From Prevotella sp. (lineage in GTDB: Bacteria > Bacteroidota > Bacteroidia > Bacteroidales > Bacteroidaceae), in assembly GCA_017474485.1 (NCBI GenBank), contig JAFVHO010000230.1, positions 1 through 42,946 on the forward strand: DNA of 42,946 nt, written 5' to 3'. Each line of letters opens with the position of its first letter. The stretch's first letter is position 1. Of this stretch, positions 1-42,946 are shown piece after piece. Under the pieces are notes generated by a model. It was not told the DNA's origin, did no database searches, and saw nothing but the letters and a program-made list of their open reading frames with translations. Made by a program: the position numbers and the translations under genes.

Positions 1-1
1 A

Positions 2-33
2 TTTCCGCGAAAGTCGTATGCCTTCCGCGGAAA
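2..33 (-). terminator. Hairpin after the carAB stop codon
   Basis: An 8-bp perfect inverted repeat (TTTCCGCG at 2-9, CGCGGAAA at 26-33) with a 16-nt loop lies 26 nt beyond the carAB stop codon on the minus strand. It could end the pyrG-purF-carAB operon. The window edge hides whether a T-tract follows, so a terminator is only a suggestion. The right arm overlaps a smaller palindrome, TTCCGCGGAA. The 58 bases after the stop show no CarB-like continuation in any frame. Confidence 0.35.
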
Positions 34-58
34 AAAGTGAAGAACAGTCGTGATTCTC

Positions 59-2938
59 TTACAGGTACGACAGATATAGGTAGTTGGTCTGGGCGGGATA
101 CTCGGCGGCGAGGGTGTCAATCTGGTTGACGGTGGGCACGAGGCCTAGCATCTTGCGCCATTTGCGGATGGTGAGACCAGCCTGTTCCATCTTCATGCGC
201 TGCTCCAAGCCTATGGCACGTCCAATCTGGAAATCAGAGAAACCATAGACCTTGGCGGCATGCAGCAGCTGGAAGATTTCGGGTGAGCGCAGGTATTCCA
301 TGAACTCGCTGGGTTCCATAAACTCTGAGACCTCGGAAAGGAGGGCATTCTCCTTCAGTTGCTGGTCAATGTCGACAATATGCTTCAGTTTCTGCAGGAA
401 CCAGCGGTCAATCTTTGTCAGCTGGTGAATCTGCTCAATGGTATAGCCAATCTTCATGGCCTTCGACACTACGAAGATACGCAAATCCGTTGGTTCGCAG
501 AGGGCTGTCGCAATGTCTGCAATCTTGATTTCGTGATTCTCTACAAAACCATGCATGCCCTGGCCTATCATGCGGAGGCCCTTTTGCAGTGCTTCCTCGA
601 AGGTACGACCAATGGCCATTACCTCGCCTACACTTTTCATCGACGAGCCTAGCTGGCGTTTCACACCGTGGAACTTGGTCAGGTCCCAACGCGGTATCTT
701 TACAACAGCATAGTCGAGGGCTGGTTCAAAGAAAGCACTCGTAGTCTTGGTCACAGAGTTCTTCAACTCAAAGAGACCATAGCCGAGGCCCAGTTTAGCT
801 GCGACAAAGGCCAAAGGGTAACCTGTGGCTTTCGATGCCAATGCCGACGAACGACTCAAACGGGCGTTTACCTCGATGACACGATAGTCCTCCGATTGCG
901 GATCAAAAGCATATTGTACGTTACACTCGCCCACGATACCGATGTGGCGGATAATCTTGATGGCAAGGGCACGCAACTTGTGGTACTCGCTATTGGTAAG
1001 CGTCTGGCTTGGTGCCACCACAATCGACTCACCAGTATGGATGCCCAACGGGTCGAAGTTCTCCATGTTACAAACAGTGATACAGTTGTCGTAACGGTCG
1101 CGCACCACCTCGTACTCAATTTCCTTCCAACCCTTAAGGCTCTTCTCGACCAACACCTGTGGCGAGAACGAGAAGGCTTCCTCGGCTTGTGACAGCAGTT
1201 CCTCTTCGTTATCGCAGAAGCCAGAACCAAGTCCACCAAGGGCGTAGGCAGCACGCAGGATGACGGGGAAACCAAGTGCATGGGCTGCTTTCTGAACTTC
1301 TTCAACCGTGTTACAGGCTTCGCTTTTGATGGTTTTCACGCCAATCTCGTCGAGTCGTTTCACAAACAGGTCGCGGTCCTCAGTGTCGATGATAGCCTGC
1401 ACGGGTGTGCCTAATACCTTGACACCATATTTCTCTAAAATACCCTTCTCATAGAGTTCCACGCCACAGTTCAGGGCCGTCTGACCACCAAACGAGAGCA
1501 GGATGCCGTCAGGACGTTCCTTTTCGATAACGCGCTCTACGAACTCTGGTGTTACTGGTTGGAAATACACCGTGTCAGCCACATCCTTCGAGGTCTGCAC
1601 TGTAGCGATATTGGGGTTAATCAGTATCGAGTGAATACCTTCCTCCTTCAGAGCCTTCAGGGCCTGTGCACCACTATAGTCAAACTCACCTGCCTGTCCT
1701 ATTTTCAAGGCACCTGAACCCAGCAGGAGTACTTTCTTGGGAAGTGGAGCATCAGATTGCGAAGCCACACTCTGAGTTTTAGTCGAAGAACCGTTCCCAT
1801 GATTCAGCATTTTTACGAACTCATCAAACATCCATTCCGTATCCGTGGGACCTGAGCAGGCTTCGGGGTGGAACTGTGCCGACATCCAAGGGTTCGTCTT
1901 GTGACGAATACCCTCATTCGAGCCATCGTTCATATTCACAAACAGCGGTTCCCAATCCTCAGGCAACGTCTTGTCGTCAACGGCATAACCGTGATTCTGC
2001 GAGGTAATATAGCACTGAGTACTACCCACCCGCTGCACAGGTTGGTTATGCGAACGGTGACCATATTTCAGCTTGTAGGTCTTGGCACCAGCGGCACGGG
2101 CCAGCAGCTGGTTACCCAAGCAGATACCCATCAGCGGACGCACTGTTCCGCCATTGTCGGCCTTTCTCTTCTCGTTCTCCAGGAACGTGCGGATATGTGC
2201 CACCGTCTTGTCGCATTGCTCAGGGTCACCGGGACCATTAGCCAAGAACAATCCATCAAACTCCAGTTGATTGAAGTCGTAGTCCCAGGGCACACGAATC
2301 ACCTCAATGCCACGACGGATGAGACAGCGGATGATATTTGCCTTGACACCACAATCGACGAGGACAACTTTTTTCATTGAACATTGACCATTGACCATTG
2401 AACATTTTGGCTTGTAAGTAATCACCTTCTTGCAGCTGACCTTTTCCACCCAGTTCACGGAGCCGTAATCTAGACCATCTAGATTATCTAGACTATCTAG
2501 ACCTTCTAGGATAATTTTGCCCATCATCACACCATGCTCGCGCAGCACCTTCGTCAGTCGACGGGTATCAACGCCCGTCATAGCAGGAATCTTTTCGCGC
2601 TTCAGCCAACTGGCCAACGACTCTTTGGCGTTCCAGTGGGAATAGGTCTCGCTATAGTCGGCTACTATCAGGGCCTTGGGATGGATGCGGTCACTCTCCA
2701 TAAACAGGGGCAGACCATCGCTGCCCATGCCCGTATCAGGCACACCGTAGTTGCCTATCAGCGGGAATGACGTTACCAATATCTGACCAGCATAACTGGG
2801 GTCTGTCAAACTCTCAGGATAGCCCATCATAGCGGTATTGAACACCACCTCGCCTACCGTCTCAGCCTCATAGCCAAACGAGTAGCCGTGGAACACCGTA
2901 CCATCGCTGAGTATCAATCTTGCTTCTCTCTTCATCAT
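59..2938 (-). CDS. carAB: Carbamoyl-phosphate synthase: CarA fused to the N-terminal half of CarB
   Basis: Residues 1 to about 380 are a glutamine amidotransferase CarA: N-terminal CPSase small-chain domain, then a class I GATase with nucleophile Cys273 in GICLGN and the FHPEA His/Glu motif. A Ser/Gln-rich linker of about 20 residues leads into CarB from KKVLLLGSGALKIGQAGEFD, giving the first ATP-grasp (carboxyphosphate) half and the oligomerisation domain. The protein ends at NYLYLSYL, roughly residue 555 in CarB numbering, where normal CarB goes on for about 500 more residues with the carbamate-kinase half and the allosteric domain. Either the second half is a separate gene beyond the window, the protein works as a homodimer of the first half, or the gene is broken. 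The product would be carbamoyl phosphate for pyrimidine and arginine synthesis. The start ATG directly abuts the purF stop codon. Two tandem repeats lie in frame within CarA (2375-2406 and 2469-2509). Confidence 0.9.
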   Translation of the reverse strand: MMKREARLILSDGTVFHGYSFGYEAETVGEVVFNTAMMGYPESLTDPSYAGQILVTSFPLIGNYGVPDTGMGSDGLPLFMESDRIHPKALIVADYSETYSHWNAKESLASWLKREKIPAMTGVDTRRLTKVLREHGVMMGKIILEGLDSLDNLDGLDYGSVNWVEKVSCKKVITYKPKCSMVNGQCSMKKVVLVDCGVKANIIRCLIRRGIEVIRVPWDYDFNQLEFDGLFLANGPGDPEQCDKTVAHIRTFLENEKRKADNGGTVRPLMGICLGNQLLARAAGAKTYKLKYGHRSHNQPVQRVGSTQCYITSQNHGYAVDDKTLPEDWEPLFVNMNDGSNEGIRHKTNPWMSAQFHPEACSGPTDTEWMFDEFVKMLNHGNGSSTKTQSVASQSDAPLPKKVLLLGSGALKIGQAGEFDYSGAQALKALKEEGIHSILINPNIATVQTSKDVADTVYFQPVTPEFVERVIEKERPDGILLSFGGQTALNCGVELYEKGILEKYGVKVLGTPVQAIIDTEDRDLFVKRLDEIGVKTIKSEACNTVEEVQKAAHALGFPVILRAAYALGGLGSGFCDNEEELLSQAEEAFSFSPQVLVEKSLKGWKEIEYEVVRDRYDNCITVCNMENFDPLGIHTGESIVVAPSQTLTNSEYHKLRALAIKIIRHIGIVGECNVQYAFDPQSEDYRVIEVNARLSRSSALASKATGYPLAFVAAKLGLGYGLFELKNSVTKTTSAFFEPALDYAVVKIPRWDLTKFHGVKRQLGSSMKSVGEVMAIGRTFEEALQKGLRMIGQGMHGFVENHEIKIADIATALCEPTDLRIFVVSKAMKIGYTIEQIHQLTKIDRWFLQKLKHIVDIDQQLKENALLSEVSEFMEPSEFMEYLRSPEIFQLLHAAKVYGFSDFQIGRAIGLEQRMKMEQAGLTIRKWRKMLGLVPTVNQIDTLAAEYPAQTNYLYLSYL
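2375..2406. repeat. 7-bp tandem repeat (CATTGAN) inside carA
   Basis: About 4.6 units of CATTGAA/CATTGAC run without interruption. Read on the minus strand they encode CSMVNGQCSM, placed in the linker between the CarA N-terminal domain and the GATase domain, just before KKVVLVDCG. E. coli CarA has unrelated linker sequence here. The same unit recurs inside pyrG at 4905-4943. Confidence 0.85.
2469..2509. repeat. 9-bp tandem repeat (TCTAGANNN) inside carA
   Basis: About 4.6 units of TCTAGA plus three variable bases encode repeated Leu-Asp-X residues (GLDSLDNLDGLDYG) in the CarA N-terminal region. The 9-bp period preserves the reading frame. The same unit occurs in the GH95 gene at 24656-24687 but is read there as Ser-Arg-X, so the repeat is a DNA element and not a shared protein motif. 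Confidence 0.85.
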
Positions 2939-4678
2939 TTATTGTTGCTTCTTCTGTTTGTTATCAATATAGTTCACGAACGCCTGATTACAAAGGCGCG
3001 TACCGCCTGGCGTGGGATAATGACCGGTAAAGTACCAGTCGCCAGGATGGTTGGGACAAGCCTCGTGCAGTCCCTCGATGCTTTGGAACACCAGTTCAAT
3101 TGGTGCCTGCATACCCTTTGGATGCAGCATCTCTACTATCTTATGATTTATTTCCTCGACAGTAAACGGCTCGTACAGTGCACGAACGTGATTCTCGGAT
3201 TGCGGATTGCGCTTACAAGCCAAATACACATCATTCACCAACTGCCACATGCCGCGTTCTTCAATCAATGCCATCGTGGCACGGAAGGCACAAAACTCCT
3301 CCAGACGAGCCATGTCGATGCCGTAGTAGTCGGGATAGCGAATCTGCGGCGAGCTGCTGACCATCACAATCTTCTTGGGATGCAGACGGTCCAGGATCTT
3401 GAAGATGCTCTCTCTTAATGTCGTACCGCGAACAATGCTGTCGTCGATAATCACGAGGTTGTCCTCGTAGGGTCTGAGCGAGCCGTAGCTGATGTCATAG
3501 ACGTGGGCAGCCAGATCGTTACGCTCGCTGTTGTCGGCAATGAAGGTGCGCATCTTGATGTCCTTCCAAACGACCTTTTCTGTACGCACATCACCATGCA
3601 GCTTACGGAAACCATCCGTCATGCCGTAGTAGGCCACCTCGGCAGTGTTGGGGATATATGAAAATACCGTATTGGCGACGTCGCCATCGATAGCCTTGAG
3701 GATGGCGGGTGTCAGCTGTTCGCCCAGTCGTTTGCGCTCTTGATAGATTTCGCAATCGGAACCACGACTGAAATAGATACGCTCGAAGCTGCAGGCCGCC
3801 AGCTGTTGTGCTGGCATAATCTGCTCCAGATGACTCTCGCCGTTCTTGCGGACAATGAGTGCCTGTCCTGGCTGCAACTCCCGGATATCCTTGCTGTCTA
3901 AGTCGAAGGTGGTTTGTAGCACGGGGCGCTCGCTGGCCAAAGCCACTATCTCGTCGTCCTGATAATAGAACGCTGGACGGATTCCCCACGGGTCGCGGAC
4001 GCTGAACATCTCGCCGCTGCCCGTCAGTCCGCACATCACGTAACCACCATCGTAGTGGCACATCGTCTTTTTCAGTACGTTGGCCATCTCTACATGGCCA
4101 TCTATATAATCGGTAATATCTGTTCCTTCCAATCCTTTTTCGCGAGCCTCTTGGTAAAGTCGCTCCACCTCGCGGTCCAAACGGTGACCCATCAGTTCCA
4201 GCGTGATGTACGAGTCGCCAAAGATACGCGGCGACTGACCTTGGGCCGTCAGGAAACGAAAGACCTCGTCAATGTTGGTCATGTTGAAGTTACCGCACAG
4301 GCAGAGGTTCTTAGCGCGCCAGTTGTTTCGACGCAGGAATGGATGCACGAACGTCAGTCCGCTCTTGCCCGTCGTAGAATAGCGCAGATGACCCATCAGC
4401 AGTTCGCCCTTCATCTCCTCCGTCACACGACTGAATATCTCGGTGATGGCGTCCTTGCCCTCAGCCTTCTCACGGAACATGTACTCTGTGCCAGGCTCGT
4501 TCTTCAGACTGACCGAGGCAATACCGGCACCCTCCTGTCCGCGGTTGTGCTGCTTCTCCATCATCAGATACAGCTTGTTGAACCCATAGGCCCACGTACC
4601 ATATTTCTTTTCGTAGTAGTCCAAAGGCTTCAGCAGGCGAATCATCGCCACTCCGCATTCATGCTTCAGTTGTTCCAT
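2939..4678 (-). CDS. purF: Amidophosphoribosyltransferase-like class II glutamine amidotransferase
   Basis: The 579-aa protein has an N-terminal Ntn-type GATase II domain with the predicted nucleophile Cys8 in HECGV, preceded by a seven-residue propeptide, and a C-terminal phosphoribosyltransferase domain with the PRPP-binding signature VIIDDSIVRGTT. This is the PurF family, which makes phosphoribosylamine from PRPP and glutamine, the first step of purine synthesis. It is longer than typical PurF (about 470-505 aa). It is possible that the organism carries a second, canonical PurF and that this operon-bound paralogue is specialised, which the window cannot show. It lies one base after the pyrG stop codon and directly abuts carAB, so co-translation is likely. 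Confidence 0.85.
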   Translation of the reverse strand: MEQLKHECGVAMIRLLKPLDYYEKKYGTWAYGFNKLYLMMEKQHNRGQEGAGIASVSLKNEPGTEYMFREKAEGKDAITEIFSRVTEEMKGELLMGHLRYSTTGKSGLTFVHPFLRRNNWRAKNLCLCGNFNMTNIDEVFRFLTAQGQSPRIFGDSYITLELMGHRLDREVERLYQEAREKGLEGTDITDYIDGHVEMANVLKKTMCHYDGGYVMCGLTGSGEMFSVRDPWGIRPAFYYQDDEIVALASERPVLQTTFDLDSKDIRELQPGQALIVRKNGESHLEQIMPAQQLAACSFERIYFSRGSDCEIYQERKRLGEQLTPAILKAIDGDVANTVFSYIPNTAEVAYYGMTDGFRKLHGDVRTEKVVWKDIKMRTFIADNSERNDLAAHVYDISYGSLRPYEDNLVIIDDSIVRGTTLRESIFKILDRLHPKKIVMVSSSPQIRYPDYYGIDMARLEEFCAFRATMALIEERGMWQLVNDVYLACKRNPQSENHVRALYEPFTVEEINHKIVEMLHPKGMQAPIELVFQSIEGLHEACPNHPGDWYFTGHYPTPGGTRLCNQAFVNYIDNKQKKQQ

Positions 4679-4679
4679 A

Positions 4680-6362
4680 TTAGATGCAGGCCTTTATAAA
4701 CGACATAAACAATGGGTGCGGATGTAGCACCGTCGAAGAGTACTCGGGATGGAACTGCGCACCAATGTACCAGCGCTTTTCTGGTATCTCGACTATCTCG
4801 ACCAGATTGGCGGTAGGATTGATGCCCACGCACTTCATGCCAGCCTGCTCGTATTCCTTTTTATATGCGTTGTTGAACTCATAACGATGGCGGTGGCGTT
4901 CCTTAATTGACCATTGACCATTGATCATTGAACATTGAACATTATAGGCTTGCGCAACCTTGCTTCCTTCCCTCAGTTCGCACTCGTATGCGCCCAGTCG
5001 CATAGTGCCGCCCATCTGCGTGATACTTTTCTGCTCCTCCATGATGTCAATGACGTTGTGCGGGGTGTCTGGATTCATTTCTGCACTATTGGCATCCTTA
5101 TAGCCCAGCACGTTACGGGCAAACTCAATGACCATCATCTGCATACCCAAGCAGATGCCGAAGGTGGGGATGTCGTTGGTACGCGTGTATTCGGCGGCAA
5201 TAATCTTGCCCTCGATGCCACGCTGACCGAATCCTGGACAGATGACGATGCCAGCCATACCCTCCAACTGTGTGGCGACGTTTTCCGTCGTCAGTTGTTC
5301 GCTATTGATAAAATGAATCTTGGCCTTCACGTCGTTATAGATACCCGCCAGATTCAGACTCTCACGGATGCTTTTATAGGCATCCTGCAGGTCGTACTTG
5401 CCCACCAGTCCGATGTGTACCTCTTTCGTTGCGTTACGTTGTTTCTCCAAGAAGTCATGCCAGGGTTTCATGGCGGGCGTCTCGCCAACTGGAATACCAA
5501 TCTTACGCATGATGGCGGCATCAAGTCCCTGCTTCTGCATGCTCACCGGCACCTCGTAGATGCTTGGCATATCCTCGCTCTGCACCACGCACTCCAGATC
5601 GACATTACAGAAAGACGCCACCTTCAAACGTATGGAGTCGCTGAGGTGGCGTTCGGTTCTGAGGACGAGGATGTCGGGCTGAATACCCATGCCCTGCAGT
5701 TCCTTCACGCTATGCTGCGTCGGTTTCGTCTTCAACTCATCGGCTGCCTTCAGATAGGGCACGTACGTCAGATGCACACACACGGCATCGCGACCCAGTT
5801 GCCAGCGCAGTTGTCGAATGGCTTCCATAAATGGTGCACTCTCAATGTCGCCAATGGTACCGCCCACTTCTGTTATCACGAAGTCCAAATCTTCTTGGGC
5901 GGCAGCATTGCGTGCCACACTCTCTCCTTCAGGTGAGAGAAATTTTTCACTATTCACAGTTCCCTTTTCACTTAAGCGGAGCATGCGACGCTTTATCTCG
6001 TCGGTGATGTGCGGCACCACCTGGATTGTCTTGCCCAGATAGTCACCGTGTCGCTCGCGGTCGATGACGGTCTTGTAGATGCGGCCCGTCGTAATCGAGT
6101 TATTGCGGGTGGTGTGAATACCCGTAAAGCGCTCGTAGTGACCGAGGTCGAGGTCAGTCTCGAAACCATCCTCCGTCACGTAGCACTCGCCGTGCTCATA
6201 GGGATTTAGCGTACCTGGGTCGATGTTGATGTACGGGTCAAACTTTTGAATGGTGACTTTGTAGCCGCGGGCCTGCAGCAGTTTGCCGATACTGGCGGAA
6301 ATGATGCCTTTTCCCAACGAGGAAACCACACCGCCCGTGACAAAAATGTACTTTGTATCCAT
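4680..6362 (-). CDS. pyrG: CTP synthase
   Basis: The 560-aa protein starts MDTKYIFVTGGVVSSLGKG, the classical ATP-binding start of the synthase (amidoligase) domain, and ends with a class I GATase: Cys404 in FGICLGM and His/Glu in QFHPEYSS. It converts UTP to CTP with ATP and glutamine. Compared with E. coli PyrG (nucleophile Cys379) the Cys lies 25 residues later, which matches an insertion near residues 125-155 after HITDEIKRR. That insertion contains a 7-bp tandem repeat and a small inverted repeat. A second insertion (VQCSMINGQWSIK), before the conserved ERHRHRYE, is encoded by another 7-bp repeat. It is the first gene of pyrG-purF-carAB and has its own promoter upstream. Confidence 0.97.
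   Translation of the reverse strand: MDTKYIFVTGGVVSSLGKGIISASIGKLLQARGYKVTIQKFDPYINIDPGTLNPYEHGECYVTEDGFETDLDLGHYERFTGIHTTRNNSITTGRIYKTVIDRERHGDYLGKTIQVVPHITDEIKRRMLRLSEKGTVNSEKFLSPEGESVARNAAAQEDLDFVITEVGGTIGDIESAPFMEAIRQLRWQLGRDAVCVHLTYVPYLKAADELKTKPTQHSVKELQGMGIQPDILVLRTERHLSDSIRLKVASFCNVDLECVVQSEDMPSIYEVPVSMQKQGLDAAIMRKIGIPVGETPAMKPWHDFLEKQRNATKEVHIGLVGKYDLQDAYKSIRESLNLAGIYNDVKAKIHFINSEQLTTENVATQLEGMAGIVICPGFGQRGIEGKIIAAEYTRTNDIPTFGICLGMQMMVIEFARNVLGYKDANSAEMNPDTPHNVIDIMEEQKSITQMGGTMRLGAYECELREGSKVAQAYNVQCSMINGQWSIKERHRHRYEFNNAYKKEYEQAGMKCVGINPTANLVEIVEIPEKRWYIGAQFHPEYSSTVLHPHPLFMSFIKACI
4905..4943. repeat. 7-bp tandem repeat (CATTGAN) inside pyrG
   Basis: About 5.6 heptads (AATTGAC, two CATTGAY units, two CATTGAA units, final CATT) encode NVQCSMINGQWSI in the GATase domain just before ERHRHRYE. 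E. coli PyrG has only a short YNAPTIV segment there. The reading frame is preserved. The unit matches the repeat in carA. Confidence 0.85.
5921..5973. repeat. Inverted repeat plus 7-bp (TTCACNN) repeat inside pyrG
   Basis: An imperfect inverted repeat (TCTCTCCT and AGGTGAGA, 5921-5940) is followed by four heptads of TTCACNN (5946-5973, one unit TTCCCTT). Together they encode roughly LSEKGTVNSEKFLSPEGE within the extra 25 or so residues of this CTP synthase. The composition looks like intergenic repeat DNA captured in frame. Confidence 0.7.
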
Positions 6363-6387
6363 AAAACAAATCGTATTTTATGGACTG

Positions 6388-6420
6388 CAAAGTTACGACT
6401 ATTCCCGCTCTTGGCCAATC
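6388..6420 (-). promoter_or_regulatory. Bacteroidota-type promoter of pyrG-purF-carAB
   Basis: A TAACTTTG -7 box (6388-6395) follows an ATTGG -33 box (about 6415-6419) with about 20 nt between them. The start codon lies about 25 nt downstream. The rest of the 6363-6554 gap holds no gene and nothing else recognisable. Confidence 0.75.
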
Positions 6421-6554
6421 ATTGCCATATTTTTTGATTGTTAAAATTACCCTTAACTTACAATTTGTCAAGTTTTCAAGACTACAACCCCTCTATTTTC
6501 TTTCTCTTTGTCGAAAAACAGCTCCAAAAACTTACAAAATGATAAAGGGTTAAG

Positions 6555-8663
6555 CTATTTAATCTCACTCCATTTGGGCGGTTCCACACCAAGCAGATAA
6601 CGCACGAAGAAGTCATGACGCTTATGGTCACCATAGTCATCGCCCATGGTATGACCAGCACCCGATATGACAACGAGTTCGAAGTCCTTGCCAGCTTTCT
6701 CGAGGGCAGCCACCACCTGCATGGTTGAAGCGGGGTCTACGTTGTCGTCCTTTTCGCCTACGACAAGCATCAGCGGGCGTTCCAACCTATAGGCATTCTC
6801 CACATTCGAACAGGCCACATAGCTCGAGTCGACAGGATAGCCCATCCATTGCTCGTTCCACCAAATCTTATCCATCCTATTGTCATGACAGCCACAGGCA
6901 GCATAGGCCGCTTTATAGAAGTCGCCATGCCACAAAACTGCAGCCAGTGCATTCTGTCCGCCAGCAGAGCATCCATAGATTCCCACACGATTGAGGTCCA
7001 TATAAGGATACTTGGCTGCTGCAGCACGCAGCCAGGCAATACGGTCAGGGAAACCACCATCCTTCAGGTTCTTATAGCAGACCTCCTCGAAGGCACGCGT
7101 ACGGAACGATGTGGTCATGCCATCCACCTGCACCACGATGAAGCCCAGCTCTGCCAACTCCGCCATACCCCATATCCATGGCGTAAACGACTTTGGCACA
7201 TATTGGTCGCCAGGACCGCTATAGATATATTCAACGACAGGATAAGTCTTCGAGGGATCGAAGTTGGAAGGACGCATAATGATGCCCCACATCGGTGTAA
7301 TGCCATCGCGTCCAGGGGCAGCAAACACCTCGGGCGCTTGCCAGCCTTGAGCTTTAAGGCGAGTAATATCAGCCGTTTCCAACGTGCGTAACAGCCGTCC
7401 GTCAGATGTCCGGCGCAACACGGTCACGGGCGGTGTCTCGACAGTAGAATATGTATCAATCACGTACTGCATATCGGCAGTAAACGTAGCTTTGTGGTGT
7501 CCTTCCTCAGGGGTCAGACAAACAAGATGGCGTCCGTCGAGTCCTATCTTATAATAATGAATAAGGTAAGGGTCTTCCGTCTTGTTCATACCGTTGGCAG
7601 AGAAGTAGACCACACCAGCTTTCTCGTCAACATGCTGTATCTCACGCACATAGAATTCGCCTTTCGTCACCTGACGGATCAAACGAGCTTTCTGTCTGTC
7701 ATACAAATAAATATGATTGCGACCGTCGCGTTCGCTGGTCCACAGAATACGACGGCTGTCACGGAAGTCGTGGCGATAAAGGCGGTTATAGTTGACGTAC
7801 TTCTCGTTGGTCTCCTCGATGAGCGTTCGCACAGCACCCGTCTCAGCATCCAGTTCCAAGAGTCGATAGGTCTTATGACCACGTTCATTGAAGGTAAAGG
7901 TCAGCGTACGGCTATTACTATCCCAGTGGGGAGCCGACACATGATACTGATGTCGGAATAGTTCAGTAGAGGGATTGACCAGGCGGCCTGTAGCTATTTC
8001 CACCACTACCGGCACACGATAGTCCAACGAATCGCCTGGTTTGGCATATTCCTGTTTGTGTAGTAGGGGCTCTACGGCTCCATATTCTACCTGTTGGTGA
8101 CCGTCACGCGGCATTGCTTCAACATAGTAGATGTAGCGCTTGGGGGCTGGTGTGATGCGAACGGTAGCATAATAACGGCCATCGGGCGAGAACGAGCCCC
8201 AGCCCGAATAATAGCCAACAGAATCGCCATCGGTAGTCAACGGCTTTTCTTCTTGACCACGACGCGTCCACAGATTGTTGTCACGATGGAACACAACGAG
8301 CATACTGTCAACGGGCGACACTTGCCAACCACGTTTCTCGTCAGGCACTTCCGACCAGTAGTGTTGTGGTCTGCGCTGACGACGAGGCGGCTGCTGACGT
8401 GGCGGCTCAGGATTCTCAGGCAACACAGTGACTTTGTTGCTGTCGGCATCCACCTCCTTATACACCATCTGCCGTCCGTCCCAAACGGAATACCAGAAGC
8501 GATGACTATCGCCCATACGGTGGACGTTGACATCGCCATTGGCCATCTTCCATGAATAATTGACCCGTACGGCATTAGCTCGTTTGTAGTCCTCCAATGT
8601 GCCTTGCGCAAAGCTACTGGTTGCAAAGAATGACAGCAGCAGAATTGTTAGTATGATTTTCAT
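6555..8663 (-). CDS. Secreted S9-family dipeptidyl peptidase (DPP IV-like)
   Basis: The 702-aa protein has an N-terminal signal peptide (MKIILTILLLSFFATSSFAQ), a DPP IV-type beta-propeller over about residues 90-460, and a C-terminal alpha/beta-hydrolase. Ser566 lies in GCSAGG, and a plausible Asp (GEKDDNVDP) and His (SGAGHTMGD) complete the catalytic triad. The family removes N-terminal dipeptides, often X-Pro, in the periplasm or at the cell surface as part of peptide feeding. A Pro/Arg/Gln-rich patch (PPRQQPPRRQRRPQ) lies near residue 90 and has no obvious role. The gene lies downstream of pnp on the same strand; no clear -7 box was found in the short gap, so read-through from pnp is possible. 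Confidence 0.93.
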   Translation of the reverse strand: MKIILTILLLSFFATSSFAQGTLEDYKRANAVRVNYSWKMANGDVNVHRMGDSHRFWYSVWDGRQMVYKEVDADSNKVTVLPENPEPPRQQPPRRQRRPQHYWSEVPDEKRGWQVSPVDSMLVVFHRDNNLWTRRGQEEKPLTTDGDSVGYYSGWGSFSPDGRYYATVRITPAPKRYIYYVEAMPRDGHQQVEYGAVEPLLHKQEYAKPGDSLDYRVPVVVEIATGRLVNPSTELFRHQYHVSAPHWDSNSRTLTFTFNERGHKTYRLLELDAETGAVRTLIEETNEKYVNYNRLYRHDFRDSRRILWTSERDGRNHIYLYDRQKARLIRQVTKGEFYVREIQHVDEKAGVVYFSANGMNKTEDPYLIHYYKIGLDGRHLVCLTPEEGHHKATFTADMQYVIDTYSTVETPPVTVLRRTSDGRLLRTLETADITRLKAQGWQAPEVFAAPGRDGITPMWGIIMRPSNFDPSKTYPVVEYIYSGPGDQYVPKSFTPWIWGMAELAELGFIVVQVDGMTTSFRTRAFEEVCYKNLKDGGFPDRIAWLRAAAAKYPYMDLNRVGIYGCSAGGQNALAAVLWHGDFYKAAYAACGCHDNRMDKIWWNEQWMGYPVDSSYVACSNVENAYRLERPLMLVVGEKDDNVDPASTMQVVAALEKAGKDFELVVISGAGHTMGDDYGDHKRHDFFVRYLLGVEPPKWSEIK

Positions 8664-8688
8664 TATATTATCTCATTATAAATGCTAA

Positions 8689-8720
8689 TCGCCAGCCCAA
8701 TCTGACTGATGAGCTGGCGA
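8689..8720 (-). terminator. Possible hairpin terminator after pnp
   Basis: An 8-bp inverted repeat (TCGCCAGC and GCTGGCGA) with a 16-nt loop lies between the pnp stop codon and the S9 peptidase start. What follows on the minus strand is AT-rich but not a clear T-run, so it may be a weak terminator, an attenuator or an mRNA-stabilising stem. Confidence 0.4.
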
Positions 8721-8746
8721 ATAGCTATAGTGATTTCTACTTCTAT

Positions 8747-11092
8747 TTAGAAGTCCATTTTGTCGAGTTCGTCAGTGAAATCCTTGGGCTCGTTGGTGGG
8801 CTCGTGATACTCTTCGGTACGTTCACGACGCTCGCCACGCTCAGGACGGGGACGACGCTCACCTCTTTCACCACGATCACGGCGCTCGCCACGGTCGCGA
8901 CGCTCACCACGCTCTGGGCGCTCACGACGCTCAGGACGTGCAGGACGCTCCTGATAACCCTCGGGCTTCTCGATGAGTACACGGTGTGAGAGCTTGAACT
9001 TACCAGTCTTAGGATCAATCTCCAGCAACTTAACGGTAATCTTGTCACCTTCCTTGATGCCAGCCTCCTCGACGGTCTCGAGGCGCTTCCAGTCAATCTC
9101 AGAGATGTGCAGCAAACCGTCCTTGCCAGGCATGAACTCTACGAAGCAACCGTAAGGCATGATGCTGCGAACGGTACCCTCGTAAACCTCGCCAACCTCA
9201 GGAATAGCGACGATAGCCTTGATCTTAGCGATAGCAGCGTCGATGCTCTCCTTGTTAGGACCGCTGACCTGAATCTTACCAACGCCATCCTCTTCATCGA
9301 TGGTGATAGTAGCACCGGTATCCTCCTGCATCTGCTGGATAATCTTTCCGCCCGGGCCAATGACAGCACCAATGAACTCCTTCGGAATCTCGAAGGCCTC
9401 GATACGAGGTACATGGGGCTTCAGCTCAGGACGTGGCTCAGCAATGGTATCGGTGATGCACTTCAGAATGTGCTCACGACCAGCCTTAGCCTGCATGAGA
9501 GCCTTCTCCAGAATGTCGAACGACAAACCGTCGCACTTGATATCCATCTGGGTAGCGGTCAGACCATCACGTGTACCAGTGGTCTTGAAGTCCATATCAC
9601 CCAAGTGGTCCTCGTCGCCAAGGATATCGCTCAATACAGCGTACTTCTCTTCTCCGGGGTTCTTGATCAGACCCATGGCAATACCTGAAACAGGCTTCTT
9701 CATGGGAACACCAGCGTCCATCAGAGCCAGCGTACCAGCACAGACGGTAGCCATTGATGAAGAACCGTTAGACTCCATAATCTGAGATACGACACGAACG
9801 GTATAGGGGAAGTCAGCAGGAATCATCTCCTTCAGACCACGCCAAGCGAGGTGTCCGTGACCAATCTCACGACGACCTACACCACGTGAAGCCTTAGCCT
9901 CACCGGTACAGAAGGGTGGGAAGTTATAGTGGAGCAGGAAGCGCTGATAGCTCTTATCGAGCACATCGTCAACCAGCTTCTCGTCAAGTTTGGTACCCAA
10001 GGTCACAGTCGTCAGAGACTGGGTCTCACCACGGGTGAAGATAGAACTTCCGTGAGGCATGGGCAGCGGAGAAACCTCACACCAGATAGGACGGATCTCG
10101 TCAGTCTTACGACCATCGAGACGAATACCCTCGTCGAGGATGCAACGGCGCATAGCGTCGCGCTCTACATCGTGGTAGTAGCGGTCCATCATAGCCTCGT
10201 AGTCTTCCTTGGAGATTTCTGAATCCTCAGGAACCTCAGCCAAGAACTTCTCTTTGAAGTCAGCCAGAATCTTCTCGAAGGCCTCAGCACGGGCGTGCTT
10301 CTCGAGAGCCTGCTTAGTGATGTCGTAGGCGGGCTGGTACAGCTCCTTGTTCATGCGCTCACGCAGTGCCTCATCATTGATTTCGTGATCATATTCGCGC
10401 TTCAGATCCTTGCCCAGTTCCTTGCTCAGCTCAGCCTGCAGCTCACACATAGGCTTGATAGCGTCCATAGCAGCCTTCAGGGCACCGAGCAGATCCTGCT
10501 CAGAAACTTCCTTCATCTCACCTTCTACCATCATGATGTTCTCAGCAGAGGCACCAACCATGATGTCCATATCGGCCTCCTTCATCTGCTCGAAGGTAGG
10601 ATCTATGACGTACTCGCCATTGATACGGGCTACGCGCACCTCAGAAATGGGGCATTCGAAGGGGATATCTGAACATGCCAGCGCTGCTGATGCTGCAAAA
10701 CCTGCCAAAGCATCGGGCTGGTCAACACCATCGGCGCTGAACAGCATTACGTTGACATAAACTTCTGCGTGATAGTTAGAGGGGAACAGCGGACGGAGCA
10801 CACGGTCAACCAGACGGCTCGTCAGAATCTCATTGTCAGAGGCCTTACCCTCGCGCTTGGTGAAACCGCCAGGAAAACGTCCTGCGGCGGCGTACTGCTC
10901 TCTGTAGTCAACCTGCAGAGGCATGAAATCGGTTCCGGGAACTGCATCTTTTGCGGCACAAACAGTAGCCAGCAGTACAGTGTTGTTCATGCGGAGCATT
11001 ACACTGCCATCGGCCTGCTTTGCCACTTTCCCGGTCTCAATTGTGATGGTTCTTCCATCAGGCAACTGAATACTTTTCGTAATTACGTTCAT
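8747..11092 (-). CDS. pnp: Polyribonucleotide nucleotidyltransferase (PNPase)
   Basis: The 781-aa protein has two RNase PH-like domains separated by the helical linker, then a KH domain ([17 protein letters not shown]) and an S1 domain ([21 protein letters not shown]). PNPase degrades RNA 3'-to-5' by phosphorolysis and can add 3' tails. The last 80 or so residues are an Arg/Glu/Gly-rich low-complexity tail (repeats of [10 protein letters not shown] type) ending DELDKMDF. Such tails probably bind RNA or a partner protein. The repeat is also visible as a GC-rich DNA repeat at about 8820-8950. The start codon is preceded by a separate promoter. Confidence 0.97.
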
Positions 11093-11149
11093 CTTGAATT
11101 AAAACATCTAAAAAAATATAAAATCTTGCAATCGTTTGCAAATTGGATG

Positions 11150-11157
11150 CAAAGGTA
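11150..11157 (-). promoter_or_regulatory. -7 box of the pnp promoter
   Basis: TACCTTTG matches the Bacteroidota -7 consensus about 58 nt upstream of the pnp start. Upstream sequence is AT-rich and no strong -33 box stands out. The rest of the 117-bp gap shows nothing else. Confidence 0.6.
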
Positions 11158-11209
11158 CACATTATTATATAAAGGAACGAAAAATCCCTAAATAATTATG
11201 GTTTTTTAA

Positions 11210-13330
11210 TTACTTTGCATTGATTTCCTGCAACAAACGGTCGGCATGTCCCCAACGATCCATCATAAACAGCATGAAACGCACATCAACATTGATGGTA
11301 CGTGCCAACTGACGATCGAAGAAAATATCGCTGGCCAGACTGTCCCAATTGCCATCGAAAGCCAAGCCCAAAAGTTCACCTTTGCCATTGAAGATGGGCG
11401 AGCCGGAATTGCCACCCGTGATATCATTATTAGACAGGAAACAGAGCTGCATGGTACCCGTCAGTTTATCGGCATAGCGGCCAAAGTCCTTCTGCGACAT
11501 CAATTCGTGCATCACAGGTTCTGCAAAGTATTCAAAATTATTATCGGCCATCTGCATCTTCTCCCACAATGAACGGGCTGTGGTATAGTAACCAGAAGGA
11601 CGTCCACCCAGCGTGTACTCACCAATCTGTCCGTACGTCATACGCATGGTGAAGTTAGCATCTGAATAGTTGGGCATATCCATTTCCATACGCAACACGG
11701 CATCGCAGAGCAACTTCTCCTGTTCTGCAATATCATAGCTCATCTGTCGGCGGTCAGCATTAATCTTAGCCATAATCTCACTAATTGAAAGGCCATACTG
11801 AACACCTAAGTCTTTGTTGTAGTTCTTCTTATTGAAATAGATGGGTTTGCCGCTCTTCATCAGCACAGACTTCTTATACAGAGCCTTCACGTAGGCAGCA
11901 TAGTCACCATGAAACTGCTTGTCGATGGTCTGATAGAAGTCTGGCAGATAGTCGCTGTCAACCTGCAGTCGATAGTTACGAATCAGTGTAGCGAGAAGTT
12001 CGCAATCAGTAGCCTCATCCCATTCCTTGCTGTTATCGTCGAATTTGAAGTACTGCTTTTGAGGCTTGTCCTTGGGACCTTCGACTTTCATACCCCAGTT
12101 ACTGCGCCAAGCACGTGAGGTTAATTCGTCGTCGAAGGAGAAGAAGGTTTCCCTGAACAGGGTGCGTAAACGCGTCAACTTCATACGCTTTTGGTAGAGA
12201 TCAGACAACTTGCCGAAGTCAAGTTTACCCTTCAGATAACCTGTCGAATCCTGCCACAAACGAATCTTAGCCTCGAACAGCTGTTTCTGCCTGATGAGTC
12301 CAATACTATCAATACACTTGTTCATACCGATAGAGTTCTTCCAATAGTTGCTGGAGCTGGCATACTTCGACTCGTACATGATACGCACAGCCTCAGAAGC
12401 CCGCATGTGGCGCAACATCACTTCCTGTTTTACTTCACGAACCTGCACACGAGGGCTGTTGATGGCATCACGACGTTCCTGAATACCATAACTGCTGAGA
12501 TAACGACTGGTAGAGCCAGGATAACCCATAATCATACAGAAGTCGCCAGGCTTGTAGCCCTGCAACGAGACAGGAGCCCACGATTTGGGATGGTAGGGCA
12601 CATTATCCTTAGAATACTCGGCAGGACCATTAGTCTTCGGGTCAGCATAGATGCGGAACACAGAGTAGTCGCACGTCTGACGGGGCCACATCCAGTTGTC
12701 GGTCTCACCACCATATTTACCCATCGACTTAGGTACGGTGAATACCAGACGTACATCGTTGAAATCGCGGTAGGTGGTCATATAGTACTTGTTACCCTCG
12801 TAGAAGGGCTTGACCTCGACACGCAACGTAGAGTCTTTCTGACGCATTTCCTTCTGCCATGCGTTCTCGATAGAATCGACGAATTCTTCCACTTCCTTGA
12901 GTTTCAGCTTGTCCATACCCAAACGGTTCAGCTCATCGGTCACGTCCTTCTGCTCTATCATAAAACTGACGAACAGGTCTTCATTAGGCAGCTCCTCGGC
13001 AAAACTCTTGGCATAGAAGCCATTCAACATATAGTCGTGCTCTACGGTAGAATGCTGACGGATAGCATCGAAGCCGCAATGGTGATTGGTGAATACGAGT
13101 CCATCTGGCGATACCACGACACCTGAGCAAAAACCGCCAAAATTGACAACGGCATTCTTGACAGCATCGTTGGTCTGATACAACTGTTCCTTAGACAACT
13201 GGAAGCCATACTGCTTCATCTGCTCATAGATAGCATCAGGTAAATTATAAAGTGTCCACATGCCTTCATCGGCATGGGCAGTAGCCATTATAAATGGCGC
13301 TAAAAGAGCCAACAGAATTCTTTTCTTCAT
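11210..13330 (-). CDS. S46-family dipeptidyl peptidase (DPP7/DPP11 type)
   Basis: The 706-aa protein starts with a signal peptide (MKKRILLALLAPFIMATAHA) followed by DEGMWTLYNLP, typical of S46 peptidases. The chymotrypsin-like catalytic residues are visible as His84 in TNHHCG and Ser642 in GGNSGSP. The family is periplasmic and removes N-terminal dipeptides from oligopeptides, feeding asaccharolytic or mixed metabolism. In Porphyromonas gingivalis, DPP11 has an Arg (specific for Asp/Glu) 18 residues after the catalytic Ser and DPP7 has Gly; here the residue is Gly660, which favours DPP7-like specificity for hydrophobic P1 residues. That is inferred from one position. The gene starts 24 bp after the CotH-family gene and may be co-transcribed with it. 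Confidence 0.93.
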   Translation of the reverse strand: MKKRILLALLAPFIMATAHADEGMWTLYNLPDAIYEQMKQYGFQLSKEQLYQTNDAVKNAVVNFGGFCSGVVVSPDGLVFTNHHCGFDAIRQHSTVEHDYMLNGFYAKSFAEELPNEDLFVSFMIEQKDVTDELNRLGMDKLKLKEVEEFVDSIENAWQKEMRQKDSTLRVEVKPFYEGNKYYMTTYRDFNDVRLVFTVPKSMGKYGGETDNWMWPRQTCDYSVFRIYADPKTNGPAEYSKDNVPYHPKSWAPVSLQGYKPGDFCMIMGYPGSTSRYLSSYGIQERRDAINSPRVQVREVKQEVMLRHMRASEAVRIMYESKYASSSNYWKNSIGMNKCIDSIGLIRQKQLFEAKIRLWQDSTGYLKGKLDFGKLSDLYQKRMKLTRLRTLFRETFFSFDDELTSRAWRSNWGMKVEGPKDKPQKQYFKFDDNSKEWDEATDCELLATLIRNYRLQVDSDYLPDFYQTIDKQFHGDYAAYVKALYKKSVLMKSGKPIYFNKKNYNKDLGVQYGLSISEIMAKINADRRQMSYDIAEQEKLLCDAVLRMEMDMPNYSDANFTMRMTYGQIGEYTLGGRPSGYYTTARSLWEKMQMADNNFEYFAEPVMHELMSQKDFGRYADKLTGTMQLCFLSNNDITGGNSGSPIFNGKGELLGLAFDGNWDSLASDIFFDRQLARTINVDVRFMLFMMDRWGHADRLLQEINAK

Positions 13331-13354
13331 AGATTACTTATTTTTCTTAATTAT

Positions 13355-16300
13355 TCATTTTCTCTTTACAACGACCTTACGTCCGTTTATGATGTAGATG
13401 CCAGGAGCCAAAGCACCCTTTACCATCTGACCGTTCAAATTATATATCTGCTGTGATTCACGACGGATGTTTGTGGTCACATTGACGATACCAGTCGTCT
13501 GTTCGTTAGTGATATCGGAGAGATACGATGACGTGATGTTGGCCTTCGCAATGGTTGGCACATTCATAACGAATACCTGAGGATAACCATCAGGATAGCG
13601 ACCTACCGTCTGGTCACTATTATGGGTTGTATATGTCATCTGATCCGTCCATGACTCATCGGCAGCCGTCAGCAGAACGTCACCACCATTGGCATCCAAT
13701 TTAAACGAGGCATGCAACTGTGTCAGCGGATCAAGTTTATCACACCAAATAATGAGGTAGCCATGAGCAGGAATGATAGTCGATGCCTGAGAGTCTCCCT
13801 TGGTGATTTGATACTTCTTAGGCTTCTTGGCATTATCGCTGAGATACATACCTTCCACATCAATAGGCTGATTGGTAGTGTTATACAGTTCCACCCAGTC
13901 GTTACGCTTGAAATATTCGTTGACATAAATGCCATTGGCGGCACTCACCTCGTTGACACACACAGGGTGAAGTCCCTTTGCTGCACGCTCATCAGCTGAT
14001 AATGGAGTGAACATCGCAGTCAAACGAACAGCATCGTCCGTCACATTGATAACAGCATCCGGCAGAGTCTCATCGTTGGAGTTTGCACCTACTGTAGTTT
14101 GCAGTTCGCCAGCCCAGAACAAGTCACCAGAGGTGTAACTAGTATTATGCACTTCTACAGCAATGACATTATTGCCTTTCTTAAACAGCAACGGATTCAG
14201 GTCAATCGTACCAGTAAAGGGGTCGTCGGCAGCATAGGTCGAAGAGAATGTCTCATAACTGACATTGCCTTGACGCATATTGACGCGACCTGCCTCCTGA
14301 CCATTGACCCATACAACACATCCGTCATCCAACTGATAGCTGAGTTGGAAGCTATCATTGTTATCGGGGGCTGTGTTCAGTGTAAAGGTCTTGCGGAAAT
14401 AGGTCGTGGGATTCTTATGCTGGGAGTCAGAGCCATAACTGACGGTGGTCTTTACACCATTCATCTTATAGCCTAAAGGAGCTGTTCCCGACTTCCATGA
14501 AGTATCGTTGAAAGCATCTGACTGCCAATTGGCAGGAGCCTGACCACCATCATAGTATTTCCATGTGTCATTCATGGGGAATACCTGAACGAAAGAGCCA
14601 GAAGACTTCCGCCAGCCAGCAAAGGTATAGCCTGCAGGGGCTTTAGCTTCTATCTGGACAGGTGAGAAGAGTTTGCCATTGAACGAGGCGTATGGTACCT
14701 CTATACCATTCAAATAGATGCTGGCACCTTCAACATCAGCACTGAATGTTACGCTCTGTTTCTTGACACCACTCAGTTGCATAGGCTCGTACTTCTGCAA
14801 CTGACTGGCCATGTCGTCCAAACGGGTCACCAGTTTTTCCTTCATCTTATTGGCAGAATTATCAGGCAACATACCATCATACTGAGACATGGGGCGCATG
14901 GCATCTGCCAACTCATTGATGATGGATGTAGCACGCGTTTTCTCAAATACGCTGCCAGCCACGATACAGAAAGTATCAATGAACTTCTTGCGATACGCAT
15001 CGTGCTTGAGCAGATTCTTGAACAGCCGTACCATCTTTACATAATTATAGTCATCGAGTGAGGACAGACGACGGTCCCAAGCATTAAAGGCATAGTCTAG
15101 ATCAAAACATACAAAACGGAAACGTCCGTCCATCTGGCTGCGATAGGCCTTGACATTATTTTCTGGCCAGTCATCATTGCCGATATACAGCTCTGTAGCC
15201 ATGTAGTTGGTAAACTCATCGATATCGAGCAGTGCCTTTACCTGGTCATAGACACCTGCATCGTTAATATGTTCGCTCAAATCAACGAGTCGCAGATAGG
15301 CCTCATCAGTACCATTCACAAACTCGTCGTTCTCAAACATATCAATTTCTTCGTCGTCATAGCCGAAATTGGCATAGACGAACTTGTCGTTATTAGGTTC
15401 ACGCAGGTTTAACACACCCTTGAAACGGCCATTGATATATTCCGCTACCTGTAAAAAACTCTGCACATCAAGGTCAATACCTGAGCGCTGAATAATCGTA
15501 GCCAGTGCTGGGTCCATGAAGCGTGATCCAGAATAGACATCATTACCACCATTACGTACCAGCAGGGTTTTACTGCGAATAAAGGGTTTTTGTGGGAAGA
15601 ATACGTAGTCAAAACGGTTCTGCCCATCAAACACTTTGTTGGACTTCAACTTCATGGAACGGGGATCAATCCTTCGTGTCCATCCACCAGAAACGCTAAT
15701 ATTGACATCCTGATTGAAGAGCATACCCTCCGTAGGACTGATATAGCTGAAATTAACAGGACGGTCCCAAGGCTGATTCCAGTTCACGGGGTCATCGCTG
15801 CCATTACCAGTAATACCATTCTGTCCCTTGACATCAATGCCCCACATCGGGTCAGTAAAGTAACGTTCGTCGCCAACGATAGAGATAACGGGTATGGTAT
15901 ACTTATTATCTGTCTTGATAAAGCTACGAGTAACGGGTACGCTGGGCAAGAAGCCATCCTTGAAGAGGCGGAACACGTAGTTTGTGGTACCCAAAACGGT
16001 AAACTGACCATCTTTGCTTTCCTTGCAACCATCATTAATCGAGGTAGGCATCGTGCCATCAGTAGAATACATCAACGTGGCACCTTCAGGAATATCCACA
16101 TGGAATGAAAGGGGACCATTCATCAACTGACTGCCCGTACTGACAACTGGTGCATCGAGTCGTTCACTGGCAAAGACAGCCGTCTTGTTGGTCGCGCCTG
16201 GAGTCGGAGTGGATGTCCATCCCCAGCCATCAATGCCATCCGTTTTACGAGCGTATGCAGTACGGCTCATTGCTTCAGGATATACCTCACTGGTAATAAG

Positions 16301-16663
16301 CTGTCCGCTCTTGTCACTGAGGTAAATGGTACCACCATCACAATCGAGTTTAAATGGTGCCTGATTACTCTTAATATCATTAGAACCCAGCCAGACAACC
16401 AGATAGCCCTTGGCAGGAACACTGCCGATGTTGCTGGGCATCTTCCAAAGGGTGAGGTTATTCTCGTCGTTGCTGAGATACATACCTGCAAGGTTGACGG
16501 CTGTTGAATTGGGATTATATAATTCTATCCAACTGTCAAAATTAGTAGCAGGACTCATCACTACACCTGCATTCGATGCCATCAGTTCGTTGATGACGAG
16601 GTCAGAGGCATAAGATGTGGACAAAACCAATGACAACAAGATTGATAATAGTTGTTTCATCAT
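13355..16663 (-). CDS. Secreted CotH-family protein with lamin-tail domains
   Basis: The 1102-aa multidomain protein has a signal peptide (residues 1-19), a lamin-tail domain (about 20-165, LVINELMASN...DSWIELYNPN), a chitobiase/hexosaminidase C-terminal-like domain (about 170-255, MYSTDGTMPTS), a CotH domain (about 300-640, including NYMATELYIGNDDWPENNVK and RFVCFDLDYAFN), a jelly-roll-like region (about 700-880), a second lamin-tail domain (about 905-1040) and a C-terminal tail resembling a type IX secretion sorting domain (IYNLNGQMVKGALAPGIYIINGRKVVVK). CotH proteins are kinase-fold proteins in spore coats and some cell surfaces; the role in Bacteroidales is not known. Secretion to the surface is likely. 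The gene lies 3 bp after the flippase gene and is probably in one operon with it. Confidence 0.88.
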   Translation of the reverse strand: MMKQLLSILLSLVLSTSYASDLVINELMASNAGVVMSPATNFDSWIELYNPNSTAVNLAGMYLSNDENNLTLWKMPSNIGSVPAKGYLVVWLGSNDIKSNQAPFKLDCDGGTIYLSDKSGQLITSEVYPEAMSRTAYARKTDGIDGWGWTSTPTPGATNKTAVFASERLDAPVVSTGSQLMNGPLSFHVDIPEGATLMYSTDGTMPTSINDGCKESKDGQFTVLGTTNYVFRLFKDGFLPSVPVTRSFIKTDNKYTIPVISIVGDERYFTDPMWGIDVKGQNGITGNGSDDPVNWNQPWDRPVNFSYISPTEGMLFNQDVNISVSGGWTRRIDPRSMKLKSNKVFDGQNRFDYVFFPQKPFIRSKTLLVRNGGNDVYSGSRFMDPALATIIQRSGIDLDVQSFLQVAEYINGRFKGVLNLREPNNDKFVYANFGYDDEEIDMFENDEFVNGTDEAYLRLVDLSEHINDAGVYDQVKALLDIDEFTNYMATELYIGNDDWPENNVKAYRSQMDGRFRFVCFDLDYAFNAWDRRLSSLDDYNYVKMVRLFKNLLKHDAYRKKFIDTFCIVAGSVFEKTRATSIINELADAMRPMSQYDGMLPDNSANKMKEKLVTRLDDMASQLQKYEPMQLSGVKKQSVTFSADVEGASIYLNGIEVPYASFNGKLFSPVQIEAKAPAGYTFAGWRKSSGSFVQVFPMNDTWKYYDGGQAPANWQSDAFNDTSWKSGTAPLGYKMNGVKTTVSYGSDSQHKNPTTYFRKTFTLNTAPDNNDSFQLSYQLDDGCVVWVNGQEAGRVNMRQGNVSYETFSSTYAADDPFTGTIDLNPLLFKKGNNVIAVEVHNTSYTSGDLFWAGELQTTVGANSNDETLPDAVINVTDDAVRLTAMFTPLSADERAAKGLHPVCVNEVSAANGIYVNEYFKRNDWVELYNTTNQPIDVEGMYLSDNAKKPKKYQITKGDSQASTIIPAHGYLIIWCDKLDPLTQLHASFKLDANGGDVLLTAADESWTDQMTYTTHNSDQTVGRYPDGYPQVFVMNVPTIAKANITSSYLSDITNEQTTGIVNVTTNIRRESQQIYNLNGQMVKGALAPGIYIINGRKVVVKRK

Positions 16664-16666
16664 GTG

Positions 16667-18142
16667 TTATCGCTTAAATTTCTTTCCAATAATAGGGAGA
16701 CTACTCAATGGCAGGTCGTTATGCAAGATGTAGCTCACAAAACATATTATACAGATGGTGTTGCAAATCAACTGACCAGTCATGCCAAAGTCGAAATGTT
16801 CTGAACTCCAATTCATCATCACTGTCAGGATAACAGTCATCAACACATAAGTAACCATCGAGCGCATAGGATACGGTATAGGATTCTTCTTCTGGCCAAC
16901 AACATAACTGAGTACCATAGCCGTACCATAGCCTGCTACCCCACCCCATGCACAGGCCCAATAGCCATACTTAGGGATAAAGATAATGTTGACAGCAAAC
17001 AGCACAGCACAGCCAACCAACGAAAACCAAGCACCATAGATGGTCTTATCAATGAGTTTATACCAGAACGACAGGTTGAAGTAGACACCCATCATAATTT
17101 CTGCAGCCATCACAATCGGTACGACACTCAGTCCCTCACGATACTCCTCACCAATGATATACTGCAGAAGTGGCATCCAACCCACCACACAGAGGAAGGC
17201 CAGCAGGGTAAAAATCAAGAAATACTTCATGGCCGAAGCATAATACTCCGATTTGTCGGTATCCTTACTCTTAGCAAAGACAATGGGTTCATAGGCGTAA
17301 CGGAAAGCCTGCGTAATCATTGCCATAATCATAGCAATCTTCACACACGATCCGTAGATGCCTAACTCCACATTGGCCTGAGTCTGATCAGGATAAACCA
17401 ATGGGAAGATGATCTTATCAGCTACCTGATTCAGGATACCTGCAATACCCAAAATAAGGATGGGCCACGAATAGTTGAGCATACGCTTGAGCAACTGCCC
17501 GTCGTAATGCCAATGAATCTTTATCAAATCGGGGATAAACAGCAACGAGATAAATCCCGTACAAAGCAGGTTGATAAAGAATACATAATAAACAGATGTC
17601 TTGCCCAACACGACAAAGTAGAATACATTGAGGGCGATATTCAGGGCGATAAATAACAGTTTGAGCGAAGCAAAGCGGATGGCACGTTTCTGGTAACGCA
17701 AGTAGCTGAAAGGAATGGCCTGCAAAGCATCCATCGCCACCACCACAGCCATCATTTGCAGGTATTCAGGATGTTCGGCATAACCTAAGGCATCACTGAT
17801 AGGACCAATCAAGCCAAAGACCAACAGCAGAAATACGACAGTTAATGTGCCCACCACAGCCATGACAGTCGAAAACACGGTATCGCTATGCTTACGCCCT
17901 ATCTCGAGTGTCTGTTTGTCGTCATTGGCAAAGCGGAACAACGTGGTTTCCATGCCAAACGTCAATAACACCAAAATTAGTGCCACATAAGCATAGACAT
18001 TGGTACTCACACCATAGTCGCCTGATGCTTTAGGCATATAATGCGTATAGAGTGGTACCAACAGATAGTTAAGGAATCTGCCTACGATACTCGACAGCCC
18101 GTAGATGGCTGTGTCCTTCATCAAGCCTTTTAAGTTCGCCAT
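16667..18142 (-). CDS. Oligosaccharide flippase family protein (Wzx/MATE-like)
   Basis: The 491-aa, very hydrophobic protein has about 12-14 predicted membrane segments and starts MANLKGLMKDTAIYGLSSIVGRFLNYLLVPLYTHYM, characteristic of polysaccharide biosynthesis export (PST/Wzx) proteins. It would flip lipid-linked glycans across the inner membrane. There are no glycosyltransferases nearby, so the substrate is unknown; a glycan attached to the adjoining secreted protein is one possibility. The start lies 3 bp after the stop codon of the upstream membrane protein gene. Confidence 0.9.
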   Translation of the reverse strand: MANLKGLMKDTAIYGLSSIVGRFLNYLLVPLYTHYMPKASGDYGVSTNVYAYVALILVLLTFGMETTLFRFANDDKQTLEIGRKHSDTVFSTVMAVVGTLTVVFLLLVFGLIGPISDALGYAEHPEYLQMMAVVVAMDALQAIPFSYLRYQKRAIRFASLKLLFIALNIALNVFYFVVLGKTSVYYVFFINLLCTGFISLLFIPDLIKIHWHYDGQLLKRMLNYSWPILILGIAGILNQVADKIIFPLVYPDQTQANVELGIYGSCVKIAMIMAMITQAFRYAYEPIVFAKSKDTDKSEYYASAMKYFLIFTLLAFLCVVGWMPLLQYIIGEEYREGLSVVPIVMAAEIMMGVYFNLSFWYKLIDKTIYGAWFSLVGCAVLFAVNIIFIPKYGYWACAWGGVAGYGTAMVLSYVVGQKKNPIPYPMRSMVTYVLMTVILTVMMNWSSEHFDFGMTGQLICNTICIICFVSYILHNDLPLSSLPIIGKKFKR

Positions 18143-18145
18143 AGT

Positions 18146-19378
18146 TTATCCAAAGAATAAGTAACAGATAAATATCGCCGATATGATACCTGCCAAATCA
18201 GCCAAAAGGCCACAATTCACAGCATGACGGGTATTCTTAATACCTACAGAGCCAAAGTAAACAGCCAAGATATAGAAGGTGGTATCTGTAGAGCCCTGGA
18301 AGACACACGACAGGCGACCTATAAACGAATCTGCACCGTATGTCGTCATAGCATCAACCATCATACCACGGGCACCACTACCACTCAACGGTTTCATCAA
18401 AGCCGTGGGCATAGCGTCCACCCATTGGGCATTGGCTCCTGTTAACTCCACACACCAGCGCAAGCCACCAATTACCATGTCCATAGCACCAGAGGCACGG
18501 AACACGCCGATAGCCACCAAGATTGCGACGAGATAGGGAATGATGCGCACAGCCGTCTGAAAGCCATCCTTGGCACCCTCAATAAACGCCTCATAGACAT
18601 TCACCTTCTTGCGGACACCAGCCACGATAAAACCAACGATAATACTCATCAATAGGATGTTGGCTACGGTAGTACTGACCTTGTTCATCATATCAGGAGG
18701 CATTTGTGCAAAAGTCCAGATAATGCCTGCCACCAACGCACAAGCACCACCCACCGTCAACAGCATCACACGATTCAGCAGATTGATACGCTGGTAAAAC
18801 GATGTAATCAGAATACCTGCTATGGTCGAGAAGAAGGTTGCCAACAGAATGGGAATAAAGATATCCGTAGGCTGAGCCGCTCCCATTTGAGCACGATATA
18901 CCATGATTGACACAGGTATCAGTGTCAGACCACTGGTGTTCAACACCAAGAACATAATCATAGGATTCGAAGCCGTGTCTTTCTTCTGGTTCAGCTCCTG
19001 CATCTGTTCCATTGCCTTCAGACCTAATGGTGTAGCAGCATTGTCCAGTCCCAACATGTTAGCAGCAATATTCATGAAGATGCTACCAGTAACAGGATGT
19101 CCTTTGGGAATGTCAGGAAACAGCTTGCAGAAAACAGGCGACAGCAGGCGAGCCAACACATTGACGACACCACCCTTTTCGCCGACCTTCATCACACCCA
19201 ACCAAAGCGACAACACACCCGTTAAACCAAGTGAAATCTCAAAGGCCGTTTTCGACGATGAAAACGTCGAATCCATCATAGCAGGAAACACGTCGTAGTC
19301 GCCAAAGAACAACAACTTGACAACTGCAATCACAAAAGCTATCAGGAAGAATCCTATCCAAATATAATTCAGTACCAT
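18146..19378 (-). CDS. Nucleoside-recognition (Gate) domain membrane protein, SpmA-SpmB fusion type
   Basis: The 410-aa polytopic protein has two Gate (nucleoside recognition) domains in tandem, corresponding to SpmA (first half, GVMKVGEKGGVVNVLARLLSP and NMLGLDNAATPLGLKAM) and SpmB (second half, GAMDMVIGGLRWC and TYGADSFIGRLSCVFQGSTDTTFYI). The transported molecule is not established; spore maturation proteins A and B have this organisation, but this lineage does not sporulate. I chose the ATG at 19376-19378 and not the in-frame TTG at 19388-19390, because that TTG falls inside the -7 promoter box. Transcription would then start only a few bases before the ATG, giving a nearly leaderless mRNA. 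It heads the flippase and CotH genes. Confidence 0.88.
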   Translation of the reverse strand: MVLNYIWIGFFLIAFVIAVVKLLFFGDYDVFPAMMDSTFSSSKTAFEISLGLTGVLSLWLGVMKVGEKGGVVNVLARLLSPVFCKLFPDIPKGHPVTGSIFMNIAANMLGLDNAATPLGLKAMEQMQELNQKKDTASNPMIMFLVLNTSGLTLIPVSIMVYRAQMGAAQPTDIFIPILLATFFSTIAGILITSFYQRINLLNRVMLLTVGGACALVAGIIWTFAQMPPDMMNKVSTTVANILLMSIIVGFIVAGVRKKVNVYEAFIEGAKDGFQTAVRIIPYLVAILVAIGVFRASGAMDMVIGGLRWCVELTGANAQWVDAMPTALMKPLSGSGARGMMVDAMTTYGADSFIGRLSCVFQGSTDTTFYILAVYFGSVGIKNTRHAVNCGLLADLAGIISAIFICYLFFG

Positions 19379-19387
19379 AATTGTTTG

Positions 19388-19395
19388 CAAAGGTA
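19388..19395 (-). promoter_or_regulatory. -7 box upstream of the SpmAB-type gene
   Basis: TACCTTTG matches the consensus, with a TTGC box about 21 nt upstream (about 19417-19420). The box ends 9 nt before the chosen ATG, which rules out the alternative TTG start. Confidence 0.65.
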
Positions 19396-19494
19396 GTCAT
19401 TTTCCTCTTAACTGAAGCAAGCTAATCAGACGAATATTGAGTTAAAAATAATTAAACGAAAAGCTGGACTATGCGTTTATCCATGGAGTTTTAG

Positions 19495-19502
19495 TATTTT
19501 TG
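19495..19502 (+). promoter_or_regulatory. -7 box upstream of the small LruC-type lipoprotein gene
   Basis: TATTTTTG fits TAnnTTTG and lies 34 nt upstream of the ATG at 19537. No strong -33 box is seen. It is arranged divergently from the promoter of the SpmAB-type gene. Confidence 0.5.
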
Positions 19503-19536
19503 CCCCATCATACTCAGTATATTGGCTTATAGAACT

Positions 19537-20805
19537 ATGAATAAAAGACATACAATAGTTGTAGCATTATCGGCTTTGATGCTTTTCAGCACCATGTCGT
19601 GCAAGAAGGACATGTTTAATGCCGAGACCTATAAGGAAATCCTTAAGCTGGAATTCCCCATAGACCCTATTGACGAGGAGCATCAGTGGAACCTTACCGC
19701 TCGCCGATCAGCAACCATTACAGTACCAGCCTCAGCTAAGGATGCCCTTCGACTGATGGTGCTGACCGACCATCCTGCCAACAACAAATCAGCAGCCATC
19801 ATGGCTGAGACAAGTGACTTCAACGTAGGCAACAATGTTTTGATATTTGCTGCCCCAGAAATACAGAACACTTTCTATGCTGCTTTGGAAATGGCTGACG
19901 GTTCGCTGCTCATTAAATCGTTTACCACCAGCGAGTCGCGTCTATCAATGGCCGATGCCACTAGTATACCGAAGCCAGCTAACACCTTGAACTACCAGTC
20001 CTTCACCTATTGTTTTGAAGAGAACTATCCGGAACCTGGCGATTATGACTTCAACGATTGCGTATTGCGCATCTCCGTTCAACCTGGTGACAAGGCTAAT
20101 CAGAGAAAGATAAACGTCTCTATGGTTGCAACAGGGGCCGACAAGTTAGTTGGAGCCGCTATACATATTAATAACTATAAATATTCCGACATTGAGAGTG
20201 TAACAATTCAGGACGGTAAGGTATGGGACGAAGGCTATCCTGCCCATCGTTATCTGATGGAAAATACGGAAACATTGCAAGAAGGGCGGAATGGTGAGGC
20301 TGTTATCCGTCTGTTTGAAAATGCTTCATGGATTATGATTCACAATCAGACAGACAATATCGGTGCACTCGTTAACTACAAGATTAATGTTACCAGCACC
20401 TATAGTGAGGACACACGTCAGATTAATCCAATGGTGAAGACCTATATTGTTACCTTCAAAGAGAATGCAACTGCGTTGCTCAACAACTTCTCACTATTGG
20501 AAATTGACCCGTTCATCGTGACTAATTATAATGGGGCCACATGGGAAACGCATACCTATAATCAGAAATTCGCCAATGTGCTGTTCGACTGCGGAACACA
20601 AGACAGTGGGCACATGACTTGGGCACTTTGCATCCCCACTGCCAACTTCCGTTGGCCACTGGAGGGCACTATCATCGGTACAGCCAAGAATGGTCTCATC
20701 ACTGGTGCCTACCGTGAAATCAATCATGCCTTCGGTAGCTGGGCGTCCAATCGCAACAAAGCCAAAGACTGGTATCTGCATCCTACTGTTACCTCTGTTT
20801 ATTAA
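19537..20805 (+). CDS. LruC/DUF4842-type lipoprotein
   Basis: The 422-aa protein begins MNKRHTIVVALSALMLFSTMSCKKD, a lipoprotein signal with lipobox Cys. I rejected an upstream TTG start because it lies before this signal. Residues around 175-185 carry GDYDFNDCVLRISV, the acidic motif characteristic of LruC-domain proteins, followed by a DUF4842-like C-terminal region. The function is unknown; the family is secreted, and the acidic motif resembles calcium-binding loops. The adjacent convergent gene encodes a larger protein with the same motif. Confidence 0.82.
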   Translation: MNKRHTIVVALSALMLFSTMSCKKDMFNAETYKEILKLEFPIDPIDEEHQWNLTARRSATITVPASAKDALRLMVLTDHPANNKSAAIMAETSDFNVGNNVLIFAAPEIQNTFYAALEMADGSLLIKSFTTSESRLSMADATSIPKPANTLNYQSFTYCFEENYPEPGDYDFNDCVLRISVQPGDKANQRKINVSMVATGADKLVGAAIHINNYKYSDIESVTIQDGKVWDEGYPAHRYLMENTETLQEGRNGEAVIRLFENASWIMIHNQTDNIGALVNYKINVTSTYSEDTRQINPMVKTYIVTFKENATALLNNFSLLEIDPFIVTNYNGATWETHTYNQKFANVLFDCGTQDSGHMTWALCIPTANFRWPLEGTIIGTAKNGLITGAYREINHAFGSWASNRNKAKDWYLHPTVTSVY

Positions 20806-20823
20806 GAGAAAAGTTAAAAGTTA

Positions 20824-20853
20824 AGAGAGCGCCTATTCACATAGACGCTCTCT
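20824..20853. terminator. Bidirectional terminator between the two LruC-type genes
   Basis: An 8-bp perfect stem (AGAGAGCG and CGCTCTCT) with additional TAT/ATA pairing in the loop lies between the convergent stop codons at 20805 and 20893. AT-rich sequence follows on the plus strand. A short AGTTAAA/AGTTAAG heptad pair precedes it. Confidence 0.65.
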
Positions 20854-20892
20854 CCGTAATATTATATAAATAATGTATTTAATGAGTCAACT

Positions 20893-23460
20893 TTAGTATT
20901 TCCAAACCTTATCATCGGTGTAATTCCAGTACCAGTTAGTGTTGCTCTGAACATTAGCACCCCAAGCACCAAACTGCGGATAGGCAATGCTGATGTTGAC
21001 ACGTTCACGAGCCCAGAACCACTTACCTGCATCATCACCAGTATCGTAGCCGCTTACAACTATCATCAGCGGAGCAGTGCCCGTATGTTCAACCTCACGA
21101 GTAACTTTGACACTTGAACCATCGTTACCTGTTACCACGATACCGAAAGGCAGGTTGGCCATGTCAGCATCGGCTGCGATAGTCACTGTACCCAACGTTA
21201 CAAAAGCTTTTGTTTCGTAACCTGTATTCACCATCGTACTAACATCTACACCAAACTCTGTATGAACTTCTCTACCTACGTTAGCATCATTATAAACAAC
21301 CTGAACAGGCAGCGTACCACCAGCAGCACACAACTGCACAGTAGAAATGCCATTCTCAGGCGCACTCAGACGAAGCACAACATCATTGAAGTCGAAGTCA
21401 CCAATTGCACCAAGGTCCTCGAATGCATAGTAGTAATACATAATAGGATCCGGATCCGTCTTATTACCCTTGTAAGCTGGTCTACAAGTAGACTCTTCCC
21501 AGCTGACGGGAGCTGTACCCTGTTTCTTGGTAAATACTACATCCTCGGTAGTATACATATTCTTCTGACCATCGTTAATCTTTACGTAATCAAAGTGTTC
21601 ATCAGTATCTACATAAATCTTGCCTTCATACCACGCTCTCCACTGTGTATTCGGAGAATCGGTCGTGATGGCTTTGGCAGATATGACAGAATATTCGCCA
21701 GTGGTGTTGTAGAAGCCATAGCCATAGTCATCATTGTTAAACTTCAGCGTATTGGCAACCTTCACCAATGAACCACCAGCCATCCAGAAGTAGTTATCAC
21801 CAGTCCATTCGAAGTTATTGCAAACAACTGAGGCATCGCCCTGTAGTACGAAGCGGCTGCCATTATTTTCACCCATATAGAATGTGTTTGTAACGTTCAA
21901 GCGGCAGTTATTAAATACTTGGTTACCACCATCATCTACCTTAAACGTACCAGAATTGTAAGTACCATCGTTCAGCCAAGGTGAATTACTGTTCTTTATT
22001 TCCGTCAAACCTGAAATATTTACGGTGCAACCTACAGCATTGTAGAACTTGGCACCAGCTTTACCATCAAACGACGCACCATTAAGAGTACCATGGTTCA
22101 TCACAGCAGCATTGCTGTTATAAATATTAATCGCTCCGTTGATGGTCACAGTACCATCATTCCAAAGCAATTGGTTATTGTTGTTAAACTCAAAGGATGC
22201 TGCAGTAATACTGTGGCCTACTGCATTATATATTTGGGTTTCGTCATTGCCTCCCTTGAGATCATGTGCAACTGTGGTAATACCATTGTTCCAAAGTACG
22301 GCATACTTATTCAAATTCATGTTTTGAGTGCTGATTGTACCACTATTATAAATATACGGTGCAGTAGACTTATTGTCAGCTGCTTCAGAAGCGAGATTAC
22401 CATTAGTTGAGGTAAATGTTCCCTCGTTCCACAAAATACCATTCTTGTTCAGTGAGCAACCATTGTAAGCGGAAATGGTACCTGAGTTATATACATAAGC
22501 TGCATTATTGGCACTATACCACATACCATTAGAAAGAGTGATGGTACCTTTGTTCCAAAGTGTAGCGCCATCAAGACTGATGTCATTTGCCTCTATAGTT
22601 CCACCATCGTTATATATAACGGTGTTGTTGCCTAAAGATAAGTTTTTGCCAGAAGCAATGACTATCTTACTTCCACTGGCCATATATACGGTGTTGTTGC
22701 CTAAGTTCAGGTTCTGAGCAACAATCTTACTTCCACTACCCAAATAAATTTTAGCGCCACTAGAAAATCCTTCCCAATCATTTCCAAAAGTAAATGTGAC
22801 GCCTGGAGCGATATAAACCGTCGCTTGGTAATTGTAATTATAGTTCGTTGTTACATCTTTATCAACAACAGCAGCTGCATTACCCTTTGTAGGCATATCA
22901 CCAACAGCAACCGTCTTCTGTTTGTTACTCGGTTGAGTGATTGGATTTGTTTCTGTAGCATAGCCTGGTGCTGTCGGCACTTGTGGTGCACGACGAGAAA
23001 TGCCTCTGGTAGTTGAACCATCTGTCATGTCTACAGTAATTGAAGTCTCAGTAGCATCAAATGCAAGCTGGTCGGCAATCAAGCCATCAGCATCAAGCAC
23101 TGCCGCATAAAGCATTTTGGCATCAACTGGTTTTGCAACCGTAAACGTAGTCTCCTGGCCAGCTACTACATTAGCAGTGTAAAGCGGAGCCACAACATTA
23201 CCGATAGGATTAGCTGCATAAATCTTCAAAGCACCATCCTTTCGGGGTGTCACTGTGACACTCACGCTGTTAGTAGTACTCCATGTTTGGTTAGGGTCAA
23301 TTTCCTGACCTGCCATAACATTATTCAAGAAACTCTCTTCCGACTCCTGCACTTTGGCCTGCTGGTAAGCGGTTTGGTCGAATTCCGTCTTGTTACAACT
23401 AGCAGCAACAAGACCCACAGCCAGTGCGGCCATGCCTCTCATTAAATACATTTTCTTCAT
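20893..23460 (-). CDS. Large LruC-domain lipoprotein with beta-solenoid-like repeats
   Basis: The 855-aa protein has a lipoprotein signal (MKKMYLMRGMAALAVGLVAASCNK). After an N-terminal domain of about 180 residues comes a repeat region (about 200-630) of units such as LWNKGTITLSNG, YVYNSGTISAYNG and LWNDGTVTINGA, with N/G-rich turns that predict a right-handed parallel beta-solenoid. The C-terminal part carries GDFDFNDVVLRLS, the LruC motif, followed by a DUF4842-like region ending in aromatic residues (WYWNYTDDKVWKY). It is probably a surface-exposed or periplasmic structural or binding protein. No catalytic motif is evident. The solenoid repeats also make repeated DNA at about 21,900-22,800. 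Confidence 0.85.
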   Translation of the reverse strand: MKKMYLMRGMAALAVGLVAASCNKTEFDQTAYQQAKVQESEESFLNNVMAGQEIDPNQTWSTTNSVSVTVTPRKDGALKIYAANPIGNVVAPLYTANVVAGQETTFTVAKPVDAKMLYAAVLDADGLIADQLAFDATETSITVDMTDGSTTRGISRRAPQVPTAPGYATETNPITQPSNKQKTVAVGDMPTKGNAAAVVDKDVTTNYNYNYQATVYIAPGVTFTFGNDWEGFSSGAKIYLGSGSKIVAQNLNLGNNTVYMASGSKIVIASGKNLSLGNNTVIYNDGGTIEANDISLDGATLWNKGTITLSNGMWYSANNAAYVYNSGTISAYNGCSLNKNGILWNEGTFTSTNGNLASEAADNKSTAPYIYNSGTISTQNMNLNKYAVLWNNGITTVAHDLKGGNDETQIYNAVGHSITAASFEFNNNNQLLWNDGTVTINGAINIYNSNAAVMNHGTLNGASFDGKAGAKFYNAVGCTVNISGLTEIKNSNSPWLNDGTYNSGTFKVDDGGNQVFNNCRLNVTNTFYMGENNGSRFVLQGDASVVCNNFEWTGDNYFWMAGGSLVKVANTLKFNNDDYGYGFYNTTGEYSVISAKAITTDSPNTQWRAWYEGKIYVDTDEHFDYVKINDGQKNMYTTEDVVFTKKQGTAPVSWEESTCRPAYKGNKTDPDPIMYYYYAFEDLGAIGDFDFNDVVLRLSAPENGISTVQLCAAGGTLPVQVVYNDANVGREVHTEFGVDVSTMVNTGYETKAFVTLGTVTIAADADMANLPFGIVVTGNDGSSVKVTREVEHTGTAPLMIVVSGYDTGDDAGKWFWARERVNISIAYPQFGAWGANVQSNTNWYWNYTDDKVWKY

Positions 23461-23511
23461 TTTTCCTAATGATTTTAGTTAACTATTGTTTAATATTCGA
23501 ATATTCGGTTG

Positions 23512-23544
23512 CAAAGTTACGAAAAATTTTCGGATTCATCCAAA
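23512..23544 (-). promoter_or_regulatory. Promoter of the large LruC gene
   Basis: TAACTTTG (23512-23519) with TTTG (23541-23544) 21 nt upstream fits the Bacteroidota consensus well. Just downstream, in the 5' leader, is a perfect 14-bp palindrome AATATTCGAATATT (23492-23505) that could be an operator. Confidence 0.75.
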
Positions 23545-23666
23545 CAATTCCTTGTTTTTTTATATTTATTACACTTTTGCAGAGATTTTTCTTGTTGACA
23601 TTTGATTGTCTTACTTAAAAAGTTGTATTAATTCATTAAGTTAGCAACAAAAAGAAACATATTTCC

Positions 23667-23697
23667 TTTGCCCTGCAACATTTTTTTTGTAATTTTG
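23667..23697 (+). promoter_or_regulatory. Promoter of the GH95-GH97 operon
   Basis: TTTG (23667-23670), 19 nt, then TAATTTTG (23690-23697) matches the consensus exactly. The GH95 start codon lies 31 nt downstream. This and the divergent LruC promoter account for most of the 268-bp gap 23461-23728. Confidence 0.78.
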
Positions 23698-23728
23698 CGC
23701 TCTATAACATAATAACGACCCTTAAAAT

Positions 23729-26239
23729 ATGAAAAAACTGATTTGTATCGCCTCTATGGTCTTGGTGACTATGGCGATGAGTGCACAACAACACAAACTG
23801 TGGTATAACAAGCCTGCCTCCCACTGGCTGGAGGCTCTGCCTATAGGCAATTCCTCTCTCGGAGCAATGGTCTATGGCGGTACGGAGACTGAGGAGATTC
23901 AGCTGAACGAAGAAACCTTTTGGAGCGGTTCGCCCCATGATAACAACTCAAAAGAGTCGTTAGCAGCCCTGCCTGAGGTTCGTCGTCTCATCTTTGAAGG
24001 CAAGGAAAACGAAGCCTCGAAACTGATTGACCGTCATTTCATCAAAGGTCCTCACGGCATGCGTTTCCTGCCTTTAGGTAGCATTAAGCTGAAGTTGGAT
24101 CATAAAGACGTCAGCAACTTCCGTCGCGAACTGAATTTAGGCAATGCGCTGGCGACCACCTCTTATATATATAATAATGTGAAGTACGAACGCACCGTCT
24201 TTGCCTCACAGGTCGACAACGTCATCATCGTGCAGCTAAAGGCCAATAAAAAGAAGAAACTGGAGTTCGACGTGGACTTTTCCTCTCAGTTGAAAGCACA
24301 AGTTTTCGTAGTCAAAGAACGTGAAGGCGTTAGTGTCAACGAGCTGGCTGCCGTTGTCGACGGTGTGGAGCAAGAAGGCATTAAGGCCGGTCTGAAAGCC
24401 GAGTGCCGCATCAGCGTTGAAACCGATGGTAAAATAGAGCATAAGGTTCATTCATTGGAGGTGGAAGATGCTACTACTGCCACTCTCTATATTACTGCCG
24501 CCACCAACTTTGTGAACTATCACAACATAAGTGGCAATCCTGTCAAGAAGAATAATGAAACGTTGGACGGCTTGAAGGGCAAGCCATACAAGCAACTGTT
24601 GGCTGACCATATCAAGAAGTATCAGGAACAATATAATCGTGTGTCGCTGGATTTATCTAGAGATTCTAGAGACTCTAGAGCATCTAGCAAACCCACCGAT
24701 GAACGCTTGGGGGCTTTCGACGGCACTGACCTCGACATGGTGTCGCTGATGATGCAATACGGTCGCTATTTACTGATTTCATCGAGCCAGCCTGGTGGCC
24801 AGCCCGCCAATCTGCAAGGCGTATGGAACGACAAGATGAACGCTCCGTGGGATTCAAAATATACAATTAATATCAATGCCGAGATGAACTACTGGCCTGC
24901 CCTCGTAGGAAATCTTGCGGAAACGCAGCAGCCCCTGTTCGAGATGACACGCGAACTGAGCGAGACAGGTGCTAAAACTGCCAAGGAGATGTATGGTTGT
25001 AAGGGTTGGGTAGCTCACCACAACACCGACCTATGGCGTATTGCCGGTCCTGTGGACGGCACGCCTTGGGGTATGTTCCCTACAGGCGGCGCATGGCTGA
25101 CAACTCATATCTGGCAACATTATCTTTATACGGGTGATAAGGATTTCCTGACCAAATACTATCCTGTGATGAAGGGTGCTGCAGAATTCCTGCTCGACTA
25201 TATGCAGACCTACCCCACCGCAGGTGAAATCAAGCAGGCTGCCGGCTGGTTGATGACTGTACCCACCGTTTCGCCTGAACATGGGCCACGTGGCAAGGGA
25301 ACGAATGTGTGTGCTGGTTCGACGATGGACAACCAAATTGCCTTCGATGTGCTATCACAGGCTTTGCTTGCCGCACAGGCTTTAGGCAAGGATAGTCTGT
25401 TTGCCGCCAACCTGAAGTTCCAGATTGCCAACCTACCCCCCATGCAGATAGGTCGCTACGGACAATTGCAGGAGTGGCTTATCGATGCTGACGACCCCAA
25501 GGACCAGCATCGCCACATCTCACATCTCTATGGTCTTTATCCTTCTAACCAGATATCGCCCTATAGCCATCCCGACCTGTTTACCGCTGCTGCCAACACC
25601 TTGAATCAGCGAGGCGATATGGCTACTGGTTGGAGCTTAGGATGGAAAACGAACTTCTGGGCTCGTATGCTCGACGGCAACCATGCCTTCCAGATTATCA
25701 AGAACATGTTAAAGTTACTGCCCGATGATCGTGCTGCCCGACAGTATCCTGATGGACGTACCTACCCCAATCTGTTCGATGCCCATCCTCCCTTCCAGAT
25801 TGATGGCAACTTCGGCGTGTCAGCAGGTATCTGCGAGATGCTGTTGCAGAGCCACGATGGTGCCGTACACCTGTTGCCTGCTCTACCTGACGACTGGAAA
25901 ACTGGTGAAGTGAAAGGTCTGAGGGCTCGTGGCGGTTTCGTGGTTGACGAAGTATGGAACGAAGCTGAACTTCGTTCCGCAGTAGTACGTTCTACTATTG
26001 GTGGCACACTGCGCATCCGTTCGTATGTTCCCCTGCAACTGGTCAAAGCTCCAAAGAGTGTTGTATTAAACGAGGCCAAGGGTGACTGTCCTAACCTGCT
26101 GTTGGCACCTGCTAATATCAAGCAGCCATTACAGTCTTCTGAACTGAAGTCGCTGTCAATCCTGCCTATCCGTAAGGTTTATGAGTACGACTTGGATACA
26201 ACTGCGGGACAGGTGTATGAAGTGAGATGTAAGAAGTAA
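23729..26239 (+). CDS. GH95 glycoside hydrolase (alpha-L-fucosidase or alpha-L-galactosidase)
   Basis: The 836-aa protein has a signal peptide ([20 protein letters not shown]), an N-terminal beta domain starting [28 protein letters not shown], and an (alpha/alpha)6 barrel. Likely catalytic residues by motif comparison with Bifidobacterium AfcA are Asn381 and Asn383 ([10 protein letters not shown]), Glu517 (VSPEHGP) and Asp692 (IDGNFG). The position of AfcA His419 is Thr379 here. A Thr at this place was linked to alpha-L-galactosidase activity in a Bacteroides GH95, so the substrate may be L-galactose as well as L-fucose. A 9-bp DNA repeat lies in frame at about residues 310-320. GH97 follows 18 bp downstream, so the two are probably co-transcribed. 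No SusC/SusD pair is present. Confidence 0.93.
24656..24687. repeat. 9-bp tandem repeat (TCTAGANNN) inside the GH95 gene
   Basis: About 3.6 units of TCTAGA plus three bases encode [12 protein letters not shown] just before the conserved [27 protein letters not shown] region. It is the same DNA unit as in carA (2469-2509) but translated in another frame. Confidence 0.85.
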
Positions 26240-26257
26240 TAATAGTTAACTTAAAGT

Positions 26258-28222
26258 ATGATGAAACGAATGATGATTGCTGCAGCAATGACCTTATGCC
26301 TGCTGACAGCGCAAGCAACTGAGAAAACATTCCAGAGTCCTGATGGTACTATGGCCGTCACCGTAAACGACGAAGGCGGACACCCTGCATATCAGGTTAC
26401 ATTAAATGGGACCGTGTTTATTGAACGCTCACCACTGGGCGTGAAGATGAATTTCGGCGACCTCACACAGGGACTAACCCTAAAGGACTGCAAGGTCAGC
26501 ACCTTCAAGGACGATTATTCACTGCAAACCATCAAGCAGAGCCACGTCAGCTACGAGGCTACCGAGGCTGTCTGCCAGTTTGAGAAACAAGGAAAACCTG
26601 CCCTCGACATCATCTTCCGTGTAACGGGTCGCGACGTGGCTTACCGCTACAAGATTTATGCCCAAAAGCGCGATATGATGAGTGCTGTCGTAGAGGGCGA
26701 AGCCAGCAGCTTCATACTGCCTGACGGTACCACGACCTTCCTCTGTCCGCAATCAAAGCCCATGGGTGGTTTCGCACGCACCGCTCCCAGCTATGAGACA
26801 TCGTATTTCTGGGACGACCAAATGGGTAAGAACGGCTGGGGCGAAGGCTACACCTTCCCTTGCCTGTTCAAGACCACTGCCGGTTGGGTGATTATTTCTG
26901 AAACTGGCACCGATGGTAATTATGTCGGTTGCCGACTGATGAATAACGGCGGCACCAAATACAGCATCGGCTTCCCCCAGCAGGGAGAGATGAATGGCTA
27001 TGGCACTACTACTGCCACCGTTTCCTTGCCAGCCCTCACTCCGTGGCGCACTATGACCATTGGTACGACGCTGGCTCCAATTGTCGAGACTACAATAGCC
27101 AACGACCTCGTACAGCCCAAATACAAGGCTTCGAAAACTTACACCTACGGTAAGGGCACATGGTCGTGGATTATCAGAATGGACAACAGTTGCAACTTCA
27201 AGGAACAGAAAGAGTACGTTGATTTTGCTGCTGCCCTGGGCTATCGCTCTGTATTGGTCGATGCCCTTTGGGACACACAAATTGGCTACGACCGTATCGC
27301 TGAATTGTCTCGCTATGCCAAGACGAAGGGCGTAGGCCTCTTCCTTTGGTACAACAGCAACGGCACATGGAACGATGCCCCACAGGGCCCTCGCTTCAAG
27401 ATGGACCGCTCGACAGCTCGTCGCAAGGAGATGAAGTGGATGCAGGATAACGGCATCTTAGGTATCAAGGTCGACTTCTTCGGTGGCGACAAGCAGCCCA
27501 TGATGCAACTCTACGAGGACATTCTGACTGATGCCAACGACTTTGGCTTGCAGGTCATCTTCCACGGATGCACCCTGCCTCGTGGTTGGGAGCGTATGTA
27601 TCCTAACTTTGTAGCTGCCGAAGCTGTATTGGCTTCTGAGAACCTCCATTTCGGACAGGGTGCCTGTGACGCAGAGGCCAAGAACGGTTGTACCCATACC
27701 TTTATCCGCAACACGGTAGCTTCAATGGACTTTGGCGGTTCAGCCCTTAACAAACGCTACAGCACCAGTAATGACCGTGGTACCTATCGCCGTACCAGCG
27801 ATGTCTATGCTTTGGCTACTGCCGTCCTCTTCCAGAGCAGCGTCCAGCACTTTGCTATGGCGCCTAACAACTTAGAGGATGCTCCCGCCTGGGCCATCGA
27901 CTTCATGAAGCAGGTACCTACCAATTGGGACGAGGTTCGCTTCATCGACGGCTATCCTGGCAAGTATGCCATCATCGCCCGTCGTGCTGGCAATACCTGG
28001 TACATCGCCGGTATCAATGCTGAGAAGCAACCGCTGAAGAAGACTATCACATTGCCCATGTTCGCCAAAGACACCCAGTTGACAGTCTACGCTGATGATC
28101 CTAAATATGCTAGCGACCCCAATTTGGCAGGTAGTGTCAAGACGGTGAAGCAGAATAAGAAGCAACAGGTGACCATCACGATTCCCGAGAATGGCGGAAG
28201 CCTGATTGTAGGAAACATTTGA
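26258..28222 (+). CDS. GH97 glycoside hydrolase, probably retaining (alpha-galactosidase-like)
   Basis: The 654-aa protein has a signal peptide (residues 1 to about 20), an N-terminal beta-sandwich (FQSPDGTMAVTVNDEGG), a central TIM barrel and a C-terminal beta domain. Asp406 in GIKVDFFGGD and Glu461 in ASENLHFG are 55 residues apart, the same spacing as nucleophile Asp415 and acid/base Glu470 of the retaining Bacteroides GH97b alpha-galactosidase. Inverting SusB-type enzymes use glutamates instead of this Asp. The prediction is therefore alpha-galactosidase, not alpha-glucosidase, but this rests on motif reading. Together with GH95 it would remove alpha-linked terminal sugars in the periplasm or outside. 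A terminator follows. Confidence 0.9.
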   Translation: MMKRMMIAAAMTLCLLTAQATEKTFQSPDGTMAVTVNDEGGHPAYQVTLNGTVFIERSPLGVKMNFGDLTQGLTLKDCKVSTFKDDYSLQTIKQSHVSYEATEAVCQFEKQGKPALDIIFRVTGRDVAYRYKIYAQKRDMMSAVVEGEASSFILPDGTTTFLCPQSKPMGGFARTAPSYETSYFWDDQMGKNGWGEGYTFPCLFKTTAGWVIISETGTDGNYVGCRLMNNGGTKYSIGFPQQGEMNGYGTTTATVSLPALTPWRTMTIGTTLAPIVETTIANDLVQPKYKASKTYTYGKGTWSWIIRMDNSCNFKEQKEYVDFAAALGYRSVLVDALWDTQIGYDRIAELSRYAKTKGVGLFLWYNSNGTWNDAPQGPRFKMDRSTARRKEMKWMQDNGILGIKVDFFGGDKQPMMQLYEDILTDANDFGLQVIFHGCTLPRGWERMYPNFVAAEAVLASENLHFGQGACDAEAKNGCTHTFIRNTVASMDFGGSALNKRYSTSNDRGTYRRTSDVYALATAVLFQSSVQHFAMAPNNLEDAPAWAIDFMKQVPTNWDEVRFIDGYPGKYAIIARRAGNTWYIAGINAEKQPLKKTITLPMFAKDTQLTVYADDPKYASDPNLAGSVKTVKQNKKQQVTITIPENGGSLIVGNI

Positions 28223-28233
28223 GACTAAAATGG

Positions 28234-28264
28234 GGGTGTGTCAAAATAGAGGGCACACCCTTTT
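28234..28264 (+). terminator. Rho-independent terminator of GH95-GH97
   Basis: A 7-bp perfect GC-rich stem (GGGTGTG and CACACCC) with a 13-nt loop is followed by TTTT, 11 nt after the GH97 stop codon. Confidence 0.8.
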
Positions 28265-28296
28265 GCTATAATATAAATAGGTAAAGTAGAAACTAA

Positions 28297-28704
28297 ATGA
28301 ATAACAATATGAAGAAAGTAATCATTTGTTTAGTGCTGGCAATGATATCAGTAGCAGGATACGCTCAGAGCGTTGTTGGTAAGTGGGTAACAGAAGGTGG
28401 TGATTCTCAGGTGGAGATTTACCAGAGTGGTGACAAACTGAATGGTAAGATCGTCTGGCTGAAGAAAGGCGACGGCCAGCTCGACGTCCACAATCCTGAC
28501 AAGAACTTACAGAGTCGCAAACTTGTTGGTGTCAACATTCTTACTGGTCTCACCAAGAAAAAGGACAAGTGGGAAGGCGGAAAGATCTACAACCCCAAGA
28601 ACGGAAAGACCTACAAGTGTTCCATCTGGCTCGACGGCAACAACCTGAAGGTCCGCGGCTACCTTGCCATGTTCTACGAGACCCAGACCTGGACAAAAAA
28701 GTAA
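28297..28704 (+). CDS. DUF2147 family secreted protein
   Basis: The 135-aa protein has an N-terminal signal peptide ending AGYAQ and a lipocalin-like DUF2147 domain: VVGKWVTEGGDSQVEIYQ, GKIVWLKKGDGQLDVHNPD and GGKIYNPKNGKTYKCSIWLDGNNLKVRGYL. The function is unknown; these small periplasmic proteins are common in Bacteroidota. MKKVIICLV at 28309 is a possible alternative start. The last 162 bp (28543-28704) recur at 29639-29800 with 12 differences. Confidence 0.9.
   Translation: MNNNMKKVIICLVLAMISVAGYAQSVVGKWVTEGGDSQVEIYQSGDKLNGKIVWLKKGDGQLDVHNPDKNLQSRKLVGVNILTGLTKKKDKWEGGKIYNPKNGKTYKCSIWLDGNNLKVRGYLAMFYETQTWTKK
28543..28704 (+). repeat. Direct repeat copy A (3' end of the DUF2147 gene)
   Basis: This 162-bp sequence matches 29639-29800 with 12 mismatches by my count (about 93% identical). 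Eleven of these are silent and one changes Ala to Thr. The stop codon is shared. Weaker similarity extends a few codons upstream. Confidence 0.9.
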
Positions 28705-28710
28705 CGACAT

Positions 28711-28742
28711 TTTGGACGTTTCGAAAAAAAGTTGTATATTTG
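28711..28742 (+). promoter_or_regulatory. Promoter of the kinase-like gene
   Basis: TTTG (28711-28714), 20 nt, then TATATTTG (28735-28742) matches the consensus. It places transcription start after the in-frame ATG at 28732, so the ATG at 28762 is the start. Confidence 0.75.
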
Positions 28743-28761
28743 CAGCAAAATCGGATTGAAT

Positions 28762-29580
28762 ATGAACAATGCAGACTTTTGGGCATCCGTCCACACTATT
28801 ATTGCAGAGGGCTTTACGTCTGAGGGTCTGCAAAAACTTGATAGTTATGCAGAACAATTCATTAGCGGACGGTTGGTTTATCAACGATTTTCACCGCAGG
28901 AACAGCATGGCTGCGCAGCGGGAGGTGCAACAAATGTCATTGCATCCTTGCTCGCGGGAGCAGAAGCTGGCTCAGATAGCCAGGATTCGTCAGCACTCAG
29001 CGACTACCAAAGAGAGTGCCAACTTGGAGCGCAGCAAGAGAGTGTAATTGAACGATGGGCAAAAGCCGTCGGAGTATGGACCGATAGTGTAGATGAACAA
29101 TTGCCCAAAGTTCTAGGCGAACAGATTGCTGAGGGTGGCGAAGCAAAGGTTTATGATCATGGCTCTACGCTGATTAAGTCCATTGGCCTCGATTACTTTA
29201 TCCAACCCATTTTTGCCCTCGACCGCATAGCACTTCATAATACCTATTTCCCTGAAACACGACTGACTGTTCTTGGCTTTGGTCGCGACAAGAACGGAGA
29301 ATTTAAGATTATCGTAGAGCAACCTTTCATTGATGGACAACCTGTTAGCGATGAAGAGATTGCAGACTATATGCGTCAAATGGGCTTCGAACTCAAAAAT
29401 CCTCGCAATTGGACCTATGCCACTCCTGATATTTACCTTAGCGATATGCACGACGAAAATGTGATTCGCTCCAACAAATCCAACACCATTTTCGTAGTAG
29501 ATTGCGACATCCGAATTAACACCTCAGAGTTAAGACAAGGAGGAACAAGAGTACTTTCGAACGAAGTCATCTGTAAATAA
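28762..29580 (+). CDS. Putative kinase-fold protein (polyvalent-protein kinase-like)
   Basis: The 272-aa protein has no signal peptide. The C-terminal two thirds look like a divergent kinase/aminoglycoside-phosphotransferase fold: glycine-rich loop EGGEAKVY (124-131), Lys139 (TLIKS), hinge-like EQPFIDGQ (186-193), catalytic-loop-like LSDMHDENV (226-234) and a metal-binding Asp in VVDCDI (245-250). This fits the family called polyvalent protein kinase, seen in phage- and mobile-element proteins. The N-terminal 110 residues are Ala/Gln/Ser-rich and unrecognised. The gene has its own promoter and sits between two copies of the DUF2147 3' end, so it is probably inserted DNA. Kinase activity is not proven, and the substrate is unknown. 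Confidence 0.6.
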   Translation: MNNADFWASVHTIIAEGFTSEGLQKLDSYAEQFISGRLVYQRFSPQEQHGCAAGGATNVIASLLAGAEAGSDSQDSSALSDYQRECQLGAQQESVIERWAKAVGVWTDSVDEQLPKVLGEQIAEGGEAKVYDHGSTLIKSIGLDYFIQPIFALDRIALHNTYFPETRLTVLGFGRDKNGEFKIIVEQPFIDGQPVSDEEIADYMRQMGFELKNPRNWTYATPDIYLSDMHDENVIRSNKSNTIFVVDCDIRINTSELRQGGTRVLSNEVICK

Positions 29581-29599
29581 ACATATTTGTTTGTAAAAA

Positions 29600-29800
29600 A
29601 TGAACTTCAACAAAGAACCTGGCTACGTTTACATACTGACTGGTCTCACCAAGAAAAAGGACAAGTGGGAAGGCGGAAAGATCTATAATCCCAAGAACGG
29701 CAAGACCTATAAGTGTTCCATCTGGCTCGACGGCAACAACTTGAAAGTTCGCGGTTACCTCACCATGTTCTACGAGACCCAAACTTGGACAAAAAAGTAA
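29600..29800 (+). pseudogene. Truncated copy of the DUF2147 gene (C-terminal part only)
   Basis: This 66-codon reading frame begins MNFNKEPGYVYILTGLTKK and from there matches the C-terminal 54 residues of the DUF2147 protein with one substitution. It lacks the signal peptide and the first half of the domain. It is probably the displaced 3' end of the original gene. The near absence of amino-acid changes shows it has not been decaying for long, or came from a functional allele. Confidence 0.75.
29639..29800 (+). repeat. Direct repeat copy B (DUF2147 3' end)
   Basis: This is the partner of 28543-28704. The distance between copy starts is 1096 bp, and the kinase-like gene fills the space between. 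Confidence 0.9.
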
Positions 29801-29836
29801 GTTCGCGTTACGCTCTACAAGCGATAACCTATAAGC

Positions 29837-29877
29837 ATAAAGCAGGCTGAAGTTATATCGACTTCAGCCTGCTTTAT
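29837..29877 (+). terminator. Strong hairpin terminator
   Basis: A 17-bp perfect stem (arm 29837-29853, containing AAAGCAGGCTGAAGT, and arm 29861-29877) with a 7-nt loop ends in TTTATTAA. It closes the DUF2147/kinase region and, being symmetric, could also stop minus-strand transcripts from the 161-aa gene that ends at 29906. Confidence 0.85.
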
Positions 29878-29905
29878 TAAATATCGGAATGAATCAGGGG
29901 AAGAA

Positions 29906-30385
29906 TCAAAAACCTGTCCCTCCGATTCTTTTCGAAATCAAATCTTGTGATAAACTATCTTCTTCATCAAGCCATAGCTCTGACAAGTTATCTATAAGGT
30001 ATAAGTTAGAAAAGCAGTTTGTGAACGAAAGAATCTTGAATTCATCAAAGCAAACATAGTTACGCCAAAAAGAGCCATTCGGAATAAAATCGTTTAATTC
30101 TTCAGGATACCAAAAGAAACCGTGATTATCGTATTCCGTCATTTCCTGTTCCAACCAATCTCTTTCATTTTCGTTTTCAGCGTTTTCTATGCATTTCGTT
30201 TTTATAAGATCAATGACTGCATTCTGTATTTCCTTTTTCGGAATACCAGAATAGACCACAATAGGCACCCCAGATTCTACAGCAAAATCATATATGTACT
30301 GTTTAAGTTCGGTAGTTGGTTGTCCCGAACATACAAACCATAATCCAGGTTTGTTCAACTTCTCATATTTCTCTACTTTTCCCAT
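29906..30385 (-). CDS. Hypothetical protein (159 aa), last module of the island
   Basis: I chose the ATG at 30383-30385 (MGKVEKYEKLNKPGLWFVC); an in-frame TTG two codons upstream gives 161 aa. The protein is acidic with a Rossmann-like opening (GLWFVCSGQPTTELKQYIYDFAVESGVPIVVYSG), then an Asp/Glu/Trp-rich second half (FFWYPEELNDFIPNGSFW) and no signal peptide. I do not recognise the family. It follows the third copy of the junction element by about 15 nt and is the last minus-strand gene of the AT-rich island. Confidence 0.7.
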   Translation of the reverse strand: MGKVEKYEKLNKPGLWFVCSGQPTTELKQYIYDFAVESGVPIVVYSGIPKKEIQNAVIDLIKTKCIENAENENERDWLEQEMTEYDNHGFFWYPEELNDFIPNGSFWRNYVCFDEFKILSFTNCFSNLYLIDNLSELWLDEEDSLSQDLISKRIGGTGF

Positions 30386-30402
30386 ATTCAAAAGAATTAT
30401 GT

Positions 30403-30447
30403 TGCAAAGAAAACCAAGACCTCCGCCAACTGGTGGCAGAGGTCAAA
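30403..30447 (-). repeat. Junction repeat copy 1 (hairpin, T-rich tract, TTTGC box)
   Basis: On the minus strand: an 11-bp arm starting GACCTCTGCCA, a 5-nt loop, its partner arm TGGCGGAGGTC (hairpin 30418-30444), a T-rich tract, then CTTTGC. It follows the DnaE-like stop codon by about 70 nt and precedes the 159-aa gene. It is nearly identical to copies at 32999 and 36756. The similarity with copy 2 extends on the gene-distal side to an AT-rich TATCAATA stretch (30459-30476). Confidence 0.88.
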
Positions 30448-30514
30448 GGAAATTCCATTATCAATAGATTTATTTACGAAATATCTACATGCTGAACTAC
30501 AAAAAATAATGTAA

Positions 30515-32974
30515 TTAGTCTGAATTATACTTCTCGATGACTTGTCTGAACTCTATTGAATAATTGGCTTTCAAGTAAGCCATTTGATAGGCCAGCCAAG
30601 TGTAGCAAACGGCATGAGACTTATTAAAAGCATAAATTCCTTTACGCTCCATCTCATTCCAGACCTTTTCAAGAGCATTCTTTTTATGTCCATTCTTCAT
30701 TCCACCTTCTATGAATTTTGGTTTCAGAACAGAGAGTACATCTGTTTTTCTTCTTCCGAGGGCTTTTCTCAACAGGTCACTCTCACCTCTGCTAAAATCA
30801 GCAATCAAGCGAGAAAGCATCATCAACTGTTCCTGATAAACAATGAAGCTATAAGTATTGTGAAGGTACTTTTCCATACAAGGAATGATGTACTTTATTC
30901 CTTTCTTTGATTTTTTTTGCTTGATGAGAGTTGGTATATCTTCCATTATGCCTGGCCGATACATACAATTCAAGAGTACTAAATCCTCGAAGCATGTGGG
31001 ATAAAGCTCTCGTAAATACTTTTGCATCCCTTGATAATCAAACTGAAAAACATCCTCAGTTTGACCAGTTTGAAACAGCATCATAGTATTCTCATCATCA
31101 ATCGGAATCATATCAATATTGAAATTCTCGTTTTCCCGAGCTTGGATAAGCTTACAAATGTCTCTCATTTGGGATAATGTCTTCAGTCCGAGGAAATCAA
31201 ACTTTATAAGACCAGATGATTCCACTCGCATTCCCTCATATTGGACACATCTCAATCTCTTATCGTTGCCATTGGAATCCTCAATACAAAAAGTAGAAAT
31301 GGGTACCCAGTTTGATATTGGTTCATTAGCAACTATAAATCCACAAGCATGAACATCCAGGCCACTGATTTTTCGCTCCAATACAGCAGCATTTTGAATG
31401 GCGTTATTCAAAGGAGCTCCAGCATTTTGAATTACCTTTTGTAACTTTGGTCCATTTTTTATGACATCCTTAATCGGACGCCAGGAATAAACATAACGTG
31501 ACGAAAAATATTCATTTATGGCCATTGTCTCAGGAGTATGCAGTTGATTCACTCGTGCAACAGTACTGAAAGCATTTGCAGTTGAGAATTTGCTGAACGA
31601 AACAATATGAGCACAACATTCCTTGCCATATTTCTGCTGAAGCCATTCAATAACACGTTCCCTGCCTTCATCATCGAAGTCTATGTCTATGTCTGGAAAC
31701 ATCGTGCCATCTATACTAAGGAACCGTTCGAAAAGCAGGTCATGTTTCAATGGGTCTATTTTAGTAATCCCCAAACAATAACATACAAGGCTGTCAGCAG
31801 CAGAGCCACGTCCAGGACCGACCCAAACGCCAAGCTCTGATTGAGCGGTATTAACTACATCTTGCAGAAAGAGGAAATAGCCAGAAGCTCCTCTTTTCGT
31901 GATAATTTCCAGTTCAAATCGAAGTCTGTCAGTCACATCTTCAGGAAGCAATTCCCCGTATATTTGTTTTGCTTTAGCAAAAGAAAGGTGTTCCAAATAG
32001 TTATCTTCATTGTCCTTTCTTTCATTACCGAATCTGTTAGGAATATCAATAGTGGGGACAATGGGAGCATGGTGTATATCATAGAACTCTATCTTGTCAC
32101 ATATCTCCATTGTACTGGCTATTGCTTCAGGAACATCCGAGAACAATTCGCACATATATTTTCTGCTTGTCAACCAGCGGAATTGAAGTATATTTGTTTT
32201 GGCGAATTCATCCATTGTCTTACCCATAGCTGCACATCGTTGGATGTTGTAAGCTGCCAAATCTTCTGGAGCTACATAATGAACATCATTCGTGGCTACT
32301 ACCTTTACACCATATTCTTTTGCTTTCTGCATGAGAACGGCATTAACCTTTTGCTGTTCCAGCATCAAGTCACTTGGTTTGTTGCTCTTCAAGTCATAAT
32401 CTGCACAGCGTTGCAGTTCCAGATAGTAATCATCTGCAAACGTCTGTTTGTACCATTTGATGGTTGCATCCAGACCTGTAATATCATCATTGGAGATCTT
32501 AGTAAAAACCTCGCTACCAGCACTACCTGAGAGGACAATCAGCCCCTCATGATATTTCTCCAGATCCGCACGGTCTGTTCGGGGATAACCATAAAGACCT
32601 TCAGTCCATGCATTACTCACAATCTTAATGAGGTTCTTATAGCCAGTCAAGTTCTTGGCAAGAATTGTCAGATGATAGCCATTAATGTCTTTGATGTTTT
32701 CTTTTAGTTCTTTGGAACCTCGTCTAGCTACATATAGCTCACACCCGATGATAGGCTTGAATGGTTTCTTGCCCTTCTCCTGTCTTTCGATATTAATGCT
32801 ACTAACATATTCAAAAAAATCCATAATACCAAACATATTGCAATTATCAGTAATAGCAATACCTGGCATTTTTTCTTTAATGGCGGCATCCACTAATTCC
32901 CTGATGCTAGCGCATCCATCCTTTATTGAATAATGGGAGTGAACATTCAAATGTACAAATCGATAAGCATTCAT
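30515..32974 (-). CDS. Short DnaE-like DNA polymerase III alpha subunit, C-terminal domains absent
   Basis: The 819-aa protein has an N-terminal PHP domain (HLNVHSHYSIKDG) and a C-family polymerase core: GPGRGSAADSLVCY, catalytic Asp428/Asp430 in PDIDIDF, and a third Asp in KFDFLGLKTL. The PHP motif normally reading TDHGN is TDNCN, so one metal ligand is lost and exonuclease activity is doubtful. The protein stops at FNKSHAVCYTWLAYQMAYLKANYSIEF, just after the fingers, so the helix-hairpin-helix, clamp-binding, OB and tau-binding domains of replicative DnaE (about 1150-1250 aa) are missing. It is not the replicative polymerase. No ImuA/ImuB partner is nearby. A role in repair synthesis or anti-phage defence is possible but unproven. 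It stands alone between two junction repeats. Confidence 0.88.
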   Translation of the reverse strand: MNAYRFVHLNVHSHYSIKDGCASIRELVDAAIKEKMPGIAITDNCNMFGIMDFFEYVSSINIERQEKGKKPFKPIIGCELYVARRGSKELKENIKDINGYHLTILAKNLTGYKNLIKIVSNAWTEGLYGYPRTDRADLEKYHEGLIVLSGSAGSEVFTKISNDDITGLDATIKWYKQTFADDYYLELQRCADYDLKSNKPSDLMLEQQKVNAVLMQKAKEYGVKVVATNDVHYVAPEDLAAYNIQRCAAMGKTMDEFAKTNILQFRWLTSRKYMCELFSDVPEAIASTMEICDKIEFYDIHHAPIVPTIDIPNRFGNERKDNEDNYLEHLSFAKAKQIYGELLPEDVTDRLRFELEIITKRGASGYFLFLQDVVNTAQSELGVWVGPGRGSAADSLVCYCLGITKIDPLKHDLLFERFLSIDGTMFPDIDIDFDDEGRERVIEWLQQKYGKECCAHIVSFSKFSTANAFSTVARVNQLHTPETMAINEYFSSRYVYSWRPIKDVIKNGPKLQKVIQNAGAPLNNAIQNAAVLERKISGLDVHACGFIVANEPISNWVPISTFCIEDSNGNDKRLRCVQYEGMRVESSGLIKFDFLGLKTLSQMRDICKLIQARENENFNIDMIPIDDENTMMLFQTGQTEDVFQFDYQGMQKYLRELYPTCFEDLVLLNCMYRPGIMEDIPTLIKQKKSKKGIKYIIPCMEKYLHNTYSFIVYQEQLMMLSRLIADFSRGESDLLRKALGRRKTDVLSVLKPKFIEGGMKNGHKKNALEKVWNEMERKGIYAFNKSHAVCYTWLAYQMAYLKANYSIEFRQVIEKYNSD

Positions 32975-32998
32975 ATTAAATCAATTTTTCTTTTTTGG

Positions 32999-33043
32999 TG
33001 CAAAGAAAACAAAGACCTCTGCCAACTGGTGGCAGAGATCAAA
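32999..33043 (-). repeat. Junction repeat copy 2
   Basis: The hairpin (33014-33040) has arms GATCTCTGCCA and TGGCAGAGGTC on the minus strand, then a T-rich tract and a TTTGC box ending about 25 nt before the DnaE-like start. It lies about 75 nt after the metallopeptidase stop codon. A perfect AT-rich palindrome CAATAAATTTATTG lies beside it at 33054-33067. Confidence 0.88.
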
Positions 33044-33115
33044 AAAACATTATCAATAAATTTATTGTGAAATGATACAAGAAGGGCGTGCAGGATTGTG
33101 ACAGAGAATCCGATT

Positions 33116-33742
33116 TTATTTCATTAGGAATTCATAGAGATCTATATATTTTGAAAGGACAATATCCCTTAAATCATTCTGTTGCTTGGCATCGTCATTA
33201 ATAAGAACAGATAGATATGCCCAGAAGGTTTTTCTATGGTGCATATACTTTAGGTGAGCCATCTCATGTAGGATAACCATATCTAAGAAGTCTATAGGAA
33301 AGATAACCAATACAGGTGACAGACTAATAATCTTGAAAGCATTACATTGCCCAAGTATTCTTTTTCTAAGCTTTTTAACCTTTACGCCTTTCGCTTTTAT
33401 CTGTTTTATAGTCTCCAACTCATGGAATCTGTGTGGAAGCACTTCATTTGCCCTTTTGATAATCTGGTCACGAATGTTGATACGCAACCAACTCTGCAAC
33501 CTGAGATTATCAAACTGCGTGAAATCGGAATAAATCAAATCTAGTCCTGAATGGTCATTTCGTAAGACAATCATCATTTGGTTCTTTTTCGTTTGATATA
33601 CCATCTTTCCCATGCCTTCCTGTAACACCTCCTGAAGCAACACCTGATGCTCAATCTTATACCACTTGATGCTGAAATATGGAAATTGGAGCCTGAAATT
33701 GGGATTAATCCAAAAAAGCGGTTCTATTTTCTTATTTGCCAT
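33116..33742 (-). CDS. YgjP-like (DUF45, M48-type) metallopeptidase
   Basis: The 208-aa protein has the zinc motif HEMAH (His159, Glu160, His163) followed by LKYMHHRKTFW, matching the YgjP/DUF45 family pattern HELCHLKHMNHSPAFW. No signal peptide is present, so it acts in the cytoplasm. The gene overlaps the end of the VWA gene by 19 bp, indicating translational coupling. In this operon it could be the effector or a processing protease controlled by the MoxR/VWA pair. That is inference from gene order. Confidence 0.85.
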   Translation of the reverse strand: MANKKIEPLFWINPNFRLQFPYFSIKWYKIEHQVLLQEVLQEGMGKMVYQTKKNQMMIVLRNDHSGLDLIYSDFTQFDNLRLQSWLRINIRDQIIKRANEVLPHRFHELETIKQIKAKGVKVKKLRKRILGQCNAFKIISLSPVLVIFPIDFLDMVILHEMAHLKYMHHRKTFWAYLSVLINDDAKQQNDLRDIVLSKYIDLYEFLMK

Positions 33743-35082
33743 ATTTTGTCTAATACTTTTTCATATTCATGAGAATCATTACCTATCTGCAAGCCATAGA
33801 AGCGTGTACCCTTCTGACGTTCTTCTTGCATGAACTGACTAACACGACCATTGGGAGCGTCAAATATGAAATCACTAATAATTAACATATCTGCCATCGC
33901 ATACTTCTCCGAATTTAACATTTTTATTCCTGCTTTTAGCATCTCATTACCATCAGTACCCCCAGAATAATAATCACTTAGAAAAGAATCCAGTTTTTTC
34001 CATGAGCCAGGTTTAGACAAGTCAATACTTTGCGCTCTTACCGAGAAAGAAATAAGAAAACATTTTCTTTTTTGTTTTTTGGCCATTTGTAATAATTGCC
34101 TAAGCAAACATGTGGCCAATTCTATAGGCCGTCCACACATTGATCCACTTGTGTCAATACTAACGATGATAGGCCCTTTCTCCAAACGTGGCTCTTTCTT
34201 TTTGCTTTTTTCAACCTTTATCCTACTTTCCATTTTGGGTTTGTTGGCAAACAGCTGCAACTGGCTCATAGCGTATTTATAATAGAACAGGCTCTCTGTG
34301 TGATGGTCTGCGAGGATTGCAGTCTCTATGGGTAAAAGATGTTGGAGATTGTTACCATTAGTAATTTCTTCAACTTCTACGGCAGGAGTTGGAGGCGAAG
34401 GCAATAAAGGGAGGTATCTTTTGATGGTTTCATCTTTCTCATCCTCTCTTCGTGGTTTTTCTCTGCCTATCATATTAACTATCTCTACCATCTGAGGATA
34501 ACTATAGAACATTTTCTGTATTTTCTTCCTTTCTTTATAGTCTGTATTCCCATGCTCCCGAATGCTCTGTTCCCAGTAGGTTTTGTTTTTTTCGATACAG
34601 GCAGCTTCATACTCCGTCAGGTGATTGTCACAGGCAGTATCCCAGTCTCTTACTAAAGGGCCAAACACAGATTCAGGATCAGAGTCCTTAAATTGTTGAA
34701 CATATCCATCAATATTTACCTCCTCGGGCTTGAATTGTTGTTTAATAGTATTATAGACCTTTGGCCACATTTCCCTTTTTTTATCTATATCGCCTTTAAT
34801 GAATACCTGAATAAGATTCTTTTCCTGATGGTATTGCTCTTCCACAGGTTCAAAGAGTTTTAGCATAGCTTCTATAAAACTCAGTATTTCTTCTTTTATA
34901 ATATCCTTCCATACAGGGTCTTGACTGTTTAACTGAGGATTCTCATTAATGGCCTGCTGCATGAATCCTCCTAACAGATCGTCTGTAGGCACACCGTCAG
35001 GCATCCTGCCTCTGTCCATGTAGAAATCAAAAGCATCATCATAGGCAGCTAATTTCTGGGATATGATTTCTTCCTTTGTCAT
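33724..35082 (-). CDS. ViaA-like VWA-domain protein
   Basis: The 452-aa protein has an N-terminal helical region, with acidic and Pro-rich stretches (LPLLPSPPTPAVEVEE), and a C-terminal von Willebrand A domain with MIDAS motif DTSGS (Asp310-Ser314), GGTDG and a final VLDKIWQIRK. The layout and the motifs match ViaA, partner of the MoxR ATPase RavA in E. coli. It overlaps the upstream ATPase gene by 4 bp (ATGA). It probably binds metal-dependent ligands and links the ATPase to its target. Confidence 0.85.
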   Translation of the reverse strand: MTKEEIISQKLAAYDDAFDFYMDRGRMPDGVPTDDLLGGFMQQAINENPQLNSQDPVWKDIIKEEILSFIEAMLKLFEPVEEQYHQEKNLIQVFIKGDIDKKREMWPKVYNTIKQQFKPEEVNIDGYVQQFKDSDPESVFGPLVRDWDTACDNHLTEYEAACIEKNKTYWEQSIREHGNTDYKERKKIQKMFYSYPQMVEIVNMIGREKPRREDEKDETIKRYLPLLPSPPTPAVEVEEITNGNNLQHLLPIETAILADHHTESLFYYKYAMSQLQLFANKPKMESRIKVEKSKKKEPRLEKGPIIVSIDTSGSMCGRPIELATCLLRQLLQMAKKQKRKCFLISFSVRAQSIDLSKPGSWKKLDSFLSDYYSGGTDGNEMLKAGIKMLNSEKYAMADMLIISDFIFDAPNGRVSQFMQEERQKGTRFYGLQIGNDSHEYEKVLDKIWQIRK

Positions 35083-36635
35083 AACAATAAACTGGCATTT
35101 TGGGCTTTAACTTCCATCTCCTTCAAACTCTTCTCGCATTGAGAAAGATATTGCTTGACAATCTTTATGTCGTCATCAGATAGAAATATATTTATGCAGT
35201 TATCAAAGAGCTTTTGCTGGTCGGACAACTTAACAAGCAACTCATTTCTTATGTCATTAAGTATTTTCAAGGCCATATTGGGACTCGGTAATCCAGGCTG
35301 ATTGAAAATGGTCGGTTCTACATTCGCTCTTTTTGTTTGGAAAGCATAAGGGATATTGTCAATAACAATTCCACCGTGACATTTGGATAATTTGACCTTA
35401 TTAACCTCTTGCGTATTCTTTATTTTATAATCGTAAAGTTGCCCCGTATAGATGGCATGGATAATATGGGCTTGCTTTGTCTCGTCGAAGTAAACTATAC
35501 CATCACAAGTTTGTTTTGAAGGGACATGACTATAATCCATCTTATAAAACAGGGTTTTCCCTTTATGATACTTCAATACGTTATAATAGAAGAAATTAAC
35601 CTGTACATAGTTATCTTCATCAATATCTTGTAAGTTAGATGATGCTGGTTTTTTCCTAATACAATTTAATGCCTGATCAATATCCTTTCCATATTTGACA
35701 ACTTTAACATCTATGGGAGATGTTATGCTAGAGCATACAATATCGATAATAGTAGGAATTGTCTCTGATTTGTTCCATAGACAATGTATAAGAATGGGGA
35801 TGTCTGTCAAATCGATTTGCTTGCGGCCATTCAAGAATGCAGAACTCTGAAGCAGATGGACACACTTTTTCCATCTGCGGTCAGAGATGTAGTAATCCAT
35901 TTCTTCCACCTCCTCCTTTTTTATTTCATTTTTGAGCCTTTTCCTTATATTGGTAATTATAGAGCAAATCTCATTTGAAATTTCTACATCTTCGATTCCT
36001 TGCTGCCATTTATCATATAATTCTTCTGAAATGAGAAGATGCTCAGGAACGGGGTTGGAATTTAAGCTCTTCTGACGAATCATCTTATAAAAGATACTTT
36101 CGCTCTGAATACAATTTGAAACCATGCGCACCAAGAATCGATCCCACAACGCTTCAAGCCCTTCGCCCTCAGCAGGGAGTTCGTTGCTGGCTGCTATTAA
36201 TGCTTTCATTGGTAGCTTCAATGTAGTGCGTCCATTTTGGAATATTCTCTCATTGATAGCCGTTAAAAGTGCATTTTGTATGGAAGGTCCTGCCTTCCAT
36301 ATCTCATCAAGAAACACAACAGTTGCTGTGGGTAAAAAACCATCCACCACGCGTTCGTATCTATCTTCATTTTTCAACAAAGAAATTGATACTGGCCCAA
36401 AAATTTCATCAGGAGTGCTGAAACGTGACATGAGGTATTCAAAAGCATTCCCTTCTTTGAAAGCCATTTTCAGCCTTCTAGCCACCAAGCTTTTTGCAGT
36501 GCCTGGAGGGCCAAGTAAGAAAATGCTTTCTCCAGCAATAGCACTCAAAAGAGACATTGCAATGATTTGCTCTTTCTCATAGACTCCATCCGACAACGCC
36601 TTTAATAGTTCTCTAACATGCTGATCTATATCCAT
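35079..36635 (-). CDS. RavA-like MoxR-family AAA+ ATPase
   Basis: The 518-aa protein has Walker A GPPGTAKS (42-49), Walker B VVFLDE (106-111), SRFSTPDEIFGP, AASNELPAEGEGLEALWDRFLVR and SDRRWKK. These follow E. coli RavA nearly motif for motif, and the length is similar to RavA (498 aa). The C-terminal 200 residues, which in RavA form the LARA and triple-helix region, are divergent. RavA-ViaA act as a chaperone-like ATPase module. Here the pair is joined to a metallopeptidase, and codon and base use are AT-rich, unlike the core genes at the left end, suggesting transfer. The mRNA leader is long, about 120 nt. Confidence 0.9.
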   Translation of the reverse strand: MDIDQHVRELLKALSDGVYEKEQIIAMSLLSAIAGESIFLLGPPGTAKSLVARRLKMAFKEGNAFEYLMSRFSTPDEIFGPVSISLLKNEDRYERVVDGFLPTATVVFLDEIWKAGPSIQNALLTAINERIFQNGRTTLKLPMKALIAASNELPAEGEGLEALWDRFLVRMVSNCIQSESIFYKMIRQKSLNSNPVPEHLLISEELYDKWQQGIEDVEISNEICSIITNIRKRLKNEIKKEEVEEMDYYISDRRWKKCVHLLQSSAFLNGRKQIDLTDIPILIHCLWNKSETIPTIIDIVCSSITSPIDVKVVKYGKDIDQALNCIRKKPASSNLQDIDEDNYVQVNFFYYNVLKYHKGKTLFYKMDYSHVPSKQTCDGIVYFDETKQAHIIHAIYTGQLYDYKIKNTQEVNKVKLSKCHGGIVIDNIPYAFQTKRANVEPTIFNQPGLPSPNMALKILNDIRNELLVKLSDQQKLFDNCINIFLSDDDIKIVKQYLSQCEKSLKEMEVKAQNASLLL

Positions 36636-36755
36636 AGCTACTCTTTGTCATTCATTATAACGAAGCAAAGACACATCACAGGTGTGTCATATTACTCATT
36701 GCTTAATAATTCTATTGCCATAATCGTATTATTTGTATCAATAAATTGATGATAG
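36636..36755 (-). promoter_or_regulatory. Leader region of the RavA-like operon with a hairpin
   Basis: This 120-bp stretch lies between the junction repeat and the ATPase start. It contains a 6-bp perfect stem GACACA/TGTGTC (36670-36688) followed on the minus strand by TTTGC, a shorter form of the junction pattern. It also includes a 9-codon frame (MAIELLSNE) and a dyad ATCAAT/ATTGAT near 36735-36748. Attenuation is possible but nothing is proven. Confidence 0.35.
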
Positions 36756-36800
36756 TGCAAAGAAAACAAAGACCTCCGCCAACTGGTGGCAGAGGTCAAA
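36756..36800 (-). repeat. Junction repeat copy 3
   Basis: The hairpin 36771-36797 has the same arms as copy 1. It lies 28 nt after the PLD gene stop codon and upstream of the RavA-like operon. The T-rich tract and TTTGC box are identical to copy 2. Confidence 0.88.
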
Positions 36801-36824
36801 GAAAAATGATATTATTAACTCCAA

Positions 36825-37337
36825 TTATACGATTGGGTCTATACAAAAGTCTCGACGCTTGCAGGTCTTACAGAATTTACCCATCCATACTTCATCGAAC
36901 TGGTTCATTGCTTGTTCGACAATTTCTGTGTCATCTGTAAGGATGCCAGCTTCAAAGTTTCTTTTATTATCCGTCTTCATACCGATACCGGCACCAGTAA
37001 GGTTTGCGCTACCGATGTATACTTCTTTTCCGTCAAAGACAAGCATCTTGAAATGAACACGAGGACAGAGAACTCGCTCCAAGCGGTCGTATAGAACAGG
37101 GTACTTGTCAAAGTCCTCCCGAAAGTTTGGACCTGGTTCTTTGGCATGAATGAGCCTTACCTCCACAACATGCCTGATAAGTTGGGCTATGAGAGCCAGA
37201 AATGGTTTCTTCTCTTTGCCCATCTCAACATACAAGTCTTTTATGTCGGCAGTACCAATCCAAAGCATGTGCTTCACGGATTGAACCCGTGATAGCACCT
37301 CTTTGAAATGGTCGGCATTGGAGATATACTTTAGCAT
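36825..37337 (-). CDS. Phospholipase D-like (single HKD) protein with C-terminal Cys cluster
   Basis: The 170-aa protein has one HKD motif: His95, Lys97 and Asp102 in HFKMLVFDG, then GSANLTG with Asn112. Single-HKD proteins of this size, such as the Nuc type, dimerise to form a nuclease or phosphodiesterase active site. The tail has Cys156, Cys159 and Cys165 (CKTCKRRDFC), a possible zinc site, ending IDPIV. The start lies 4 bp after the long DUF262 gene stop codon, so it is last in the five-gene operon. A nucleic-acid target is likely in this context. Confidence 0.82.
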   Translation of the reverse strand: MLKYISNADHFKEVLSRVQSVKHMLWIGTADIKDLYVEMGKEKKPFLALIAQLIRHVVEVRLIHAKEPGPNFREDFDKYPVLYDRLERVLCPRVHFKMLVFDGKEVYIGSANLTGAGIGMKTDNKRNFEAGILTDDTEIVEQAMNQFDEVWMGKFCKTCKRRDFCIDPIV

Positions 37338-37341
37338 ATCG

Positions 37342-39681
37342 TCACTTGTTTTCTAAATTCAACAATGACTCATTTTCTGACAGTTTATTAAACAGGGCAT
37401 GTCTGCACTTGTCCATCATTAAAAACGATTCATTTTCATCTTTTGGTAAATCTAAAAACAATCGATACCGGCCGTTTATCCATTCATATGACAAACTATC
37501 TGCTACAGATTTCAGTAAAGTCTTGGCATATTCGCAGATTTCCGGAATATCAGTTGGCTTTAGGAATAGATCTATCTCCATTAAGTCATGGTTTTCACCT
37601 GTATTCCATATCATATCAACTGCGATATATGGTTTTCTATCTGCAATTTGGTCATAAAATACACACGTTTCGTTACGAGGCCAGAATTGAAGTTTCCATC
37701 CAGGTCTTTCCGCTTCTAATTTTAGCTTTAGATAGTACTTATATGCTTTTATATTTGCATGTTCTGCTGACCATTTTTGTTTCTTCATTAAGAACCATGT
37801 TCCCCACCAGAATTGAATATTCTTTTCGTCACAATACTGTAATAATTGAGGTATATGTACAAATTCTGCGTACTCTTTATGGTATGGGAATCGATTTATA
37901 ATGACATTTTGCCGTTCAATCAATTCTTCTTTTGATGCAAATCCTATTATTTGATCCATGAAAGTTTTGAACAAAGAAACGTTTGAGAATATCAATTCAT
38001 GCCAATCGCTATACTCATATGCAAAGCTGCAATTAGTGTTTCCTCTAAAATATCTAGGATAATTATCCAGACCATGAGCGATGAGAGCCCTTCGAGTTAT
38101 ATCTAACTCTGCATAATCCATCTCACCATAAAAAAGTGCGTTGAATATTCGCCAATATTCTTTGAAGGCATTAAAGTCAAAAATATTTTCGTCATCAATA
38201 GACCATCTTATCATTGGCATAATCTCTCCATTCCAGACATTATGTTCCTCTGCTTTCCAGAATACATCTTCAATTTTATTGCGATTGGAATCAGAATCTT
38301 GATATATAGATAGTTTTTTCTTTACTTCCTCAGACAGAATCATAGAAGAAATACCATCTTCAATCAAAATTGAGGAAACGATATCATCTGATGGCATCCG
38401 CTGAATTAGTGAAAGAGCATTAGGTAACAAAGTCTTAATTGCTCTTTGGACATTTCTGTTTTTACTAAGGCTCTTAAAAAAGTTTTTGATTCTTATTACG
38501 GAACGTTTATAATCTTCAATCGATGCATCATTATGTTGTCTCAGATAGTCATTAATAGGAAAACGTTTGACATAAGCAATAACTGGTAATAACCTAAACC
38601 AAACAATCTGTTCATGATTTCCTTCTTCGGGTGAAAGCCAAGCTAAATTATTTTTAAAAACACCATTTTGGTCATCAAATAACCATTTTACGATTTCAAA
38701 ATATTCGTTTAACAATGATACAGAAATTGAAAGATCCAATGTGTAGCTTCCTGACTCTTGAATTTTTTCAAATTCCGTTTCTTCTTGAAGTTCATGATGT
38801 CTCAATAACATTATCCACCTGAAGAATTCCGCCATTCCATTGTCTGCGGTGTCATTTTTCTTTTTATCTCTTTGTTTCCAAAAGAACTGTTCCCAAGTTT
38901 CCCATCTGTCAACACATTCATTCCTTTGTTCATTACTTTGATGGCTAAATAACATCGCCTTCAAGTTCTCCGTTGTTGATAGAGGTTCTCCTGTTGTGTT
39001 AATTATGACGAAAGTTTCTTCCCCTGTACGGCGATTTTCCATATCATAGTACATGAATGTTAGATTATCAACAATCCTATTTCCTATATCCACTGGATTT
39101 AATCCAGATGTATCAAGAATCGTTTCTATATCTTCCAACGATTTTAGCATACTTTGAATGCTGGGATCTAGCTTATAATCATTAAAGAACCAAGATTGCT
39201 TTTCTATGTCAGATACATGCAGGTTATGTCCACCAAGGAAAAAATGCATGGTGAGGTCACTTAGGAAATATAGAGATGATTCTCTTATTGCATATTGAAG
39301 TCGTGGTTCGTGATCATCAGACAATTCAAAGTCTGAAATCAAGTAACTCTGAAATCCATTATTCTCCGTTTTTCGGTTGATCATACCAATAAGTAAAAAC
39401 AATGTGGTGAAGCGTTGTTGTCCATCACAAAGTTGGATATGACCAGCAGGTGCCTCGTATCCATAAATAAGCCCCAAATTAAGAGAATCATTGGCAAGAT
39501 TATTAATCAGGCCCTCCACAAAAGCATAAGCATAAGTTTTGGATATATCAGAAGACGTTACTTTGTCGCCCCAACAATAGTCTCTTTGAAGGTCGGGAAT
39601 AATAACCCTATTGTCGTAAGACAATATATACGAAAGCTTGTATGTTTCACCCGATACGAGTTTATTATATTTCAATGCCAT
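37342..39681 (-). CDS. DUF262-domain protein, long form without HNH
   Basis: The 779-aa protein has an N-terminal DUF262 (ParB-like/Srx fold) domain with IPDLQRDYCWG, the DGQQR motif in LCDGQQRFTT, and FVIINTTGEPLSTTENLKAML. The C-terminal 500 residues are rich in Trp, Tyr and acidic residues and I see no DUF1524/HNH motif. Related GmrSD and SspE proteins use the DGQQR motif for NTP hydrolysis in restriction of modified or marked DNA. The gene overlaps the preceding DUF262-HNH gene by 17 bp, so the two are probably a functional pair, one sensing and one cutting. Confidence 0.85.
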   Translation of the reverse strand: MALKYNKLVSGETYKLSYILSYDNRVIIPDLQRDYCWGDKVTSSDISKTYAYAFVEGLINNLANDSLNLGLIYGYEAPAGHIQLCDGQQRFTTLFLLIGMINRKTENNGFQSYLISDFELSDDHEPRLQYAIRESSLYFLSDLTMHFFLGGHNLHVSDIEKQSWFFNDYKLDPSIQSMLKSLEDIETILDTSGLNPVDIGNRIVDNLTFMYYDMENRRTGEETFVIINTTGEPLSTTENLKAMLFSHQSNEQRNECVDRWETWEQFFWKQRDKKKNDTADNGMAEFFRWIMLLRHHELQEETEFEKIQESGSYTLDLSISVSLLNEYFEIVKWLFDDQNGVFKNNLAWLSPEEGNHEQIVWFRLLPVIAYVKRFPINDYLRQHNDASIEDYKRSVIRIKNFFKSLSKNRNVQRAIKTLLPNALSLIQRMPSDDIVSSILIEDGISSMILSEEVKKKLSIYQDSDSNRNKIEDVFWKAEEHNVWNGEIMPMIRWSIDDENIFDFNAFKEYWRIFNALFYGEMDYAELDITRRALIAHGLDNYPRYFRGNTNCSFAYEYSDWHELIFSNVSLFKTFMDQIIGFASKEELIERQNVIINRFPYHKEYAEFVHIPQLLQYCDEKNIQFWWGTWFLMKKQKWSAEHANIKAYKYYLKLKLEAERPGWKLQFWPRNETCVFYDQIADRKPYIAVDMIWNTGENHDLMEIDLFLKPTDIPEICEYAKTLLKSVADSLSYEWINGRYRLFLDLPKDENESFLMMDKCRHALFNKLSENESLLNLENK

Positions 39682-41350
39682 AGTAGTTTTTTATTTCATT
39701 GAGAATTGACTCCTTATTTTCTTGTATCTCTCTTATACCCCATGAACTTTTGGCAAAAACAGACATGGAATGCAATAAATGTCGACTACGGAAGGGCTTA
39801 TCTTCTTCGTCAACTTGGAAATATATACTCTTTTTTTCTTCAACAGTTTTTGCGCCGAATTTTGAATTTTCATTTTTGTAGAGAAGTACCAAATTACCAA
39901 TACAATGCTCACTACCATTCCCATTAAATTTTGAACGGTCAAGCATATCTTCGTTATTGCCTTCTCCAGCTTCAATCTGATTGCTAACGGAATCAAAGAC
40001 TTTTGATTTTGGGAAAATATGTTCTAATGACCGTTCTTTCCAGATTTTGAAATCAAAAGGTCTTCCAAGTTTTGTGTCTTCTTCAATATTTCGACGTAGT
40101 AATTGCAAAAAAGCATAGCTATTATCTTCATTATAGAGATTATCACTTGACAATGAACGTAGCATTTCAATTTTCTTTGTTTTCAGTTCTTCATCAGCAT
40201 CTATATTTGAAAGATATTTAATAATTTGTGAATGTGAAAGACCGCTTTCAAGGAAAATAATCTTATAATAGTCACACACATCGAAAGAATTTGCATGAGC
40301 AAAATAGTCTATAATAAACTTGCTCCTATCCCCTTTGGGAAGCAATAATAAAATTGCGCCTATAATATTGTGTAGTCTCTTTTTTCTTTCTGTTTCATAC
40401 GCACTATTATATATGTCTTCAAATGACTTTTGAAGATGCCTCAAATCATAGAAAGTCTGTTTTGCAGAGAGTTCAGGATTCTCCCCCAAGAGACATGTTT
40501 CTTTGAAATTTTCAAAAGAAAACTGCTTTTTCCCCTGCGCGCGACGAACAAAGTAAGTTCTCAATAGCCATCCCATGGTATGTCCTTCTGTGCGGTAGAA
40601 TTCTCTAACTTTATTTTGATTCCACCAGTACAACCACTTGTCCCACTCTCTGGCATAACGGCTTCTTAAGGCATTCTGCTCCCAGCGTATGTCTTCACTA
40701 TTATCATCCGAAAGAGAAACAAGGCGTAGCAATTCTGCTTTTATAATTTCTTCTTCGGACATGTCTGCTTTGTTGCCATTCATCATAGTAAACACTGTCG
40801 ATGCTTTCCTGTCAGGAATTACAATATATAGGAACCGGATATTGGTAAGTATATCGTTAATCCTTTCATGAGGTATGTTCTCTGCCAGTATGGTTCTGAT
40901 AGTTTTTTTGAAGAAATACAAATCCTGAAATTTTTCGTTCGTGTCTTCTTTGGCCATCTCATGTAATTCATCTGTGCTTTTACCAATAATACTGCGTAAA
41001 AACTCACCTGCGCCACCCACACAATTATCACGTCTTACATTATAACGTATCTGCATATTATTCTTATATTGCAAACATGTAAGCAACAAGAAGAAAAAGG
41101 TCATTCTCTGTTGACCATCAATGACACTAATCCCATCTGAGGTTTCAGACACAGTAAGACCTTGAAGAAATAATTGTTTGGGTATCGAAGGAGTTAATAT
41201 GCTGTCTCTGATACTTCGTAAAATATGTTCTACAGAATTCTCTGATGTATCTTTTCTGTTTTTCCCCCAGATATATCCTCTTTGGTATGGAGGAATAGTA
41301 ATTACCGGATTCTGAGCAATTAGCTCACCTAGAGATATTATTGCGCTCAT
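39665..41350 (-). CDS. DUF262-HNH (DUF1524) GmrSD-like protein
   Basis: The 561-aa protein has an N-terminal DUF262 domain: IPPYQRGYIWG, DGQQR (78-82) and VFTMMNGNKADMSEEEIIKAELL. The C-terminal DUF1524 domain carries an HNH-type nuclease motif, His444 in SLEHIFPKS and HCIGNLVLLYKNENSKFG. The architecture matches GmrSD and SspE, type IV-like defence proteins that couple NTP hydrolysis to DNA cleavage. It starts 12 bp after the 73-aa gene. The order in the operon suggests a complex with the long DUF262 protein. Confidence 0.9.
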   Translation of the reverse strand: MSAIISLGELIAQNPVITIPPYQRGYIWGKNRKDTSENSVEHILRSIRDSILTPSIPKQLFLQGLTVSETSDGISVIDGQQRMTFFFLLLTCLQYKNNMQIRYNVRRDNCVGGAGEFLRSIIGKSTDELHEMAKEDTNEKFQDLYFFKKTIRTILAENIPHERINDILTNIRFLYIVIPDRKASTVFTMMNGNKADMSEEEIIKAELLRLVSLSDDNSEDIRWEQNALRSRYAREWDKWLYWWNQNKVREFYRTEGHTMGWLLRTYFVRRAQGKKQFSFENFKETCLLGENPELSAKQTFYDLRHLQKSFEDIYNSAYETERKKRLHNIIGAILLLLPKGDRSKFIIDYFAHANSFDVCDYYKIIFLESGLSHSQIIKYLSNIDADEELKTKKIEMLRSLSSDNLYNEDNSYAFLQLLRRNIEEDTKLGRPFDFKIWKERSLEHIFPKSKVFDSVSNQIEAGEGNNEDMLDRSKFNGNGSEHCIGNLVLLYKNENSKFGAKTVEEKKSIYFQVDEEDKPFRSRHLLHSMSVFAKSSWGIREIQENKESILNEIKNYYGIEI

Positions 41351-41362
41351 ATTTTTTAAGAT

Positions 41363-41584
41363 TTAGTCCAACTTTTCAAATTCAAAATCATTTGCAGAAC
41401 AGCATGCTTTCTTGTAGTCAAAACCATAGATTCGCATGTACTGCTCTTTAATCTCTACTGCTCCATTGTAGAATGGAGTGGTGGTATGTGACCTTGTAGT
41501 CACAGTAATTGACATGTCTGGTGTCAACACCTGCCCATTCGACCGCTTCGTGCGCTTTGGCGTAATTCGGAATACTTTACTCAT
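41363..41584 (-). CDS. Small hypothetical protein (73 aa) in the DUF262 operon
   Basis: The protein starts MSKVFRITPKRTKRSNGQVLTPDMSITVTT and is basic at the N-terminus and acidic at the C-terminus (ANDFEFEKLD), with two adjacent Cys. Its start lies 7 bp after the stop codon of the 283-aa gene and its stop codon 12 bp before the DUF262-HNH gene. I do not recognise a family. It could be an adaptor or an inhibitor of the downstream nuclease, by analogy with small partner genes in defence operons. Confidence 0.7.
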   Translation of the reverse strand: MSKVFRITPKRTKRSNGQVLTPDMSITVTTRSHTTTPFYNGAVEIKEQYMRIYGFDYKKACCSANDFEFEKLD

Positions 41585-41591
41585 AAGCGTC

Positions 41592-42443
41592 TTACAATTT
41601 TTGTTCTAATGTATAAAACATTCCGTTAAGTGCTATGTCAAAAATCATAGGATAGAACCACGTTAATTTATTGCATAAGTGGTAGTCGTTCTTTTCAATG
41701 AAGTCCGTGATGTCCAATACAATACTATCCAATTTATCCACTTCACTATCTAATTTCATTTGGAAATTATCTGGTACAGAAAGTTGGAAATAAGAGAACG
41801 CTTCTCTTATATCATATTCTGGTTCATCAGGTGTTTCTCCCATGGCCACCTTGTAAGTTAGTTCTGCGGCTTTCTCAAATACATATTGTGCGATGAAGCG
41901 ACAGTCTATTTGCCAATTCCAACTACCATCATCATAATTATCCACATAGTCTGTTAGAGTGTGACTGATACGAGTTATTTTATCAACGATATAATTCATC
42001 TGCTCACGTGACAGTTCCGACTGGGCAACTCCTTTCAATAGTGGCTTTGAATTTTCGTCTTCTGCTGTTTTTGCTCGTTTAATGATGTGATTGATTATTA
42101 TCTTTTGAATCTTGGGGAAATCCTCTTCTGAGAAAGGACACGGGGGGACGTATGTGCCTAAGCCTAAATCCAGTTTCTTTGCCAATAGGCTTTCTGGATC
42201 TCTTACTACAAAGTTGGAATCATTACCATGCAGACGGTCAAACTTTTTGAATAGTCCCCATACAGCATTCTGTTCTTCATACTCAGAATCAGTTGAAAAC
42301 ACGTCCTCGTCCGTTTCGTAATAAAACTCTTCTTTGAGACGATCAACTTCAAAGGCGATACTTCCAACATCTGCATCTTCTGTATTTGCTTCCAGCAGAT
42401 AATCTCTCATTCTGCCGTAATACTTGATGACAAAGTCTTTCAT
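41592..42443 (-). CDS. Hypothetical protein (283 aa) in the DUF262 operon
   Basis: The protein is strongly acidic (EDADVGSIAFEVDRLKEEFYYETDEDVF) and rich in helical and Trp/Tyr segments, with no signal peptide and no motif that I recognise. It is the first intact gene of the minus-strand operon, followed by the 73-aa gene after 7 bp. A reading-frame remnant ends 12 bp upstream. It may be a sensor or a structural subunit, but the sequence gives no function. Confidence 0.72.
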   Translation of the reverse strand: MKDFVIKYYGRMRDYLLEANTEDADVGSIAFEVDRLKEEFYYETDEDVFSTDSEYEEQNAVWGLFKKFDRLHGNDSNFVVRDPESLLAKKLDLGLGTYVPPCPFSEEDFPKIQKIIINHIIKRAKTAEDENSKPLLKGVAQSELSREQMNYIVDKITRISHTLTDYVDNYDDGSWNWQIDCRFIAQYVFEKAAELTYKVAMGETPDEPEYDIREAFSYFQLSVPDNFQMKLDSEVDKLDSIVLDITDFIEKNDYHLCNKLTWFYPMIFDIALNGMFYTLEQKL

Positions 42444-42455
42444 ATCATTTGCTAT

Positions 42456-42536
42456 TTACAATATTTCTCTTACAATCCAAGCAAATGCCTCTGAATCAGC
42501 AATTACTTTTTCATAATACCTAAATTCCGCAGCACT
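42456..42536 (-). pseudogene. Possible 3' remnant of an upstream gene
   Basis: A 26-codon frame ending in a stop codon 12 bp before the 283-aa gene reads SAAEFRYYEKVIADSEAFAWIVREIL, which looks like protein coding sequence. In-frame TAA closes it upstream at 42537-42539, about 20 bp from the putative IS end. It may be the end of an operon gene cut by the insertion sequence. The frame is short, so chance is possible. Confidence 0.3.
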
Positions 42537-42684
42537 TTAGTTTAACTTTCTTTATAAGTACCTGAGCAACAAAAAGTTCTTCGACGCGCGAAGCGGCAAA
42601 GCCGAGCGGCTCAGGATTTGGCCATGTCAGATTTTTCACTTACCTTAGTGCTGCAAAATCAAAACAAGCAAAATCATCAATGAC

Positions 42685-42946
42685 ATGGCAAAGGTACAAC
42701 AAAAATCTGAAAAAATCAGCGCTTTTGGCGGAATATTTTTCGTTTTGGACAAATTTGACCGTATTCTGTCCTCTGTAATCGACTCCCACCTGGGGCTTCG
42801 CAGTAAGCTTATTGGCTATCAGTACAGCGAGATAATACGGGCAGTCTTTTCCGTTTTCTGCTGTGGTGGCGACTGCATGGAAGACCTCAACCTGTATCTG
42901 AAGGACGTGCTTACCGAGCGTCCAAATACGCGTGTTCCAAGTGCAG
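42685..42946 (+). CDS. IS1380-family transposase (5' part)
   Basis: The frame begins MAKVQQKSEKISAFGGIFFV and continues with GYQYSEIIRAVFSVFCCGGDCMEDLNLYLK, characteristic of IS1380 transposases of Bacteroidales (DDE type, about 420-450 aa when complete). Only the first 87 codons are in the window. No stop codon occurs in the visible part. Confidence 0.9.
   Translation, partial: MAKVQQKSEKISAFGGIFFVLDKFDRILSSVIDSHLGLRSKLIGYQYSEIIRAVFSVFCCGGDCMEDLNLYLKDVLTERPNTRVPSA
42689..42696 (-). promoter_or_regulatory. Outward-facing -7-like box inside the IS
   Basis: TACCTTTG on the minus strand, within the first codons of the transposase gene, matches the -7 consensus and points toward the 283-aa/DUF262 operon, 246 bp from its start. 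No good -33 box is seen at the usual distance, so activity is uncertain. Confidence 0.35.

Follow-up and report, generated by a model that had tools for sequence, protein, structure and literature searches.

Gene cassettes of integrons are interchangeable, lie in one orientation and are separated by similar palindromic attC repeats. The island described here, found in a window of 42,946 nt (the whole stretch of DNA that was analysed), is similar in that interchangeable modules of the same orientation stand between similar palindromic repeats, but its repeat unit, the box, showed no fixed crossover point and resembles an operator-bearing promoter. Operators recognized by WYL regulators have been described in other defence islands, namely the R-BOX operators of BrxR in BREX islands (PMC9122601; companion PMC9122589) and the palindrome in a defence promoter that is bound by the homodimeric CapW of CBASS (PMC9122588). 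As described in these papers, BrxR resembles the present case in being the WYL regulator of a defence island, in having an imperfect palindrome with 11-bp arms and a 5-bp spacer before its own gene, and in the presence of a second related box within the same island. However, the BrxR box is located downstream of the -10 element and represses, two boxes are reported and the second has five differences, whereas here near-perfect copies stand at the modules, where they form part of a predicted terminator-promoter unit and lie upstream of a -7 box; the described CapW sites overlap the -10 element and act as repressor sites for the CBASS operon. DriD and PafBC are ssDNA-activated WYL activators with multi-promoter regulons (PMC12340889, a preprint; PMC11804915), and the sites of DriD are reported to have their centre at -35 and to keep a set spacing to the -10 element of non-optimal promoters (PMC12340889). 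These two proteins have the closest folds to the regulator of the present islands (family F0), and a site near -33/-35 at a fixed distance from the -7/-10 element and a poor core promoter are common to both cases; they are described as serving DNA-damage responses rather than modular defence islands, and a terminator hairpin is not among the features described for them (PMC12340889, PMC11804915).

Three near-identical repeats running in the same direction between modules had been proposed for the window, and the repeat search confirmed them as 57-nt members of one family; relative to the copy at 30396-30452, those at 32992-33048 and 36749-36805 are 84% and 91% identical. The repeat unit of about 52 bp is composed of a 27-bp near-palindrome core, GACCTCTGCCACCAGTTGGCGGAGGTC, a T-rich tail and a -7-like box (Table 1). 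In order of transcription, copies 1 and 3 match this core exactly and copy 2 has two differences; the core had no matches in 100 dinucleotide shuffles, and no fourth copy was found in the host assembly at up to three mismatches. The palindromes of copies 1, 2 and 3 follow the preceding stop codon at 27, 75 and 70 nt, and the gaps from their ends to the next start codon are 135, 39 and 32 nt, distances that agree with those of the original prediction when the T-rich tail is included. All genes of the island are located on the minus strand and are transcribed in the order GmrSD pair, PLD gene, box, MoxR/VWA/YgjP, box, DnaE-like gene, box, 159-aa gene.

Table 1. Genes, gene remnant and box copies of the island, with coordinates in the window
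Feature	Coordinates	Strand	Evidence or detail
283-aa gene without Pfam match, close to contig end (F23)	41592..42443	-	Pfam scan
GmrSD_N + GmrSD_C protein, DUF262 family (F7)	39665..41350	-	Pfam, 9.8e-17 and 2.1e-10
GmrSD_N protein (F30)	37342..39681	-	Pfam
170-aa PLD-family nuclease-like protein, DrmC-like by weak profile match (F2)	36825..37337	-	Profile searches
Box copy 1, PLD gene / MoxR operon junction	36755..36806	-	Palindrome 36771-36797, -7-like box 36758-36765
5' remnant of an F11 module gene that has been lost; a short reading frame that runs into a stop	36692..36721	-	Identity to L112
MoxR-like AAA ATPase (F9)	35079..36635	-	Pfam
VWA-like protein (F10)	33724..35082	-	PF05762, E 3.6e-5, 23.7 bits, under the 26.4-bit cut-off
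YgjP/SprT-like metallopeptidase (F27)	33116..33742	-	Pfam
Box copy 2, YgjP-like / DnaE-like gene junction	32998..33049	-	Palindrome 33014-33040, -7-like box 33001-33008
DnaE-like protein with PHP, Pol III alpha NTPase and finger domains (F3)	30515..32974	-	Pfam
Box copy 3, DnaE-like / 159-aa gene junction	30402..30453	-	Palindrome 30418-30444, -7-like box 30405-30412
159-aa protein (F8)	29906..30385	-	Profile scans used a start at 30391 (161 aa)

The stems of the three window copies have folding energies of -23.2, -18.5 and -20.4 kcal/mol (z scores -4.5, -3.2 and -4.6) and are the only terminator-like sites with 11 pairs between 29.9 and 37.4 kb. Across 65 distinct internal copies the median hairpin energy is -19.2 kcal/mol, compared with -4.9 kcal/mol in 39 F0 promoters, and the median number of T residues in the next 13 nt is 10 versus 8; stem pair 7-21 is T-G in 41 of the 65 copies, T-A in 23 and C-G in one. 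A GC-rich stem with a T-rich tract directly after it is a feature of intrinsic terminators, and the internal copies are therefore predicted to be terminators, as in most of them a strong hairpin precedes the tract. With the -7-like box added, the earlier reading of the repeat as a combined terminator-promoter appears to be justified.

Since the palindrome is also present in the F0 promoters, lies at a nearly constant 36 nt before the -7 box and has a variant that can accompany a second regulator class (see below), the repeat is most likely the operator of this regulator fused to a promoter. F0 carries Pfam WYL and WCX domains, its gene heads these islands in relatives, and its structural model has an N-terminal winged helix (mean pLDDT 75, pTM 0.49). 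The best Foldseek matches were DriD and PafBC, followed by CapW and BrxR; a PDB sequence search alone gave weak matches. Of 41 distinct F0 promoters, 39 contain the palindrome (at most four mismatches over 18 scored positions), compared with 50 of 2000 random windows from the same loci, a set that may include true sites. It stands 36 nt before the TTTG of the -7 box in all 40 F0 promoters and in 60 of 65 internal copies, four of the remainder having other distances and one having no such -7 box. Among 17 more distant regulators (at least 50% identity), 14 keep at least six of the eight half-site letters at the spot given by the best-fitting TTTG box, and of the nine regulators scored below 45% identity (L217-L220, L222-L226), L217 keeps seven letters, L219 six and L218 five, the other six having fewer than five or none; the identities used in this scoring were entered by hand. 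The -7 consensus of Bacteroidota sigma-ABfr is given as TAnnTTTG (PMC7366714), and its first letters TA are found in 37 of 40 F0 promoters versus 3 of 65 internal copies, 58 of which have TT instead, mostly as TTnnTTTG. A weak core is thus a feature of the internal copies and not of the promoter of F0 itself, and the TT could serve the T-tract rather than activation.

The box is probably the site and promoter through which one WYL regulator switches on the downstream modules, with the hairpin predicted to end the preceding transcript. F0, encoded at the island head in relatives, would bind the palindrome and, in a DriD-like manner, would activate the module promoter instead of repressing it. 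Activation is suggested because the palindrome, centred at about -30 as estimated from the -7 box, takes the place of a missing -33 element and because the internal -7 box is weakened. The signal could be single-stranded DNA that arises when phages attack or DNA is damaged, and the hairpin with its T-rich tract would terminate the transcript of the preceding module. The same operator and regulator could also work in the opposite direction, F0 being a BrxR/CapW-like repressor that silences the modules until a ligand releases it. WYL proteins of this kind are described as repressors of defence operons (PMC9122588, PMC9122601), the arms and spacer of the BrxR operator are of the same lengths, and a protein bound over the -33 region, which the palindrome overlaps, could block the polymerase. 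Repression is possible but rather doubtful: the palindrome starts 36 nt before TTTG and keeps this upstream position almost constantly, in contrast to the sites described for CapW and BrxR; the internal promoters appear weak, which would be needless if they were repressed; and the top structural matches of F0 are activators. In the relatives, as in WYL-regulated defence islands of the BrxR/CapW kind, a predicted wHTH-WYL-WCX gene stands at the island head and has a palindrome in its own promoter.

The search of other genomes that had been proposed as a check yielded 53 fetched loci, mostly of Bacteroidales, many of them from rumen and gut, with 73 distinct strong copies in all, which stand between predicted defence modules in many gene orders; in the loci mapped, neither of the contrary outcomes named at the time, copies scattered beside random genes or a single locus of fixed order, was seen as a rule. 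Cultured carriers are represented, for example, by the records of Xylanibacter brevis ATCC 19188 and Prevotella sp. P5-108. By profile, the island families include GmrSD, McrBC, PLD/DrmC-like, PDDEXK and IetA-like proteins (predicted anti-phage), and families F3, F6, F8, F11 and F24 recur directly behind the box. Among 200 genomes of the genus, the box (at most three mismatches) was found in 13 of the 24 with a class A F0 (80-96% identity) versus 3 of the 176 without (Fisher test, 1.3e-11), the 24 regulator-bearing genomes and the 16 box-positive genomes being hand counts, the former liable to miss short regulator fragments beyond the cut-off. Stretches fetched by the regulator rather than by the box were available from 20 of the 24 genomes (G032 and G008 were already among the loci; G242 and G022 gave very short contig pieces only), and 11 of these 20 have a strong copy downstream; L174, L175 and L183 are F0 stretches of adequate length without a strong box. 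The three box-positive genomes without a class A F0 are that of the window, G005 and G134, in the last of which a class A-like box lies about 4 kb downstream of a 59% regulator. In 20 of the 53 strong-box loci no F0 was found upstream within the fetched stretch; 12 of these stretches are cut by a contig end, L105 and L109 have F0 in another fetched contig piece, and L099, L103, L119, L120, L133 and L206 have about 10-12 kb without F0 upstream of the box. The class A regulator adjoining the box in G034 has an internal stop codon.

Islands of the other regulator class, where boxed, carry a different palindrome, with one exception. This class B palindrome was found in 3 of the 200 genomes, with all five copies on the contig and strand of a class B regulator and downstream of it, and in two of the three a class A box is present as well, on the contig of a class A regulator. 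Of 14 fetched stretches whose regulator is more distant (about 44-57% identity), only three showed the class B box. With the F0 promoter palindrome, the co-occurrence with class A regulators and the class B variant, a common regulon operator, originally offered as the alternative, has become the better-supported core of the prediction. A plain terminator-promoter pair that has no specific regulator and was conserved through recent module spread would explain why hairpin, T-rich tract and -7-like box are found in all three window copies and why the units are highly similar. It is improbable, however, as the palindrome core is shared with regulator promoters that as a rule lack the strong hairpin, the spacing is near-constant, and the box tracks one regulator class and its variant another. 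Control at the RNA level, in which the hairpin would be a leader or 3' element that binds a protein or ligand and not a DNA operator, would be in keeping with the strong fold and with a stem maintained by G-U pairs, but there is little chance of this either: judged by the -7 box, an estimated 17 nt would separate the end of the palindrome from the start site downstream, which would place it outside the downstream transcript, and in the F0-promoter copies the half-site and its spacing are kept, whereas the stem is as a rule absent.

At the surveyed junctions the same upstream gene precedes many different modules and vice versa, the PLD family F2 being the one most often before the box, and pairwise comparisons revealed near-identical flanks that end at the box. 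These alignments support module exchange at the box, and the modules are exchangeable in the sense first proposed, since they change place at box copies and gene order varies. The crossover points differ between pairs (seven shown), being located mid-palindrome, after TTTGCA, inside the tail or at about -20; because they vary, homologous exchange is supported rather than a fixed-site cassette system, and the cassette system of the integron type that had been suggested is not upheld. Homology was one-sided in 273 of 285 pairs at boxes and in 1699 of 2019 pairs at box-free junctions of the same islands, the pairs not being independent of one another. Of the proposed recombination hot spot, the one-sided homology at boxes stands, but as proof it is weakened by the box-free junctions, where it is common too and which are mosaic as well, so that the claim is weak. 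A site-specific recombinase target, i.e. a cassette-array joint of the attC or dif kind, would suit the single orientation per fetched locus, the free combination of upstream genes with modules and the flanks ending at the box, but is very unlikely in view of the varying crossover points, by which it was already disfavoured, the palindrome core in promoters of island-heading regulators, the mosaic box-free junctions, and the finding of no recombinase or integrase among the family representatives scanned with Pfam (a subset of the genes).

As the same 50-60 bp or so recur at module borders, modules could be swapped by homologous recombination, and incoming ones would arrive pre-wired to the resident regulator. 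A wider reading, put forward tentatively since it may well be wrong, is that the box serves as a standard socket (about 52 bp of terminator, regulator site and inducible promoter) that insulates incoming defence genes and joins them to one ssDNA-sensing WYL activator, the two socket types with their own regulator classes acting as orthogonal alarms that coexist in one genome. Newly gained defences could then join one shared, sensor-driven alarm in rumen and gut Bacteroidales, which would offer an answer to how modular defence islands might gain and lose systems yet keep regulation. That one ssDNA-sensing regulator governs a set of unrelated systems in these bacteria is a testable claim, and the box can serve as a search sequence for defence genes not yet known, such as the five families recurring behind it.

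A MITE-like mobile element was also considered and rejected, because the copies are few (at most five matches per genome at up to three mismatches), share one orientation inside each fetched locus and are mostly confined to one island type in the mapped loci. The PLD gene with its box had no match in phages and a single 67% match in plasmids, to the PLD gene alone; the core pattern had one match in the viral collection. From the genome scan, 16 of 56 stretches were dropped as chance coding matches that lacked the full palindrome or the T-rich tail, and judged by title 15 of the 16 come from other phyla; the tail filter removed 12 matches, three of which were genuine (L021, L036, L062) and were restored in a later set. 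The duplicates L184 (= L117) and L186 (= L109) were excluded from the junction, homology-pair and F0-upstream counts, and G032/G063, G034/G060, G008/G086, G005/G064 and G258/G072 only where the flanks were identical.

In the window itself, F0 and the exonuclease F1, both located upstream in relatives, are absent from the contig, which ends upstream. In the assembly (73% complete) no class A F0 was recovered by the regulator search, which gave only a 52% fragment, located on a different contig and preceded by a promoter with a different half-site, and a second match of 28%. The 159-aa F8 protein had no match in Pfam, PADLOC or NCBIfam. The F11 remnant, which the original prediction did not mention, separates the 36.76-kb copy from the next gene; together with the box it is 85% identical to locus L112 over 121 nt.

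The repeat is a real, widespread and regulator-linked joint in modular predicted defence islands. Its three copies in the window, all oriented along the minus-strand genes, share the core GACCTCTGCCACCAGTTGGCGGAGGTC (11-bp arms, 5-nt loop), with a T-rich stretch before it and a tail resembling TTTGTTTTCTTTGCA after it. The original prediction of three same-orientation copies was borne out: shuffled sequences gave zero matches to the core, the three stems fold more strongly than those of shuffles and are the only 11-pair terminator-like stems within 29.9-37.4 kb, and the host assembly holds no further copies at up to three mismatches. An exact-core scan of a genome-contig collection, described as 84,980 species, matched 56 stretches, 40 of which were judged real copies by having palindrome and tail. 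Their record titles name Bacteroidales, or families that we take to be Bacteroidales, except for 'bacterium P3' (L038) and a Lachnospiraceae MAG (L030), which carries the same genes and is probably mis-binned. Searched individually, 38 genomes or records gave 1-5 matches each, and the fetched neighbourhoods contain 73 distinct strong copies of the box (palindrome, T-rich tail and -7-like box) at 53 loci; a score-matrix control on reversed sequence, at loci of the same scan, gave nothing above zero bits. A contig from the viral collection IMG/VR (L067/L137) has an island with the regulator, a McrBC-like pair, two boxes and a DnaE-like gene; it may represent either a mobile carrier or chromosomal DNA that was misclassified.

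When genes are grouped computationally into families and representatives named through profile matches, the islands follow one plan. A WYL-WCX regulator (F0) comes first, often followed by an RNase_T-type exonuclease (F1), then a variable restriction-like block (GmrSD pairs, McrB-like AAA with McrC, PD-DEXK, Fic and others), often a 170-aa PLD protein (F2), the box and more modules, many of those past the first box being headed by their own. Modules after boxes include DnaE-like (F3), MoxR/VWA/YgjP (F9/F10/F27) and IetA-like AAA (F24) genes, F12, with no function assigned by profile, and F6, F8, F11 and F31, which lack Pfam matches. Where the 73 boxes have a same-strand neighbour in range, the preceding stop lies mostly 26-80 nt away (63 cases) and the following start 15-70 nt (60 cases). 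In the titles and abstract beginnings searched, WYL regulators that control single systems or islands are described, as are WYL genes that co-localise with defence genes in MAGs (PMC10924106) and the defence-island repressor RptR, which its paper distinguishes from WYL regulators (PMC12255303); no shared junction repeat or WYL-controlled modular island in Bacteroidales appears among those titles and abstract beginnings. The joint would extend WYL-controlled defence regulation.

The link between regulator and operator is strongly supported by sequence comparison. Promoters of F0 hold the left arm and core of the box, ACCTCTGCCA-N4-TTGGCG; among distinct F0 genes for which 180 nt or more of upstream sequence is available, the core is present in 39 of 41, and exact at every scored position in 21, compared with 50 of 2000 segments drawn at random from the same loci. 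Of the two F0 promoters that lack it, that of L130 carries a variant palindrome in the equivalent place and that of L205 has no palindrome. Among 200 genomes of the genus, 100 gave a regulator match at E <= 1e-40, 24 of them class A (80-96% identity), and the box occurs in 16 genomes: 13 of the 24 that have a class A F0, against 3 of the other 176 (Fisher 1.3e-11). Stretches fetched through the regulator, covering 20 of the 24, carry a strong box downstream in 11 cases; of the other nine, six stop at contig ends within 7 kb, and the remaining three, L174, L175 and L183, have no strong box downstream. Conversely, F0 lies upstream on the same strand and stretch for 40 of 73 box copies (33 of 53 loci). 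Of the 20 loci with no F0 in the stretch, two have the gene on a separate fetched piece, 12 are cut by contig ends, and at six F0 is absent from the roughly 10-12 kb available. The window's contig ends upstream before reaching any F0, and a regulator search of its assembly (73% complete) turned up a 52% fragment, located where another contig ends, and a 28% relative.

The spacing from palindrome start to the TTTG of the -7 box is 36 nt in 40/40 F0 promoters and 60/65 internal copies; of the other five, four have other distances and one lacks a -7-like box. Scored relative to the best-fitting TTTG box, 14 of 17 more distant regulators (at least 50% identity) keep 6 or more of the 8 half-site letters at this position, and the other three have a different palindrome there. 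The Bacteroides promoter consensus is TAnnTTTG plus a TTTG near -33 (PMC7366714). The -7 box begins with TA in 37/40 F0 promoters, and with TT in 58/65 and TA in 3/65 internal copies. Hairpins are as a rule much stronger in internal copies (median -19.2, range -22.1 to -4.1 kcal/mol) than in F0 promoters (median -4.9, range -16.5 to -1.1 kcal/mol), and the 13 nt that follow contain a median of 10 and 8 T, respectively. At joints the operator site therefore seems shaped into a hairpin and T-tract, a predicted terminator for the preceding transcript, perhaps gained at a cost to the -7 box; by its structure, the box would terminate transcription.

The predicted fold of F0, a model of moderate confidence, best matches DriD and PafBC, followed by CapW and BrxR. 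DriD sites are -35-centred and keep a constant spacing to weak -10 elements, and the protein activates on binding ssDNA (PMC12340889), as does PafBC (PMC11804915), whereas CapW and BrxR are repressors, with sites overlapping the -10 and a box after it, respectively. The box resembles DriD sites in its upstream position and near-constant spacing to a weak core, unlike those of CapW and BrxR. Because of this position and spacing, and the weak core of internal copies, activation is favoured, and a role of F0 as activator of the internal promoters is moderately supported; F0 would bind the palindrome and respond to an ssDNA-type signal.

Class B regulators (50-59% identity to class A) have promoters with different half-sites (ACCT[A/G]TGCC and similar ones) at the same position, and their islands draw modules from the same pool. 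Three of the 200 genomes (G013, G034, G133) have junctions with another box, ACCTCTGCCCCAAAACGGCAGAGGT and near variants, and all five copies lie on the class B regulator's contig and strand, downstream of it. In G034 and G133 a class A box is present as well, sharing its contig with a class A regulator; the G034 copy of that regulator is interrupted by a stop codon. In L107 and L115 the PLD-to-DnaE joint carries the class A box; in L257 it carries the class B box. Against such matching of classes, the class B box occurs in only 3 of the 14 fetched stretches whose regulator is more distant, and in G134 a class A-like box accompanies a 59% regulator.

The original prediction that modules are exchanged at the repeat is supported, although not as a property unique to it. 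Across the box from PLD, eight families recur on the same strand (F3, F6, F9, F11, F31, F59, F60, F105), besides singletons, and the box is preceded by six gene kinds for F3 and seven for F6. Among 2205 box-aligned pairs, at least 150 bp are shared upstream only in 218, downstream only in 88 and on both sides in 12; 22 are intermediate and 1865 have little in common past the box. For instance, L125 and L180 are 97% identical across 1.2 kb upstream, after which the genes differ (L128/L179 is a near-identical case, 94%), and L171 matches L105 and L178 at 97-98% downstream, with unlike genes on the other side. The point at which pairs switch ranges from the middle of the palindrome to a position after TTTGCA, which fits homologous exchange. 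Relative to the window, an additional unit (103-aa gene, F6 and box) separates the DnaE-like gene from F8 in L101, and the window retains, after the copy between PLD gene and MoxR operon, a disrupted remnant of the start of an F11 module that has been lost. One-sided homology also marks 1699 of 2019 pairs at box-free junctions, compared with 273 of 285 pairs at junctions that have a box, which makes the box one kind of joint among several. In the related genomes of L107 and L115, the island is flanked by the same families and has the same regulator family and PLD-box-DnaE end; the blocks between regulator and PLD differ, which indicates exchange there without use of the box.

Other features were noted in the window and in one fetched locus (see table). 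Since the first 170-nt copy is the 3' end of the DUF2147 gene, the kinase gene looks inserted, with that 3' end duplicated. The 9-nt tandem repeats likely encode a low-complexity tail.

Coordinates of additional features
Sequence	Position	Strand	Feature
Window	8819-8959		Tandem repeats (9-nt unit), 3' end of a polynucleotide phosphorylase gene
Window	28535-28704		First copy of a 170-nt direct repeat (92% identical) around a polyvalent-protein-type kinase gene (PF18762); 3' end of the DUF2147 gene
Window	29631-29800		Second copy of the 170-nt direct repeat
Window	36670-36688	minus	Second, weaker terminator-like hairpin between the F11 remnant and the MoxR-like gene
L110 (G070:C17)	2094-9994		Island apparently inside an F39 gene (presumably Mg-chelatase/YifB-like, by resemblance), with F39 pieces on both flanks
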